This document shows, piece by piece, positions 1 to 49,315 of a stretch of 49,315 nucleotides of DNA (position 1 is its first letter; each line of letters begins with the position of its first letter). Made by a program: the position numbers and the translations under genes. The stretch is from a virus: positions 1-49,315 of the IMG/VR virus record IMGVR_UViG_3300002835_000297. One strand, written 5' to 3'. The notes under the pieces were generated by a model. It did not search any database and had not been told where the DNA came from. It saw nothing but the letters and a program-made list of their open reading frames with translations.

Positions 1-504
1 CCATTACTTACACTCTATAGAGTAGTAAATGGTGTTGATCAACTTGTAGACTATAAAACAGTAGCTACAAACGGTACTTATACTTTTACATTACCAAACC
101 AAAACTCAACATATAAGTTAGTTCCATCATTAACAATGCAAGGTGTAACATCAGCTGATTTTACTCCTATATGGAATGAATTACAAAATGAAAGTACACC
201 ACCTGTAACAGCTCAAGGCTTAGTAATGACAGGTACTAAACAATGGAAGGCAGCTGATGTTAATGAAAATGGTATACTTGATTTAGGTGACACTTATTTA
301 ATAGCAGCTCACAATTCAGGTTATAGATTGATAAATAAAGTATTATGGTTCACCTCAACTAATTATGATAACATAACTAGAACTAATTTCTCTACAATCA
401 ATCCAGTCACATTCTTTACTATTAATGTAGCTACAAGTGATGTAACTCAAAACATTAAATACTGTATATTAGGAGATGTTAACTTATCTCATTCCTCAAA
501 TTAG
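1..504 (+). CDS. Phage virion protein, 3' end (partial), dockerin-like loop
   Basis: The reading frame is open from the first base of the window, so the true start lies outside it; the first internal ATG is at 136. The visible part is rich in Thr, Asn and Ser and beta-prone, as in phage fibre or baseplate proteins. Codons 256-291 encode DVNENGILDLGD, which fits the calcium-binding loop of dockerin type I repeats (DxNxDGxxDxxD), and the C-terminus carries GDVNLSHSS, like the start of a second loop. Dockerin-like loops are known in secreted Bacteroidota proteins; in a phage they could stabilise a fibre or bind a surface ligand. The virion role is inferred from composition and genome type. The stop is TAG at 502-504. 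Confidence 0.7.
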   Translation, partial: PLLTLYRVVNGVDQLVDYKTVATNGTYTFTLPNQNSTYKLVPSLTMQGVTSADFTPIWNELQNESTPPVTAQGLVMTGTKQWKAADVNENGILDLGDTYLIAAHNSGYRLINKVLWFTSTNYDNITRTNFSTINPVTFFTINVATSDVTQNIKYCILGDVNLSHSSN

Positions 505-506
505 GT

Positions 507-531
507 AACCCAAGAATTTTTACTTAAATTA
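507..531 (+). promoter_or_regulatory. Weak copy of the phage promoter motif
   Basis: AACC at 507-510, then 13 nt, then TTAAATTA at 524-531. The spacing matches the motif seen elsewhere in the window, but both boxes are off consensus and the ATG of the next gene follows after only 5 nt. Confidence 0.25.
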
Positions 532-536
532 ATGTT

Positions 537-899
537 ATGTGGAGACTAAGACAATTTAAAAGACGACTCATTAATCTATTTCGTTGGTTACCAATCATAT
601 GGAAGGACGAACAGTGGGATTATTATCATATCTTTGAGATATTAAAATACAAATTATTATTCACAGCTGAACACACTCGTAAGTATGGTTATCATACTAA
701 TTCTGATTATGATGCTGATAGAATAATGCTATGTGTTAGACTAATTGAGAAAGTACAGAATGAAGATTACCTGATGGAACTTATCAATGATGATAATTTA
801 ACTAAAGAAAAGTTAGATGCTGCCTTCAATAAGCAAGCTAAAGCACGTAAACTATTATTTAACATACTTGAACAAAATATTGAAAGATGGTGGGACTAA
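537..899 (+). CDS. Conserved phage protein of unknown function
   Basis: A 120-residue protein with a basic, Trp-rich N-terminus (residues 1-25, several Arg/Lys and a WLPIIW segment that could lie on a membrane) followed by a mostly helical, charged region ending in ERWWD. No catalytic motif is recognised. It resembles short conserved proteins of large T4-like phages in style, but no function is assigned. The ATG at 537 follows an AT-rich leader; its end overlaps the next gene by 13 nt, implying translational coupling. Confidence 0.75.
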   Translation: MWRLRQFKRRLINLFRWLPIIWKDEQWDYYHIFEILKYKLLFTAEHTRKYGYHTNSDYDADRIMLCVRLIEKVQNEDYLMELINDDNLTKEKLDAAFNKQAKARKLLFNILEQNIERWWD

Positions 900-1042
900 T
901 TATTTCATTTGCTGTAGGATTTATTGTATCTATTTTCTGGGTAAGGGGAATAGATAACATGAAAAAAAATTATCCTGATTATAAAGGGGAAGATTTTCTA
1001 AATTGGGATGATGATAAAAGTCATACAGAAGGAGACTTTTGA
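887..1042 (+). CDS. Small single-pass membrane protein
   Basis: A 51-residue gene that overlaps the previous gene by 13 nt. Residues 3-19 are a continuous hydrophobic segment (LIISFAVGFIVSIFW), followed by a short basic stretch and an acidic, soluble tail ending in EGDF. This suggests an N-terminal membrane anchor with a cytoplasmic tail. It could belong to the lysis genes just downstream, but nothing in the sequence proves that. The TGA stop at 1040-1042 is also the TGA of a TGACC promoter box. Confidence 0.6.
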   Translation: MVGLIISFAVGFIVSIFWVRGIDNMKKNYPDYKGEDFLNWDDDKSHTEGDF

Positions 1043-1065
1043 CCTAAATTAATTTACCATATTTA
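1041..1065 (+). promoter_or_regulatory. Phage promoter motif before the 1070 gene
   Basis: GACC at 1041-1044, a 13-nt spacer, then CATATTTA at 1058-1065. This is the recurrent motif of this genome. The TGA of TGACC is the stop codon of the upstream gene. The ATG at 1070 follows the -7 box by 4 nt, so a transcript from here would be leaderless or nearly so. Confidence 0.5.
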
Positions 1066-1069
1066 ATAT

Positions 1070-1294
1070 ATGGAACCAGTATATCCTAAAGACAATGGTA
1101 GTATAGAACGAGCGCGAGAAGCGTTTCGTAAGAAAATAGCTAATTGGAATTGGGAAACTATAGATGAAAATGAATATCAAGGTAAACCAAGAGGTAGAAA
1201 AGCCAAAGTAAAAGAAAGACCACCAGCAAAACCAAGAACAAAAGGTGAACAACAAGTAATAAGTAAATTTTTTAATTATGATAAAACTAATTAA
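1070..1294 (+). CDS. Small basic protein of unknown function
   Basis: A 74-residue protein with a PRGRKAKVK stretch and a PPAKPRTK stretch in its C-terminal half, giving it a strong positive charge. Such tails often bind nucleic acid; the PRGRK core is loosely like an AT-hook. The N-terminal third (SIERAREAFRKKIANWNW) looks helical and amphipathic. It overlaps the next gene by 17 nt. Nucleic-acid binding is only an inference from charge. Confidence 0.6.
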   Translation: MEPVYPKDNGSIERAREAFRKKIANWNWETIDENEYQGKPRGRKAKVKERPPAKPRTKGEQQVISKFFNYDKTN

Positions 1295-1583
1295 CAAGTA
1301 CAAACAAGCATTTACAATTGTAGGTGCTATATCAGTATTAACAGTTTGTTATTTTCAGCAACGTGAATTATCTAAACTAAGAACTCAAGTTAAACAATCT
1401 AATACAGATAGTTTAGTTAATGTTATTAATACTCTACAACATGAAAAAGATTCTTTATATGATGAAAATTTTCCATGCCAAATTGAAAAAGGCAGATATG
1501 AAGTAGCTTTTCAAATATTCTCTGAGCGTAATTCAAAAGCAGCGGAACAGTTCGCTGAAATTATTTCTAGTGAGACTGAGTAA
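1278..1583 (+). CDS. Membrane-anchored coiled-coil protein, possible inner-membrane spanin
   Basis: A 101-residue protein with an N-terminal transmembrane segment (about residues 11-27, AFTIVGAISVLTVCYF) followed by a heptad-like charged helix (residues 28-62, with ELSKLRTQ and LQHEKDSLYDE) and a soluble tail. This N-in, coiled-coil-out plan matches Rz-type i-spanins, and the gene lies two genes upstream of a secreted peptidoglycan hydrolase. Spanins are recognised by architecture rather than sequence, so the call is tentative. No o-spanin lipoprotein with a clear lipobox was found next to it. Confidence 0.55.
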   Translation: MIKLINKYKQAFTIVGAISVLTVCYFQQRELSKLRTQVKQSNTDSLVNVINTLQHEKDSLYDENFPCQIEKGRYEVAFQIFSERNSKAAEQFAEIISSETE

Positions 1584-1674
1584 ATTATTAATATTTATTA
1601 GTGGCTTACTATTATTAGCCATGTTATTCTACTTAATAGTAGATATTTATAAAACTTTAGTAGCAAACCAATGA
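1570..1674 (+). CDS. Tiny transmembrane protein, possible holin-like partner
   Basis: A 34-residue gene read from a GTG at 1570 (an internal ATG at 1621 would give only 17 residues). Residues 6-25 form one hydrophobic helix (LLIFISGLLLLAMLFYLIV). It overlaps the stop region of the previous gene and ends in an ATGA overlap with the endopeptidase gene at 1671. Its position and composition suit a pinholin-like or other lysis-associated peptide, but the GTG start and small size leave real doubt. Confidence 0.45.
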   Translation: MRLSKLLIFISGLLLLAMLFYLIVDIYKTLVANQ

Positions 1675-2093
1675 AAAAGATATTATTAATATTATTTTTA
1701 AGTTTATCTGTATTTAGTTATGGACAAACTAAAACACTTGATTCATTTGTTAGAGAGTGGTTAGGTACTCCTTATCGCTTAGGAGGTAGTTCTAAAACAG
1801 GAATTGATTGTTCTCAATTTACTAAACGTTTATATAAAGAAGTATATAATGAACGATTAGAAAATGTAGCTTGGAGACAATGGAGCCAAACAAAACGAAT
1901 ATCTAAATCCAGTTTAGAAATAGGTGATATAGTATTTTTTAATAGTAGTGTATCACCATCAGGATGGCATTGTGGTATTTTTATTGGTAATAATAAATTT
2001 GTACATGCTTCAAATAGAAGAGAAGGAGTGATTATAAGTAATCTAAGTAGTTATCCTTATAATAGAAATTATAAGGGTGCTGGGAGACTTTAG
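1671..2093 (+). CDS. Secreted NlpC/P60 cell-wall endopeptidase
   Basis: A 140-residue cysteine peptidase that would cleave peptide cross-links in host peptidoglycan. An N-terminal signal peptide (residues 1-18, KK followed by LLILFLSLSVFS, cleavage probably before QTK) directs export. The NlpC/P60 core follows: TPYRLGG, then catalytic Cys47 in GIDCSQF, GDIVFF, catalytic His100 in WHCGIFIG and the third polar residue His112 in FVHAS. The domain is complete and of usual length. It follows two small membrane-protein genes, which together look like a lysis cassette. Because it has its own signal peptide it may not depend on a holin for export. A virion-borne or superinfection-exclusion role is possible but less likely. 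Confidence 0.88.
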   Translation: MKKILLILFLSLSVFSYGQTKTLDSFVREWLGTPYRLGGSSKTGIDCSQFTKRLYKEVYNERLENVAWRQWSQTKRISKSSLEIGDIVFFNSSVSPSGWHCGIFIGNNKFVHASNRREGVIISNLSSYPYNRNYKGAGRL

Positions 2094-2101
2094 TATATTT
2101 A
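2094..2101 (+). promoter_or_regulatory. TATATTTA -7-like box before the 2116 gene
   Basis: TATATTTA at 2094-2101, 14 nt before the ATG at 2116, as in the recurring phage promoter. The upstream GACC box is absent at the expected position (2077-2080 reads GTGC), so this is only half a match. Confidence 0.3.
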
Positions 2102-2115
2102 AATAAAATTAGGTT

Positions 2116-2985
2116 ATGAATATTGTATATGACTTAGTTCCTGAAACAGGACTAATGAGGCTGAAGTTTAAAGATAGTGTTATTAATAATTTTAAAGATG
2201 ACACTAAACTCATTTTTGATAAGTATGTTTTACCTATGTTAGCAATGAATGATAAATTTGTTCTAACAGGTAGTTTATCCCTTAAATTATTAGGTTTTGA
2301 ACCAATTGATAGAGTAGGTGATATTGATATTGGATTATTATCTCCATTTACAGAAGAGGAATGGACCACACTTAAAAATTTCTTTGGACTACAATCCACT
2401 CAATCAGAGATGTATAATACTGATCCAACACAAGCACCTAAATTTGATCCAAATGCTCATATGTGGCAGTTTTATAAACAATGGAGTGAACCAGTTGATG
2501 ATGAATTAATGAGAACTATAGACTTTAAAATGGATATATTCAATGATGAAATGCTTAGAAAAAAAGATATCATTGAAGTATATTTAGGTGATTTTCCAGT
2601 TAGATTAATTCATCCAAGTATAACATACAGTTATAGAATGAGATATGCTTTAGATGTTAGAACCTCTAAAACATTTAAATATTGGGAACAAATGATGGAT
2701 AGAATGAAAAATGCTAAATCATACTATAACATGATTAGGGCTATATACAAAATGATATCTCGTGTTCATGAACATAATACTAATATAGAAGATAATAAAG
2801 AAAAATTGATTAGACTTAGAGCATTAATTGATAGAAGAGAAGAATACGCTGATTCATTTATGGATAAAGTATTTAAAGAAACAATTGATCCATTTACTTT
2901 TATAATAGAACAAGAACAAGAACAATGGGCTGTTAAGGCTAATAAAAATAATGACATTAAAACAGTAAGTAAAATAACACTATGA
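2116..2985 (+). CDS. Nucleotidyltransferase-fold protein
   Basis: A 289-residue protein. Residues 47-73 carry KFVLTGSLSLKLLG followed by RVGDIDIGL: a GS motif plus an Asp-x-Asp (D69, D71), the signature of the pol-beta/MNT nucleotidyltransferase fold, which transfers a nucleotide to a protein, RNA or small molecule using metal bound by the two Asp. A third acidic residue may be D117 or D120 in the FKMDIFND region. The C-terminal 100 residues are helical and charged. It overlaps thyX by 4 nt. Related folds occur in toxin-antitoxin systems and in many phages, but the substrate cannot be named. Confidence 0.6.
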   Translation: MNIVYDLVPETGLMRLKFKDSVINNFKDDTKLIFDKYVLPMLAMNDKFVLTGSLSLKLLGFEPIDRVGDIDIGLLSPFTEEEWTTLKNFFGLQSTQSEMYNTDPTQAPKFDPNAHMWQFYKQWSEPVDDELMRTIDFKMDIFNDEMLRKKDIIEVYLGDFPVRLIHPSITYSYRMRYALDVRTSKTFKYWEQMMDRMKNAKSYYNMIRAIYKMISRVHEHNTNIEDNKEKLIRLRALIDRREEYADSFMDKVFKETIDPFTFIIEQEQEQWAVKANKNNDIKTVSKITL

Positions 2986-3632
2986 ATAAAGTAGAATTGT
3001 TAGGTTATTATGGTTCAGATCTAATTCACGCTCAATCGGCTTGGACATCAACATCTAGAGATATAACTGATGAGAAGAAAGCTAGGGTGGGTAAACTACT
3101 TAAAATGCTAGCAAGTGAAGGACATCATACACCATTTGAAAAATCATCATTACATTTCTTAGTAACAGTAGATCAAGCAACTCATATCCATTTAATTAAA
3201 CATCGCATTGGTGTTTCAGTTAATGGTGAGAGTGCTAGATATAAGGAGTTGAAGGAAGATAAGTACTATATTCCAAATGATTGGCCTGATATTCCTTGTA
3301 GTATGGAACATCTACAAAGAAAAAATTGGGCTGATATATTAGATGAATATACAAGGTATGGTAATCAACTATATCACAAATGTTTAGAAGACCTAACACC
3401 AATTCTAGGTCGTAAACGAGCTAAAGAATCAGCTCGCTTCTTTAAAACATTCAACTCACAAATTACAATGGATGTAATGTTTAACTGGCGCTCATTCTAT
3501 CATTTTCAACAACTAAGAAATAGTGAACATGCTCAAGTAGAAGTAAGACAATTAGCTCAAGACATGTTAGACCTAGTTAAACAGATTGAAGGTAATCCAT
3601 TTAAAGAAACAATTGAAGCATTTAATCTATGA
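2982..3632 (+). CDS. thyX: Flavin-dependent thymidylate synthase ThyX
   Basis: A 216-residue enzyme that methylates dUMP to dTMP with FAD, NADPH and methylene-tetrahydrofolate, supplying thymidine for phage DNA. The ThyX signature RHRx7S appears as KHR (73-75) with Ser84 and Arg86 (SVNGESARY). HHTPFEK near residue 48 and LRNSEHAQVEVRQLA near residue 185 are also typical, the latter holding the substrate-binding Arg and His. The first Arg of the motif is Lys here. Length is normal for the family. The start overlaps the upstream gene by ATGA, and the next gene overlaps the stop in the same way. Confidence 0.95.
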   Translation: MNKVELLGYYGSDLIHAQSAWTSTSRDITDEKKARVGKLLKMLASEGHHTPFEKSSLHFLVTVDQATHIHLIKHRIGVSVNGESARYKELKEDKYYIPNDWPDIPCSMEHLQRKNWADILDEYTRYGNQLYHKCLEDLTPILGRKRAKESARFFKTFNSQITMDVMFNWRSFYHFQQLRNSEHAQVEVRQLAQDMLDLVKQIEGNPFKETIEAFNL

Positions 3633-4006
3633 AAATAAAAAATCCACCTGTAATAAGTAAATTTGGTATCACAACTGAATTTAATGTTGAGGATAGATTT
3701 AAAGATCATCCATTATTAGAAAAATATAATTTACAAGTCATATTCAGTGGATGGTTTCCTAAAGATGAAGCTAACGAAATTGAAAATGAATTTCTACAAA
3801 GATATCCTAGAATCAAATATGATTTTGAAATGGATGGAATTGAAACAATAGATGGTCATAGCGAGATGAGATACATTGATGAGGCAATTGTTAACAAAAT
3901 AAGAAAAGAATTATATGACCTAAGAGGAGATAATACATTTAAATCGATAAAAGAGCAAAAACAGTTTGCTGTTAAAGTATATTTCGTACAATTTGCTAAA
4001 AAATGA
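3629..4006 (+). CDS. GIY-YIG-like (T5orf172-type) small protein, tentative
   Basis: A 125-residue protein. Residues 10-24 (SKFGITTEFNVEDRF) resemble the KIGiT...Rl strand-helix of GIY-YIG/T5orf172 domains, and EANEIENEFLQRYP followed by GHSEMRYID resembles their later helix and the acidic residue before the last helix. The usual first GIY strand is not visible, so this would be a short or degenerate member. It overlaps both neighbours by 4 nt. A gene at 41975 is a clearer member of the same superfamily. Confidence 0.45.
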   Translation: MKIKNPPVISKFGITTEFNVEDRFKDHPLLEKYNLQVIFSGWFPKDEANEIENEFLQRYPRIKYDFEMDGIETIDGHSEMRYIDEAIVNKIRKELYDLRGDNTFKSIKEQKQFAVKVYFVQFAKK

Positions 4007-4737
4007 AAACAGTAGTTATAGGAGATGTTCATGGACGTTCAATTTGGAAATTGATTGTTAATATAGAAAATCCAGATATGGTTGTCTTTATAGGTGACTA
4101 CTTTGATTCATTTGATATTAAAGGAGAAGAACAATTAAATAATTTTCTTGATATAATTGAATATAAAAAATCAAGCGGTAAGGAAGTTATTATGTTAATT
4201 GGTAATCATGACTTTCATTACTTTCCAGAAGTAGGAAATACAGGTACATCAGGTTACCAATCAATATTTAAACATCAAATTGAACCTACTATTGATGCTA
4301 ATAGAGAGCATTTACAAATGGTTTATCAAATGGATGAATTTTTATTTAGTCACGCTGGGGTTAGTCCAACATTTATGGATGGTGAATTTGGGGAGGAAGG
4401 ATGGGTTGAAGATAATGTAGTAGAATTATTAAATGATCTATTTAAATATAAACCTAAATCATTTGATTTTAATGGTACTGATCCTTATGGTGATAATACT
4501 TATCAAACACCAATTTGGATTAGACCTAAATCATTAATGGCTGTAAATAAAAAACATGATAAAGGATTAAAGAAAAAATACATTCAAGTAGTAGGTCATA
4601 CTCAAGTTAAAAAACTTGATTTAATAGGTGCTGAAAAAGCAGCTGGTGGTAGATATTATTTAATTGATTGTTTAGGAACTAGTGGTGAGTATATGATTAT
4701 TGAAGATGGATTTATAACTAAAGGAACAACTAGATAA
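4003..4737 (+). CDS. Calcineurin-like metallophosphoesterase
   Basis: A 244-residue phosphoesterase with all signature blocks in order: GDVHG (D8, H10), GDYFD (31-35), GNHDFH (67-72), SHAGVS and, near the C-terminus, GHTQ. These bind two metal ions in the calcineurin-like fold. The arrangement (GDxHG first, HAG in the middle, GHT last) is closest to PPP-type or ApaH/PrpE-like enzymes. The substrate could be a phosphoprotein, a dinucleotide or a nucleic-acid end. Many T4-like phages carry one such gene among DNA metabolism genes. It is translationally coupled to the upstream gene by ATGA. Confidence 0.85.
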   Translation: MKTVVIGDVHGRSIWKLIVNIENPDMVVFIGDYFDSFDIKGEEQLNNFLDIIEYKKSSGKEVIMLIGNHDFHYFPEVGNTGTSGYQSIFKHQIEPTIDANREHLQMVYQMDEFLFSHAGVSPTFMDGEFGEEGWVEDNVVELLNDLFKYKPKSFDFNGTDPYGDNTYQTPIWIRPKSLMAVNKKHDKGLKKKYIQVVGHTQVKKLDLIGAEKAAGGRYYLIDCLGTSGEYMIIEDGFITKGTTR

Positions 4738-4739
4738 TT

Positions 4740-4940
4740 ATGACAGGTAAAAAAGAACCAAAACGCAAGTATTTTATAGTTATGAATTCAAAACTAGAAT
4801 ACTTCAGTGGACTGATGTATGGTGGACAATTGGTATGGTGTAATGACTTCAAAGAAGCAAAACCTTTGGATGATGAGCTAAAATTTCATACCTTACAGAG
4901 AATGTGTTATGGTGAAGAATTAATAATGGATTATATATGA
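4740..4940 (+). CDS. Small protein of unknown function
   Basis: A 66-residue protein with a basic start (TGKKEPKRKYF) and several aromatic residues, possibly a small beta fold (YFIVMNSKLEYFSG...GQLVWCNDFKEAKPL), which resembles display-type small phage proteins that take an observed value and a range. No known motif. It overlaps the clamp-loader gene by 4 nt (ATGA). Confidence 0.6.
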   Translation: MTGKKEPKRKYFIVMNSKLEYFSGLMYGGQLVWCNDFKEAKPLDDELKFHTLQRMCYGEELIMDYI

Positions 4941-5821
4941 GTAAACATACATTATGGGTTGAAAAATATAGACCCGATAATATTGAAGGCTATTTAGGCA
5001 ATGAAGCATTCATTGATGGATTAAAGGAATGGATTGATAAAAATAATTTCCCTAATCTATTATTATTTGGTTCTCCAGGTACAGGTAAAACTACAGCTGC
5101 TAAGTTAGTAGTTAAAAATATCAATTGTGATTTTCTATACTTGAACTGTAGTGATGAAAATGGTATTGATGTAATTAGAGATAAAGTAAAACAATTTGCT
5201 TCAGGCGCTACATTTAAACCACTTAAAGTGGTTATATTAGATGAAGCTGATTTTTTAACTATAAATGCTCAAGCAGCACTTAGAAATATTATTGAGTCAT
5301 TTAGTTTAACTACTAGGTTTATTTTTACTTGTAACTATGTTGAGCGTATTATTGACGCCTTACAGTCACGATTAACATGTTTTCATTTAGCATCTGCTGA
5401 TATTAAAGAAGTAGCTAAACACTTAGTTAAAATACTTGATACTGAGGGTATAGAGTATGATAAAAAAGATATAGTTAACATTGTTAAAAAAACATATCCT
5501 GATTTAAGACGAGCAATTAATATATTACAAAGTAATTCAGTTAAAGGCAAATTAACACTTACTGAAGTAATAGATAGTAATTATATTGAACAAATTATTG
5601 ATGAAGTTAAATCTAAAAAGAAAACAGCATTTAATAATATTAGACAAATTATAGCAGATAACAATATTAATGACTTTACAGGACTATATAAATCATTACA
5701 TAATCATTATTCATCTCCAGAGTCAACAATAATTATAGAAGAATATTTATTTCATAATACAACCATAGCAGATAAGGAAATATGTTTTATGGGATGTATA
5801 GCTAAACTTTTAAATTTATAA
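4937..5821 (+). CDS. Sliding-clamp loader ATPase subunit (T4 gp44-like)
   Basis: A 294-residue AAA+ ATPase that, with its small partner, opens and loads the sliding clamp at primer ends. Seen: LWVEKYRP at the N-terminus (typical of RFC/gp44), Walker A GSPGTGKT (45-52), Walker B VVILDEAD (98-105), sensor 1 in FTCN (130-133) and an SRL segment (144-146) in place of the RFC-box SRC arginine finger. The C-terminal 90 residues would form the collar. Length is close to T4 gp44 (about 320). The gp62-like subunit gene lies just downstream, with one small zinc-ribbon gene between them. A clamp (gp45-like) gene is not in this window. Confidence 0.92.
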   Translation: MSKHTLWVEKYRPDNIEGYLGNEAFIDGLKEWIDKNNFPNLLLFGSPGTGKTTAAKLVVKNINCDFLYLNCSDENGIDVIRDKVKQFASGATFKPLKVVILDEADFLTINAQAALRNIIESFSLTTRFIFTCNYVERIIDALQSRLTCFHLASADIKEVAKHLVKILDTEGIEYDKKDIVNIVKKTYPDLRRAINILQSNSVKGKLTLTEVIDSNYIEQIIDEVKSKKKTAFNNIRQIIADNNINDFTGLYKSLHNHYSSPESTIIIEEYLFHNTTIADKEICFMGCIAKLLNL

Positions 5822-5822
5822 T

Positions 5823-6065
5823 ATGAATCAAGAACAACCAAGGTTAAACATTGATTTAACTAAAACAGCTGAGATTGTTTGTGACAAGTGTGGTGGTAAA
5901 GTATTTCAAGAAGGATTAATGCTTAGAAAAGCATCTAAATTCTTAACTGGTACTACACAAGACGCTTTAATTCCATTGCCTGTATTTAGTTGTGCTGCAT
6001 GTGGACATGTTAATGAAGAGTTTTTACCTGAGCCACTTAAGAATAAAGATAATGAATCTATTTGA
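5823..6065 (+). CDS. Small zinc-ribbon protein between the clamp-loader genes
   Basis: An 80-residue protein with two CxxC knuckles, C20/C23 (CDKCGG) and C57/C60 (CAACGH), spaced as in a zinc ribbon. Zinc ribbons bind nucleic acid or protein. The gene lies between the large and small clamp-loader genes and overlaps the latter by 14 nt, so it is made together with them and could be an accessory factor of the replisome. That role is inferred from position only. Confidence 0.7.
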   Translation: MNQEQPRLNIDLTKTAEIVCDKCGGKVFQEGLMLRKASKFLTGTTQDALIPLPVFSCAACGHVNEEFLPEPLKNKDNESI

Positions 6066-6459
6066 TTGGTTAAATGAAATAACATATCATAAACATCCGT
6101 GGACTACATTCACGGATGAAGATAAGGCTGAGTTTAATACTTACATGATTAATAGATTTATTAGTATGAACTCAAATTATATTGATATTGTTAATTTAAT
6201 TCAACGCTATCCAGATTGCCCTAAAAGAAAGGTATATCAACTATATTGTGAGTTATTACCTAAACAAAAAGCATTCTTTAGATATATTAAAGCAAGTGCT
6301 AAGAATGATCTGGAAACAATCAAAGCAATAGCTGAGTATTATCAATGTAGTACTCGTGAGGCTAAAGATTATTCTAATATAATAGAAGCAGATAACATTA
6401 AAAAGGAACTTAATCTGGGACAGCCAGGTACAAATAAAAAAAGGAGAAACAAAAAATGA
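6052..6459 (+). CDS. Clamp-loader small subunit (T4 gp62-like)
   Basis: Start taken at the ATG at 6052, giving 135 residues; an upstream in-frame ATG at 5992 would lengthen the overlap with the zinc-ribbon gene to 74 nt and is less likely. The C-terminal half has the pattern IKAIAEYYQCSTREAKDYSNII, which parallels the T4 gp62 segment around its YQVNTNDAINY stretch. gp62 has no ATPase site; it forms a 4:1 complex with gp44 and touches the clamp. T4 gp62 is longer (187 residues), so this is a compact version. The very basic tail (KKRRNKK) is notable. Position next to the gp44-like gene supports the call. Confidence 0.72.
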   Translation: MNLFDWLNEITYHKHPWTTFTDEDKAEFNTYMINRFISMNSNYIDIVNLIQRYPDCPKRKVYQLYCELLPKQKAFFRYIKASAKNDLETIKAIAEYYQCSTREAKDYSNIIEADNIKKELNLGQPGTNKKRRNKK

Positions 6460-6770
6460 TTACATTTATTTTAGGTGCTGTAGTTGCTATAGCGACAGCG
6501 GTACTGGGTTGGCTCGTAGGTAATGTCATTTGGGCATTACGTAGGGTCAAGTCATTAGAGAATGAAAACCAAGTTCAATGGAGAGAAATTGAAGAACGAT
6601 ATAACTCAATTGAACGTAAATTAGATGAGGCAATTGATATTGTTAATCGTAGAATTGATGAGAATTATAGTTACACTGATTCACGATTCGATAAATTGTC
6701 TAATTCAATTGAACGTAACTATGTTTCAAAAATAGATAAAACAAGTAATACAATCAGTTATAATAATTAA
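6456..6770 (+). CDS. Membrane-anchored coiled-coil protein
   Basis: A 104-residue protein with an N-terminal transmembrane helix (residues 2-28, FILGAVVAIATAVLGWLVGNVIW) and a long charged coiled coil (residues 33-90) containing repeated S-I-E-R-(K/N) and R-x-D-E-N-Y units. No function is recognised. It overlaps the gp62-like gene by ATGA. It may tether a phage complex to the membrane, but this is speculation from architecture alone. Confidence 0.65.
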   Translation: MITFILGAVVAIATAVLGWLVGNVIWALRRVKSLENENQVQWREIEERYNSIERKLDEAIDIVNRRIDENYSYTDSRFDKLSNSIERNYVSKIDKTSNTISYNN

Positions 6771-6818
6771 TAATTAACTAACTTGGCTGTCCCAATTAGG
6801 TTATTTAAATTTAATATT

Positions 6819-7172
6819 ATGGCTTATATATCAGATTCAAAATCATATCGCGAATACATGATGATGATGGAACGCGAACGAGAAACATTAATGGAACAAA
6901 GTCGTATGAAACACACTAAAGACAATATCACTAATCAAGTGATTGAAGATTTAAAATCTAGAGCTGAACGTGGTTATAAAAAATATAATACAACATTAGG
7001 TGAAAACAATAAGGACAACTACATGAATCATCTATATGAAGAATTATTAGATGCAGCTCAATATATTAAAAAAGAACAATCAATTATTCCTGATATACAA
7101 AATTTAATTGAACAATATCCTAATAATATGGAACTGGGGAGTAAGATAAGAGAGATATATGGCAAAAAGTAA
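6819..7172 (+). CDS. Possible MazG-like all-alpha NTP pyrophosphohydrolase fold protein
   Basis: The ATG at 6819 after an AT-rich leader is preferred; an in-frame TTG at 6783 would add 12 residues of unlike composition. The 117-residue protein has a helical N-terminus rich in Met, Glu and Arg, then RGYKKYNTTL and HLYEELLDAAQYIKKEQ. The EELxDA pattern after an RGxxKY segment recurs in phage proteins related to all-alpha NTP-PPases, where the acidic residues bind magnesium. Only one of the two acidic helices is clear, so catalytic activity is uncertain. It overlaps the nuclease gene by 14 nt. Confidence 0.5.
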   Translation: MAYISDSKSYREYMMMMERERETLMEQSRMKHTKDNITNQVIEDLKSRAERGYKKYNTTLGENNKDNYMNHLYEELLDAAQYIKKEQSIIPDIQNLIEQYPNNMELGSKIREIYGKK

Positions 7173-8100
7173 ATTAACAGAGATTGAACTTAAAATAAAG
7201 ACTCATCAACTTAAAGAAGTTGATTATAGATACCAATCAACAGTATCATACTCTCAATACTCAATGTGGCGTAAATGTCCCCATCAATGGTATTTAGCCT
7301 ATGTTAAGAATTTAGCTCCATATTCAGCCTCAATTCATACTATATTTGGAACTGCCATTCATGAAACAATGCAACATTATCTTAAAGTAATGTATGAGCA
7401 AAGTGGAGCAGCAGCTGATAGAGAAGATATAGTAGGAATGTTTAATGAACGTTTTAGAGCAGTTTATAAAGAACAATTTGAAGCATCTAAACAACATTTC
7501 TCTAATCCAGATGAAATGAGAGAGTTTTATGAGGATGGAGTTAATATACTTGAGTGGTTTAAAAAACATCGTGGCCAATTTTTTACTACTCGTAATACAG
7601 TATTATTAGGTATTGAGATGCCTCTAATGGTTGGTTTATCTAAAAATGTATTTCTAAAAGGTTATATTGACTTTGTTTTATATGATAAGGATTTAGATAA
7701 AGTTTATATCTATGATATTAAAACATCTAGATCAGGATGGAGAGATAAAGATAAAAAAGATGATATTAAGTTAGCTCAAATATTGCTTTATAAAGAATAT
7801 TTTGCTAAACAATATAATATTGATGTTGATAAAATTGAGGTTGAGTTCTTTATATTAAAGAGAAAGATATGGGACAATGATGCTTTTGCTATTCCTTATA
7901 TAACTGAATTTAAACCAGCTAGTGGTAAAATTAAGCGTAAACAAGCAGCTGAGAAATTTAGTATGTTTTTAAATGAATGTTTTGATAATGATGGTAAACA
8001 TGTAATTAAAGAATATTCTAAAATAGTAAGTAAAGATTCTTGCACTTACTGTCCATTTAATAATGATAAAACACTTTGCGATAAAAATGTCGCTTTATAA
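7159..8100 (+). CDS. PD-(D/E)XK exonuclease with Fe-S cysteines (RecB/Cas4-like)
   Basis: A 313-residue nuclease of the RecB/AddB/Cas4 type. In order: YSQYSMWRKCPHQWYL with Cys40, GTAIHETMQ with His68, GYIDFVLYD with Asp171, YIYDIKTS with Asp186 and Lys188 (the D-x-K core), a Gln207 in the QxxxY-like helix, and a C-terminal CTYCPF...C set (C295, C298, C307). The one N-terminal plus three C-terminal Cys pattern is that of 4Fe-4S nucleases such as AddB and Cas4. It likely resects phage or host DNA ends in recombination, working with the RadA-like ATPase at 31469. No cas genes or CRISPR repeats are present. Confidence 0.85.
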   Translation: MAKSKLTEIELKIKTHQLKEVDYRYQSTVSYSQYSMWRKCPHQWYLAYVKNLAPYSASIHTIFGTAIHETMQHYLKVMYEQSGAAADREDIVGMFNERFRAVYKEQFEASKQHFSNPDEMREFYEDGVNILEWFKKHRGQFFTTRNTVLLGIEMPLMVGLSKNVFLKGYIDFVLYDKDLDKVYIYDIKTSRSGWRDKDKKDDIKLAQILLYKEYFAKQYNIDVDKIEVEFFILKRKIWDNDAFAIPYITEFKPASGKIKRKQAAEKFSMFLNECFDNDGKHVIKEYSKIVSKDSCTYCPFNNDKTLCDKNVAL

Positions 8101-8108
8101 TCTATACG

Positions 8109-8116
8109 TATATTTA
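8109..8116 (+). promoter_or_regulatory. TATATTTA -7-like box before the RHH gene
   Basis: TATATTTA at 8109-8116 lies 19 nt before the ATG at 8136, the usual distance for the recurring promoter. The GACC box is missing at the expected place (8092-8095 reads GCTT), so a different upstream element or weaker promoter is implied. Confidence 0.35.
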
Positions 8117-8135
8117 TATATATAAAATATAATAT

Positions 8136-8333
8136 ATGGCGGACAAAAGTAAATTAACTAGTGTTAAGGTTAATGAAGAATTATTTGAAGAATTTAAAGT
8201 ATTATGTGTTAGAACTAAGTTCTCACTACAAAAATTAGTTGATAGAAGTATTCATTCATATCTAACTGATGAAGACTATAGAAAACAACTTCATAACCAT
8301 ACAAACTTATCATTAACAGGTAGTAAATCTTAA
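8136..8333 (+). CDS. Ribbon-helix-helix DNA-binding protein
   Basis: A 65-residue protein with the Arc/MetJ/CopG plan: a beta strand (LTSVKVNEELFEEF, residues 7-20), a first helix, then SLQKLVDRSIHSYL (residues 30-43) as the second helix. Such proteins are dimers that bind DNA with the strand pair and usually repress. It stands alone with its own -7-like box, just before the glycan island, so it may regulate itself or neighbouring genes. The operator is not identified. Confidence 0.72.
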   Translation: MADKSKLTSVKVNEELFEEFKVLCVRTKFSLQKLVDRSIHSYLTDEDYRKQLHNHTNLSLTGSKS

Positions 8334-8352
8334 AAAATTATTTAATCACGTT

Positions 8353-9783
8353 ATGAAAGAAAGTTACGTTCCACAATCGCAAAGGAAAAAAATCTTATTG
8401 TTATGTGATGATATCAGAATGACATCTGGTATATCAACAATGGCTAGAGAAATTGTACTAGGTACAGCGCATCATTACAATTGGGTTAACATTGGAGGTG
8501 CTATTAACCATCCAGACCAGGGTAAGCGTTTTGATTTAAATGCTGATACTAATAAACATGCTGGTATTGATGATGCTAATATTATTCTATACCCAATAAG
8601 TGGATATGGAGATGCTCAGTATATCAGACAGATGTTAGATTTTGAAAAGCCAGATGCATTAATGATGTTTACAGATCCAAGATATTGGATTTGGTTATTT
8701 CAAATTGAAAATGAAATTAGAAGAAGGATACCTATTATTTACCTTAACATTTGGGATGATTATCCAGCTCCATTGTATAATGAACCTTATTATGAGTCAT
8801 GTGATGGATTGATGGCTATATCAAAACAAACACTTAATATAAATAAAATAGTATTAGGTGATAAAGCTAAAAATAAAGTGTTAAGTTATGTACCACATGG
8901 TATTAATGAAAAACATTTTTTCCCAATTGAAGATACCTCTAAACTAGATGAAGTTAAGAAAAAATTATTCGGTGATAAACAATATGATTTTGTTTTAATG
9001 TTTAACTCTAGAAATATTAGACGTAAACAAATACCAGATACTATGGCTGCATTTAAGGTATTTTTAGATAAATTACCTAAAGAAAAAGCTAATAAATGCG
9101 CTTTAGTATTACATACTCAACCTGTTGATGAACATGGTACTGACTTATATGCGGTGCGTGATATGTTATTCACTGATGAACAATGTAGTCAAATTTATTT
9201 TTCTGATTCAAGAATACCAACTTCAGATCTTAATTTAGTTTATAATATTTCTGATGCTTGTATTTTATTAACATCAAATGAAGGATGGGGATTATCACTT
9301 ACTGAAGCAATGATGTGTGGTAAACCAATTATTGGTAATGTAACAGGTGGGATGCAAGACCAAATGCGTTTTGTAGATGAAAATGGCAAATGGATTGATT
9401 TTGACGCTGATTTTTGTTCTAATCATTTTGGTAAATATAAACAATGTGGTGAATGGACTATACCAGTATTTCCAAGTAATATAAGTATTCAAGGTTCTGT
9501 TCCAACACCTTATATCTATGATGATAGAGCTGACTTTAGAGATGCAGCTGATGCTATTATGAAGATGTATGAAATGGGAGATGAAGAACGTAAATATAGA
9601 GGAAAATTAGCTCGTGAGTGGGTAACATCAGATGAATCAATGATGTCAGCTGAAAACATGAGTAGAAATGTTATAAAGCATATCAATGAAGTTTTGGCTA
9701 ACTGGAAACCAAGACATAAATTTGAGTTAATTAAAACTGAACCACTTAAAAGAAAACATATTCGTCACAAATTAGTTTATTGA
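8353..9783 (+). CDS. GT-B glycosyltransferase (GT4-like)
   Basis: A 476-residue GT-B enzyme. The N-terminal Rossmann half begins KKILLLCDDIRMTSGISTMAREI, and the C-terminal half holds the donor-binding signature near residue 310 (SNEGWGLSLTEAMMCGKP), the E-x7-E type motif of retaining GT4 enzymes. It would transfer a sugar from a nucleotide donor to a glycan or protein acceptor in the cytoplasm. First gene of a long glycan island, followed after 6 nt by a second GT4-like gene. The ATG at 8353 has an AT-rich leader. Donor and acceptor are unknown. Confidence 0.85.
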   Translation: MKESYVPQSQRKKILLLCDDIRMTSGISTMAREIVLGTAHHYNWVNIGGAINHPDQGKRFDLNADTNKHAGIDDANIILYPISGYGDAQYIRQMLDFEKPDALMMFTDPRYWIWLFQIENEIRRRIPIIYLNIWDDYPAPLYNEPYYESCDGLMAISKQTLNINKIVLGDKAKNKVLSYVPHGINEKHFFPIEDTSKLDEVKKKLFGDKQYDFVLMFNSRNIRRKQIPDTMAAFKVFLDKLPKEKANKCALVLHTQPVDEHGTDLYAVRDMLFTDEQCSQIYFSDSRIPTSDLNLVYNISDACILLTSNEGWGLSLTEAMMCGKPIIGNVTGGMQDQMRFVDENGKWIDFDADFCSNHFGKYKQCGEWTIPVFPSNISIQGSVPTPYIYDDRADFRDAADAIMKMYEMGDEERKYRGKLAREWVTSDESMMSAENMSRNVIKHINEVLANWKPRHKFELIKTEPLKRKHIRHKLVY

Positions 9784-9789
9784 TAAGTT

Positions 9790-11124
9790 ATGAAACCATT
9801 AGTAGTTATAAGTTGCCCTCTTGAAACAATGTCAGGGTATGGTGCTAGATCTAGAGACATAGTTAAAGCACTTTTGAAATATGACAAATATGATGTTAAA
9901 GTTATTTCTCAACGTTGGGGTAACACAGCTTGGAATGCTTTAGATCCTAATAAAACTGAAGATAAACAGTTATTAGATTTAATTTGGCGCCAACCTCAAT
10001 TACCTAAACAACCTGATGTTTGGATTCAAATTACAGTACCAAATGAGTTTCAACCAATTGGTAAATGTAATATTGGTATCACAGCAGGTATTGAAACAAC
10101 AGTATGTGATCCAACATGGATTGAAGGTATTAATAGAATGGATTTGACTTTAGTATCATCAAATCATGCTAAACAAGTATTTGAACAATCTGTTTTTGAA
10201 AAGAAAGATAAAAATAGTCAACAATTAGTAGGTGTTATTAAATTAGAAAAACCAGTTGATGTATTATTTGAGGGAGCTGATTTAAATAAATATTTCGCTA
10301 TTAATAATGATGAGTTAGAAGAAACAGATTTAGTTTTAGCTTTAGATGAAATTAAAGAAAGTTTTTGTTTCTTATTTGTAGGCCACTGGTTACAAGGTGA
10401 TATAGGTGAAGATAGAAAAAATGTTGGTTACATGATTAAATCATTCTTAGAAACATTTAAGAATAAAAAAGGAATCAAACCAGCTTTAATTTTAAAAACA
10501 GCCCAAGTAACTAACTCTATAATGGATAGAGATGAAGTACTTAAAAAGATTGATGCTATTAAAAGTACTGTTAAAGGTGATTTACCAAACATTTATTTGT
10601 TACATGGTGATTTAGATGATAAGGATATAAATGACTTATATAACCATGATAAAATAAAAGCAATGGTGTCATTAACTAAAGGTGAAGGATTTGGAAGACC
10701 ATTACTTGAATTTAGTTTATCTAAAAAACCTATTATTGCTAGTAATTGGAGTGGACATATTGATTTCTTACATCCAGAATATAATGTTTTAGTGAATGGT
10801 ACTTTAAATCCAGTTCATAAGTCAGCTCAAGCTAAAAATATGATATTAGCTGAATCAAGTTGGTTTACTCCTAACGATGGTGAAGTTGCTGATGCTTATA
10901 AATCAGTTTATAATGATTATGATAAGTATTTAGAAAAAGCTAAACGTCAAGCTCATTTTGCTAAAACAAATTACTCATTTGATAAAATGGCTGAGATATT
11001 AAATAATATCTTTGAAACTAGAGTACCTAAACAAGTTGAACTTAAATTACCAGCGTTAAAAAAATTAGGTTCAGTTACTGAAGCACCTAAAATTAGTTTA
11101 CCTAAACTTAAAAAATTAGATTAA
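9790..11124 (+). CDS. GT-B glycosyltransferase (GT4-like)
   Basis: A 444-residue GT-B enzyme related in plan to the preceding one. Seen: SCPLETMSGYGARSRDIV near residue 10 (glycine loop of the first half), FVGHWLQGDIGEDRKNVGYMI around residue 200 and the donor-site block TKGEGFGRPLLEFSLSKKP near residue 296 with two Glu seven residues apart. The C-terminus ends in a Lys/Leu/Pro-rich tail (LPALKKLG...ISLPKLKKLD) that repeats a short LPxLKKL unit, perhaps for membrane or partner binding. It overlaps the next gene by one base. Confidence 0.85.
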   Translation: MKPLVVISCPLETMSGYGARSRDIVKALLKYDKYDVKVISQRWGNTAWNALDPNKTEDKQLLDLIWRQPQLPKQPDVWIQITVPNEFQPIGKCNIGITAGIETTVCDPTWIEGINRMDLTLVSSNHAKQVFEQSVFEKKDKNSQQLVGVIKLEKPVDVLFEGADLNKYFAINNDELEETDLVLALDEIKESFCFLFVGHWLQGDIGEDRKNVGYMIKSFLETFKNKKGIKPALILKTAQVTNSIMDRDEVLKKIDAIKSTVKGDLPNIYLLHGDLDDKDINDLYNHDKIKAMVSLTKGEGFGRPLLEFSLSKKPIIASNWSGHIDFLHPEYNVLVNGTLNPVHKSAQAKNMILAESSWFTPNDGEVADAYKSVYNDYDKYLEKAKRQAHFAKTNYSFDKMAEILNNIFETRVPKQVELKLPALKKLGSVTEAPKISLPKLKKLD

Positions 11125-11309
11125 TGACAAGTAGAGATTTTGTTATTTGGTTAAAAGGTTTTGCTACAGCGGCTAATTCTTATAACATTACTCCTAAACA
11201 ATGGGATGAAATAAAAGATAAATTAGATGAAGTTGAAGATACACCTCAAATAAAAATAACCCCTACTTGTATTCAAACCCCACCACCAAAAGAAAGTAAA
11301 ATATTTTAA
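11124..11309 (+). CDS. Small conserved phage protein (DFVxWLKGF type)
   Basis: A 61-residue protein whose N-terminal half, DFVIWLKGFATAANSY followed by KQWDEIKDKLDEV, matches the pattern of a very common short phage protein (D-F-x-x-W-L-x-G-F ... W-x-x-I-x-x-x-L). The C-terminal 20 residues are Pro-rich. Function unknown; in other phages it occurs near morphogenesis genes. Here it sits inside the glycan island, overlapping the upstream gene by one base. Confidence 0.7.
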   Translation: MTSRDFVIWLKGFATAANSYNITPKQWDEIKDKLDEVEDTPQIKITPTCIQTPPPKESKIF

Positions 11310-11311
11310 TT

Positions 11312-11740
11312 ATGGAAGATAAATTAGTAATTTGTTCTCATTGTAATTCAGATGCATGTTATGAATATAAACCACAAGGTATATCTGTTTGGAGTTGTAT
11401 GAGCTGTGGATTCATGACTAATGAATTAATGATTGAAGGTAGTCAATTAATGACTGAAACAGAAGAAGTAATGCCTGAACTATATAAAGATATTAAATTT
11501 ATAGATGATCAAAAACGAGTTTGGTATCCAACAGTTATCAATATATCTGATAAAGGTACTGTGTTTGCAAATGGTACTAGTAAAGATAATTGGGGATGGG
11601 CAGGTATTAAATCAATTGAAACAACAGAAGAAGAAAAACAAAAACTTAAAGGCGCTACTCACAAATCAGATCCTAAAACATTAATGATGTTTAGTAAGGA
11701 ACAGTTTGATGAAGCATGTCATTATATTGGATTAATTTAA
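11312..11740 (+). CDS. Zinc-ribbon-containing phage protein of unknown function
   Basis: A 142-residue protein. The N-terminus has two CxxC knuckles (CSHC at 8-11 and CMSC at 29-32), a compact zinc ribbon. The remainder holds a Trp-rich beta segment (RVWYPTVINISDKGTVF, then DNWGWAGIKSIE) and a helical end. The pattern suggests a two-domain protein, zinc ribbon plus a small beta domain. It lies between glycosyltransferase genes without an own promoter motif. Function unknown. Confidence 0.65.
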   Translation: MEDKLVICSHCNSDACYEYKPQGISVWSCMSCGFMTNELMIEGSQLMTETEEVMPELYKDIKFIDDQKRVWYPTVINISDKGTVFANGTSKDNWGWAGIKSIETTEEEKQKLKGATHKSDPKTLMMFSKEQFDEACHYIGLI

Positions 11741-11749
11741 AATTAAATT

Positions 11750-12376
11750 ATGACTACTATTAGTTTTGCTATCACCGCTTGGAATGAACATATTGAATTA
11801 GAACGTCTATTAGACCAATTAGTAACCATTGTTAAACCAGAAGATGAAATAATGGTTCAGTTAGACAATACAGCTACAGATGAAGTAAAGAAAGTAGCTA
11901 CTAAATACAATGTTGGTCAAAAATTTGAATATCATAGAATACTTTCCTCACTAAATGGTGACTTCGCAACATTTAAGAATAATGTTAAAAATCACTGTAC
12001 ACGTGATTGGGTATTTTTTATTGATGCTGATGAGTACCTAAGTAAGGGTTTAGCTGAAAATATTCATAACATATTGGATATGAATAAAGGTCTAGTAGAT
12101 TTAATCGCCGTACCTAGAATCAACACTGTTGAAGGATTAACTCGCAGCCATATTGATAAATGGCGCTGGTTTGTAGATGATAATGGTTGGATTAACTATC
12201 CAGATTATCAAACACGTATTTGTGCTAATAAAAAAGATATTCAATGGAAAAATAAAGTACATGAACGTCTTATGGGTTGGAAAACAATAGCCAATTTACC
12301 TGAAGGATACGAATTAGTACATCCTAAAACAATTGAAAGACAAGAAAAACAGAATAAATTTTATGAAACAATTTAA
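11750..12376 (+). CDS. GT-A glycosyltransferase (GT2-like)
   Basis: A 208-residue GT-A enzyme. SFAITAWNE at the N-terminus is the first nucleotide-binding strand of GT2 enzymes, MVQLDN is the second acidic position, and FFIDADEYL holds the metal-binding D92-A93-D94. It is shorter than most GT2 enzymes (about 250-300 residues) but has the whole catalytic core and ends in HPKTIERQEKQNKFYE. It resembles the LPS core heptose/glucose transferase branch. It overlaps the dehydrogenase gene by 14 nt. Confidence 0.82.
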   Translation: MTTISFAITAWNEHIELERLLDQLVTIVKPEDEIMVQLDNTATDEVKKVATKYNVGQKFEYHRILSSLNGDFATFKNNVKNHCTRDWVFFIDADEYLSKGLAENIHNILDMNKGLVDLIAVPRINTVEGLTRSHIDKWRWFVDDNGWINYPDYQTRICANKKDIQWKNKVHERLMGWKTIANLPEGYELVHPKTIERQEKQNKFYETI

Positions 12377-13214
12377 AGTAGGTATTATAGGAAATGGTTT
12401 TGTAGGTGAATCTCAAGCATATGCTTTTTCACCTGTAGCTGATGTTAAAATATTTGATATTAATCCTGTTAAAGCAACTCATACATTACTTGAAGTATTA
12501 TCTCAAGATTTTATATTTGTAGCGTTACCAACACCAATGAAAGAAAATGGTGAACAAGATAATTCATATATTGAAAATTTCTTTAGTAACATTGGTCTAT
12601 ATAATACAAACGCTATTTTTATTTTAAAATCAACTGTATTACCAGGTACAACAAAATTACTAAATGAAAAATATAATTTTAATATAGTGTTTTGTCCTGA
12701 GTTTTTAACTGAGAAAACAGCTAAACTAGATATGTTGACTCAATCTAGAGTAGTAATTGGAGGTGATAAACAACATACTGAAAAAGTATTAGAGTTATTT
12801 AAAGCTCGTTTTGGACAGAAACATTATATACTAACTGATACTACAACAGCAGAATTTATTAAATATATGGCTAATACATTTTTAGCTGTTAAAGTATCTG
12901 TTGTAAATGAGTTCTATAGAATGTCTAAAGTATTAGGGGTAAATTGGAGTGATGCTTTAGAAGGATTTGTATCTGATCCTCGTATTGGTAATTCACATAC
13001 TAATGTTCCTGGTCATGATGGTAAATTAGGATTTGGAGGAACATGTTTTCCTAAAGATATTAATGCGTTAATTACAATGGGTAAAGAATTAGGTGTTGAT
13101 ATGAATACACTTGAGGCAGCTTGGAAAACTAATTTAGAAGTTAGACCAGAACAAGACTGGAAGCAATTGGTTGGTAGAGCAATTACTCCAACTCCAACAC
13201 CACATCAAAAATAA
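12363..13214 (+). CDS. UDP-sugar dehydrogenase-like protein without the C-terminal domain
   Basis: Start taken at the ATG at 12363 (283 residues); an upstream ATG at 12333 would add ten residues before the Rossmann strand. Seen: NAD-binding GNGFVG (10-15), VALPTPMKENGEQD (53-66), STVLPGTT (90-97), CPEFLTEKTA (111-120) and the catalytic block GFGGTCFPKD with Cys228. These define UDP-glucose/UDP-ManNAc dehydrogenases, which oxidise the sugar C6 to an acid with two NAD+. Full enzymes have 390-440 residues; this one stops shortly after the central helix domain, ending in TPTPTPHQK, and lacks the UDP-binding domain. No frameshifted remainder is seen downstream. Activity alone is therefore doubtful. 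Confidence 0.8.
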   Translation: MKQFKVGIIGNGFVGESQAYAFSPVADVKIFDINPVKATHTLLEVLSQDFIFVALPTPMKENGEQDNSYIENFFSNIGLYNTNAIFILKSTVLPGTTKLLNEKYNFNIVFCPEFLTEKTAKLDMLTQSRVVIGGDKQHTEKVLELFKARFGQKHYILTDTTTAEFIKYMANTFLAVKVSVVNEFYRMSKVLGVNWSDALEGFVSDPRIGNSHTNVPGHDGKLGFGGTCFPKDINALITMGKELGVDMNTLEAAWKTNLEVRPEQDWKQLVGRAITPTPTPHQK

Positions 13215-13218
13215 TATA

Positions 13219-13512
13219 ATGATTATCTATGTTGATATAGATGAGACAATTTGTTTTTATGATAAAGAAAGAGAATATTCTTTAGCTAAACCAAACTCAG
13301 AAAATATCAATAAAATAAATAAACTATATGATGAAGGACATCATATAACTTATTGGACAGCTAGAGGTAGTGTCACTAAAATTGATTATTATAATATTAC
13401 TAAACAACAATTAGATGAATGGGGATGTAAATATCATGAATTAAGTGTTGGTGTTAAACCTCCTTATGATCTATTAATATGTGATAAAACAAAACGAATA
13501 GAAGAAATATAA
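13219..13512 (+). CDS. Small HAD-like phosphatase
   Basis: The ATG at 13219, 4 nt after the upstream stop, gives 97 residues; an in-frame ATG at 13171 would overlap the upstream gene by 44 nt. The HAD nucleophile motif is VDIDETI near residue 4 (Asp-x-Asp-x-T/S). YWTARGS supplies the second motif Thr/Ser and DLLICDKTK the final acidic block. This small C0 type matches capsule-associated phosphatases often found in sugar loci. It may dephosphorylate a sugar phosphate made by neighbouring enzymes (inference). Confidence 0.75.
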   Translation: MIIYVDIDETICFYDKEREYSLAKPNSENINKINKLYDEGHHITYWTARGSVTKIDYYNITKQQLDEWGCKYHELSVGVKPPYDLLICDKTKRIEEI

Positions 13513-13513
13513 T

Positions 13514-14572
13514 ATGTTTGTAAAAAGTAATAATGAAGTATACTTTATAGCTGAAGTAGGGCAAAATCATAATGGTGATATTGATATAGCTAAAAAATTA
13601 ATTGACCAACTTAATCAGTATCCATATGATGAAATAAGTGGAGACAGATTAAATAAAGTTAACGCTATTAAATTAACTAAGAGAGATTTAGATGAAGAAT
13701 TATCTAAAAACGGAATGTTAGCCCCATATACTGGTAAACATTCATTTGGTAAAACATATGGTGAACATAGAGCATATTTAGAATTAAGTTATGAACAACA
13801 TGCTGAGTTAGGCAAGTATATTAAAAGTTTAGGTTTTGATTTTATTGAAACATTATGCTCACTTAAGACTTTAAAATTACTAGATATAGCTCCTGTTGAT
13901 AAAATAAAAGTAGCATCTAGAGATTTAACTAATATACCTTTAATTGAAGCTATAGCTAAAACTAGAATACCAGTTATTCTATCTACAGGTATGGCTGGTG
14001 AAGCTGAATTAGAAACAGCATTAGAAATATTTGATAAAAATAGTAGTTATGATATTTCAATACTACATTGTTTATCTCAATACCCAGCTGAGTTTAGTAG
14101 ATTGAATTTAAACACTATAAAATATTTAAAACAAAAATATCCTAATAATAAAATAGGTTACTCAGATCATTCATTAGGTATTCATATTTCTCTAGCTGCT
14201 GTCGCTATGGGAGCTGAAATTATAGAGAAACATGTCACATTAGATAAGAATATGAAAGGTACTGATCAAGCTGGTTCATCTGAGTCTCATGAGGTAAAAC
14301 AGTTACTACATGATATTAGAACATTTGAATTAGGATTAGGCCAAATGGCTTTATTTAAAGATGATTCTATTGAATTAGCCTCAAAGAAATTAGAACGTTC
14401 GTTAGCAACTAATATATTTATACAACCAGGAGAAATTATAACTGAAGATAAAATTCATATGATTAGCCCTGGAGATGGATTTAAATGGAGTGATAGAGAT
14501 AAATTTATAAATAAAGTAGCTAAGACTTTTATTGATGAAAATACAATCCTCAATTTAGATCAAATACAATGA
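13514..14572 (+). CDS. neuB: NeuB-family nonulosonic (sialic-type) acid synthase
   Basis: A 352-residue synthase that condenses phosphoenolpyruvate with an N-acetylhexosamine (ManNAc or a 6-deoxy relative) to give a nine-carbon acid. The NeuB signatures are all present: FIAEVGQNHNGD (11-22), VASRDLTNIPLIEA, STGMAGEAELETAL, LHCLSQYPAEFSRLNL, IGYSDHSLGIHISLAAVAMGA and EKHVTLDKNMKGTDQ. The C-terminal 65 residues form the SAF/antifreeze-like domain (RSLATNIFIQPGEIITEDKI). Length is normal. The NeuA-like gene overlaps by ATGA, which strengthens the pathway call. Whether the product is sialic, legionaminic or pseudaminic acid cannot be read from the sequence. Confidence 0.9.
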   Translation: MFVKSNNEVYFIAEVGQNHNGDIDIAKKLIDQLNQYPYDEISGDRLNKVNAIKLTKRDLDEELSKNGMLAPYTGKHSFGKTYGEHRAYLELSYEQHAELGKYIKSLGFDFIETLCSLKTLKLLDIAPVDKIKVASRDLTNIPLIEAIAKTRIPVILSTGMAGEAELETALEIFDKNSSYDISILHCLSQYPAEFSRLNLNTIKYLKQKYPNNKIGYSDHSLGIHISLAAVAMGAEIIEKHVTLDKNMKGTDQAGSSESHEVKQLLHDIRTFELGLGQMALFKDDSIELASKKLERSLATNIFIQPGEIITEDKIHMISPGDGFKWSDRDKFINKVAKTFIDENTILNLDQIQ

Positions 14573-15255
14573 AATCAGTAAATGATATTTGTTTTATAGT
14601 TCAGGCTCGTTTAAACTCTCAAAGAGTGCCTAATAAAATGGTTAAACCATTTTGTAATACTACTCTAACTGATGTTATTATACAAAAATTATTAGATTGT
14701 GAAAATATACCTAACAATCAGATTTATTTATCTGTTTTTGAAGATGAACTAATTAGTATAGGTAATAAATACCCTATTAACATTTATAAACGATCTTATG
14801 AATCAGCCAATGTTGATAATGGTATTGATGTTTTATTTGAATGGTATAATAAATTACCTTACAAGTATGTTATTTTAGTGAGTGGATGTAATCCATTATT
14901 AAAAACAAGTACTATAGATAATTTTATTAACACTTACTTAAACCAGGATGAAGAAGGATTATTCGCTGTTATAGAGAAAAAAAATTATTTTTGGAATAAT
15001 GAAGGTGAGTTACTTAATAAATGGCCTGAAGGACAAGACTTATTAAATACAAAAGCAGTAGATACAACATATGAGGCAGCTCATTGTTTATATGCTTCTA
15101 GAATAGATAGTATAGGTAAAGGTAAATGGGTTGGTAGTTGGAAAATAAAAAATGATCCTGTTTTATTTCCTATGAATGAATTAGAGGCATTTGATATAGA
15201 TTACGAATGGCAATTTCAAACAGCTCAAATATTATATAATGGTTTTAGAAACTAA
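14569..15255 (+). CDS. NeuA/SpsF-like cytidylyltransferase
   Basis: A 228-residue nucleotidyltransferase of the GT-A-like CMP-sugar synthetase family. The N-terminal block IVQARLNSQRVPNKMVKPF (10-28) is the CTP-binding loop; LVSGCNPLL near residue 105 matches the conserved segment that usually reads DxPxL, with Asp replaced here by Cys-Asn. It would activate the acid made by the NeuB-like enzyme to its CMP form. It overlaps neuB by ATGA and the next gene by 17 nt. SpsF-like enzymes of unknown specificity share the same motif, so NeuA function rests mainly on context. Confidence 0.78.
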   Translation: MKSVNDICFIVQARLNSQRVPNKMVKPFCNTTLTDVIIQKLLDCENIPNNQIYLSVFEDELISIGNKYPINIYKRSYESANVDNGIDVLFEWYNKLPYKYVILVSGCNPLLKTSTIDNFINTYLNQDEEGLFAVIEKKNYFWNNEGELLNKWPEGQDLLNTKAVDTTYEAAHCLYASRIDSIGKGKWVGSWKIKNDPVLFPMNELEAFDIDYEWQFQTAQILYNGFRN

Positions 15256-16015
15256 AAATATAAAACAAGACTTATTACGTTTTGAATCAATAGAAGAACG
15301 ATTAGACTATTTAAAAAACAAATACCAGAACAAAACTGCTATCATTGTAGCTCCTGGTCCTACATTAAATAATCATGATCATGTTAAATTAAGAGAAATA
15401 TTTAAAACTAGAGAAGATTTAGTTATCATTCCTATAAAACAAGCTTATGATGTTTGTAAGGAGACATCTGATTTTCATATTGTTAATACTTATAACTTTG
15501 ATAAATATAAAGGATATGATTATGTTAATTTAGATTTAATTATATTCTATGGTTTGGCAAAATCATATGTTAATGATCAAATTGAAAAATTAATGATTAA
15601 ACCTCACCCATGTGATATATGGGTACCAATTGTTAATCCACCCTATATAACTTATAACCAATGTATGCATAAATCTGGAGATTGGGATAAGATGTTTATG
15701 TTACAAAATGAACCTCAATCATGGTGGGGTACTTCAATTTTATTTGAACAAGCTATACCGATGGCTTTATTAATTGGGTGTAAAAAAATTATAACTATAG
15801 GTTGGGATTTAACAACTGGTAAACATTCATATGATCATAATAAGACAAATTTTAATGTTATGTCAGGAGAAGAAGAAAAAACTTTGGATAGTATAAAAGG
15901 AACATTATCTTTATATGAATGGTGTTTAAAAAATAATATTGAATTAAATATATTATCTAAAATAAACGCTGCTGATTCCAGGTTTAAACGACTAAATGAT
16001 ATAAATGAGTTATGA
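15239..16015 (+). CDS. Putative sialyltransferase-like (GT42/DUF115-type) protein
   Basis: A 258-residue protein. TAIIVAPGPTLNNHD (33-47) resembles the GNGPSL nucleotide loop of GT42 sialyltransferases and MptE/DUF115 proteins, and WGTSILFEQAIPMALLIG followed by KKIITIGWDL and HSYDH resembles their second conserved segment, where an acceptor or donor contact and a His occur. The C-terminus (WCLKNNIELNILSKINAADS) also fits the last strand pattern. Directly downstream of NeuB- and NeuA-like genes, a transferase using the CMP-sugar is plausible. The motif match is by eye and partial. Confidence 0.6.
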   Translation: MVLETKNIKQDLLRFESIEERLDYLKNKYQNKTAIIVAPGPTLNNHDHVKLREIFKTREDLVIIPIKQAYDVCKETSDFHIVNTYNFDKYKGYDYVNLDLIIFYGLAKSYVNDQIEKLMIKPHPCDIWVPIVNPPYITYNQCMHKSGDWDKMFMLQNEPQSWWGTSILFEQAIPMALLIGCKKIITIGWDLTTGKHSYDHNKTNFNVMSGEEEKTLDSIKGTLSLYEWCLKNNIELNILSKINAADSRFKRLNDINEL

Positions 16016-16776
16016 ATATAGTTTTTATACCAAATATTGATGCTAAAAATAATAGGAACAGGCCATATCATTTTTCAATTAACAGTTGGAAAAAATGGGC
16101 TGAAAAATTTGACAATGTGAGAGTTGTTGAGTGGACTGATCCAATTATGGATCCTAATATTATGAAAGTAACATTACAACGTTACTGGGTGTTTGACATA
16201 TTAGAACATAACAATATTGAGTTTGATCAAGTGTTATTAGTAGATGCTGATACTATAATTCATCCTGATTGCCCTAATTTTTTTGAAGAAACAGATAATA
16301 AATTTTGTGGTGTCTTAAATAGTGGATGTTATGAGTGGGTTATAAGAAGTATTAGAGAATGGGGTGATGCTTTATTTCCTAATGATAAAAAAGTTAAACC
16401 ATGGAAATATATAAACGGTGGATTCATAATTGTAAATAAACAACATGAAGAATTATTAAAAACCATTCAAAAATTTTATTTAGATAATTTAAATGACATT
16501 AATACATTAGCTGCTAAAATTAAAGCAGGTACTGATCAAACTATAATAAATTATCTTTTACAAAAATATAATGTCCAAGTTAAATATCTTCCAGATTGTT
16601 ATAATCTTCAATCAATGTTTGATAAACACATGCTTCATCTCCCAGGTCACGCTTGGTGGCCAGATGAATTAATTTATTTGGAGGCGGGATGGATATATCA
16701 TTTTAATGCTATACCTCAAAATCCTCGAGATGACTATTATTGGATGGAACGTACCTATAACAAACTTTATAATTAA
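16012..16776 (+). CDS. GT-A glycosyltransferase (GT8-like)
   Basis: A 254-residue GT-A protein with a metal-binding DAD in VLLVDADTIIHPD (about residues 73-85), a YINGGFIIVNK segment near residue 132 that matches the GT8-type N-x-G acceptor strand, and IYHFNAIPQNPRDDYYW near the C-terminus, giving the last metal-contact His. It overlaps the upstream gene by ATGA. Donor and acceptor unknown. Retaining GT8-like enzymes often build LPS cores or glycogenin-type chains; here it is one of several transferases for a phage-specified glycan. Confidence 0.8.
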   Translation: MNIVFIPNIDAKNNRNRPYHFSINSWKKWAEKFDNVRVVEWTDPIMDPNIMKVTLQRYWVFDILEHNNIEFDQVLLVDADTIIHPDCPNFFEETDNKFCGVLNSGCYEWVIRSIREWGDALFPNDKKVKPWKYINGGFIIVNKQHEELLKTIQKFYLDNLNDINTLAAKIKAGTDQTIINYLLQKYNVQVKYLPDCYNLQSMFDKHMLHLPGHAWWPDELIYLEAGWIYHFNAIPQNPRDDYYWMERTYNKLYN

Positions 16777-16782
16777 TTTATT

Positions 16783-17400
16783 ATGAACATAGACCAATTA
16801 TTAAATACTCTTCCTGATAAAGAATTAAGATGGAAAAGTACTACTAGCAGAATATTTAAGAAAAACTTATATGATTTTTTAGTTGATAAACAAATTGATC
16901 AATCTTTAGAAATAGGTACAAATCAAGGTTTAACTTCATTAATATTATCTTATGTTTCAAATAAAGTTTATACTGTTGAATTAATGGAACATAATGTTGT
17001 TGAGGCTAAAAAACATTGTAGTGAAAGAAATAATATAGAATTTATCAATGGAAATGCTTACTCTGATTTAACTTATATTTCTTGCCCTAAATATTTTGAT
17101 GTAGTAGTTATAGATTGTTTACATGATTATGATAGTGTAATTAAAGATATAAACCGAGCATTATCCTTTTTTAATCCTGATAAAGGAATTTATTTAATAT
17201 TTGATGATTACTCACATCCAGAATTTAATGGCGTAAGAGCAGCTATTGATGAGTCAATTCAAAGTGGTCTAAAAGTAGAATGTTATATTGGACAACCTAA
17301 AGGACATACATTTAAAACTAGTGATACTCATAGTTTTGAATTAATAGGACCAGAAGGTATTATTTTAAGTTATGGAAAACAAATTTATAAAAACATTTAA
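16783..17400 (+). CDS. Class I SAM-dependent methyltransferase
   Basis: A 205-residue protein with the SAM-binding motif I SLEIGTNQGL (41-50), the acidic motif II at VYTVELME, a motif IV VVVIDCLHDYDS and FDDYSHPEFNGVRAAIDE, which matches the Methyltransf_24 family linked to sugar or small-molecule methylation. The HDYD residues bind metal in related enzymes. It sits inside the glycan island and could O-methylate a sugar of the product. A second member of this kind is at 35840. Confidence 0.8.
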   Translation: MNIDQLLNTLPDKELRWKSTTSRIFKKNLYDFLVDKQIDQSLEIGTNQGLTSLILSYVSNKVYTVELMEHNVVEAKKHCSERNNIEFINGNAYSDLTYISCPKYFDVVVIDCLHDYDSVIKDINRALSFFNPDKGIYLIFDDYSHPEFNGVRAAIDESIQSGLKVECYIGQPKGHTFKTSDTHSFELIGPEGIILSYGKQIYKNI

Positions 17401-17413
17401 ATATATTTTACTT

Positions 17414-18418
17414 ATGCAACTTACTAAAAAATATGTGATAGGATGTCATGTTATGTTCTATGAAATAGAAATATATAAAGAATATATAAGCGGATTAATA
17501 AACATGTTAAAATCTATTTCTAACAAAGAAAATGTTTATATCGATTTATGTTTTAATATATCAGAAAAAATAGAGAAAATTGATACTTCTAAAATATCTA
17601 AAGAAGAATTACTTAAACAATTTAATGATGGTGTTGATCGCTTAAGACAAATAAATATTCCTAATATTATTACTAAAATTATCACACCTGAAGATGATTT
17701 TTATTTCCATGCTGATTATAGAAGAGATTTGAATTATAATTATTGTAAAAAAGTTGATTATGTGATGCATGGAGAGACAGATAGTTTTTTCCCAAAAGAA
17801 GCACTTCATGCTTTGGAAGTATTATCTGAGTATACTCAATCACAAAATTTATATAGATATATAGTTTGCTTTGCTGATAGAAAAATGTGGGATAAGAGTT
17901 GGGATCCAACTGTACATCCAAGATATATAAATCATATTTTTGAGGACGGACCTGATAGTCATTTAAATCCTAACCAAGCTAAATCAAGAATGACAATTGA
18001 AGAAATGAATAAAATAAATTCTGAAATTGATCAGTTTGAATTTAATTATATTAACTATCCAAAGTTAGATGGTTCTTGTTTGGTTCTCACATCAGATTTA
18101 ATTAAATTTGGAGTAAATGTTCCATCATGTTTAATATATAATGATGACCATGGTGTTAGTATTATGGCTCAAAAACTTTGTAAAGAAAATTACATTCAGT
18201 TTATTTGTAAAAACTTATTAAAAGTCCACGCTCGAAGACATCCTAAAAAACGATTATATGTTTTAGATGAAAACAATCCTTATTCAATAGGTACTAATAA
18301 AATTGATATTTTTGAAAAATTTAAAAATCTATCAGATAAAAATATTGAAATATTAGTAAATGAGTCATCTAATAGATTTTATAACCATAATGATTTTATA
18401 AAAATTATAAATAAATAA
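17414..18418 (+). CDS. GT-A-like glycosyltransferase, family uncertain
   Basis: Start at the ATG at 17414 gives 334 residues; an ATG at 17372 would overlap the upstream gene by 29 nt and adds a sequence unlike the fold. KKYVIGCHVMFYEIEIYKEY starts as a GT2-like strand and helix, and VDYVMHGETDSFFPKEALHALEVL carries an acidic ETD at the metal position. Proteins of this sort occur in marine T4-like phages as predicted glycosyltransferases. Support is structural pattern plus context, not a strong motif. Confidence 0.6.
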   Translation: MQLTKKYVIGCHVMFYEIEIYKEYISGLINMLKSISNKENVYIDLCFNISEKIEKIDTSKISKEELLKQFNDGVDRLRQINIPNIITKIITPEDDFYFHADYRRDLNYNYCKKVDYVMHGETDSFFPKEALHALEVLSEYTQSQNLYRYIVCFADRKMWDKSWDPTVHPRYINHIFEDGPDSHLNPNQAKSRMTIEEMNKINSEIDQFEFNYINYPKLDGSCLVLTSDLIKFGVNVPSCLIYNDDHGVSIMAQKLCKENYIQFICKNLLKVHARRHPKKRLYVLDENNPYSIGTNKIDIFEKFKNLSDKNIEILVNESSNRFYNHNDFIKIINK

Positions 18419-18420
18419 AA

Positions 18421-19398
18421 ATGAAAACAGCATTAATAACAGGTATAAGTGGGATGGATGGAAGTCATTTAGCTGATTTCCTTTTAAAAAAAGGATATAA
18501 AATATATGGAGTTGAAAGAAGAAGTTCTTCTAGAAACAGAATAAATACTAAACATTTAGAAGATAAAATTACTTTTTTACAAGGAGATTTAACTGATCAA
18601 AATTCTTTGTTTCGTTGTTTAAAAGAAAGTAACCCAGATGAAGTATATAATTTAGCCGCTCAATCGTTTGTTGGAGAAAGTTGGAACACACCTGAGTACA
18701 CCTCAGAAGTAACTGGATTAGGTGTTTTAAGAATATTAGAGGCTATTAGAGAATTTAATCCTAAAATAAAATTTTATCAAGCATCTAGTTCAGAAATGTT
18801 TGGTCGTATGATTGAAAACCCAGCTAATGAAAATACACCATTTTATCCTCGTTCTCCATATGGAGTGTCTAAACTATATGGACATTGGATAACTAAAAAT
18901 TATAGGGAGTCTTATAATATGTTTGCTTGTAGTGGTATATTATTTAATCATGAATCTGAAAGAAGAGGTATTGAATTTGTAACTAGAAAAATATCTAATG
19001 GTGTAGCTAAAATAGCTTTAGGATTATCAGACTGTATTAGTCTTGGAAATTTAGATGCAAAAAGAGACTGGGGATACGCTCCTGATTATGTTGAAGCCAT
19101 GTGGTTGATATTACAGCAAGATAATCCTGATGATTATGTTATAGCCACTGGTGAGACAAAATCTATTAGAGAATTTTTAGATATTGCTTTTAAGTATGTT
19201 GGGATTGAAAATTGGGAACCATATATTAAAGTTGATCCTAAATTTTTTAGACCAGCTGAAGTTGATATTTTAAGAGGTGATTATAGTAAAGCACATAAAC
19301 AATTAGATTGGTATCCAAAAACCACTTTTGAAGATTTAGTTAAAATTATGATTAATAACGATTTAAAAATATTAAAATATAAAAATACCTTATCATAA
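18421..19398 (+). CDS. gmd: GDP-mannose 4,6-dehydratase
   Basis: A 325-residue extended SDR that turns GDP-mannose into GDP-4-keto-6-deoxymannose. NADP-binding GISGMDG (8-14), then Gmd-specific GVERRSSSRN (30-39), YNLAAQSFVGESW (76-88), SSSEMFG (122-128) and the catalytic Y147-x3-K151 in YGVSKLYGHW. FNHESERRG, which holds the substrate-binding Arg pair, is also typical. Length is close to the bacterial family (about 345-370), slightly short at the C-terminus. Its product feeds GDP-fucose or, with a DegT-type aminotransferase such as that at 20286, GDP-perosamine. It starts 2 nt after the upstream stop. Confidence 0.92.
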   Translation: MKTALITGISGMDGSHLADFLLKKGYKIYGVERRSSSRNRINTKHLEDKITFLQGDLTDQNSLFRCLKESNPDEVYNLAAQSFVGESWNTPEYTSEVTGLGVLRILEAIREFNPKIKFYQASSSEMFGRMIENPANENTPFYPRSPYGVSKLYGHWITKNYRESYNMFACSGILFNHESERRGIEFVTRKISNGVAKIALGLSDCISLGNLDAKRDWGYAPDYVEAMWLILQQDNPDDYVIATGETKSIREFLDIAFKYVGIENWEPYIKVDPKFFRPAEVDILRGDYSKAHKQLDWYPKTTFEDLVKIMINNDLKILKYKNTLS

Positions 19399-19437
19399 TT
19401 TATCTATAATAGGCTCAAATCAAAATAAATTTATAAT

Positions 19438-20289
19438 ATGAATTTTATAACTACTTTTACTGAGGAGATATATAAAATATGTGGTAGGAATTTACTACAA
19501 TCATTTATTAAAACTCAAAATTCAAATGAACATAAACTGTATGTGTTTTTTGAAAATGAAGATGATCCATATACTGAGTTTTATCCTGATTGGTTAGTTG
19601 AATGGGTTAATGAGCCTAGTATAGTGATAGTTAATTTAATGACATATGAATATAATAATGAAAAGATAATTCCATATGTTGATAAAACATTGAGTTCTAA
19701 AATATCATTTACAGATGAGTATAGTAGTCCTAGAAGTGTCAAATGGTTTAGGCCTGTAGTAGCTATGATGTATGCTTCTGAAGTTATAGATGGTAATTTT
19801 AGCTCAATAGATTCAGATTGTTTATTCATTGATAAAGTAGAAGAATCATTTTTTGATTCTATATTATCAGATTACAATGTTGCTTTCTTAGGTAGAGAAA
19901 ATTTTAAACTAATGAGACATGGATCATATACTCCAAATGGTGAATATGTTCATACTAGGACTGTAGAGGCTACAAGTAAAGATACTCATACTGAAACAGG
20001 ATATTTAGGATTTAATATGAGTAAACCAGGTACAAAAGAATTTATAAAACGAAATTTTGAATACTGGATAAAAGAAGACATATTAAATTTGGAATACCAA
20101 ACAGATTGTCATACCTTTGATGCTGTGAGAAAAGAATTAAATTTAAAATATAATAATCTTTGTGACCCAATGGGTGAAATATCTCCAATTGGAAGTAGAG
20201 TAATTGAAGCATCTGTGTTAGGTGACTTCATGATTCATCATAAAGGTACTATTGGACCTATTTTATACCAAAAAAATTTATTGAAATGA
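19438..20289 (+). CDS. Predicted GT-A-type glycosyltransferase
   Basis: A 283-residue protein. SSIDSDCLFIDKVEESFFD (about residues 122-140) carries DSD at the expected metal-binding position; ETGYLGFNMSKPGTKEFI and DCHTFDAVRKEL follow as an acceptor-site strand and helix, and a His pair in FMIHHKGTIGPIL could complete the metal site. This order occurs in phage and bacterial GT-A proteins of the island type. The start at 19438 follows a 39-nt AT-rich gap without a clear promoter motif. It overlaps the aminotransferase gene by 4 nt. Confidence 0.65.
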   Translation: MNFITTFTEEIYKICGRNLLQSFIKTQNSNEHKLYVFFENEDDPYTEFYPDWLVEWVNEPSIVIVNLMTYEYNNEKIIPYVDKTLSSKISFTDEYSSPRSVKWFRPVVAMMYASEVIDGNFSSIDSDCLFIDKVEESFFDSILSDYNVAFLGRENFKLMRHGSYTPNGEYVHTRTVEATSKDTHTETGYLGFNMSKPGTKEFIKRNFEYWIKEDILNLEYQTDCHTFDAVRKELNLKYNNLCDPMGEISPIGSRVIEASVLGDFMIHHKGTIGPILYQKNLLK

Positions 20290-21362
20290 TACCAATGTCC
20301 ATTCCATATTTGTATAAAGAAGATAAACAATTAGCTATCAAAGCTATTAAAGAAAATTATCTAGCTTATGGACCACAAATTGAAGAATTTGAAATAGCAT
20401 TTGCTTCATATTGTGGAAGAAAATATGGTGTTACTTGTAATAGTGGAACATCAGCGTTATATTTAGCTGTTAAAGCACTTAAATTACCTAAAAATAGTGA
20501 GGTAATAATTCCATCAATGGCTATCACCTCGTTATTAAACGCAGTTGAAAAAAATGGATTAACACCTATATTTTGTGATGTTGATATTAAAACATGGAAT
20601 GCTACTTATAAAACAATTAAAAGTAAAATCACATCTAATACATCAGCTATTATCATAGTTGATACTTATGGTTTATTAGTCAATACAGATGATATAATTA
20701 AGTTAAAACAAGAATATCCTAATATTAAAATAATTGAGGACGCAGCTGAAGCACATGGTGGTTATCATAATGAAGTTAAAGCAGGATCAATAGGTGATAT
20801 TAGTACATTTTCATTTTATGCTAATAAAATCATTACTACAGGTGAAGGAGGAATGGTATTAACAGATGATGAAGAAACATATAAACAATTATTAGCAGAT
20901 AGAAATATCAACTTTGTAGAACGTAAACGTTATATTCATTCTGAAGCAGGATTTAATTTTAGAATGACTAACTTACAATGTTGTATCGGATTAGGCCAGC
21001 TTCAAAATATAGGAAAAACTATTAAACATAGAAAAAGAATAGCTAAACGCTATAATAAAAATCTTAAATTAAATAAAAATATTCAATTACCTTATAATGG
21101 TAAAGGATATGACAATGTATACTGGTATTATTCAATTGTAGTTAAAGATAATTATGATAAAGTAATTAAAGCATTACAAGATAATAATATTGATTATAGA
21201 CATTTTTTCTATCCATTACATAAACAACCATTTATTAACTCTAATGAACCATTACCTAATTCAGAGTATTTAGCTAAGTATGGTGTTATATTACCAACAT
21301 ATACTGAATTAACAAATGAACAAATTGATTTTATAAGTAAAATAATATTAGAACAATTATGA
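20286..21362 (+). CDS. DegT/DnrJ/EryC1/StrS sugar aminotransferase
   Basis: A 358-residue PLP enzyme that transaminates a 4-keto (or 3-keto) nucleotide sugar. Seen: NSGTSALYLAVKAL (52-65, phosphate loop), FCDVD (96-100), EDAAEAHGG (151-159) and the PLP lysine K181 in SFYANKIITTGEGGM, then FNFRMTNLQCCIGLGQL near the C-terminal domain boundary. With the Gmd gene nearby it is best read as a GDP-perosamine synthase type enzyme, but the same family also makes other amino sugars. Gene order (Gmd, GT, aminotransferase) and the ATGA overlaps on both sides support a common pathway. Confidence 0.88.
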   Translation: MIPMSIPYLYKEDKQLAIKAIKENYLAYGPQIEEFEIAFASYCGRKYGVTCNSGTSALYLAVKALKLPKNSEVIIPSMAITSLLNAVEKNGLTPIFCDVDIKTWNATYKTIKSKITSNTSAIIIVDTYGLLVNTDDIIKLKQEYPNIKIIEDAAEAHGGYHNEVKAGSIGDISTFSFYANKIITTGEGGMVLTDDEETYKQLLADRNINFVERKRYIHSEAGFNFRMTNLQCCIGLGQLQNIGKTIKHRKRIAKRYNKNLKLNKNIQLPYNGKGYDNVYWYYSIVVKDNYDKVIKALQDNNIDYRHFFYPLHKQPFINSNEPLPNSEYLAKYGVILPTYTELTNEQIDFISKIILEQL

Positions 21363-21850
21363 AACTAAATTTAGCATCTGGTCAAATGTATCTAGATGGA
21401 TATATTAATGTTGATAACAAGTCCATGTATCATGGAAATATGAAGGTTGATAAAGAAGCTGATGTGTTCACATTAGAATGGGAAAATAACACTGTAGAAG
21501 AAATTATTTTATCTCATTTTGCAATGTATATATCATATCAGGATATGAGTATGTTATTGAAAAGATGGTTTGGTTGGTTAAAAAAAGAAGGCAGAATAAT
21601 AATAGAGACAGGTAATGTTAAAGCTATAGCTAAACATATATTAGATAATAGTAATCCTAAAGAAATAAATAGTGCTAATGGTGTGATGCAATTATTTGGA
21701 TGGGAAACAACCGCAGGACATAAATGGGCTTGGTGCCCTGAAACATTAGGTGAACTAATGATGAATGCTGGTTTTACTAATATTGAAGTAGGTGAAGGTT
21801 ATTTTCATAATAATAAAGTTAGAGATTTTTTGATAGTTGGATATAAATAA
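21359..21850 (+). CDS. Class I SAM-dependent methyltransferase-like protein
   Basis: A 163-residue protein. KLNLASGQMYLDGYINVDN (2-20) is a SAM-binding loop and acidic strand of the predicted-methyltransferase type (LxLGxG...GyxnvD), EEIILSHFAMYI gives the motif IV region, and WFGWLKKEGRIIIETGN the following helix and strand. The protein is short but has the full core order. ATGA overlap with the aminotransferase gene. It may methylate the amino or hydroxyl group of the same sugar. Confidence 0.75.
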   Translation: MKLNLASGQMYLDGYINVDNKSMYHGNMKVDKEADVFTLEWENNTVEEIILSHFAMYISYQDMSMLLKRWFGWLKKEGRIIIETGNVKAIAKHILDNSNPKEINSANGVMQLFGWETTAGHKWAWCPETLGELMMNAGFTNIEVGEGYFHNNKVRDFLIVGYK

Positions 21851-21880
21851 AAAATAATAAAAAATAATAAAAAATAATAA
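21851..21880 (+). repeat. Three tandem copies of a 10-bp AT-rich unit
   Basis: AAAATAATAA occurs three times without interruption just upstream of the epimerase gene. It fills the 32-nt gap between two otherwise tightly packed genes and forms the leader of the next gene. It may be a slippage-prone spacer tuning translation of the ATG at 21883, or a simple low-complexity tract. Confidence 0.9.
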
Positions 21881-21882
21881 AA

Positions 21883-22842
21883 ATGAGACAAATAGTAAAC
21901 ACAAACGTATGCGTTATTGGAGGAGCTGGTTTTATTGGTTCCCATTTGGTTGATTATTTAATTGATGAAAGAAATTGTAATGTGATTGTATTAGATAATT
22001 TAATTACAGGACAGACAAAAAACATTAACTCAAAAGCTAAGTTTATTTGGCATGATATTAGAGATAATGAAAATGAATTAGCTAGAATATTAAAAGAAAA
22101 TAATGTTGAGTATGTTTTTAACTATGCTGCTGAACCTTATATTCCTGAATGTTTTGAACGCCCGATGCATTTCTTTGATATCAATGCTACATCAGTACTA
22201 CGAGTATTAAATGCTTGTCAAACAACAGGAATTAAAGGATTATTACAAGTATCATCAGCTGAGATATATGGTGATATGGTTGGTAAAATTAAAGAAAGCG
22301 ACCCAGTAGAACCACATTCAACTTATGGTGTGTCTAAATTAGCAGCAGATGGTTTAGTACAAGTAAGATGGAGAGAAGCTAATGTACCAGCTATAGCTAT
22401 GAGACAATTTAACTGTGTTGGTGAAAGAGAAACACATGAGTATGTTATTCCAGAAATTATCTCTCAGTTATCAAAATCTAATAAAGTAAAGTTAGGTAAT
22501 AACTCATTTAGAGATTTTCAATATGCTGGTGATGCTGTTAGGATGGCTGTTGAATTACTTGAGAAAGGTGAGTTTGGAGAAGTGTATAACATGGGAAGCG
22601 AGGAGGGAATCAAAATTTATGACTTGGCTCATTTGATTGGCAAATTAATAGGACATGAAAGTGTAGAAATTGAAGTTGATCAAGCTAGAGTACGACCATG
22701 GGAAATATGGCATTTACAATCAGACAATACTAAATTATATTCTGTAATAGGTGATAAAGTACCTACATCATTAGAAGAAGCATTGAAGAAAACAATTCAA
22801 TACTTTTATGATAATGGAGGTAAATGGGATTGGAAACAGTAA
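21883..22842 (+). CDS. NAD-dependent sugar epimerase/dehydratase (extended SDR)
   Basis: A 319-residue extended SDR. Rossmann glycine motif GGAGFIG (13-19), acidic D38 for NAD, NYAAEPYIPE (80-89), SSAEIYG (124-130) and catalytic Y148-x3-K152 in STYGVSKLAAD. RDFQYAGDAV matches the RDF.yVxD block of UDP-glucose 4-epimerases and dTDP-glucose dehydratases. It would alter a nucleotide sugar for the nearby transferases. The catalytic Tyr/Lys and Ser are intact, so it is likely active. Exact substrate unknown. Confidence 0.87.
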   Translation: MRQIVNTNVCVIGGAGFIGSHLVDYLIDERNCNVIVLDNLITGQTKNINSKAKFIWHDIRDNENELARILKENNVEYVFNYAAEPYIPECFERPMHFFDINATSVLRVLNACQTTGIKGLLQVSSAEIYGDMVGKIKESDPVEPHSTYGVSKLAADGLVQVRWREANVPAIAMRQFNCVGERETHEYVIPEIISQLSKSNKVKLGNNSFRDFQYAGDAVRMAVELLEKGEFGEVYNMGSEEGIKIYDLAHLIGKLIGHESVEIEVDQARVRPWEIWHLQSDNTKLYSVIGDKVPTSLEEALKKTIQYFYDNGGKWDWKQ

Positions 22843-22843
22843 T

Positions 22844-23800
22844 ATGGATAATGTTTACTATATAAATGAATTAGGATATTCTAGAGGAAGTCATAAATTT
22901 GATCTACATAGACTACCTCAAGCATATATTGAGTATTTTCCTTGGATAACAGTTTCTTGGAATGAAATTTATGATATACCTAAAAACAGTATTATATTTG
23001 TTCAAACTCCATGTAGTGATGAGTTTAATAAATTAAATAAGTTACTTTCTATTATTGATGATAATACTATTTTCATTAATCAAGAGTCAAATATATTTGA
23101 TTGGTTTGATTGGGATGCGAAAACTCAACAAGCATATATTGAATGTTTATCTAAATGTAAAGCATTTTGTTACCATAGTGAGCATGATAAAAAGGTAATG
23201 GAAGTATTTTGTTCTAATTTTATTAAATACCCTGGGTGTACTAATATTTTAGCTGAGTCATCTAAAAAATTTGATGAAGGACAATATGTTGTTATCCCTA
23301 ATCCTATAAAAAGATATCAACGAGGAATGATTTCTCATAAACTGGCTTCAGATAATATAAAAAATATTCCTATATACGCTATGTCTTATAAAAGACCAAT
23401 AACTAATGAATTATTAACATTTCCTGATGAGTATGTATTATCTAATATAGAGTTAAAAAATAGAATGGATTTAAATAAATGGTTTGAGTTTATATATAAT
23501 TCTAAATTTGGAATAGATATTCATCAAAATTTTTCTGGAGGTAATTGTAGTTTAGAATTTGGTGCTTTAGGTGTTCCATTAATAGGTAATATTAATTTAG
23601 ATACTCAGAAAGATATATTTCCAGATATATCATTTGAATATAATGATTATGAACAAATTAAAAACGCTATACATTTGCTTTTAAATGATAGTGATTTTTA
23701 TAATGAGGTGAGTAGTAAATCTTTAGTAAATACAAAAGAAAAATATAATAGTAAACTTATTGTTAAACAATTTAAACAAGATGTAATTAATTTATTATGA
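22844..23800 (+). CDS. GT-B-like glycosyltransferase, divergent
   Basis: Start at the ATG at 22844 (318 residues), one base after the upstream stop; an ATG at 22808 would read through the end of the SDR gene in another frame. The N-terminus has YINELGYSRGSHKFDLHRLPQ, a loop-helix like that of group 1 transferases. KFGIDIHQNFSGGNCSLEFGALGVPLIGN in the C-terminal half is placed like the donor-binding block of GT4 enzymes, with Glu in SLEFGALGVP. Identity to known families is weak, so the call rests on fold pattern and context. Confidence 0.6.
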   Translation: MDNVYYINELGYSRGSHKFDLHRLPQAYIEYFPWITVSWNEIYDIPKNSIIFVQTPCSDEFNKLNKLLSIIDDNTIFINQESNIFDWFDWDAKTQQAYIECLSKCKAFCYHSEHDKKVMEVFCSNFIKYPGCTNILAESSKKFDEGQYVVIPNPIKRYQRGMISHKLASDNIKNIPIYAMSYKRPITNELLTFPDEYVLSNIELKNRMDLNKWFEFIYNSKFGIDIHQNFSGGNCSLEFGALGVPLIGNINLDTQKDIFPDISFEYNDYEQIKNAIHLLLNDSDFYNEVSSKSLVNTKEKYNSKLIVKQFKQDVINLL

Positions 23801-24642
23801 AGATTTTAGTAACAGGTGGTGCTGGTTTTATAGGCACTAATTTAATTAAGAAACTAGTAAGTGAAGGACATGATGTGACATCAGTAGATAGTTATATTAC
23901 TGGTTATAAATCAAATCATGTGGATGGAGCTAAGTATGTTGAATTTGATATTAGAAACATAACAGACTATTCAGTATGGGGTGAATTTGATATTGTATAT
24001 CATTTAGCTGCTTTAGCCCGTATTCAACCTTCATTCAAAACACCTATTGATACATTTGAGATAAATGCTAATGGTACTTTATTAATAGCTAAATATTGCG
24101 CTGATAAAAATATTCCATTAGTGTTTGCAGGTAGCAGTTCACATTGGTCAGGTAAGTTTAAAAATCCTTATACATTTAGTAAAGATGTAAGTGAGGAAAT
24201 AGTTCAATTATTTCAAATACATTATGGTTTAAAAGCATCTATTGCTCGTTTCTATAATGTGTATGGTCCTAGTCATTTAAAAGAAGGTGCTTATTGTACT
24301 GTGATTGGTAAATGGGAAACCGCTTATGAAAACAAACAACCACTCACAATATATGGTACAGGTGAAAAACGTAGAGACTTTACTCATGTTGATGATATTG
24401 TTAAAGCCTTAATATTAATAAATGAAAAACAAGCTTGGGGACGTATATTTGAATTAGGTAGAGGTAAAAATTACTCTATTAAAGAAGTAGCCAGTATGTT
24501 CCAAACAAAGATAGAATATGAAGCTAATAAACCAGGTGAGGCTGAAGTAACATTATGTACAGATACATTAGCTAAAGAAGTATTAGGATGGGAAGCAGAA
24601 TTAAACTTAGAAGATTATATTAAAAATTATTTAAATGGATAA
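23797..24642 (+). CDS. Nucleotide-sugar epimerase (extended SDR)
   Basis: A 281-residue SDR. GGAGFIG (7-13), D31 in VDSYITG, YHLAALARIQPSF (68-80), AGSSSHW (111-117) and catalytic Y125-x3-K129 in NPYTFSKD. RRDFTHVDD is the standard epimerase block. It is shorter than GalE (about 330) and lacks part of the C-terminal substrate domain, as do many phage and island SDRs. ATGA overlap upstream and an 8-nt overlap downstream. Product unknown; it adds a second route of sugar conversion to the one at 21883. Confidence 0.85.
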   Translation: MKILVTGGAGFIGTNLIKKLVSEGHDVTSVDSYITGYKSNHVDGAKYVEFDIRNITDYSVWGEFDIVYHLAALARIQPSFKTPIDTFEINANGTLLIAKYCADKNIPLVFAGSSSHWSGKFKNPYTFSKDVSEEIVQLFQIHYGLKASIARFYNVYGPSHLKEGAYCTVIGKWETAYENKQPLTIYGTGEKRRDFTHVDDIVKALILINEKQAWGRIFELGRGKNYSIKEVASMFQTKIEYEANKPGEAEVTLCTDTLAKEVLGWEAELNLEDYIKNYLNG

Positions 24643-25807
24643 AATAACATTTGTACTACCAAGTAGAAATAATTTAGAATTTTTACAATTAGCATATAAA
24701 TCAATTCGTGATTTAGAAACTAAACATGAAATATTAGTTTTGGATGATGCTAGTATAGATGGAACTCAAGAATGGATTAAATCACTTAATGATGAGGATT
24801 TAATTACATATCATAACCCAGGACCAGAACGTATTGGTATTGTAGGTATGTTTGATAAGGGTATTGAAATGGCTAGAACAGAGATTATATTTGCATTTCA
24901 TGCTGATATGGTTGCTGGGGTTGATTTAGATAAAAATATACTTAAACATCTTAAACCAGGTACAGTAGTGAGTGCTACTAGAATTGAACCACCATTACAT
25001 CCAGCTGGTCCAGAAAAAATAATTGAGGACTTTGGAATTGAAGCTGATCAATTTAAAGAAGTTAAATTTAAAGAATATTGTAATAAACTAATTGAATTAA
25101 ATAAAGATAGATTTACTGAAGGTATATTTGCACCTTGGTGTATGTATAAATCAGATTATTTAGCTATTGGAGGACACGATGAGTTATTTGCTCCTCAATC
25201 AAAAGAAGATAGTGATTTATTTAATCGTTTTGTTTTAAAAGGATATAAAGTAATTCAATCATGGGATGGTTTAGTTTATCATTTCACTAGTCGTGGAAGT
25301 AGATTTAATAAACATGCTGGAGGTGGTGCTGGTAAGAATAGTGAAGAATGGCTTTACACAACAAATAAAAATGCTAGAAATTTTGTCCGTAAGTGGGGAC
25401 ATTTTGTTAAACATGATATGTTCATGAAACCAATTATACCTCATAAGTATAATATAGGATTTAGAGTAAGTAATTGTGCTATTGAAATGTTAGCTACTTT
25501 AGAACCATGGTGTTCAGAAATTTCATCTGACGCTAGTTATGCTGATTGGTTAAATAAAGAGCAAAAACATACTACATTGAATATGCTTAGTAGAGTCAAA
25601 CCATGGAATGCTCCTCTTAATAATGATATTATAATTGAATTTGATGCCTCTTTATTAACTAAAGAATCATTTAATATTATAACTAGTCTTCCAGACATTA
25701 TAACTGAGTCAGGTGAAATAGGTGAATTTGAACTAGATATATTTAAAATATCTATATATGCCATGACAACATATGAACATAATCTTGTTCATATTTATAA
25801 TAAATAA
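24635..25807 (+). CDS. GT2-family glycosyltransferase with C-terminal extension
   Basis: A 390-residue GT-A enzyme. TFVLPSRNNLEFL (4-16) is the first nucleotide strand, LVLDDASIDGTQEW the second with two Asp, and FAFHADMVAG holds an H-A-D variant of the DxD. GIFAPWCMYKSDYLAIGGHDELF and SKEDSDLFNRFVLKGYK match the catalytic ED loop, and a His-rich YHFTSRGSRFNKHAGGGAG follows. The last 100 residues form an extra mostly beta/helical domain of unknown role. Last gene of the main island. Confidence 0.85.
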   Translation: MDKITFVLPSRNNLEFLQLAYKSIRDLETKHEILVLDDASIDGTQEWIKSLNDEDLITYHNPGPERIGIVGMFDKGIEMARTEIIFAFHADMVAGVDLDKNILKHLKPGTVVSATRIEPPLHPAGPEKIIEDFGIEADQFKEVKFKEYCNKLIELNKDRFTEGIFAPWCMYKSDYLAIGGHDELFAPQSKEDSDLFNRFVLKGYKVIQSWDGLVYHFTSRGSRFNKHAGGGAGKNSEEWLYTTNKNARNFVRKWGHFVKHDMFMKPIIPHKYNIGFRVSNCAIEMLATLEPWCSEISSDASYADWLNKEQKHTTLNMLSRVKPWNAPLNNDIIIEFDASLLTKESFNIITSLPDIITESGEIGEFELDIFKISIYAMTTYEHNLVHIYNK

Positions 25808-25812
25808 AGTCG

Positions 25813-26133
25813 ATGGCTAAGAAATCAAATAGACAAATACCATCAATGGTGGTCACAATTAAAGGTGAAGGACAAGCTGATATTGAAGCGTTATGTGATA
25901 ATGAAACATTCACTAGAGCAGTATTTACAGAAACAATAGCTGGAATTAAAGATGCTATTAATACTAAAAGTAAAACAGCTGTTTTATTTCAATTAGCTAA
26001 AAGTGATTATTATTTAGAGTTAGATAAAAGCCAATGGAAACAAGCTTTACAAACATGTATAGATAGATTTATAGAAAGTGAACAATATGAAGAATGTTCT
26101 AAAATAAAGTTATTGATAGATAAAATAAAGTAA
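25813..26133 (+). CDS. Small phage protein, paralogue of the 29945 gene
   Basis: A 106-residue protein. Its C-terminal part, ELDKSQWKQALQTCIDR followed by YEECSKIKLLIDKI, aligns with the protein at 29945 (VLERDQWRTSLNTCLDV, then YEECAVIRDML). The E-x-YEEC-x-x-I-(R/K) pattern resembles a UVR motif, the short helical hairpin that joins UvrB and UvrC. The N-terminal half differs between the two. Function unknown. Confidence 0.65.
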   Translation: MAKKSNRQIPSMVVTIKGEGQADIEALCDNETFTRAVFTETIAGIKDAINTKSKTAVLFQLAKSDYYLELDKSQWKQALQTCIDRFIESEQYEECSKIKLLIDKIK

Positions 26134-26134
26134 T

Positions 26135-26545
26135 ATGGAACAAGGAGGTTTTGATGAAATAAAAAAAGCAGTAGATGCTTTATTGAAAATAAATTCAACA
26201 GTTAAACGTAAAAAGAAAGCTTATATTGATAAGCAAAAGGATTTATTTACTTCAATTATATTTGCTTTACAAGCTGCTCAAACTAGAACTATTTTAACTC
26301 AAACAGAGTTAAAACTTGATTTTAGTACCTATGATGAAATGTATTTACAAATAATTGATTCACTTATATTACTTCATTTTGGTAAAGAAGGATATGAATT
26401 AATTAGTTGGTACTTATATGAAAAAATAAATCCAGATGGGTCATTTAATGAATTGTTTAATGAAGATAGAGAATTAGTACCATCAACAACTCCAGAAGAT
26501 ATATGGAATGTGTTAGTTAATATTAAGACAAATAATGAAGGCTAA
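26135..26545 (+). CDS. Conserved phage protein of unknown function
   Basis: A 136-residue, mostly helical protein. The segment YLQIIDSLILLHFGKEGYELISWYLYEKINPDG (residues 71-103) looks conserved, as phage proteins of T4-like viruses carry a similar LHFG...I.WYLYEK.NPDG block. The N-terminus is highly basic (VKRKKKAYIDKQK). It overlaps the next gene by 11 nt. No enzymatic motif is seen. Confidence 0.65.
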   Translation: MEQGGFDEIKKAVDALLKINSTVKRKKKAYIDKQKDLFTSIIFALQAAQTRTILTQTELKLDFSTYDEMYLQIIDSLILLHFGKEGYELISWYLYEKINPDGSFNELFNEDRELVPSTTPEDIWNVLVNIKTNNEG

Positions 26546-27176
26546 ACCATTATTAAAATCGGATATTGAAAGAGCAATGGCGATGACCAAGTCCAATAGG
26601 GCGGCGGCTCGTTATTTACATTGTTCATATATTCATTATAAGAAATGGGCTAAAAATTATAAAGTAGACGATAATGATCCTGACTCAATAACATTATTTG
26701 AGTCACATAAGAACCAATCAGGTAAAGGTATAGCTAAATTTTTATCTAATAAAGGTAAAGAACCAGCTCTAAAAGATATAATTGAAGGTAGAGTACCTAT
26801 TGACTCATATACACCTGAGAAGTTAAAGAATAGATTAATACAAGAAAGTTATTTACAAGAATGTTGTTCTAAATGTCAATTCCAAGAGCGTAGAGTATTA
26901 GATTATAAAGTACCATTAATACTTAATTTTAAGGATGGTAATAAGAAAAACTGGACAATAGAAAATTTAGAATTACTTTGTTACAATCATTACTTTTTAT
27001 ATGTTGGAAATATATTCACTGATAAACAAATTCAACATATTGAAGATTATAATCCATCAACATTCCAATCTAAATCAGATTGGGAAATAGATGATCATTT
27101 TAAGGAACATCTACAGAGTTTAAATATAATTGATACTGGTAGTGAACCAGGTTCAGAATTCATTTCTAGAGTATGA
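26535..27176 (+). CDS. HTH plus degenerate HNH-like zinc-finger protein
   Basis: A 213-residue protein. Residues 7-35 (SDIERAMAMTKSNRAAARYLHCSYIHYKKW) read as a helix-turn-helix of the RsgA/Fis-type found at the N-terminus of phage DNA-binding proteins. Around 108-165 are CSKCQF, LILNFKDGNKKNWTIENLELLCYNHYF, the layout of an HNH nuclease (CxxC ... H-x-DGnxxNN..eNL.lLCxxCH), but the first catalytic His is Phe/Asn and the second Cys of the last knuckle is missing. It is therefore probably a DNA-binding, non-cleaving relative, or an active site in altered form. Confidence 0.6.
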   Translation: MKAKPLLKSDIERAMAMTKSNRAAARYLHCSYIHYKKWAKNYKVDDNDPDSITLFESHKNQSGKGIAKFLSNKGKEPALKDIIEGRVPIDSYTPEKLKNRLIQESYLQECCSKCQFQERRVLDYKVPLILNFKDGNKKNWTIENLELLCYNHYFLYVGNIFTDKQIQHIEDYNPSTFQSKSDWEIDDHFKEHLQSLNIIDTGSEPGSEFISRV

Positions 27177-27757
27177 TGATTCATTATGTTTGGATTGGAG
27201 GTGATATACCTGTTAAGTATTTACCTAATATAAAAATTTGCTCTCAACTTAATCCTGGTTATCAAATCATATATTGGAAAGATAATGATGTTAATAATAT
27301 AATATCTGAGTTTGGTTTGATAGATTTATTTAATAGTCTTTCATTTATGGGCAAATGTAATTTGGCTAAATATACAATATTAGCTAAATATGGTGGTATT
27401 ATAACTGATTTAGATATTAAATGGAAAAAATCATTTTATCAAATACAAATAGATAATAATTTTCCTCAAGTTGATTTAATATTAACTTATCCATTCATTA
27501 AAGAATTGTTTGATGAGGCTTTTATTATAGCCAAACCAGGTTTATTTAAAGATTGTATTGAGTATAGTAAACAAAGAATTAATTTAAAAATAGATATATC
27601 AACTGGTAAACAACATAAATTAGAGCCTATAGGACCATTTCTATTAACAGAATGGGTTAATAATAAAAATATTAATTTCACTTATTTTAGTCAAGCACTT
27701 TATTTAGATGGAAATGGTCATTACGGTAATCATGAACAATTAGGTTTATGGAGTTGA
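27173..27757 (+). CDS. GT32-like glycosyltransferase
   Basis: A 194-residue GT-A enzyme of the capsular/GT32 type. IHYVWIGGDIP (3-13) is the standard first strand (IPkxIHxxWxGG), and CNLAKYTILAKYGGIITDLDIKW (62-84) holds the A-x-x-x-R/K-Y...YGGiYxDxD signature with metal-binding D79 and D81. The C-terminus has GPFLLTEW and ends in NHEQLGLWS. It is short but has the usual catalytic core. It is separated from the main island by three unrelated genes. The ATG at 27173 or at 27176 may be the start. The TGA stop is also part of a TGACC promoter box. Confidence 0.82.
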   Translation: MMIHYVWIGGDIPVKYLPNIKICSQLNPGYQIIYWKDNDVNNIISEFGLIDLFNSLSFMGKCNLAKYTILAKYGGIITDLDIKWKKSFYQIQIDNNFPQVDLILTYPFIKELFDEAFIIAKPGLFKDCIEYSKQRINLKIDISTGKQHKLEPIGPFLLTEWVNNKNINFTYFSQALYLDGNGHYGNHEQLGLWS

Positions 27758-27780
27758 CCTCCATTTATAACTTATATTTA
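27756..27780 (+). promoter_or_regulatory. Phage promoter motif before the SWIM gene
   Basis: GACC at 27756-27759, 13 nt, then TATATTTA at 27773-27780. The upstream gene ends with the TGA at 27755-27757 inside the TGACC. The ATG at 27796 follows by 15 nt, with leader ending aaaggtt. Because the promoter lies between the possible starts 27748 and 27796, the later ATG is preferred. Confidence 0.65.
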
Positions 27781-27795
27781 TTGAAATTAAAGGTT

Positions 27796-28227
27796 ATGTT
27801 GTATCATGTAATAAATGTTCATGGTGATGGACGGTCCACAAATGAGATTATTCACTCAAAAGAACCGTATACAATTCATCCTAAGCGAGATGATATTATA
27901 TCATCAAAAGTAGTAGTTCACAAATATGAAATTGAACATCATTTACCTCCAACCATATTTGTATCGCCTCAAGATGGTAAAAAATATCTAGTACCAATGT
28001 GGATTGAAGTACATCCAGAAACAACTTATAATGATGTTGTTCATATCAGACCTAAACAGAAAAAAATAATTGAACATATTCAAGGTTCAATGGGTGAATA
28101 TAAAACAACTTATAACCCAAATAAAAATACATACCATTGTTCATGTATGGGATTTTGGAGGAGTAAGGGTAATTGTAAACATGTTAAGGCACTTAAAGAG
28201 AAAAATTTGGTTAATCAAACTAAATAA
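27796..28227 (+). CDS. SWIM zinc-finger protein
   Basis: Start at 27796, chosen because the promoter motif lies just upstream; this gives 143 residues. The C-terminus, YHCSCMGFWRSKGNCKHVKAL, is a SWIM finger (CxCx(n)CxH), a zinc site that binds DNA or proteins and is common in recombination factors and transposase-linked proteins. The N-terminal part (NVHGDGRSTNE... EHHLPPTIFVSPQDG) has beta character. Role unknown; the presence of SWIM suggests nucleic-acid contact. Confidence 0.7.
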   Translation: MLYHVINVHGDGRSTNEIIHSKEPYTIHPKRDDIISSKVVVHKYEIEHHLPPTIFVSPQDGKKYLVPMWIEVHPETTYNDVVHIRPKQKKIIEHIQGSMGEYKTTYNPNKNTYHCSCMGFWRSKGNCKHVKALKEKNLVNQTK

Positions 28228-28241
28228 CTTAAATTAAGTAT

Positions 28242-28520
28242 ATGAATGAAATTTATCTAGGTGGAGGAAGTAATTTAACTGTCCAATCATCTCAAAATGT
28301 TGAATTAAAAGAAACATTAGTGTTAATGAATGGAAGTATTGAACCAATTCAACTAGATATAAAAATTATAGCTGATTTCTCTTCTATACCAGAACAATAT
28401 CATGAGGTGTTTCTTAATATGATGACATCTAGATATTATGGAAGAGCATCATTTGGTGATAATCCATTTAGTCAATGTTTACCACCTAAAAGAAAACGTT
28501 GGTATCAGTTTTGGAAATAA
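28242..28520 (+). CDS. Small phage protein of unknown function
   Basis: A 92-residue protein with a beta-rich N-terminus (IYLGGGSNLTVQSSQNVEL), an acidic middle (IKIIADFSSIPEQYHEVF) and a very basic, aromatic end (PPKRKRWYQFWK) that could contact membrane or nucleic acid. No known motif. 14 nt separate it from the previous gene. Confidence 0.6.
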   Translation: MNEIYLGGGSNLTVQSSQNVELKETLVLMNGSIEPIQLDIKIIADFSSIPEQYHEVFLNMMTSRYYGRASFGDNPFSQCLPPKRKRWYQFWK

Positions 28521-28538
28521 TATTTATAAATAAAGGAT

Positions 28539-28793
28539 ATGTTAACAATTAAATACTTCACAACCACTTGGTGTGGCCCATGTAAAATGTTTGGACCAAC
28601 ATTTGATAAAGCAGTATTGGAAACAGGAGTTAATTATCAAAAAGTAGATGTTGATTCAAATAAAGATTTAGCATTACAATATGGAGTTATGAGTGTTCCT
28701 ACACTTATATTTGAACGTGATGGAGTTGTGGTCAATAGAAGAACTGGGGTGTGTTCTTATAATGAATTGGTCACAATAATTAATCATTTGTGA
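28539..28793 (+). CDS. Thioredoxin-like protein
   Basis: An 84-residue thioredoxin-fold protein. The redox motif is TTWCGPCK (Trp11, Cys12 and Cys15), the cis-proline segment is MSVPTLIF near residue 52, and YQKVDVDSN gives the central acidic stretch. It is short (E. coli thioredoxin has 108) but has the complete active site. It may reduce phage or host ribonucleotide reductase; a glutaredoxin-like gene is at 46272. The TATAAATA at 28511-28518 is 20 nt before the ATG. Confidence 0.9.
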   Translation: MLTIKYFTTTWCGPCKMFGPTFDKAVLETGVNYQKVDVDSNKDLALQYGVMSVPTLIFERDGVVVNRRTGVCSYNELVTIINHL

Positions 28794-28799
28794 TTGATT

Positions 28800-28824
28800 G
28801 ACCCGGGTTCTCATGTTAAATTTA
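28800..28824 (+). promoter_or_regulatory. Phage promoter motif before the 28848 gene
   Basis: GACC at 28800-28803, 13 nt, TAAATTTA at 28817-28824. TATAAATA (T4-late-like) follows at 28827-28834, and the ATG is at 28848. Confidence 0.6.
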
Positions 28825-28847
28825 ATTATAAATAAAAATTAAAAAAT

Positions 28848-29084
28848 ATGGGAAGACACGTAAATTACGCAGACGAGCAAGATAGGTGGTTAAATAAAGC
28901 CGAGAAACTCAACCGTAAATTTAAGAAACAACATTTGGAGGACCGAGATCCAAGTTCATTAACTTTAGCTGAACAGTTAGAACTTGAACGTCGTAGAGTT
29001 AAAGCAGCTAGACAGCGTAAAGAAGAACAATCCGTGACTGAGAAAAAACAAGAAGTTAGGATTAGTCACTATCGACCCAAGTAA
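28848..29084 (+). CDS. Small basic coiled-coil protein
   Basis: A 78-residue protein, highly charged and predicted helical throughout (WLNKAEKLNRKFKKQHLED, then AEQLELERRRVKAARQRKEEQ). Such protein length and charge suit a nucleic-acid or coat-binding coiled coil. Downstream of a clear promoter motif. The end of its coding sequence contains the GACC box of the next promoter. Function unknown. Confidence 0.65.
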   Translation: MGRHVNYADEQDRWLNKAEKLNRKFKKQHLEDRDPSSLTLAEQLELERRRVKAARQRKEEQSVTEKKQEVRISHYRPK

Positions 29085-29098
29085 AGATAATATATTTA
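29074..29098 (+). promoter_or_regulatory. Phage promoter motif before the DUF932-like gene
   Basis: GACC at 29074-29077 (within the 3' end of the upstream gene), 13 nt, TATATTTA at 29091-29098. TATAAATA at 29101-29108 and the ATG at 29121 follow. Confidence 0.65.
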
Positions 29099-29120
29099 GG
29101 TATAAATAAAAATAAAAGTT

Positions 29121-29909
29121 ATGAAACAAGTATTTAATGAGCTGTCCATGGCGGACATTAAGAAAACCGCTCCGAGTGTTTTCCAAACAAATCAAAAAGG
29201 TAATCTTAGTAAGCACTATGTGCACATTCCAACAGACAAAGTAATCAATGACATGATTCAGTTGGGATGGAAACCATGTCAAGCAGTTGAGATCAAAGCT
29301 CGTAAAAAGAATACAATTGGTTATCAACGCCACATGATTAAGTTTTTTAATCCAAGTATTGAAATCACTGGTTCAAATGGTGATAATGTTTATCCACAAA
29401 TATTACTTACAAATAGCCATGATGGTTTGAGTTCATTTAAATTTCAAATTGGATTGTTCCGATTGGTATGTTCAAATGGATTAGTTGTTATGGATCAAAA
29501 TTATGGTGATTTTAAATTACGCCATATGGGTTATACATTTGCTGAACTACAACAAAAAGTATCTGATGCTGTAGCGGCGTTTCCAGGTTTGGTTAAGAAA
29601 ATTAATGAGTTTCAAAATATTGAATTGAGTGATTGGCAAGTGAAAAAATTCGCTAAAGGTGCTGCACTGGTTCGTTTTGGTGAAAACGTTAAGGTTGATA
29701 TTGATGAACTAATTAAAGTTGAACGTAATGAAGATGCTGGTAACAGTTTATGGGCTGTATTCAATCGAGTTCAAGAAAAATTGATTGGTGGTAATTGTTC
29801 ATATACAATGGGTGCTAGGGTTCGTAAAGCTAGAGCAATTAAAAACTTTAGCATGGACTTAAAAATCAATGAAGCGCTTTGGACATTAGCTGAGGAGTAC
29901 GTTAAATAG
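29121..29909 (+). CDS. DUF932 family protein
   Basis: A 262-residue protein. The middle part, LTNSHDGLSSFKFQIGLFRLVCSNGLVV (residues 93-120), matches the DUF932 block (NSHDGSsa..l..G.frlvCsNGm), a family common in phages and mobile elements. The N-terminal third starts with SMADIKKTAPSVF and KHYVHIPTDKVINDM. Family function is not established, but members occur next to anti-restriction and plasmid genes. It has its own strong promoter motif. A 7-bp inverted repeat overlaps its stop codon. Confidence 0.78.
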   Translation: MKQVFNELSMADIKKTAPSVFQTNQKGNLSKHYVHIPTDKVINDMIQLGWKPCQAVEIKARKKNTIGYQRHMIKFFNPSIEITGSNGDNVYPQILLTNSHDGLSSFKFQIGLFRLVCSNGLVVMDQNYGDFKLRHMGYTFAELQQKVSDAVAAFPGLVKKINEFQNIELSDWQVKKFAKGAALVRFGENVKVDIDELIKVERNEDAGNSLWAVFNRVQEKLIGGNCSYTMGARVRKARAIKNFSMDLKINEALWTLAEEYVK

Positions 29910-29915
29910 TACTCC
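29894..29915 (+). terminator. Hairpin at the stop of the DUF932-like gene
   Basis: GGAGTAC at 29894-29900 and GTACTCC at 29909-29915 form a perfect 7-bp inverted repeat with an 8-nt loop. No T-run follows (CAGCTTTAAAA), so it may be a processing or stability hairpin rather than a classic terminator. Confidence 0.4.
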
Positions 29916-29944
29916 CAGCTTTAAAATATTTATAACAAAATGCC

Positions 29945-30238
29945 ATGGCCAAAGTATTTGAATTCAAATCAGTTGGTGACCTTAAATCAAAGGTTGAAGG
30001 CAAAGATTTATATATATCTATAGAAGTATATACTCAAATCAAAAAGGCATTTTATGATAAAAGAAATAGAAAAAAGGTAACTGCGTTTTCAGCCAAAGTA
30101 GGTAATCATGATATTATTGATTTTGTGTTGGAGCGTGACCAATGGAGAACATCATTAAACACATGTTTAGATGTTTTTGTTAAAAATGAAATGTATGAAG
30201 AATGTGCTGTAATTAGAGATATGTTAAATGGATTATAA
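29945..30238 (+). CDS. Small phage protein, paralogue of the 25813 gene
   Basis: A 97-residue protein. The first 60 residues (MAKVFEFKSVGDLKSK ... YTQIKKAFYDKRN) differ from the protein at 25813, but the last 45 align with it, including FVLERDQWRTSLNTC and YEECAVIRDML. The E-x-YEEC-x-x-I-R-D pattern resembles a UVR motif. Both paralogues lie in different operons. Function unknown; overlap with the metalloprotease gene is 11 nt if the ATG at 30228 is used. Confidence 0.65.
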   Translation: MAKVFEFKSVGDLKSKVEGKDLYISIEVYTQIKKAFYDKRNRKKVTAFSAKVGNHDIIDFVLERDQWRTSLNTCLDVFVKNEMYEECAVIRDMLNGL

Positions 30239-30617
30239 TATGTTAACTAGGGATGACATAACAAGATCAAATGCTATTAAAATATTTAACTGGTGTAAAA
30301 AACAGTTTGGTGTTAGTCCTATAAATGGTTCATATCCTAAGTTAGTGTTTCATAAAAAAGCTCAATATGCTGGTTTTTATGATCCATGGAAAAATGAAAT
30401 ACATGTTTGTAAAAAACATCATAGAACAATTTTAGGTTTCATATCAACTATTATTCATGAGTTTGTACATTACAGGTATCACAGTATTAAAAAACAATAT
30501 CAAAAACTAGATAAAATTTATACTTATAAATCACATCCAATGGAACGAGAGGCAAATAAGTTGGAAAGAAAGTATAAATGGGTTTGTTATTACGAGTGTT
30601 TTTCACCAAATGATTGA
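30228..30617 (+). CDS. SprT-like zinc metallopeptidase
   Basis: A 129-residue metalloprotein with the zinc motif HEFVH (His77, Glu78, His81) in STIIHEFVHYRYHS, and MEREANKLE about 35 residues later, a likely site of a third ligand or helix of the SprT/zincin type. An ATG at 30228 overlaps the previous gene by 11 nt; one at 30240 would start at MLTRDD. SprT-like phage proteins may cleave a host or phage protein; the target is unknown. It is the last gene before a strong terminator. Confidence 0.75.
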   Translation: MDYNMLTRDDITRSNAIKIFNWCKKQFGVSPINGSYPKLVFHKKAQYAGFYDPWKNEIHVCKKHHRTILGFISTIIHEFVHYRYHSIKKQYQKLDKIYTYKSHPMEREANKLERKYKWVCYYECFSPND

Positions 30618-30660
30618 TTTAAAAATATTTAAGATTTCATACTTTTAATTTTTATTTATC

Positions 30661-30690
30661 GCCCTGATGTTTCTACATCGGGGCTTTTTT
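30661..30690 (+). terminator. Strong rho-independent terminator
   Basis: A 9-bp stem GCCCTGATG (30661-30669) with CATCGGGGC (30676-30684), one G-T wobble, a 6-nt loop, then six T (30685-30690). It ends the operon that closes with the SprT-like gene. A new promoter starts directly at the end of the T-run. Confidence 0.92.
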
Positions 30691-30715
30691 AACCTTGATT
30701 AACTAATTATGTTTA
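30691..30715 (+). promoter_or_regulatory. Phage promoter motif directly after a terminator
   Basis: AACC at 30691-30694, 13 nt, TATGTTTA at 30708-30715. The -7-to-ATG distance (30732) is 16 nt. Placed immediately behind the terminator T-run, as expected for an independent new transcription unit. Confidence 0.65.
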
Positions 30716-30731
30716 ATTAAATATTTATAAC

Positions 30732-30956
30732 ATGAATATCGATTACACAACTAGAGAAATTATTAGTAAGTATGTTAATGAATATGTTCCTGAAGGTATT
30801 CATGAACAATATCATGTCGATTGTAGAGAACATACAGAACGAATAATTGAGGCAATGATTGAAAATAATGTGATTGATAATGAAGAAACAACAATTGAAG
30901 CAGTTTGCTTATGTTGGAATGAGTTTATGTATAAAAAGTTTAGTTTACTAAACTAA
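30732..30956 (+). CDS. Small acidic protein of unknown function
   Basis: A 74-residue acidic, helical protein (REIISKYVNEYVPEGIHEQYHVDCREHTERIIEAMIENNVI). It contains two Cys and two His in a spread order (H25, H28, C31, H34) that could bind metal but do not form a known finger. First gene after the terminator/promoter pair. No function recognised. Confidence 0.55.
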   Translation: MNIDYTTREIISKYVNEYVPEGIHEQYHVDCREHTERIIEAMIENNVIDNEETTIEAVCLCWNEFMYKKFSLLN

Positions 30957-30986
30957 TTTTTAACGAAACAATCCTTATATGGACCG

Positions 30987-31340
30987 ATGCACAACCCATT
31001 TGAAAAATTTGCAGACAAGATGCTGCATCGTGATAAGAAGGGACAAGACCTTAAAAAATACTCTATTGACTTAAGTGGTGTATTAGGAGAAGGAATTGAT
31101 AATAAAGAATTACAACATAACGAAAATAGAAAGTTAGTTGGTGTAACTAAAACATGTTTGATGAATAAATTACATTTCTGGATTAATAAAAAAACTGGAG
31201 ATCACTCATCACGTATTTCTTATTTAGAACGTGACATAAAACAAGCCGCATATATTTGTGATCAAATTAACCAGGATAAATACACAAAAGACGACATAAC
31301 AAAGTTACGTAATATCCTACAAAAACATAATTGTTTATAG
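30987..31340 (+). CDS. Phage protein of unknown function
   Basis: A 117-residue basic helical protein, with HRDKKGQDLKKY in the first third and SRISYLERDIKQAAYICDQINQDKYTKDDITKLRNIL in the second half. No recognisable domain. Its TAG stop at 31338-31340 lies inside the first copy of a 25-bp repeat that precedes the RadA-like gene's promoter. Confidence 0.55.
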   Translation: MHNPFEKFADKMLHRDKKGQDLKKYSIDLSGVLGEGIDNKELQHNENRKLVGVTKTCLMNKLHFWINKKTGDHSSRISYLERDIKQAAYICDQINQDKYTKDDITKLRNILQKHNCL

Positions 31341-31385
31341 AACGTTGATAATTAACGTCCTATAGAACGTTGAAAATCAACGTCT
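31336..31385 (+). repeat. Two tandem 25-bp repeats with inverted arms
   Basis: TATAG-AACGTTGAWAATYAACGTCY occurs twice back to back, at 31336-31360 and 31361-31385. The second holds the perfect dyad ACGTTGA-AAA-TCAACGT; the first has one G-T mismatch. A related copy is found at 39530-39555. Placed 35-84 nt before the promoter of the RadA-like gene, it may be a regulatory binding site (inference). Confidence 0.75.
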
Positions 31386-31419
31386 TATAACGTGAAATTC
31401 GTGGAAAATCCGTGAGGAT

Positions 31420-31444
31420 GACCACGACTCTCATGCTATCTTTA
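31420..31444 (+). promoter_or_regulatory. Phage promoter motif before the RadA-like gene
   Basis: GACC at 31420-31423, 13 nt, TATCTTTA at 31437-31444, the ATG at 31469 after 24 nt. This decides the start of the RadA-like gene, since the longer upstream reading frame would overlap the promoter. The sequence TATCTTTATTATATAA also occurs at 38336-38351. Confidence 0.7.
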
Positions 31445-31468
31445 TTATATAAGAAAGTAAGTAAGAAA

Positions 31469-32353
31469 ATGGGAAGAAAGAAAAAACAAATGACCGCAAC
31501 TGAGATGTTAAATTTAAATATAAATAAAAACACAAGTATGAATACAGGTAAAAGAAGAGGTAGACCACGTAAAAATCAAGTTATGGAGTATCAAGTATCT
31601 GTTCCCGCTAAAATTGATTTTGATATTGTCAAATTGAATAACTTGGATATTGACCCAAGAATGATGGACACCATGAAGAGTGGAATGATTGTTGATGATT
31701 TGATTAGTCATGAAGGTGGTATACCATGTGCCACAAATATAATGTGTATTGGTGATCCAGGTGTAGGTAAAACAACTGTGTTACTAGATATTTTAGCTGG
31801 TGTTCAGAATCGTGGACGTAAGTGTTTGTTCATATCAGGTGAAATGGGTAAAAAACAAATGTTTAAATACACACAACGATTCCCACAATTTGGTAATATC
31901 CAAACATTGTTCATGTCTGATTATTTGGAACATAACACCAAAGATGTAATTGAACAAGTTATGAATATGGGTTGGGATTTGATTTTGATTGACTCAATTG
32001 CTGAAATTATTGAGGGTGTTCGTGACGACAATAAATGGGATCGTAAACAAGCTGAATCATGGATGGTTGATTTGTGTGTTAAGAATAATAAAGGTGAAAA
32101 TAAAAAAGAAGCATACACATCGTTTTTATTGATTCAACAAGTTACTAAATCAGGTGAGTTTGTAGGTAGTAACAAATTGAAACATATGACTGACGCGATG
32201 ATGGAAATGCGTAGAGAAAGTGAACGTGATGGAGGTGGAACATATATGAACTTTATCAAGAATAGAAATGGTAATGTGGATGTTAAATTTGGTTACCAAT
32301 TGAATAATGACCACATATATTACGGAACAATGGTTAATGAAGATGCTGAATAA
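31469..32353 (+). CDS. RadA/KaiC-like RecA-fold ATPase with AT-hook tail
   Basis: Start chosen at 31469 because an earlier ATG (31412) would put the promoter inside the gene. The 294-residue protein begins with a basic tail that has an AT-hook core, KRRGRPRK (28-35). Then Walker A GDPGVGKTT (95-103), LFISGEM (120-126), Walker B LILIDSI (171-177), LLIQQVTKSGEFVGSNKLKHM (220-240) and KNRNG (264-268), close to the KNRFG of RadA/Sms. RadA drives branch migration in recombination. The N-terminal zinc finger and C-terminal Lon-like domain of RadA are missing, so this is a phage core version. Confidence 0.85.
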   Translation: MGRKKKQMTATEMLNLNINKNTSMNTGKRRGRPRKNQVMEYQVSVPAKIDFDIVKLNNLDIDPRMMDTMKSGMIVDDLISHEGGIPCATNIMCIGDPGVGKTTVLLDILAGVQNRGRKCLFISGEMGKKQMFKYTQRFPQFGNIQTLFMSDYLEHNTKDVIEQVMNMGWDLILIDSIAEIIEGVRDDNKWDRKQAESWMVDLCVKNNKGENKKEAYTSFLLIQQVTKSGEFVGSNKLKHMTDAMMEMRRESERDGGGTYMNFIKNRNGNVDVKFGYQLNNDHIYYGTMVNEDAE

Positions 32354-32355
32354 TT

Positions 32356-32380
32356 AACCTAAATAAAAATATTATATTAA
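32356..32380 (+). promoter_or_regulatory. Variant phage promoter motif
   Basis: AACC at 32356-32359, 13 nt, TATATTAA at 32373-32380. ATG at 32395. Confidence 0.5.
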
Positions 32381-32394
32381 TAAAAATAAGAGTT

Positions 32395-33297
32395 ATGAAT
32401 ACTAAACAAGTTTTGTATAATGCGCTTAAAAGCCAATTAGAGACTAAAGAACAAGAATATGAACTGTATCATAAAACAGTTACTATTCCAGCTATTGAAG
32501 AAGTGAATAATGATATAAAGCAATTTTTTAATATGCTAACACCAATTGATGAAGCTAGTTTTGATATTGGTTCATCAAGAATTAATATTCGAGCTAATGA
32601 AAATGATGGTTGGTATAGAAATGTTGAATTGGTATTACAATCAACTTATAAAAGTGATGATATACATGTTGGTATCAATTGGAATAGTGGAACATTTAAT
32701 TTAAGAGATAAAATCCAAAATAAAATATTCATTGACTTAATATCAGTATGTGCTAATAATCTTAAAGCAATTGAGGATAAATGGATTAATGATTGGTATG
32801 AGAAACGTAGACAAATAGATAAAAATGATGATACTAAAAGTAGAGAACATATTGATTTGAAAAACGCTTTGAATAGTCTTAGAAATGAAATTATTGAGGA
32901 CACTAGAGAATCAATGAAACAAATTGGTTTTGAGATTAAGAAATTTAAAGATGTTTATGATTTAGATTGGGATTATGATAAAGATGAAAATGGATCAGCC
33001 ACTAAACGTATCTATAAAATTAACACAGTAGCTAAAGCAATCAAATTACAAATAGGCCGTTCAATGTATGATACAACATATGTTAATGGTTTTAAGGTAT
33101 TAGGTAAAAAAGGAAATAAATATAAGATTGAAGCATATAGAGAAAATTTTCAAAATGTGTTCACTTATGAAGTGCTAGAAAAGAAATTTAATTCATTTAT
33201 TGATGAAGTATCTGATTGGGAAGCTAATAAAGCAGATAAGAGAAAAAATGAAACTGAAGAAAGTTATAAACAACGTACACAACAACAAGTTTGTTAA
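32395..33297 (+). CDS. Charged helical phage protein of unknown function
   Basis: A 300-residue protein dominated by charged helices, for instance SREHIDLKNALNSLRNEIIEDTRESMKQIGFEIKKF, with a short beta segment in YVNGFKVLGKKGNKYKIEAYRENF. It has no recognised motif. Length, charge and its own promoter argue for a real, separately expressed gene. Confidence 0.65.
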   Translation: MNTKQVLYNALKSQLETKEQEYELYHKTVTIPAIEEVNNDIKQFFNMLTPIDEASFDIGSSRINIRANENDGWYRNVELVLQSTYKSDDIHVGINWNSGTFNLRDKIQNKIFIDLISVCANNLKAIEDKWINDWYEKRRQIDKNDDTKSREHIDLKNALNSLRNEIIEDTRESMKQIGFEIKKFKDVYDLDWDYDKDENGSATKRIYKINTVAKAIKLQIGRSMYDTTYVNGFKVLGKKGNKYKIEAYRENFQNVFTYEVLEKKFNSFIDEVSDWEANKADKRKNETEESYKQRTQQQVC

Positions 33298-33320
33298 CCC
33301 AATAAAAAATTAGTATATTA
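33296..33320 (+). promoter_or_regulatory. Variant phage promoter motif
   Basis: AACC at 33296-33299 and TATATTA from 33314, spaced by 14 rather than 13 nt. ATG at 33339. The -33 box overlaps the stop of the upstream gene. Confidence 0.45.
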
Positions 33321-33338
33321 AATTATAAAATCAAAGTT

Positions 33339-33542
33339 ATGGAAAGTAAGTCTAAAATTGAGTTTGTAAAAGAAACTAAAGTTGATGGTGGTGTTATTTA
33401 TTACACAACAAAAAATGGCTCTTATATCTCAGAGAGCATGAGTTTGGATGAGAATAAAGGCCGTGAGTTGTATAATGTGATTGTTGAGCGAGGTGATTTA
33501 AAACCAATTGTTGAAGTACTTGAAACTAAATACAGTGGGTAG
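33339..33542 (+). CDS. Small phage protein of unknown function
   Basis: A 67-residue protein, probably a small alpha/beta fold (IEFVKETKVDGGVIYYTTKNGSYISESMSLDENKGRELYNVIVERG). The order beta hairpin plus helix is seen in many small phage proteins. The leader ends in agtt directly before the ATG. Confidence 0.6.
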   Translation: MESKSKIEFVKETKVDGGVIYYTTKNGSYISESMSLDENKGRELYNVIVERGDLKPIVEVLETKYSG

Positions 33543-33807
33543 AAGAACAAGACCAACTCAAGAAGATATAGTAAGAAATGTCATAAACCGAATGTTTGAA
33601 ATAGCGGGTTATGACACTTGCTATGAGGACATAGTTGGTAGAAAAGATGATTGGTACACACAATGGACAATGACTGAGGAACAAGGTGAGATTTGGAGAC
33701 AATGGATGATTGATTATTTTAAGAACGAATGTAAAATGATTCCTAAAATGGCTGAACGTGAAGCAGCTATGTGTAATTTAATGTGGGGTCTAAAATATAG
33801 ACAATAA
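33535..33807 (+). CDS. Small phage protein with conserved RTRPTQE start
   Basis: Read from a GTG at 33535 (90 residues, MGRRTRPTQEDIVRNVINRMFEIAGYD), which overlaps the upstream stop by 8 nt; an ATG at 33508 would add nine residues and overlap by 35 nt. The second half has TMTEEQGEIWRQWMIDYFKNECKM, a pattern of unknown phage proteins with a conserved E-x-x-x-W-x-x-W helix. It overlaps the next gene by one base. Function unknown. Confidence 0.6.
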   Translation: MGRRTRPTQEDIVRNVINRMFEIAGYDTCYEDIVGRKDDWYTQWTMTEEQGEIWRQWMIDYFKNECKMIPKMAEREAAMCNLMWGLKYRQ

Positions 33808-34109
33808 TGAGTTGGCAATATGAACCTAAAAAACGAGGTAGACAATCAGTTAGTGAAGTGGCTGAACAAGAGTCTAAACCAACTAAATTTACTAGAGTGT
33901 ATGATGATGAATTAACAGTTGAGACTTGGAAATATGATTTAAAGAAAAATCCAAATGGTCCAATTGAGGTAGATATTAAATACAAGGCGGGTGCTGAAAA
34001 AGAGATTAAACAACGAGCTAAAGAAGCAAAACAACAAAAGAAAATAGCTCGTCAAATGAAAAAAATAGAACAAAATGATAAATCCAAACGAAATAAACTC
34101 AGGAGCTGA
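33807..34109 (+). CDS. Small basic protein with AT-hook-like start
   Basis: A 100-residue protein starting SWQYEPKKRGRQSVSE, an AT-hook-like RGR, with a beta middle (KFTRVYDDELTVETWKYDLKKNPNGPIEVDIKYK) and a highly basic coil (EIKQRAKEAKQQKKIARQMKKIEQ) at the C-terminus. It is likely a nucleic-acid-binding protein by charge. It overlaps the next gene by 35 nt in another frame. Confidence 0.6.
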   Translation: MSWQYEPKKRGRQSVSEVAEQESKPTKFTRVYDDELTVETWKYDLKKNPNGPIEVDIKYKAGAEKEIKQRAKEAKQQKKIARQMKKIEQNDKSKRNKLRS

Positions 34110-34473
34110 TTATGCTCAAATAGTAATAGATAGTATATTAGAAACAGAAAAAACATTACCAGTAGATCAGCAAATGCCTCTTGATCTACTTACTCACTTG
34201 ACTAAACTAATTGAGACAGAAGCAGATAAACATTACGCAGCATATATAATTGGTAAACGAGAGACATTTTTATTCAGTGATATTGAATTAACAGACTTAT
34301 TTGACAAAGCAGGTGAATTATATGTTAGTGATATGATTGATGGATTAGTAGATAAAGATATGCTTGAAGTAAGTATAGATGAAACAGGAGAATTTTTATA
34401 TGGATTAAGTGAGTTAGGAAAACAAGTAACAGAACAACAACCTAAAAAACGAGGTAGAAAACCTAAAAAATGA
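34075..34473 (+). CDS. Winged-helix-like protein with C-terminal AT-hook
   Basis: A 132-residue protein. The middle, KAGELYVSDMIDGLVDKDMLEVSIDETGEFLYGLSELGKQV, has the helix-helix-beta wing look of a winged-helix regulator, and the tail PKKRGRKPKK is an AT-hook-like basic end. Such proteins often repress or organise DNA. The assignment is by pattern only. It overlaps the upstream gene by 35 nt and the next by 4. Confidence 0.55.
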   Translation: MINPNEINSGADYAQIVIDSILETEKTLPVDQQMPLDLLTHLTKLIETEADKHYAAYIIGKRETFLFSDIELTDLFDKAGELYVSDMIDGLVDKDMLEVSIDETGEFLYGLSELGKQVTEQQPKKRGRKPKK

Positions 34474-34574
34474 TTAAAGGTATTTTAATACTATTGACGC
34501 CATTAATTGGATGGACTGGAATAGTTTTATTTTTAATATTAGATAAAGGCAATGACAAAGATAACAACAAGTAA
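34470..34574 (+). CDS. Tiny membrane protein
   Basis: A 34-residue gene in an ATGA overlap with the previous stop, ending 22 nt into the next gene. Residues 4-24 (GILILLTPLIGWTGIVLFLIL) form one membrane helix followed by a polar tail KGNDKDNNK. It is one of several tiny single-helix proteins in this genome. Function unknown. Confidence 0.5.
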   Translation: MIKGILILLTPLIGWTGIVLFLILDKGNDKDNNK

Positions 34575-34869
34575 TATCTCAGGTAGTGCACTCACCACAT
34601 CAGGAATACTAGCTAATACTGCTAATAATAACTTTCTTTGGACAACATCAACAAGTACTCATTATAATCCAAATATAGGCAATCAATTTGTTTATAATAA
34701 TGAACCAACTCCATTCCATATAAATTTTAGTTGGGATGGTAAAACAGTTGATGTTACTTTAAAAAATGGTAATGATATATTCAAATTAGCAAACGCGTTT
34801 ATGGAGTGGTTAGATAAAAATGAAATTGACTACAGTGTTAAAACAAAAGGTAAAAGAAAGAAAAAATAA
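34552..34869 (+). CDS. Small phage protein of unknown function
   Basis: A 105-residue protein with a Ser/Thr/Asn-rich N-terminal third (SGSALTTSGILANTANNNF) and a compact C-terminal domain (INFSWDGKTVDVTLKNGNDIFKLANAFMEWLDKNEID), ending in a Lys/Arg tail (KTKGKRKKK). No known motif; overlap with the tiny membrane gene is 23 nt. Confidence 0.6.
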   Translation: MTKITTSNISGSALTTSGILANTANNNFLWTTSTSTHYNPNIGNQFVYNNEPTPFHINFSWDGKTVDVTLKNGNDIFKLANAFMEWLDKNEIDYSVKTKGKRKKK

Positions 34870-34870
34870 G

Positions 34871-34902
34871 TTTGCCTACGCAAAAATAAGATAGTATATT
34901 TA
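34871..34902 (+). promoter_or_regulatory. Host-type promoter (TTTG - 20 nt - TATATTTA)
   Basis: TTTG at 34871-34874 and TATATTTA at 34895-34902, spaced by 20 nt, close to the Bacteroidota consensus TTTG-N19/20-TAnnTTTG. GACC is absent at the usual place. ATG at 34951, 48 nt later. It may be an early, host-sigma promoter of the HTH-like gene. Confidence 0.5.
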
Positions 34903-34950
34903 ATATATAAAATAAGTAATTAAAAATTTTTATTAACAAAAAACACAGTT

Positions 34951-35190
34951 ATGAGTTTTCAAACAAAAGTACGTGCGAATTATTTAAACCGCACAGCCAA
35001 GTTGTCATTTTTCAAGAACCGTCAACGCAACGGTGATGTAGCTAAATTAGCTGAAACAACTGGTTACAGTGAGCGTATGATTTATTATGTACTCGCTGGT
35101 GAGCGTCGTGTTAATCAAATTATTGCTAATGCAATGTATTCATTAACACGTCGTCGTATGCGTAACGAAGAGTTTCTTGGACTCGTTTAA
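34951..35190 (+). CDS. Small HTH-like DNA-binding protein
   Basis: A 79-residue protein. GDVAKLAETTGYSERMIYYVLAGERRVNQIIANAMY (residues 28-63) reads as a helix-turn-helix in the XRE/phage-repressor style (x-A-x-x-x-G-x-S-x-x-x-I-x-x-x-L). Arg/Lys in both flanks. It likely regulates phage genes. It is flanked by a host-type promoter and a terminator, so it is a single-gene unit. Confidence 0.68.
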   Translation: MSFQTKVRANYLNRTAKLSFFKNRQRNGDVAKLAETTGYSERMIYYVLAGERRVNQIIANAMYSLTRRRMRNEEFLGLV

Positions 35191-35223
35191 TCTGGTTACG
35201 TTTTTCTAACTGCCATGGAGTTA

Positions 35224-35255
35224 GCGGTTCAACTTAAAAGTTGACCGCTTTCTCT
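35224..35255 (+). terminator. Terminator-like hairpin overlapping a promoter
   Basis: GCGGTTCAACTT (35224-35235) pairs with AAGTTGACCGC (35238-35248), with one bulged A, and is followed by TTTCTCT. A smaller hairpin CTAACT/AGTTAG lies just upstream (35206-35224). The right arm holds the TTGACC of the next promoter. Confidence 0.75.
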
Positions 35256-35267
35256 AATTTATTTTAA
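35243..35267 (+). promoter_or_regulatory. Phage promoter motif overlapping the terminator
   Basis: GACC at 35243-35246 (in the right arm of the terminator stem), 13 nt, TATTTTAA at 35260-35267, then TATAAATA at 35268-35275. ATG at 35283. Confidence 0.5.
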
Positions 35268-35282
35268 TATAAATAAAGTAAT

Positions 35283-35828
35283 ATGATAATCTTTAAAGGT
35301 AAAAAGCGTAAATTTATTAGCACCAGGGATATTACTTTAAGTGATATTCGTGCTGTGTTTTTTCCATTTACATTTAATGAAAAATATAAATACTTAGGTA
35401 GTGTGCCATGGAAAGAAAGTGGAGAAATATTTCAAGCAATGGAACCACTAATCATATTCATGGACAGTAAAGCTAAACCATGGTGGTGTCCTAGATTTGT
35501 ATTACGTTTCTTACATTTGTTTGGAGATGATAATTCAATTGTTAGAGTTAGGAATAGATTTTTAAGTAACCTAAAACAAAAAATAACTAAAGGTTATACA
35601 TTAGTAGATTATAAAACCAAATGGGAGTGGTATGATTTAAGAATATCAGTATATGGTTCTAAACAAATGCAAGACCTAGCATATGCTATTGAGGCTAGAT
35701 TCTATGAAGATGGATGTAGGATAGATTTAGCAGACCAAATTAAGGACCTAGATCCAAATACTAAATTTAATAAAGGATATACAATCAAAACATTACAAGA
35801 AGAATTAGATCGATTAATGAATAATTAA
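35283..35828 (+). CDS. Phage protein of unknown function
   Basis: A 181-residue protein rich in aromatic residues (SKAKPWWCPRFVLRFLHLFG, then YKTKWEWYDLRISVYG). No catalytic motif. ISVYGSKQMQDLAYAIEARFYEDGCR may be a beta-helix unit. It could be a scaffold or accessory protein. 11 nt separate it from the next gene. Confidence 0.6.
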   Translation: MIIFKGKKRKFISTRDITLSDIRAVFFPFTFNEKYKYLGSVPWKESGEIFQAMEPLIIFMDSKAKPWWCPRFVLRFLHLFGDDNSIVRVRNRFLSNLKQKITKGYTLVDYKTKWEWYDLRISVYGSKQMQDLAYAIEARFYEDGCRIDLADQIKDLDPNTKFNKGYTIKTLQEELDRLMNN

Positions 35829-35839
35829 AATAAAAAATA

Positions 35840-36436
35840 ATGGAACACTTTTATCAAGGATTAGGAGAAAATTGGTTCACATATGCTGAACTGTATTCTA
35901 GAGTAGTAGAAAAATTTCCAACCAACTCACATTTTGTTGAGGTAGGAGTATGGAAAGGAATGAGCGCAGCATATATGGCTGTTGAAATAATCAATTCAGG
36001 AAAAAATATTAAGTTTGACTGTGTTGACAATTGGGAGGATACTGAGTTGCAAAAAGATATACCTAAAGACATGTACGATGGATTATATGAAACGTTTCTA
36101 AAAAACATAGAACCAGTTAAACATATTATTAATCCTATTAGATCATTATCATGGGATGCTGCTAAATTATATGAGGATAGTTCATTGGATTTTATTTTCC
36201 TTGATGCGGGACATGATTATGATAGTATTAAAAAAGATTTAATTGCTTGGTACCCTAAATTAAAACCAACAGGTATAATTGCGGGACATGATTACAGTTG
36301 GGAGGGTATTACAAAAGCAACAAATGAATATTTTAAAGGTAAACAATTCTATCAAAGAGAAAGTAGTTGGATATTAAGAACACCAACATCAGCTGAATTA
36401 TATGATGGAAATACTCATATGGATACATTTAAATAA
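35840..36436 (+). CDS. Class I SAM-dependent methyltransferase (Methyltransf_24)
   Basis: A 198-residue protein with motif I HFVEVGVWKGMSA (31-43), DCVDNW as the acidic motif II, DFIFLDAGHDYDSIKKDL (motif IV, with the metal-binding DAGHDYD) and KPTGIIAGHDYSWEGITKA. This belongs to the group of phage/bacterial small-molecule or sugar methyltransferases (Methyltransf_24). It is similar to the enzyme at 16783 and outside the glycan island. Substrate unknown. Confidence 0.85.
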   Translation: MEHFYQGLGENWFTYAELYSRVVEKFPTNSHFVEVGVWKGMSAAYMAVEIINSGKNIKFDCVDNWEDTELQKDIPKDMYDGLYETFLKNIEPVKHIINPIRSLSWDAAKLYEDSSLDFIFLDAGHDYDSIKKDLIAWYPKLKPTGIIAGHDYSWEGITKATNEYFKGKQFYQRESSWILRTPTSAELYDGNTHMDTFK

Positions 36437-36670
36437 ATGATTATGGACAAGCAATTTAGGGTACGTAAATCAACTTACTACAATGAACGTGGTATAATTG
36501 AAAATGAATCATATTATGTTCAACAACATAAGTCAATTTTAGGTATTAAGTTTTGGAAAGACATTAACACTTACTTTAATACTTATTTTGAGGCATATGA
36601 GTTTGCTGTTAAACTTAAAACAGGATTAGAAATAAATAAACGTAAAGAAGAAATAGTATCATACCATTAA
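36437..36670 (+). CDS. Small phage protein of unknown function
   Basis: A 77-residue basic and aromatic protein (FRVRKSTYYNERGIIENESYYVQQHKSILGIKFWKDINTYFNTYF). The ATG at 36437 directly follows the upstream stop; the ATG at 36443 is an equal alternative. It resembles short phage proteins with a beta hairpin and a helix. Function unknown. Confidence 0.55.
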   Translation: MIMDKQFRVRKSTYYNERGIIENESYYVQQHKSILGIKFWKDINTYFNTYFEAYEFAVKLKTGLEINKRKEEIVSYH

Positions 36671-36683
36671 ATAAAAATTATTT

Positions 36684-37013
36684 ATGACAACAATAGTACA
36701 TCAAAGTGAAGCCAAATGGGGCAGACCAGCATATCTAAAAATAGTAGATGACAAGGTCATATATGATTGCTCTGATGGTGAATATGGGCCAATTGAATTT
36801 GATATTGAAGTGTTAACCAAAGCATTAAGCAAACATTATTACGCCCAACCAATACCATATGATGAATGGCACAGACGTAGGGACATAATGGCGATGGAAC
36901 AAGATAGAAAAAACCAAACACCTGAACGTGCTGATGAGTATATAGACAGACACATTGTAGAGGCAATGGTACAATTAGTTAAGGAAGGATATAAACCAAA
37001 TGAAAATAAATAA
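36684..37013 (+). CDS. Small phage protein of unknown function
   Basis: A 109-residue protein with alternating acidic and basic residues; the second half WHRRRDIMAMEQDRKNQTPERADEYIDRHIVEAMVQLVKEG is helical and strongly charged. No known fold. Ends one base before a small basic gene. Confidence 0.55.
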   Translation: MTTIVHQSEAKWGRPAYLKIVDDKVIYDCSDGEYGPIEFDIEVLTKALSKHYYAQPIPYDEWHRRRDIMAMEQDRKNQTPERADEYIDRHIVEAMVQLVKEGYKPNENK

Positions 37014-37014
37014 T

Positions 37015-37143
37015 ATGCCATCAAAATTTTTTAACAACCCAACCGAGGCAAAGAAAACCAAAACAGATAAGAAAGGTAAAGTAGTACAGCCAAAACCAGC
37101 TAAAACAAATACCCAAATTAGAAAAACAGGACGAGGAAATTAA
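37015..37143 (+). CDS. Tiny basic protein
   Basis: A 42-residue protein, very basic (EAKKTKTDKKGKVVQPKPAKT), ending in RKTGRGN, thus nucleic-acid binding by charge only. It lies between two small genes with no gap beyond a few nt. Confidence 0.45.
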   Translation: MPSKFFNNPTEAKKTKTDKKGKVVQPKPAKTNTQIRKTGRGN

Positions 37144-37145
37144 TT

Positions 37146-37286
37146 ATGAAAATAACACCATTTGTACATTACAATATGTGGTACGTGTTACCCATGTTAA
37201 GTATAGTATATGAGAAAAATTATTACCTGTGTATAGACATAGCGTGGTTGAAATGGGGTATAAGTATAGTATTAAAAAACAAATAA
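37146..37286 (+). CDS. Tiny protein with conserved YLCIDIAWLKW end
   Basis: A 46-residue protein. The C-terminal stretch YLCIDIAWLKWGISIVL matches a recurring type of short phage protein (Y-x-x-x-D-x-x-W-L-K-W). A partly hydrophobic helix may sit on the membrane. Function unknown. Confidence 0.5.
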   Translation: MKITPFVHYNMWYVLPMLSIVYEKNYYLCIDIAWLKWGISIVLKNK

Positions 37287-37287
37287 T

Positions 37288-37515
37288 ATGGCACAACAAA
37301 CAGCAGTAGAATGGTTACAGGCAGAGTTTAATAAATGGGCAGAAGGTAGAGTATTTATACCACAAGACATACTTGAACAAGCCAAAGCAATGGAGAAGGA
37401 GCAGATATCTAAAGCTTGGGACGATGGTAATTATCAATACTTTTGTTCTGTAAGAACGAATGAGGATTTTGATAATGGATATGAGTATTATGAAGAACAA
37501 TATAAAACAGAATAA
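37288..37515 (+). CDS. MAQQTAVEWL-type small protein, copy 1
   Basis: A 75-residue protein starting MAQQTAVEWL and containing EQAKAMEKEQISKAW. It is a tandem paralogue of the next gene: the first 30 bases of both genes are identical, as is a stretch around QAK.MEKEQI. Proteins of this type occur in many phages of Bacteroidota as single copies. Function unknown. Confidence 0.7.
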   Translation: MAQQTAVEWLQAEFNKWAEGRVFIPQDILEQAKAMEKEQISKAWDDGNYQYFCSVRTNEDFDNGYEYYEEQYKTE

Positions 37516-37517
37516 CT

Positions 37518-37751
37518 ATGGCACAACAAACAGCAGTAGAATGGTTAAAGAATCAAATACTAACTTCTAATGGTTTGGAAAACTTAATTGGTAATATTGA
37601 TAATTGGATTGAACAAGCCAAACAAATGGAGAAGGAGCAGATAATAAAAGCACATACAAGAGCTTATTTAATTGGTGAGGATAACATAAGTATTGAAATT
37701 GCTAATGAACGAAGTGAACAATACTACAACGAAACGTATACGACAAATTAA
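37518..37751 (+). CDS. MAQQTAVEWL-type small protein, copy 2
   Basis: A 77-residue protein and tandem paralogue of the preceding gene (same MAQQTAVEWL start, EQAKQMEKEQIIKAH middle), but with a different linker (LTSNGLENLIGNIDNWI) and a different C-terminus. It starts 2 nt after the upstream stop. Function unknown. Confidence 0.7.
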   Translation: MAQQTAVEWLKNQILTSNGLENLIGNIDNWIEQAKQMEKEQIIKAHTRAYLIGEDNISIEIANERSEQYYNETYTTN

Positions 37752-37757
37752 AATAAT

Positions 37758-37841
37758 ATGGAAACAACACTACTAATTATTATCGCTATTCTCTTATATA
37801 GCATCAACGAGAACATAAAAAAACAAATAGATAATAAATAA
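37758..37841 (+). CDS. Tiny membrane protein
   Basis: A 27-residue reading frame (ETTLLIIIAILLYSINENIKKQ): one hydrophobic helix (residues 4-14) and a basic tail. It follows the tandem paralogues after 6 nt with an AT-rich leader. It is small and could be spurious. Confidence 0.4.
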   Translation: METTLLIIIAILLYSINENIKKQIDNK

Positions 37842-37853
37842 AAAACGAGCGAT

Positions 37854-38138
37854 ATGATAATCCAGACGATACATGAGATAGTAAATCCGTTCGACGTGGA
37901 AGTCAAGAAACTCGGCCATGGCGTAGCACTGTTCATGATAGCGGGTAGTATACACAGCAACCCTCAATTCATAATACGATTCTATAACACCGGCGAAGTA
38001 CGAACAGTCGACCAAAACGACATACAAATATATGGTAACCCGACAACGGGTGAGCCGCTAGTACCGCAAACAAATGCGCCTAAAATACAAGATAAGGCGC
38101 CTAAATCAACTAGTACAACATGTGACAATTGGTTGTGA
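37854..38138 (+). CDS. Small protein in a GC-richer patch
   Basis: A 94-residue protein, beta-rich in the first 60 residues (FDVEVKKLGHGVALFMIAG ... FIIRFYNTGEVRTVDQNDI) and Pro/Thr-rich at the end. Codons use more G and C (CCGTTCGACGTGGAAGTC) than the neighbours, suggesting a different origin. No homology is recognised. Stop TGA at 38136-38138. Confidence 0.5.
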   Translation: MIIQTIHEIVNPFDVEVKKLGHGVALFMIAGSIHSNPQFIIRFYNTGEVRTVDQNDIQIYGNPTTGEPLVPQTNAPKIQDKAPKSTSTTCDNWL

Positions 38139-38318
38139 TGGGTGACATGACGTTGGATAAAGCGTTTATATGCGGCGTATAGGTAACGTTAAGTGCGTAT
38201 GGGTATGTGACATGTTTAAGATGAGTATGGGGTATACATTGTATAGGGTATGTGCCCCCTTTGCCCGGGTCATCCAAGCCTTCCTCAACAGGACTCTATA
38301 TAAGTATATACATTGTTT
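38139..38318 (+). other. Non-coding GC-richer spacer
   Basis: About 180 nt with no gene on either strand that I can support. It is G- and C-richer than the surroundings (GTGCCCCCTTTGCCCGGG near 38252) and ends in a clear promoter at 38319. No tRNA, CRISPR repeat or long palindrome is seen. One short frame (38170-38364) overlaps the promoter and is rejected. Confidence 0.55.
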
Positions 38319-38343
38319 GACCACAGTTGTTATGTTATCTTTA
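38319..38343 (+). promoter_or_regulatory. Phage promoter motif before the 38361 gene
   Basis: TTTGACC with GACC at 38319-38322, 13 nt, TATCTTTA at 38336-38343; ATG at 38361. The TATCTTTATTATATAA core is identical to that before the RadA-like gene. Confidence 0.7.
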
Positions 38344-38360
38344 TTATATAATAAGAAAAT

Positions 38361-38591
38361 ATGACAGTAAATAGAATGCGATTGGATGAAGTGATTAGTT
38401 GGTTTTCACAACGTGGTTATAAACAAACCGCTAGTTACTTTATGTTGCTGGTTAAAGATGAATGTACAGTATTACACCGTAACGCGTTTTGGATCGACAC
38501 AAAAATGGTACATGGCCACCTTGGCGATCGTTTATTTAAAGAATTAGAGTGTGATGTATGTACTTGGATGCCAGAAACTGAACTTGCCTGA
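38361..38591 (+). CDS. Small phage protein of unknown function
   Basis: A 76-residue alpha/beta protein (RMRLDEVISWFSQRGYKQTASYFMLLVKDECTVLHRN). Two Cys in ECDVC near the C-terminus and C52 could bind a metal. Its TGA stop at 38589-38591 is part of the next TGACC box. Confidence 0.6.
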   Translation: MTVNRMRLDEVISWFSQRGYKQTASYFMLLVKDECTVLHRNAFWIDTKMVHGHLGDRLFKELECDVCTWMPETELA

Positions 38592-38614
38592 CCGAACTAA
38601 ACACAGTATATTTA
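38590..38614 (+). promoter_or_regulatory. Phage promoter motif before the AT-hook gene
   Basis: GACC at 38590-38593, 13 nt, TATATTTA at 38607-38614. ATG at 38656, giving a leader of about 35 nt. The TGA stop of the previous gene forms the TGA of TGACC. Confidence 0.7.
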
Positions 38615-38655
38615 ATATATAATAATAAAAAACAAAAACAACAAAAATTAAGGTT

Positions 38656-38877
38656 ATGTCAAAAACAGAAACAACACAAGCAGTAAAACGTGGCCGTCCA
38701 GTGGTCGCAGGTTCTAAACGTCAAGCAGTACTTGCAATGCGAGATGCAAAACGCAACTCAGGTATCGAGATCAAACGTGGTCGCCCCCGTAAACAAGTTA
38801 CGGTTGAGGTAGACGTTACAGCCAAAACCAAGACTGTTAAGTCTAAGGCAGTAGTGGCTGACGTTAATGAGGCTTAA
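38656..38877 (+). CDS. Double AT-hook DNA-binding protein
   Basis: A 73-residue protein with two AT-hook cores, AVKRGRPVV (residues 9-17) and IKRGRPRKQ (39-47), separated by a basic helix (SKRQAVLAMRDAKRN). AT-hooks insert RGR into the minor groove of A/T tracts. The rest is Lys/Thr/Val-rich (TAKTKTVKSKAVV). It is likely a small histone-like or regulatory protein for this AT-rich genome. Its transcript ends in a GC-rich hairpin at 38893-38924. Confidence 0.75.
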   Translation: MSKTETTQAVKRGRPVVAGSKRQAVLAMRDAKRNSGIEIKRGRPRKQVTVEVDVTAKTKTVKSKAVVADVNEA

Positions 38878-38892
38878 TTAAAATGGGTTATC

Positions 38893-38924
38893 ACAGCGGC
38901 CCCCAATATGGGGGCATTTGCTGT
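38893..38924 (+). terminator. Strong GC-rich hairpin after the AT-hook gene
   Basis: ACAGC (38893-38897) with GCTGT (38920-38924) encloses the perfect stem GCCCCC (38899-38904)/GGGGGC (38910-38915) with loop AATAT. After it comes AAAACG rather than T-run, so it may be a stability or regulatory element or a rho-dependent/atypical terminator. Confidence 0.7.
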
Positions 38925-39034
38925 AAAACGAATACAAGGGGGGTGGGGTGCACCTAGCTTAAGCTAGCCTTAAATTGCCTTACTGAGGCGGGCCCCCTAA
39001 CTTAATTATATGTATGGCTAAAAAATAAATAACC
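38925..39034 (+). other. Structured non-coding spacer with a 14-bp palindrome
   Basis: Contains the perfect palindrome CTAGCTTAAGCTAG at 38954-38967. AGGGGG at 38937-38942 can pair with CCCCCT at 38993-38998, enclosing it, and a GCCTTA/TGAGGC-like pair sits between. No protein or tRNA is read. It could be a regulatory RNA, a 5' leader or a replication/packaging site. Confidence 0.5.
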
Positions 39035-39280
39035 ATGAATAATATTACTCAATACCTAGCTGAAATGAAGGCTGAACTACAGGAGTTATATGAGGATCTA
39101 GACCATGAACTAAGACAAACTGATAACCAGGAACTGATTGATGATTCATATCGTGGTGTAACATCTAAACTCGAATCAGCACTAAACGAAATGGAATCGC
39201 TAATTGGTGATATCGACAGTGGTGTATATGATGATAACATTGGTTTTGAGGACGACGGGATGTTAGAGGACGAAGAATAA
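39035..39280 (+). CDS. Small acidic coiled-coil protein
   Basis: An 81-residue acidic protein (AELQELYEDLDHELRQTDNQELIDDSYRGV; ends GFEDDGMLEDEE) with heptad-like helices. Such acidic small proteins sometimes mimic DNA or bind basic partners; the double AT-hook gene is next door. Function unknown. It is enclosed by structured non-coding DNA on both sides. Confidence 0.6.
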   Translation: MNNITQYLAEMKAELQELYEDLDHELRQTDNQELIDDSYRGVTSKLESALNEMESLIGDIDSGVYDDNIGFEDDGMLEDEE

Positions 39281-39385
39281 AAGATGCGGGTGTTAGAGGA
39301 TTCCTGTTTTTAAAGGACCCCCGTTAATTGAGGTCCATCGACGGGAGAGGCTGACCCCGAAAAAAAGGATATGTGTTTAGAGATC

Positions 39386-39501
39386 GAATACAATCTTTCA
39401 CATCGACGCATATATACCTATATATTCACCAATAAACATAAATGGAGCTTCGGAATTGCCCCCTTCGCAATAAAATGTGTGGGGGCAAAACTCTCTTTTT
39501 T
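39386..39501 (+). ncRNA. Candidate small RNA
   Basis: A possible ~115-nt transcript. Its upstream region has GACC at 39353-39356, 13 nt, then TATGTGTTTA at 39370-39379 (the phage motif with two extra bases), and it ends at a strong rho-independent terminator. No convincing gene lies inside; one 30-codon frame (39442-39534) runs through the terminator hairpin and is doubted. Start coordinate is an estimate from the -7 box. Confidence 0.45.
39456..39501 (+). terminator. Rho-independent terminator of the candidate small RNA
   Basis: TTGCCCCC (39456-39463) and GGGGGCAA (39481-39488) form a perfect 8-bp stem with a 17-nt loop, followed by ACTCTC and TTTTTT (39496-39501). Confidence 0.8.
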
Positions 39502-39529
39502 ATAATCTTTTATGTCGACACAAAGTATA

Positions 39530-39555
39530 TATAGAGCGTTAAAAATTAATGGTCT
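39530..39555 (+). repeat. Third, degenerate copy of the 25-bp repeat
   Basis: TATAGAGCGTTAAAAATTAA with TGGTCT matches the repeat at 31336-31385 (TATAGAACGTT ... AATTAACGTC) apart from a few changes, and lies 28 nt before a phage promoter, as the pair at 31336 does (34 nt). Confidence 0.5.
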
Positions 39556-39582
39556 ATAAAAGTGGGTAGGATCCCTTCAACT

Positions 39583-39607
39583 GACCGGGGTTATTCATGT
39601 ATATTTA
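39583..39607 (+). promoter_or_regulatory. Phage promoter motif before the 39626 gene
   Basis: GACC at 39583-39586, 13 nt, TATATTTA at 39600-39607. ATG at 39626. Confidence 0.68.
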
Positions 39608-39625
39608 GTATATAAATTAAAAAGT

Positions 39626-39850
39626 ATGAATACACAAATCAAACAATTCCTTAAAACACATTTCCCAAAACAATTTATATATTATAATAATCCATCATCT
39701 ATAAAAATACAATTACCTACATCAATATCTACATCCTTAATTAATTATTTAAATTCCCAGGGTATTAAATTTACTTCTACTACACCCGAATATATTATAC
39801 ATAAATTTCTATTTTACCCTAACTTCACACAAATACACATTAAAAAATAA
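39626..39850 (+). CDS. Small protein of unknown function
   Basis: A 74-residue protein rich in Ile, Thr, Phe and Tyr (FLKTHFPKQFIYYNNPSSIKIQLPTSISTSLINYL), with no known motif. It uses A-ending codons heavily and has few Glu and Gly, unlike its neighbours. Promoter upstream and another promoter immediately downstream mark it as a single-gene unit. Confidence 0.5.
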   Translation: MNTQIKQFLKTHFPKQFIYYNNPSSIKIQLPTSISTSLINYLNSQGIKFTSTTPEYIIHKFLFYPNFTQIHIKK

Positions 39851-39854
39851 AAAT

Positions 39855-39879
39855 GACCGCAACTAATTATGTATCTTTA
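39855..39879 (+). promoter_or_regulatory. Phage promoter motif, near-leaderless
   Basis: ATGACCGC with GACC at 39855-39858, 13 nt, TATCTTTA at 39872-39879. The ATG of the next gene at 39885 follows after 5 nt. Confidence 0.62.
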
Positions 39880-39884
39880 ATTAT

Positions 39885-39995
39885 ATGGAATTAATAAAAA
39901 ATATAGGTTATGTGATTTTGATGGCTCTAATATTAATTATGCCTTGGTGGATATTAATAGTTTTTATAGTATGGGCCATTCAAAATAGAAAATGA
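39885..39995 (+). CDS. Tiny membrane protein
   Basis: A 36-residue protein dominated by one hydrophobic helix (YVILMALILIMPWWILIVFIVWAI) with basic ends. Its TGA stop at 39993-39995 is within the TGACC box of the next promoter. Between two promoters, so it is expressed on its own. Function unknown. Confidence 0.5.
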   Translation: MELIKNIGYVILMALILIMPWWILIVFIVWAIQNRK

Positions 39996-40018
39996 CCGCA
40001 ACTCCTAACATATATTTA
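39994..40018 (+). promoter_or_regulatory. Phage promoter motif before the 40040 gene
   Basis: TGACCGCAACT with GACC at 39994-39997, 13 nt, TATATTTA at 40011-40018. ATG at 40040. Confidence 0.72.
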
Positions 40019-40039
40019 ATAGGTAAAAAATAAGTGAAT

Positions 40040-40279
40040 ATGAATAAAGTGCAATTAGAGATTTTAATTAAGTTACCAAAACGTCATTACGACGCAGTTA
40101 TCAAATTATTAAATAGTAAGGTTACTGACAAGGATTTGAATCCAATGTTTCCAGATAATTGGTCACATAATAGTAAATGGCCACTTGAAAGTGAAGAATC
40201 AAATGCCGAACGTTGGGCTAAGTGGGAGCCACATCAACTAAGAATTGATGCTGAACTTGAACGCCAAATGGGTTGTTAA
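40040..40279 (+). CDS. Small phage protein of unknown function
   Basis: A 79-residue protein from the ATG at 40040; a GTG at 40034 is also in frame but less likely. It contains LNPMFPDNWSHNSKWPLESEESNAERWAKWEPHQLRIDAELERQMGC, with five Trp-rich turns and a helical end. No known domain. The leader has TATTTAATAGG before the ATG. Confidence 0.6.
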   Translation: MNKVQLEILIKLPKRHYDAVIKLLNSKVTDKDLNPMFPDNWSHNSKWPLESEESNAERWAKWEPHQLRIDAELERQMGC

Positions 40280-40280
40280 T

Positions 40281-40305
40281 TGACCGCAATTAAATTAGTA
40301 TATTT
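40281..40305 (+). promoter_or_regulatory. Best copy of the phage promoter motif
   Basis: TTGACCGCAATT with GACC at 40281-40284, 13 nt, TATATTTA at 40298-40305, then TATAAATA at 40308-40315; ATG at 40324. Confidence 0.78.
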
Positions 40306-40323
40306 AGATATAAATAAGAAGTT

Positions 40324-40491
40324 ATGAAATTAGAGTTAAGTCAAGCAGAGTTAAATGAGTTAGTTTATGCTTTAGGTTACACACAAATTTACGGTAAATT
40401 AAGAAATACTGAGATTGTTGATGAATTAGAAAGTAAGCTATATAAAGCCTTAGTTATTGAAAATCAGAAATTAGAAAAAAATAAAAAATAA
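40324..40491 (+). CDS. Small helical protein
   Basis: A 55-residue protein (SQAELNELVYALGYTQIYGKLRNTEIVDELESKLYKALVIENQKLEKNKK). It looks like a two-helix bundle; the length fits the many short phage proteins in this region. Preceded by the strongest promoter in the window. No function known. Confidence 0.6.
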   Translation: MKLELSQAELNELVYALGYTQIYGKLRNTEIVDELESKLYKALVIENQKLEKNKK

Positions 40492-40496
40492 AAGTT

Positions 40497-40847
40497 ATGA
40501 ATAGTATACATTTTAGACAATTACGAGATCCAAAATTGATTAACGGTACTAGCTTTTTCAACGATTTGATATACGCTACACCTAACGAAATGAAGTATTT
40601 ACTTGGTGAACCAACATTTGAACAAAATGATGGTGAAGGAAAAGTAAACATGGAATGGTTTTTAGAAATGGAAGATGGTAATGTGATTACTGTTTATGAT
40701 TATAAAGAACATAAGCCACTTCACCCCAACGGCCAAGTTGAGTGGCATATTGGAGGAAATTTTAGGTTTGACACTCATTTGGCTAAACAATTGTTAAGTG
40801 AAGAACTTCAACAAGCACATGATGAGTTAATGCGTGACCTGAAATAA
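40497..40847 (+). CDS. Phage protein of unknown function
   Basis: A 116-residue alpha/beta protein (FFNDLIYATPNEMKYLLGEPTFEQNDGEGKVNMEWFLEMEDGNVITVYDYKEHKPL). Similar modules with the LLGEP...W.l.l.dG....iYD order occur in small phage proteins, but no function is recorded by me. The GACC box of the next promoter lies inside its 3' end (MRDLK). Confidence 0.62.
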   Translation: MNSIHFRQLRDPKLINGTSFFNDLIYATPNEMKYLLGEPTFEQNDGEGKVNMEWFLEMEDGNVITVYDYKEHKPLHPNGQVEWHIGGNFRFDTHLAKQLLSEELQQAHDELMRDLK

Positions 40848-40862
40848 ATTTAGTATATTAAT
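40837..40862 (+). promoter_or_regulatory. Phage promoter motif inside the 3' end of a gene
   Basis: GACC at 40837-40840 (in coding sequence), TATATTAA from 40855 with a 14-nt spacer, TATAAATA at 40864-40871. ATG at 40879. Confidence 0.5.
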
Positions 40863-40878
40863 ATATAAATAGGAAAAT

Positions 40879-41019
40879 ATGGAAAAGCAAATGGATGAGC
40901 TGGAGCAAAACTTACGATCACTAGATGCTTCATTTGATCGTATGATGGAAAAACTAGATAATATTTCTAAAATGATTGATGACCTTAAAAAAGCATTAGA
41001 TGGCGAAGAAGGAAATTAA
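40879..41019 (+). CDS. Tiny coiled-coil protein
   Basis: A 46-residue protein with heptad-like L/M spacing (MDELEQNLRSLDASFDRMMEKLDNISKMIDDLKKAL), a likely dimeric coiled coil. It overlaps the next gene by 20 nt in another frame. Function unknown. Confidence 0.55.
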   Translation: MEKQMDELEQNLRSLDASFDRMMEKLDNISKMIDDLKKALDGEEGN

Positions 41020-41233
41020 ATCTGTAATTAACGGGATCATAACAGACATTTATTCATCCCGAACTGTAGATGAAGCAAAAGAATTGTTTATTAAGTTTAT
41101 TGATGCAACTAACATTAAGGAAACAGATAAACAGAAAATGTTGGAGGAGGTCTCTAAAATGACTACTCTAAGAAAGATTCAACAGTACGCTACCAATGCT
41201 ATGTTTAAGTATGAAGGATTAGGAATTGATTAA
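41000..41233 (+). CDS. Small helical phage protein
   Basis: A 77-residue helical protein (KKEIKSVINGIITDIYSSRTVDEAKELFIKFIDATNIKETDKQKMLEEVSKM). It starts within the previous gene. No known motif, though the order suggests a small bundle like those found in many T4-like phages. Confidence 0.6.
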   Translation: MAKKEIKSVINGIITDIYSSRTVDEAKELFIKFIDATNIKETDKQKMLEEVSKMTTLRKIQQYATNAMFKYEGLGID

Positions 41234-41247
41234 TTAAAATAAAAGTT

Positions 41248-41451
41248 ATGCAAATTACAGACAAAGCAATCTACCGAACAACTGTTTGGACAGTTGAAAC
41301 TGAATCAGACACTTATCATGTAACATGTCAAGAAGGTGAACTTCATGACTCATGGCATATTGTAGGTGATATGTCTGGTGTAGTTGAAAATGGGACTGAA
41401 CTTGGTTATGAGTTAATTCAATTATGTGAATTTTGGGATGACGCCGAGTAA
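41248..41451 (+). CDS. Small phage protein of unknown function
   Basis: A 67-residue acidic alpha/beta protein (IYRTTVWTVETESDTYHVTCQEGELHDSWHIVGDMSGVV ... ELGYELIQLCEFWDD). It has a C and H pair near the middle but no zinc finger. Leader ends agttATG. Confidence 0.6.
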   Translation: MQITDKAIYRTTVWTVETESDTYHVTCQEGELHDSWHIVGDMSGVVENGTELGYELIQLCEFWDDAE

Positions 41452-41471
41452 AAAATAAAAATAAATAAACT

Positions 41472-41603
41472 ATGGAATTTAATGAACACGATAATAGAAA
41501 AGATTTAGAACGATTAGTTCACTTTAAAGTAGCAATGATGTTTTATTCATTTTGTGTTACTTATTGGTTAATGGATTTTCTAAAATTTATTTGGAATCTA
41601 TAA
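41472..41603 (+). CDS. Tiny membrane protein
   Basis: A 43-residue protein with a polar start (EFNEHDNRKDLERLVHF) and a hydrophobic C-terminal helix (VAMMFYSFCVTYWLMDFLKFIW). It could anchor in the inner membrane with the N-terminus inside. Function unknown. Confidence 0.5.
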   Translation: MEFNEHDNRKDLERLVHFKVAMMFYSFCVTYWLMDFLKFIWNL

Positions 41604-41621
41604 AAACAAAAATAAACAGTT

Positions 41622-41837
41622 ATGAAAGAGTATTTTGAAGCTATTGTAGACCTTATTTCACTCACTTTATTTGGTGAGCGTACTATGACAGGTGAACCTA
41701 TTAATTTAGAAAAAGGTAGGAAAGTAACTTTTAAAACTACTTATCCAGATAATCAACCAGATGAAAATACTTGGAATAAAATGTTTAGAGTAAGTTCACT
41801 TCATAGGGTTGAACAAAAAGTTTACTTTGGAAAATAA
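41622..41837 (+). CDS. Small phage protein of unknown function
   Basis: A 71-residue protein (YFEAIVDLISLTLFGERTMTGEPINLEKGRKVTFKTTYPDNQPDE). Short helix then beta hairpins. No motif. Leader agttATG. Confidence 0.55.
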   Translation: MKEYFEAIVDLISLTLFGERTMTGEPINLEKGRKVTFKTTYPDNQPDENTWNKMFRVSSLHRVEQKVYFGK

Positions 41838-41843
41838 TAAATT

Positions 41844-41978
41844 ATGAATAAACAGGATTTTAAGTGTGTAGATGGGTTGTATTATGTGGGTAATGTTTTA
41901 GATGTGGATGGTAATCCATGGGTTGAAGAAGAACAACTAGAACTTATTATTGAAGAACTTAATAACGGAGTACAATGA
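41844..41978 (+). CDS. Tiny acidic protein
   Basis: A 44-residue acidic protein (VDGLYYVGNVLDVDGNPWVEEEQLELIIEELNNG). The start resembles a beta hairpin and the end a helix, like small phage ancillary proteins. ATGA overlap with the GIY-YIG gene. Confidence 0.5.
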   Translation: MNKQDFKCVDGLYYVGNVLDVDGNPWVEEEQLELIIEELNNGVQ

Positions 41979-42481
41979 GTGTTAGAGATATAAAACGTAT
42001 TACTGAAGAACAAGCTCATTTTTATAAACCGCTTATTAGTAATAATTACTCCCCAGAACAACTATGTGATAAAGCAACTGCTTTTACTTTAACACCTGAT
42101 CCTGAAGATCCAAAATTTGAGATTGTTACTTACTATGAAGACTCTCCATTTGCTCAGGATGGATCATTAACACCAACTGAATTTGTTTATGTGTTAGTAA
42201 ATGGTTCTTGTCCTGGAATGGTTAAAATAGGAATGACTATTAGGGATGTAGACCAACGAGCAAAAGAAATTTCAGGCGCAACTGGTGTTCCAACTCCTTG
42301 GATTCCGATTTATTCATTTAAATGTTTCAATTCATATAAATTAGAACAAGAACTTCATGCTCATTTAGACGCGGTACGCGTAAGTGATAACCGTGAAATG
42401 TTTTATATGAAAACAGCTGATGCTGTTAGGATAGTAGAGCAACTAGGAGAAAAATATACTTTACCTCACCTCAATTCTTAA
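41975..42481 (+). CDS. T5orf172-type GIY-YIG domain protein
   Basis: A 168-residue protein. FVYVLVNGSCPGMVKIGMT (residues 69-87) is the GIY-YIG-like pair of strands in the T5orf172/MUG113 variant (YvL...pgxxKIGxT). Then DVDQRAKEISGATGVPTPW with the Arg, YKLEQELHAHLDAVRVSDNREMFYM giving Glu and His and the final acidic residue. These proteins bind or nick DNA. The catalytic Arg and Glu positions appear to be kept. It may be a free-standing endonuclease or a DNA-binding regulator. It is the last gene before the MoxR-like region. Confidence 0.78.
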   Translation: MSVRDIKRITEEQAHFYKPLISNNYSPEQLCDKATAFTLTPDPEDPKFEIVTYYEDSPFAQDGSLTPTEFVYVLVNGSCPGMVKIGMTIRDVDQRAKEISGATGVPTPWIPIYSFKCFNSYKLEQELHAHLDAVRVSDNREMFYMKTADAVRIVEQLGEKYTLPHLNS

Positions 42482-42503
42482 TTTATCTTAAAAATAAAAA
42501 GTT

Positions 42504-43631
42504 ATGTTAAATAAAGTTGTTGAAATACAAATTAGTGAATCTTGGAGTAAAAATAATACGGTAGAATGGAGACTTGTAAATTATTGGGGTGGTGAGAGTC
42601 GTTATTTCATTAATGAACATGATAGTAAAGAACTCCAATCACTATTTAAATTTGTAAATGATTCTCAAAACACTGTTAACAAAGGAGATAAGGTATATGC
42701 TTCTAAAGCCAGTGAATTACCTCGATTTAAATTAAAAGAATTTATTAATGATAATGGATTGAAGAAAACATCTCGTTATAATCAAGCTGATGTTATTATT
42801 ATTAATAGAGGACACTTTATACAAATGCTTAAAGAATGTAAATTTAAAGAGTATACATTTATTAAAGGAGATTTTGCTGAAAATAAAATAAGTAAAAAAG
42901 ATAATAATGAAAATACTTATAAATTTTTTAAAGAAAGTCTAAAAAATAACTCTGATAAAGATAATGTAGCAATGATTTCTGAGTATTCTGCTAAAGAAAT
43001 GGAGAAAGGAAATTTAGGAATAAAATATCCAACTGATAAGACTTTATATGATACTTATACTATTAAAGTAAAAGGTACTTATATAAATCTATACCGTAGT
43101 ACTCGTTTATCAAATTTAATGAATATACTTTTTGAACTCAGAAAAGAAATAATGAGTGGAAAAGTAAGAATTGTATTTGATGAAGATATGTTTGTTACTC
43201 TAAACAAAGAAGGAATTGAACTTGATGATGAGTATTTACAAACACTTCGTGATATGTTATTTAGTTCTGATAAAGCTAATGTTAAATTAGGTTTTGAAAT
43301 GATGTCTAATTTGGTTGTTAATAATCATATGTTGTTATCAGTTTCATTTTTATTAAATGAATTAATGCATACAACTAAATTTAGACCAAGTTATTATACA
43401 TCATCTAATACTAACCTAAAAAGTCTTTTAAAGGTGTTAAGTACTAAGGGTATTAGATGGGAACGTGATTGGAAAACATTTGGTACTGGGTTGAGAAATA
43501 ACTTTAAAACGGGTAAAGAAGGAGAAGTTGTTAAAAAATTCTTATTAGATAATATCAACCGTGAATTTAAAATAAGTAATTCAGCTGCGGAGAGTTTAGT
43601 TGATATTGTTTTTTCAACCGAGGCTCAATAG
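42504..43631 (+). CDS. Large phage protein of unknown function next to the MoxR module
   Basis: A 375-residue protein with no motif I recognise. The first half has mixed beta/helix (SWSKNNTVEWRLVNYWGGESRYFINEHDSKELQSLF), then VIIINRGHFIQMLKECKF; the second half is helical with LLSVSFLLNELMHTTKFR and SLLKVLSTKGIRW. Its size and placement directly before the DUF2201 and MoxR-like genes, with the same spacing and leader style, make it a likely member of that module. Confidence 0.6.
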   Translation: MLNKVVEIQISESWSKNNTVEWRLVNYWGGESRYFINEHDSKELQSLFKFVNDSQNTVNKGDKVYASKASELPRFKLKEFINDNGLKKTSRYNQADVIIINRGHFIQMLKECKFKEYTFIKGDFAENKISKKDNNENTYKFFKESLKNNSDKDNVAMISEYSAKEMEKGNLGIKYPTDKTLYDTYTIKVKGTYINLYRSTRLSNLMNILFELRKEIMSGKVRIVFDEDMFVTLNKEGIELDDEYLQTLRDMLFSSDKANVKLGFEMMSNLVVNNHMLLSVSFLLNELMHTTKFRPSYYTSSNTNLKSLLKVLSTKGIRWERDWKTFGTGLRNNFKTGKEGEVVKKFLLDNINREFKISNSAAESLVDIVFSTEAQ

Positions 43632-43655
43632 TTAAATTAATATAAAATAAATTAT

Positions 43656-44900
43656 ATGATAGATAATATTCACGCAGACATTGCCAAACACTCAAAAACA
43701 TTAATGTTTAAAGAACCATTTTATGGTTTGTTTTTGATTAGTTTGAATAAAGAAATTAATGACGCTGTTCAAACAGCTTGTGTTGCTAAAGACGGTATTA
43801 ATACTAAATTAGTTATTAGTCCTAAGTTTTGGGAGACAATAAGTGATAATGTTAAGATTGCTGTTTTGAAACATGAGTTGTTACATATCGCTTTTAAACA
43901 TCTTCAAATGTATGATGATTATCCAGAAAAAGAGTTATTGAATATAGCTGCTGATTTGGAGATTAATCAATATATTGAAGACTCTTATAAAGACGAAACT
44001 TGGGAGGGTTTAGAAATTACTGATGCACCTTGGAATACTCTTAATTTACCTATTAAAGCGGGTACTAGAAAATATTATGAGTTGTTATTACAAGAATGTA
44101 AAAACAATCCTAATGGTGATGTTTGTAAATTTGTAGATGCTATGAAAGATGCTAATGAAGGTGGATGTTCAAAAACAATTACATTAGGTAATGGTACTGA
44201 AGTTGAAGTAAAAGCATCTCATGAGTTTTGGAAACAATATGAGGGTATGGATGAGGCAGAAAAGAAATTGATGGAAAAACAAATTGAACATCAACTAAAA
44301 GAAACTGCTGAACAAGTACAAAGACAAAGAGGACATATACCTGGTGAGTTGAAAGAATTAATTGATAGTTTATATCTAAGTGAAGAAGCTGTTATTGATT
44401 GGAGAGCATATTTGAGACGTTTTAATGGTATGGCTAGTAAAGTTTATACTAAGAAAACAAGACGTAAACCAAATAAACGTTTCTATGGTAATCCAGCCCT
44501 TAAAATTAAACAAAAGAAAAATACATTAGTTGCTATTGATACCTCAGGTTCAGTTAGTAAAGACGATTTAAAGGAGTTTTTAAGTGAAATTCATCATATA
44601 TGGAAAACAGGTACACAAGTGACTGTTGTTGAATGTGATGCTCATATTGGTCGTGTTTATGAATATACAGGTACAATAGAAGAAGCTAAAGAAGTAACTG
44701 GCCGTGGAGGTACTAGTTATGAACCAGTGATGCAGTATTTGTGGGAACATAAAGATAAATATCAGAACTTAATTTATTTAACTGATGGTGAATGTAGTAT
44801 TGAACGTACACAACCATGTAAACCTGTTTTATGGGTTCACTGTTCAGGAAGAAGAATTAATGAAGAATTACCTGGAGCTAAAGTACAAATAGCCGCATAG
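43656..44900 (+). CDS. DUF2201-type metallopeptidase/VWA protein
   Basis: A 414-residue two-domain protein. N-terminal: LKHELLHIAFKH (71-82) gives the zincin motif HELLH (H73, E74, H77), with AADLEINQYIED (residues 108-119) about 35 residues later as the likely third-ligand helix. The middle (120-260) is charged and helical. C-terminal: a VWA-like domain with the metal-ion site DTSGSVS near residue 293, VECDAHI near 328 and YLTDGECS near 372. This architecture (putative metallopeptidase plus VWA-like) is the partner of MoxR-type ATPases. Here the MoxR gene is next downstream. Substrate unknown; likely an unfolding or metal-dependent assembly pair. Confidence 0.85.
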   Translation: MIDNIHADIAKHSKTLMFKEPFYGLFLISLNKEINDAVQTACVAKDGINTKLVISPKFWETISDNVKIAVLKHELLHIAFKHLQMYDDYPEKELLNIAADLEINQYIEDSYKDETWEGLEITDAPWNTLNLPIKAGTRKYYELLLQECKNNPNGDVCKFVDAMKDANEGGCSKTITLGNGTEVEVKASHEFWKQYEGMDEAEKKLMEKQIEHQLKETAEQVQRQRGHIPGELKELIDSLYLSEEAVIDWRAYLRRFNGMASKVYTKKTRRKPNKRFYGNPALKIKQKKNTLVAIDTSGSVSKDDLKEFLSEIHHIWKTGTQVTVVECDAHIGRVYEYTGTIEEAKEVTGRGGTSYEPVMQYLWEHKDKYQNLIYLTDGECSIERTQPCKPVLWVHCSGRRINEELPGAKVQIAA

Positions 44901-44901
44901 T

Positions 44902-44926
44902 GACCTCAATAAATAACTTAAATTTA
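44902..44926 (+). promoter_or_regulatory. Phage promoter motif before the MoxR-like gene
   Basis: TGACC with GACC at 44902-44905, 13 nt, TAAATTTA at 44919-44926, right after the stop TAG of the upstream gene. ATG at 44949. Confidence 0.6.
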
Positions 44927-44948
44927 ATTATATTAAAAGTTAATAACA

Positions 44949-46142
44949 ATGGCTAAAAAATCAACATCAAAAACAAACGCGTCCGTTTCATTAAATGTTC
45001 ATGAATTAAAGGACTTTTTGAAACACATTATTGATAACAATCGTTATCTACAAGAAAACAACAAACCAATGGTGAGTACTGAAGTAGTAGGTGACTCAGG
45101 TATTGGTAAAACATCTTCTATTATTCAATTAGCAAATGAATTAGGATTGAATTTTGTTAAATTGAACCTCGCACAAATTGAAGAAATTGGTGACTTGGTT
45201 GGTTTTCCAATTCGTCAATTTGAAATGACAGATACTAAAGATAGAGTATGGGTAGATGAAAATGCAGTTGATGACTATCGTAAAGAAGGTTTTGCAACTA
45301 CAGGTTTGAACCGTATGAGTTATTGTCCGCCAGAATGGATTAGTGGTAAAGACAATGGTGGTATATTATTGTTGGATGACTGGAATCGCGCTGATATGAG
45401 ATTCATTCAAGCTGTAATGGAGCTAATTGATCGTCAACAATATATTAGTTGGAAGTTACCTAAAGATTGGCATATTATACTTACTAGCAACCCTGATAAC
45501 GGAGATTATTTAGTTAATAGTATAGATAACGCTCAAAAAACTAGGTTTATTAGTGTTAATTTAAAGTTTGATCTTAAATGTTGGGGTAAGTGGGCTGAAG
45601 AAAATAAGTTGGATGGTAGATGTATTAATTTCTTATTGATGCATCCAGAGTTAGTTACTAAAGAAATTAACAGTAGAAGTGTTAGTATGTTCTTTAATAG
45701 TATTAGTTCAATTAAAACATTTGAAGATCAATTACCATTAATTCAAATGATTGGTGAGGGTTCAGTTGGTAGTGAGTTTAGTACTTTGTTTACTATGTTC
45801 ATTAACAATAAGTTGGATAAGATGATATCACCAGAAAATATCATGACACAAGATGAACAGTATGTACTTAATACACTTAAAGGTCTAGTAGGTAAAGATA
45901 AAGCATATAGAGCTGATATTGCGTCAACATTAGGTACAAGGGTTGCTAACTATTTAGAGTTTTATGCTAAAGAAAATAATGTTGAAAAACCACTAATTGA
46001 ACGTATCAGTAAAATTGTTACCGAAAAAATATTCGCCACTGATGTATGTTATAATATGGTTAAGTCGATTTATAATAGTAATCCAGGTAAATTTAAACTG
46101 ATGATGTTAAATAAAGAATTGGTTAAATATATTACCAAATAA
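44949..46142 (+). CDS. MoxR-like AAA+ ATPase
   Basis: A 397-residue AAA+ ATPase. Walker A GDSGIGKT (48-55), Walker B with ILLLDDWNRAD (139-149), where the D-D-W replaces the usual DE, sensor 1 in TSNPDNGDY (around 179-187) and a C-terminal helical region ending in LMMLNKELVKYITK. Before Walker B lies QIEEIGDLVGFP, close to the E-x-DL-x-G segment of MoxR proteins. The preceding gene is the DUF2201 (VWA-like) protein, the classical partner. MoxR ATPases act as chaperones for metal or cofactor insertion or protein complex assembly. A phage role could be in virion or host-complex remodelling. Confidence 0.85.
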   Translation: MAKKSTSKTNASVSLNVHELKDFLKHIIDNNRYLQENNKPMVSTEVVGDSGIGKTSSIIQLANELGLNFVKLNLAQIEEIGDLVGFPIRQFEMTDTKDRVWVDENAVDDYRKEGFATTGLNRMSYCPPEWISGKDNGGILLLDDWNRADMRFIQAVMELIDRQQYISWKLPKDWHIILTSNPDNGDYLVNSIDNAQKTRFISVNLKFDLKCWGKWAEENKLDGRCINFLLMHPELVTKEINSRSVSMFFNSISSIKTFEDQLPLIQMIGEGSVGSEFSTLFTMFINNKLDKMISPENIMTQDEQYVLNTLKGLVGKDKAYRADIASTLGTRVANYLEFYAKENNVEKPLIERISKIVTEKIFATDVCYNMVKSIYNSNPGKFKLMMLNKELVKYITK

Positions 46143-46161
46143 TGTTGGTGTTGATTAGCCT

Positions 46162-46187
46162 GAGGGGTAAGCGTGAGCTTACCTCTC
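46162..46187 (+). terminator. Hairpin after the MoxR-like gene
   Basis: GAGGGGTAAGC (46162-46172) pairs with GCTTACCTCTC (46177-46187), one G-T wobble, with a GTGA tetraloop of the GNRA type. Followed by TTATATATTT, not a pure T-run. Very stable; likely terminator or RNA end-protection element. Confidence 0.75.
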
Positions 46188-46213
46188 TTATATATTTATA
46201 TATGAACATCAAG

Positions 46214-46251
46214 AAAAATTTGGCCTCCCAAGAAATTTTCCATATTTTTTT
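46214..46251 (+). terminator. Second hairpin with T-run
   Basis: AAAATTTGG (46215-46223) pairs with CCAAGAAATTTT (46228-46239) with a 3-nt bulge and a CCTC loop, followed by CCATA and seven T (46245-46251). It lies between the previous hairpin and the glutaredoxin gene. Confidence 0.6.
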
Positions 46252-46271
46252 AGAGCACTAATAAGTAACTT

Positions 46272-46577
46272 ATGAGTAATAAGAGTGAAGTAGGAATAAG
46301 GTTATTGACGTTAAGTGATTGTGATTATTGCGAGTGGTTAAAGAGTGAATTAAACGGTTGCGGGTTAACCTATGAGAATATTGATGCCTATAAATTTCCT
46401 GAATTTGCTGATAAAATAGAGGATAAATTTAAAACTAAATCATACCCAATTGTGTTTCTTGACTTAGGAGTTAAAGTAATTACTATCGTCTCAGAAACAG
46501 AGTTGGAGACATCAGATAAATTACTTACATTTGATACAATACCAGACTTAATTAATATTATAAAAAGATATATATGA
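46272..46577 (+). CDS. Glutaredoxin-like protein
   Basis: A 101-residue thioredoxin-fold protein. LLTLSDCDYCEWLKSEL (11-27) has the redox pair C17-x-x-C20, GLTYENIDAYKF the next strand and KSYPIVFLD with the cis-Pro. In T4-like phages such proteins reduce ribonucleotide reductase. It follows two terminators, with no phage promoter motif of the standard form, so its promoter is not identified. ATGA overlap with the next gene. Confidence 0.82.
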   Translation: MSNKSEVGIRLLTLSDCDYCEWLKSELNGCGLTYENIDAYKFPEFADKIEDKFKTKSYPIVFLDLGVKVITIVSETELETSDKLLTFDTIPDLINIIKRYI

Positions 46578-46747
46578 GGTACAAACAACCAGTACAAAAC
46601 AAACTAGACCAACTTGAAAACATGTTAATCGGTTTTGAATCACAGTTTTCAAATCCTAAGTTTACATCATTACTAGCTAAAGAAATGCTTAGTAAATTAA
46701 AAGATAAAGTTGAAGAAATTAGAACATTAATTAACTCCGAACAATAA
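46574..46747 (+). CDS. Small coiled-coil protein
   Basis: A 57-residue protein with heptad-like helices (VQNKLDQLENMLIGFESQF; EMLSKLKDKVEEIRTLI). No known motif. It may assemble a small complex. Translationally coupled to the glutaredoxin-like gene. Confidence 0.6.
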   Translation: MRYKQPVQNKLDQLENMLIGFESQFSNPKFTSLLAKEMLSKLKDKVEEIRTLINSEQ

Positions 46748-46752
46748 AAGTT

Positions 46753-47532
46753 ATGCTAACACCAGAACAAATTCAAGCTAATTGGACTAAGTTTTTAAAT
46801 ACTATTGACACATACATCTCAGGTGAGCGAGGTGAGCAACTTAAAGCCTTCTATCTCAAACATGAAGAGCGTTTTGTTATGATGCCTGCTTCACATCGCC
46901 CTCAATACCATAACTGTTTTCCAGGTGGCTATATTGACCATGTGAATCGAGTTGTAGATGCTGCTTTACAAATTGATAATGTATGGCGTAACTTTGGTAT
47001 GGTTGATACTTATACAATTGAGGAACTTGTTTTCTCAGCTATCAATCATGACTTAGGTAAATTTGGAGATGAACAAAACGCAGCTTACATTGAACAAACA
47101 GATCAATGGAGACGAGATAAGTTGAATGAAACTTATATGTTTAATGATCGTTTGGAGTATATGACTGTTCCTGATCGTGGGTTACATCTATTAATTAGTA
47201 ATGGTATTTTACCTACTAAAAATGAAACATTAGCTATTAAGTTACATGATGGATTATATGATGAAGCTAACAAACCATATTTAATCACTTTCAACCCAGA
47301 AACTAAACCACGTACTTCACTTATTTATGTTGTTCATCAAGCGGATTTATTAGCCGCCAGAGTTGAATTTGAGATGGAATGGTTACCTAAACTGTTAGGA
47401 CCAAAGCAAGAACAACCTAAAGAATCTAAAAAAGATAATTTTAAATTAAATAAAAATAATTCGGCTGTTAAGCAGAAAGCCCTTAAAACAATGGCTAATC
47501 CGGCTTTAGCTGAACTAATGAAAAACATATGA
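46753..47532 (+). CDS. HD-domain phosphohydrolase
   Basis: A 259-residue protein with the HD metal site: H53 in YHNCFPGGY, H63 in IDHVNRVVDA, and the HD doublet H99-D100 in INHDLGKFGDE. Downstream KLHDG and HQADLLAARVE add further ligand residues (His and Asp), completing a typical HD-hydrolase. The last 50 residues are a Lys/Asn/Glu tail. Such proteins hydrolyse (d)NTPs or nucleotide second messengers; many T4-like phages carry one. Here the substrate is unknown. Overlap with the next gene is 4 nt. Confidence 0.85.
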   Translation: MLTPEQIQANWTKFLNTIDTYISGERGEQLKAFYLKHEERFVMMPASHRPQYHNCFPGGYIDHVNRVVDAALQIDNVWRNFGMVDTYTIEELVFSAINHDLGKFGDEQNAAYIEQTDQWRRDKLNETYMFNDRLEYMTVPDRGLHLLISNGILPTKNETLAIKLHDGLYDEANKPYLITFNPETKPRTSLIYVVHQADLLAARVEFEMEWLPKLLGPKQEQPKESKKDNFKLNKNNSAVKQKALKTMANPALAELMKNI

Positions 47533-47801
47533 TACTAGGAATTATTTCAATTGTACTTTGGGTATTCACAATATTCGGATACATCATTTGGAACTTAAAT
47601 CAAAAAGTAACTAAATTAGAGCAAATTGCTACTAAACAAAAAATCATTATTGATAGTGTAGCCGCTATAGTTGAGGAATCAAATAAACAACTACATCAAG
47701 TTGATTTAACTGAAGCATTTAAAGCGGATGATCAGATTGGTTTCTTCTTCCGTAACTTACAAAACATTCAAGATTCGTTAAGTCATTATTTAAAAAGCTA
47801 A
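47529..47801 (+). CDS. Membrane-anchored coiled-coil protein
   Basis: A 90-residue protein with an N-terminal transmembrane helix (residues 2-21, ILGIISIVLWVFTIFGYIIW) and a long coiled coil (KVTKLEQIATKQKIIIDSVAAIVEE). Its last 35 residues are more varied. It resembles the 6456 gene in plan. ATGA overlap upstream and one spare base to the sigma gene. Confidence 0.6.
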   Translation: MILGIISIVLWVFTIFGYIIWNLNQKVTKLEQIATKQKIIIDSVAAIVEESNKQLHQVDLTEAFKADDQIGFFFRNLQNIQDSLSHYLKS

Positions 47802-47802
47802 G

Positions 47803-48552
47803 ATGAGTGAAGAAGTATTGCTAACGAAGAAGGGGACTGTCCGTAAACGCAAACCAAAACAGTCAATTAATTATTTCACTCAGGAAACTGAAAATGCCAT
47901 CATTGAGTATTTAAAATTAAGAAGTCCTAAAAAACGAAATAAACTTTTTAATGAAAAAATCAATTACGCGTTTCATAAATTGGCTGAGAATATCATTCAT
48001 ACTTTTAAGTTTTACTATACAGAAGTTGATACAATCCCTGAACTCCAACATGAGGTAGTAGCATTTCTTTTAGAAAAATTACATCTGTATGACCAGTCAA
48101 AAGGAAAAGCTTATTCTTACTTTGGTACTATTGCTAAACGCTATCTTATCCTATACAATAATGCTAATTATAAGAAACTAAAAGATAAAGCACCTGTTGA
48201 AGCTGTTGATGAGGATAAGTCAATATTGATTGATCTTGTAAATACTAGTGAAAAAGCTAATGATCTTGAACCAACATCATTTTTAAAACAATTCACTAAG
48301 TATGTAGATCACAATATATTTATTTTATTTCCTAAACAACGTGACGCTCAAATAGCTGATGCTATTATTGAGTTATTCCGTAAAAGTGAAAATATTGATG
48401 TTTTTAATAAGAAAGCCTTATACATCTATATTAAGGAAATGACTGAGGCATCAACACCTCAAATTACTAAAATTATCAAGCGTTTAAAAGTAATATATGT
48501 TCGTAAGTTCAATGAATTTTATGAACATGGACGTATTACTATGGCGCTATAA
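47803..48552 (+). CDS. Late-transcription sigma factor (T4 gp55-like)
   Basis: A 249-residue protein. The region ELQHEVVAFLLEKLHLYDQSKGKAYSYFGTIAKRYLI (residues 85-121) is a sigma region 2, matching the gp55 layout: helix with Leu/Glu, Lys-Gly-x-A-x-S-Y-F and the following helix that binds the -10 promoter. The N-terminus is basic (LTKKGTVRKRKPKQ). T4 gp55 (185 residues) directs RNA polymerase to TATAAATA late promoters. This one is longer, with an extra C-terminal helical region (about 180-249). It sits just before the structural genes. No gp33 homologue is recognised here. Confidence 0.85.
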   Translation: MSEEVLLTKKGTVRKRKPKQSINYFTQETENAIIEYLKLRSPKKRNKLFNEKINYAFHKLAENIIHTFKFYYTEVDTIPELQHEVVAFLLEKLHLYDQSKGKAYSYFGTIAKRYLILYNNANYKKLKDKAPVEAVDEDKSILIDLVNTSEKANDLEPTSFLKQFTKYVDHNIFILFPKQRDAQIADAIIELFRKSENIDVFNKKALYIYIKEMTEASTPQITKIIKRLKVIYVRKFNEFYEHGRITMAL

Positions 48553-48586
48553 CTCCTTACATCTTCCATATTTATATTAAATAGGA

Positions 48587-48952
48587 ATGATGGATTTTAA
48601 TCAAGTTATATTTAAGGACAAAACCTTTTCAAGCTTACTAGAAGACATATATAAAAATGCGTCTCGTAAGGAAAAGGAAATTAAATCATTAATCGACCAG
48701 CTCAAACCAATGATTCAAGAGCCAGGTGATGCAATGATGCTTGTACCATTACTTAAAGAGTATATGGAGATAGCTGTTAAAAATGACGAGGCCCTAATCA
48801 AAATGGCTGGTATTGTTCAACGCGCTATGTCAACTGGTCCTGGTGATGGTGGTGATGGTGGTATATTAAGTGAGCGAGATAAAGAATTATTATTCCAAGA
48901 AATTAGTGGTATTAAAATTGAAGAGCCAAAGCAATTAGGAAATGGGAGCTGA
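48587..48952 (+). CDS. Conserved phage protein before the structural genes
   Basis: A 121-residue helical protein: VIFKDKTFSSLLEDIYKNASRKEKEIKSLIDQLKPMIQEPGDAMMLVPLLKEYMEIAVKNDEALIKMAGIVQRAM. This pattern occurs in conserved proteins of T4-like phages near baseplate or head genes. The Gly-rich linker GPGDGGDGG and the acidic end IKIEEPK follow. It overlaps the structural gene by 11 nt. Function unknown, perhaps a virion assembly factor. Confidence 0.65.
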   Translation: MMDFNQVIFKDKTFSSLLEDIYKNASRKEKEIKSLIDQLKPMIQEPGDAMMLVPLLKEYMEIAVKNDEALIKMAGIVQRAMSTGPGDGGDGGILSERDKELLFQEISGIKIEEPKQLGNGS

Positions 48953-49315
48953 AAATGTCATAAAAACAGGTAATATAACAGCCGCCAATAACCAAACAAC
49001 TGGTGTTGGAAATAATAATTTTAACCCTGCTTTATCTCAAAATATTCAGTATGGACGAGTTACTGCTGTAAATCCAGATCGTTCTATACAATATGAAATA
49101 ATTCAAAATAGTTTACAAGTATCTAACTTAGTTAATAAAACTGTTGTTACAGGTAAAGCTTTAAATTTTAATCCTAACTTTACTCGTTTACCTGAAGTAG
49201 GTGAAATAGTTCCTTTAATTAAAGGCCCTAGCAAAACAGTTGGATCTCCTTCTAACCAATATGATCAATCAACATACTATATTTTAGGACCTATTTCAGT
49301 TCAAATGACTGTTGA
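48942..49315 (+). CDS. Structural protein, 5' part (partial), baseplate-hub-like
   Basis: The gene begins at the ATG at 48942 and is open to the window end (124 residues seen). The N-terminus is Asn/Thr-rich. YGRVTAVNPDRSIQYEII and ALNFNPNFTRLPEVGEIVPLIKGP resemble the OB-fold entry strands of gp5-like hub proteins in marine T4-like phages (F-P-N ... P-x-V-x-E-I-V). The rest lies outside the window. Its position after the gp55-like sigma gene and a conserved phage gene supports a late structural protein. Exact identity is tentative. Confidence 0.6.
   Translation, partial: MGAENVIKTGNITAANNQTTGVGNNNFNPALSQNIQYGRVTAVNPDRSIQYEIIQNSLQVSNLVNKTVVTGKALNFNPNFTRLPEVGEIVPLIKGPSKTVGSPSNQYDQSTYYILGPISVQMTV

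Follow-up and report, generated by a model that had tools for sequence, protein, structure and literature searches.

A phage-borne CMP-nonulosonate module, predicted to be of the Kdn-9-phosphate type, carried as interchangeable cargo in a conserved phage glycosylation locus

The virus record from IMG/VR analysed here (hereafter the window, the whole stretch of 49,315 nucleotides), which belongs to an aquatic phage, carries phage replication genes followed by an island of sugar genes at 8353-25807 (Table 1), in which the genes for a NeuB-family synthase, a CMP-sugar synthetase and an MptE-like protein form one translationally coupled unit. The prediction that the phage encodes nonulosonic acid (NulO) synthesis together with CTP activation is supported, and we are nearly certain that the module makes a CMP-NulO. 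A phosphate route by way of a 9-phosphate is likely, and Kdn is on balance the expected product. The module is one of several interchangeable cargoes in a conserved phage glycosylation locus; the synthesis route and this cargo reading, taken jointly and leaving the acceptor aside, appear fairly probable. The individual enzymes are of already known kinds, and what is new, within the searches made, is a 9-phosphate (Kdn-type) route that a phage carries together with a HAD phosphatase, and the module as interchangeable cargo.

In the proposed pathway, NeuB would convert host mannose-6-phosphate and PEP to Kdn-9-phosphate, the adjacent HAD phosphatase would strip the phosphate to give Kdn, and the NeuA-like enzyme would use CTP to turn Kdn into CMP-Kdn, with no need for NeuC. 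CMP-Kdn would then serve as donor for the MptE-like protein or for a different transferase encoded in the island, and the glycosylation locus would act on a cytoplasmic acceptor, for which a phage virion protein is the foremost candidate.

Table 1. Features of the window discussed in the text, with the evidence for each
Feature	Position	Strand	Evidence
Clamp loader	4937-5821		Phage replication gene
Exonuclease	7159-8100		Phage replication gene
GT4-like glycosyltransferase a, conserved left frame	8353..9783	+	PF00534; 62% to Flavobacterium phage immuto
GT4-like glycosyltransferase b, conserved left frame	9790..11124	+	PF00534 25.8 bits, just under cut-off; 57% to immuto
GT2, conserved left frame, weak SunS peptide S-glycosyltransferase likeness	11750..12376	+	PF00535; TIGR04195 31 bits, far under cut-off
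Interchangeable cargo, HAD through 22808 gene	13219..23795	+	Replaced at same locus in near relatives L221, L228
HAD phosphatase, minimal, 97 aa, EcbF/BcbF-like; proposed NulO-9-phosphate phosphatase	13219..13512	+	PHROG 1238, 415; PDB 9iqw
NeuB-family synthase, BT1714-type (Kdn-9-P synthase-like), SAF domain	13514..14572	+	PF03102/PF08666, clade, catalytic residues
CMP-nonulosonate synthetase, NeuA-like, phage-specific family	14569..15255	+	PF02348, AF2 and Foldseek
MptE-like / distantly GT29-like protein, 258 aa, proposed NulO transferase	15239..16015	+	PF01973, AF2, Foldseek
Unannotated gene, overlaps MptE-like gene by 4 nt	16012..16776	+	Synteny
GDP-mannose 4,6-dehydratase (GMD), inside same cargo as NeuB	18421..19398	+	TIGR01472 446.8 bits vs cut-off 415
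NDP-sugar epimerase, conserved right frame	23797..24642	+	PF01370; 68% to immuto
GT2-family glycosyltransferase z, conserved right frame	24635..25807	+	PF00535; 66% to immuto

The three genes of the unit lie where the original prediction had placed them, and the junctions it described were borne out: NeuB (stop at 14572) is joined to the synthetase gene (start at 14569) by ATGA, and the synthetase and MptE-like genes overlap by 17 nt (15239-15255). Identical copies of the unit are present in records from two other metagenomes. Contamination with host DNA was rejected in view of arguments for phage origin supplied by the replication genes, by the frame common to a cultured phage, by the identical module in other records and by a gp23-type capsid gene in the 130-kb record of another virus with the same NeuB type (L008).

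The synthase is, as claimed, a full-length NeuB with a SAF domain, both domains scoring above their cut-offs (PF03102, E=2e-66 and 224 bits against 22.1; PF08666, 22.5 bits against 21). The active-site residues, on which the original prediction had been made to depend beforehand, are mostly kept at the positions that align reliably with N. meningitidis NeuB, outside which N74, F288 and R314 fall: E25, K53, T110, K129, S132, S154, Y186, S213, H215, E234, H236 and D247 are present, and E134 is D and Q55 is T, the same two states as in the BT1714 ortholog considered below. Against two partial homologues, dN/dS is about 0.09 (203 codons) and 0.03 (125 codons), which indicates purifying selection. 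NCBIfam equivalog names were not adopted for NeuB or NeuA because every score falls below its cut-off, with 251.7 against 399.65 for NeuB in the N-acetylneuraminate synthase model TIGR03569.

Judged by its sequence relationships, the phage NeuB is of the Kdn-9-phosphate (BT1714) type, sister to Bacteroidota Kdn-9-phosphate synthases, and not of the ManNAc type. Its best 80 bacterial relatives, found by scanning some 85,000 species genomes, are nearly all Bacteroidota with 50-57% identity, and within three genes of NeuB 75 of them have a cytidylyltransferase-family gene, 72 a BT1713-type HAD and 68 both. Two sampled bacterial HADs score 232 and 244 bits in NF058599, a curated model for KDN-9-phosphatase with a cut-off of 180, and one sampled neighbouring HAD has as its best match PDB 3e81, which we take to be BT1713. 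A HAD 99% identical to 3e81 occurs in genome G061, and the NeuB directly ahead of it (L114:356-1396) was taken as the BT1714 ortholog. The phage NeuB is 52% identical to this ortholog, as against 26-31% to ManNAc-type NeuB, PseI and SpsE; with the Leptospira enzyme 6ncs the figure is 41%, but for a shorter aligned part. In a tree of 94 sequences (quick search, SH-aLRT support without bootstrap), the window NeuB groups with four other phage NeuBs in a clade with support 99, which joins 25 Bacteroidota sequences including L114 (a 30-row clade, SH-aLRT 100) to the exclusion of ManNAc-type NeuB, PseI and SpsE. The motif FGxTYGEH served as a search pattern, and its presence in the fetched relatives is partly selection rather than independent evidence. 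The B. thetaiotaomicron and Prymnesium Kdn-9-phosphate synthases convert mannose-6-phosphate to Kdn-9-phosphate, on which a phosphatase acts before a CMP-Kdn synthetase takes over (PMC6200933).

The HAD gene upstream of NeuB did not figure in the original prediction. A fourth member of the unit, it ends at 13512, one base ahead of the NeuB start, and its own start is better placed at ATG 13219 than at TTG 13171. The product matches PHROG 1238 (E=3e-26), also PHROG 415, and PDB 9iqw (4e-12), and its catalytic residues (DxD, T and D) show little or no variation across 55 viral homologues. A HAD also lies near BT1714-type NeuBs in L004, L007, L008 and L132, in differing gene orders, and the family of the phage HAD is also found beside GMD genes. 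Over all viral NeuBs, such a HAD stands next to 14 of the 77 phosphate-type and 2 of the 40 other NeuBs, a borderline association (p=0.05) that offers no strong argument beyond the window's own clade. The BT1713-type (KdsC-like) phosphatase is not linked to the phage NeuB, where an EcbF/BcbF-like HAD of a different subtype stands instead; the phage HAD is not orthologous to BT1713 and is a candidate for the 9-phosphatase. Given a NeuB of the 9-phosphate type and a HAD gene directly upstream, ordinary mannose-6-phosphate of the host is the likeliest precursor, and the absence of NeuC and LegB is to be expected; the earlier statement that both are missing and that the host supplies the precursor was right as to NeuC in the window but incomplete in this respect.

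The third predicted activity rests on fold as well as on sequence. The 14569 product, previously named a cytidylyltransferase, matches PF02348 (E=5e-13), and its AF2 model (pLDDT 94.9) has as top Foldseek matches the V. cholerae CMP-NeuAc synthetase 6ifd, the CMP-Kdn synthetase 9t4z and murine CMAS 1qwj, with TM of 0.7-0.8, so that it models as a CMP-nonulosonate synthetase. It misses the PseF equivalog (29 against a cut-off of 205.7), and its best matches to the synthetases of the Bacteroidota NeuB neighbours cover part of the protein, with identities of at most about 31%. The CMP-Kdn cassette of B. thetaiotaomicron (BT1714, BT1713-type phosphatase, CMP-Kdn synthetase) has the same three activities that are predicted for the adjacent genes of the phage, but in the phage the HAD is smaller and of a different subtype, the synthetase belongs to a distant phage family and an MptE-like gene is coupled. 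The vertebrate NANS/NANP/CMAS pathway has the 9-phosphate logic of synthase, phosphatase and CMP synthetase in common (PMC6200933), whereas the phage NeuB groups with bacteria and the sugar likely differs.

The setting of the module is a frame shared with Flavobacterium phage immuto, the cultured phage whose nuclease gene is the closest (46%). The immuto locus (MW353176) has the same order as the window, namely nuclease, small protein, two GT4, small protein, GT2, cargo, epimerase, GT and further common genes, but its cargo differs, consisting of DegT, pilin-glycosylation-like and mannosyltransferase genes without a NeuB or CMP synthetase match. Closer relatives show the exchange at the DNA level: as far as 13183-13210, L221 and L228 match the window with 83-87% identity, after which they are unrelated to it and then 82% identical again from 23796, other sugar genes replacing the whole segment of about 13.2-23.8 kb between flanks of 82-87% identity. 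The homology of L214 likewise ends at 13183-13210, and in other relatives it breaks at 12376 and returns near 23791-24634. NeuB and synthetase occur in three of 26 distinct frame loci, one being the window's own phage; these loci are viral contigs picked by the two frame glycosyltransferases alone with at least 8 kb downstream, so that genes further downstream are missed. A sub-block at 19423-22833 (DegT, epimerase), 78% common to L232 and L233, is found in L232-L234, where the stretch sampled has no NeuB, and its presence without NeuB in L232 and L233 argues that DegT stands outside the NulO pathway. This cassette pattern resembles that of bacterial serotype loci, but within a phage, whose host, judging from immuto and the NeuB relatives, is probably one of the Bacteroidota.

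The 15239 product had been described as GT42/DUF115-like, and of this the distant likeness to sialyltransferases stands, while GT42 is not supported. It matches the MptE-like family PF01973 at 35.5 bits (cut-off 34.6), and a PDB sequence search with its profile returned a weak MptE match and nothing else. Its AF2 model is a single domain (pLDDT 88.9) with MptE 8sd5 as first Foldseek match (E=1.4e-4, TM about 0.5); weaker matches include CMP-bound and CMP-sialic-acid-bound sialyltransferases, such as human ST6GALNAC2 6apl with CMP (prob 0.97) and ST6Gal1 (0.60), the TM to MptE and GT29 being about 0.4-0.57. Among viral models (BFVD), MptE-like proteins and one GT29 were matched with E below 1e-4. 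The protein has a GPSL loop rich in glycine close to its start, and this, a GWD motif and one conserved His follow an order similar to that of the GT42 enzymes CstI/CstII, but GT42 identity was rejected, as Pfam gave no PF06002 match and the 50 best Foldseek matches do not include CstI/CstII. By the tests made, the protein is thus best modelled as MptE-like with distant sialyltransferase (GT29) similarity. MptE/DUF115-type proteins are related to the Maf flagellin glycosyltransferases, which are large and multi-domain, whereas the phage protein is one domain of 258 aa; no flagellin gene was found among the scanned window proteins.

As to the sugar, NeuB could instead use ManNAc-6-phosphate to form Neu5Ac-9-phosphate, as vertebrate NANS does, with CMP-Neu5Ac rather than CMP-Kdn as the product. 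The human 9-phosphate synthase accepts both mannose-6-phosphate and ManNAc-6-phosphate (PMC6200933, table), so that the enzyme class alone leaves the sugar unfixed, but the P. parvum synthase strictly uses mannose-6-phosphate (PMC6200933), the closest clade is that of Bacteroidota with Kdn-9-phosphate phosphatases, and the hydrolysing epimerase of the NeuC route (PF02350) is absent from the window and present in one of nine virus records; we hold this reading to be improbable. Still less credible is a conventional legionaminic or pseudaminic acid pathway, in which the DegT and epimerase of the island would feed NeuB as LegC/LegB-type enzymes. The best models for DegT 20286 are LegC/PseC and the 21883 product has LegB likeness, both sub-threshold, and canonical-clade phage NeuBs lie near DegT in 15 of 40 cases; against this, just 6 of the 77 phosphate-type NeuBs do so, LegG/NeuC were not found in the window, and the NeuB clade placement is contrary, as is the DegT submodule that L232-L234 carry without NeuB in the sampled stretch. 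Kdn stays the preferred candidate.

Two further alternatives concern transfer and acceptor. An MptE-like gene lies within three genes of 27 of the 77 phosphate-type NeuBs and of 2 of the 40 others (Fisher p=2e-4, a value that ignores the relatedness of the loci), and in many loci the MptE-like part sits in proteins of about 650-700 aa, of which the one scanned (L149) begins with a GT4 domain. This linkage and fusion indicate a glycosyltransferase role, and we lean slightly towards the MptE-like protein as the NulO transferase, although L008 has NeuB, HAD and synthetase without an adjoining MptE-like gene. That it is instead a pterin/nucleotide-type MptE kinase or has some other function, the NulO being moved by a different enzyme, accords with MptE as best Pfam and PDB match, but is rendered unlikely by the same linkage and fusion and by the CMP- and CMP-sialic-acid-bound sialyltransferases that come next among the fold matches, some BFVD matches also being annotated GT29. 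Regarding the acceptor, the original prediction had left host surface, virion protein and modified DNA side by side. No island ORF has a membrane-helix-like hydrophobic segment, and no Wzx-type flippase, Bac_transf initiating enzyme or WecA-type enzyme was detected in the window and eight related virus records (94-158 kb), the control genomes being positive; this favours glycosylation inside the cell, on a putative cytoplasmic acceptor, over a lipid-linked surface polysaccharide. Virion proteins are made in the cytoplasm, where Maf glycosylation also takes place. The transfer of nonulosonic acids to protein has a precedent in the Maf enzymes, for which a direct transfer from the CMP donor has been proposed (PMC3426422, PMC11339370). 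No gp23-type capsid gene was found in the 49-kb window, and a virion protein as acceptor is a possibility to which we give somewhat less than even weight. More tentative still is the full picture of a phage lineage whose glycan locus, with cassettes swapped as in serotype loci, decorates the virion while it is still in the cytoplasm of the host, one allele coating it with Kdn via the 9-phosphate route. The same pathway might rather build its glycan on a host lipid carrier or LPS, with host flippase and ligase, and so remodel the infected-cell surface, for example blocking superinfecting phages or keeping progeny from re-adsorbing. The GT4/GT2, GMD, DegT, epimerase and nucleotide-sugar dehydrogenase genes recall O-antigen and capsule loci, cassettes are swapped as in serotype loci, the host may supply the absent export genes and the virus records may be incomplete; but an island without initiating phosphoglycosyltransferase, flippase or membrane protein, and three families absent from nine virus records, make this rather doubtful.

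Sugar genes in phages are commonly interpreted as a means of remodelling the host surface. In this phage a complete CMP-nonulosonate module, phosphatase included, occupies an exchangeable position in a fixed glycosylation locus, and no export machinery was detected; whether phages construct and diversify glycan coats of their own thereby becomes open to test. The module would also be a compact source of CMP-Kdn enzymes. Synthesis, activation and transfer together had been called unusual in a phage, which holds for annotated phage records, in 50,697 of which there were three NeuB matches and no synthetase or MptE-like match (E 1e-5), and our literature search found no description of a phage NeuB/CMP-Kdn module. 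It does not hold for uncultured viruses: a synthetase search of viral contigs gave 84 relatives, of which 80 were kept (two being records of the window's own phage), and a NeuB homologue lies within about 8 kb in 75 of these 80 loci, a HAD in 54 and an MptE-like protein in 35. NeuB-plus-synthetase modules are hence common in uncultured aquatic phages and nearly invisible in annotated phage records. The window gave no tRNA or Rfam matches. The gene at 16012, whose product has no match in Pfam, NCBIfam or PHROG, accompanies the MptE-like gene by synteny in L004, L007 and L189.

The DegT/epimerase submodule of the window (19423-22833) recurs with 78% DNA identity in two other viral loci, L232 and L233, where it lies within different cargo, and this recurrence suggests, from sequence comparison, a nested exchange of modules. 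In the conserved frame flanking the interchangeable cargo, the GT2 gene (11750-12376) has a weak similarity to the SunS peptide S-glycosyltransferase (31 bits vs a cut-off of 350), with which protein glycosylation would be compatible. The nucleotide-sugar dehydrogenase tabulated below lacks the C-terminal UDP-binding domain.

Nucleotide-sugar dehydrogenase of the window
Feature	Coordinates	Length	Domain matches
Nucleotide-sugar dehydrogenase	12366-13214	282 aa	NAD-binding and central domains only

Many phage NeuBs in the compared loci are of just ~270-300 aa (e.g., L023:9977-10828, L131, L133, and L142) and seem, as read from their sequences, to stop ahead of the SAF domain; a HAD gene of the window's kind often adjoins these short forms. 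The KdsC-type, BT1713-like HAD was found in one stretch with NeuB in two viral loci, L025 (4199-4696) and L030 (10895-11527), and a tandem pair of different NeuB genes follows the HAD gene of the window's kind at L132:5373-7312. In other, probably siphovirus-type, contigs (L013, L014, L018, and L021), gene calls made by eye place a NeuB of the FGxTYGEH motif type beside both a structural gene that looks portal-like and a gene resembling a methyltransferase or a sulfotransferase. The MptE-like domain also occurs within proteins of 650-700 aa immediately 5' of NeuB (L149:4467-6458, similarly L159, L165, L168, and L170), and a domain scan of one of them, that of L149, revealed an N-terminal GT4 domain.
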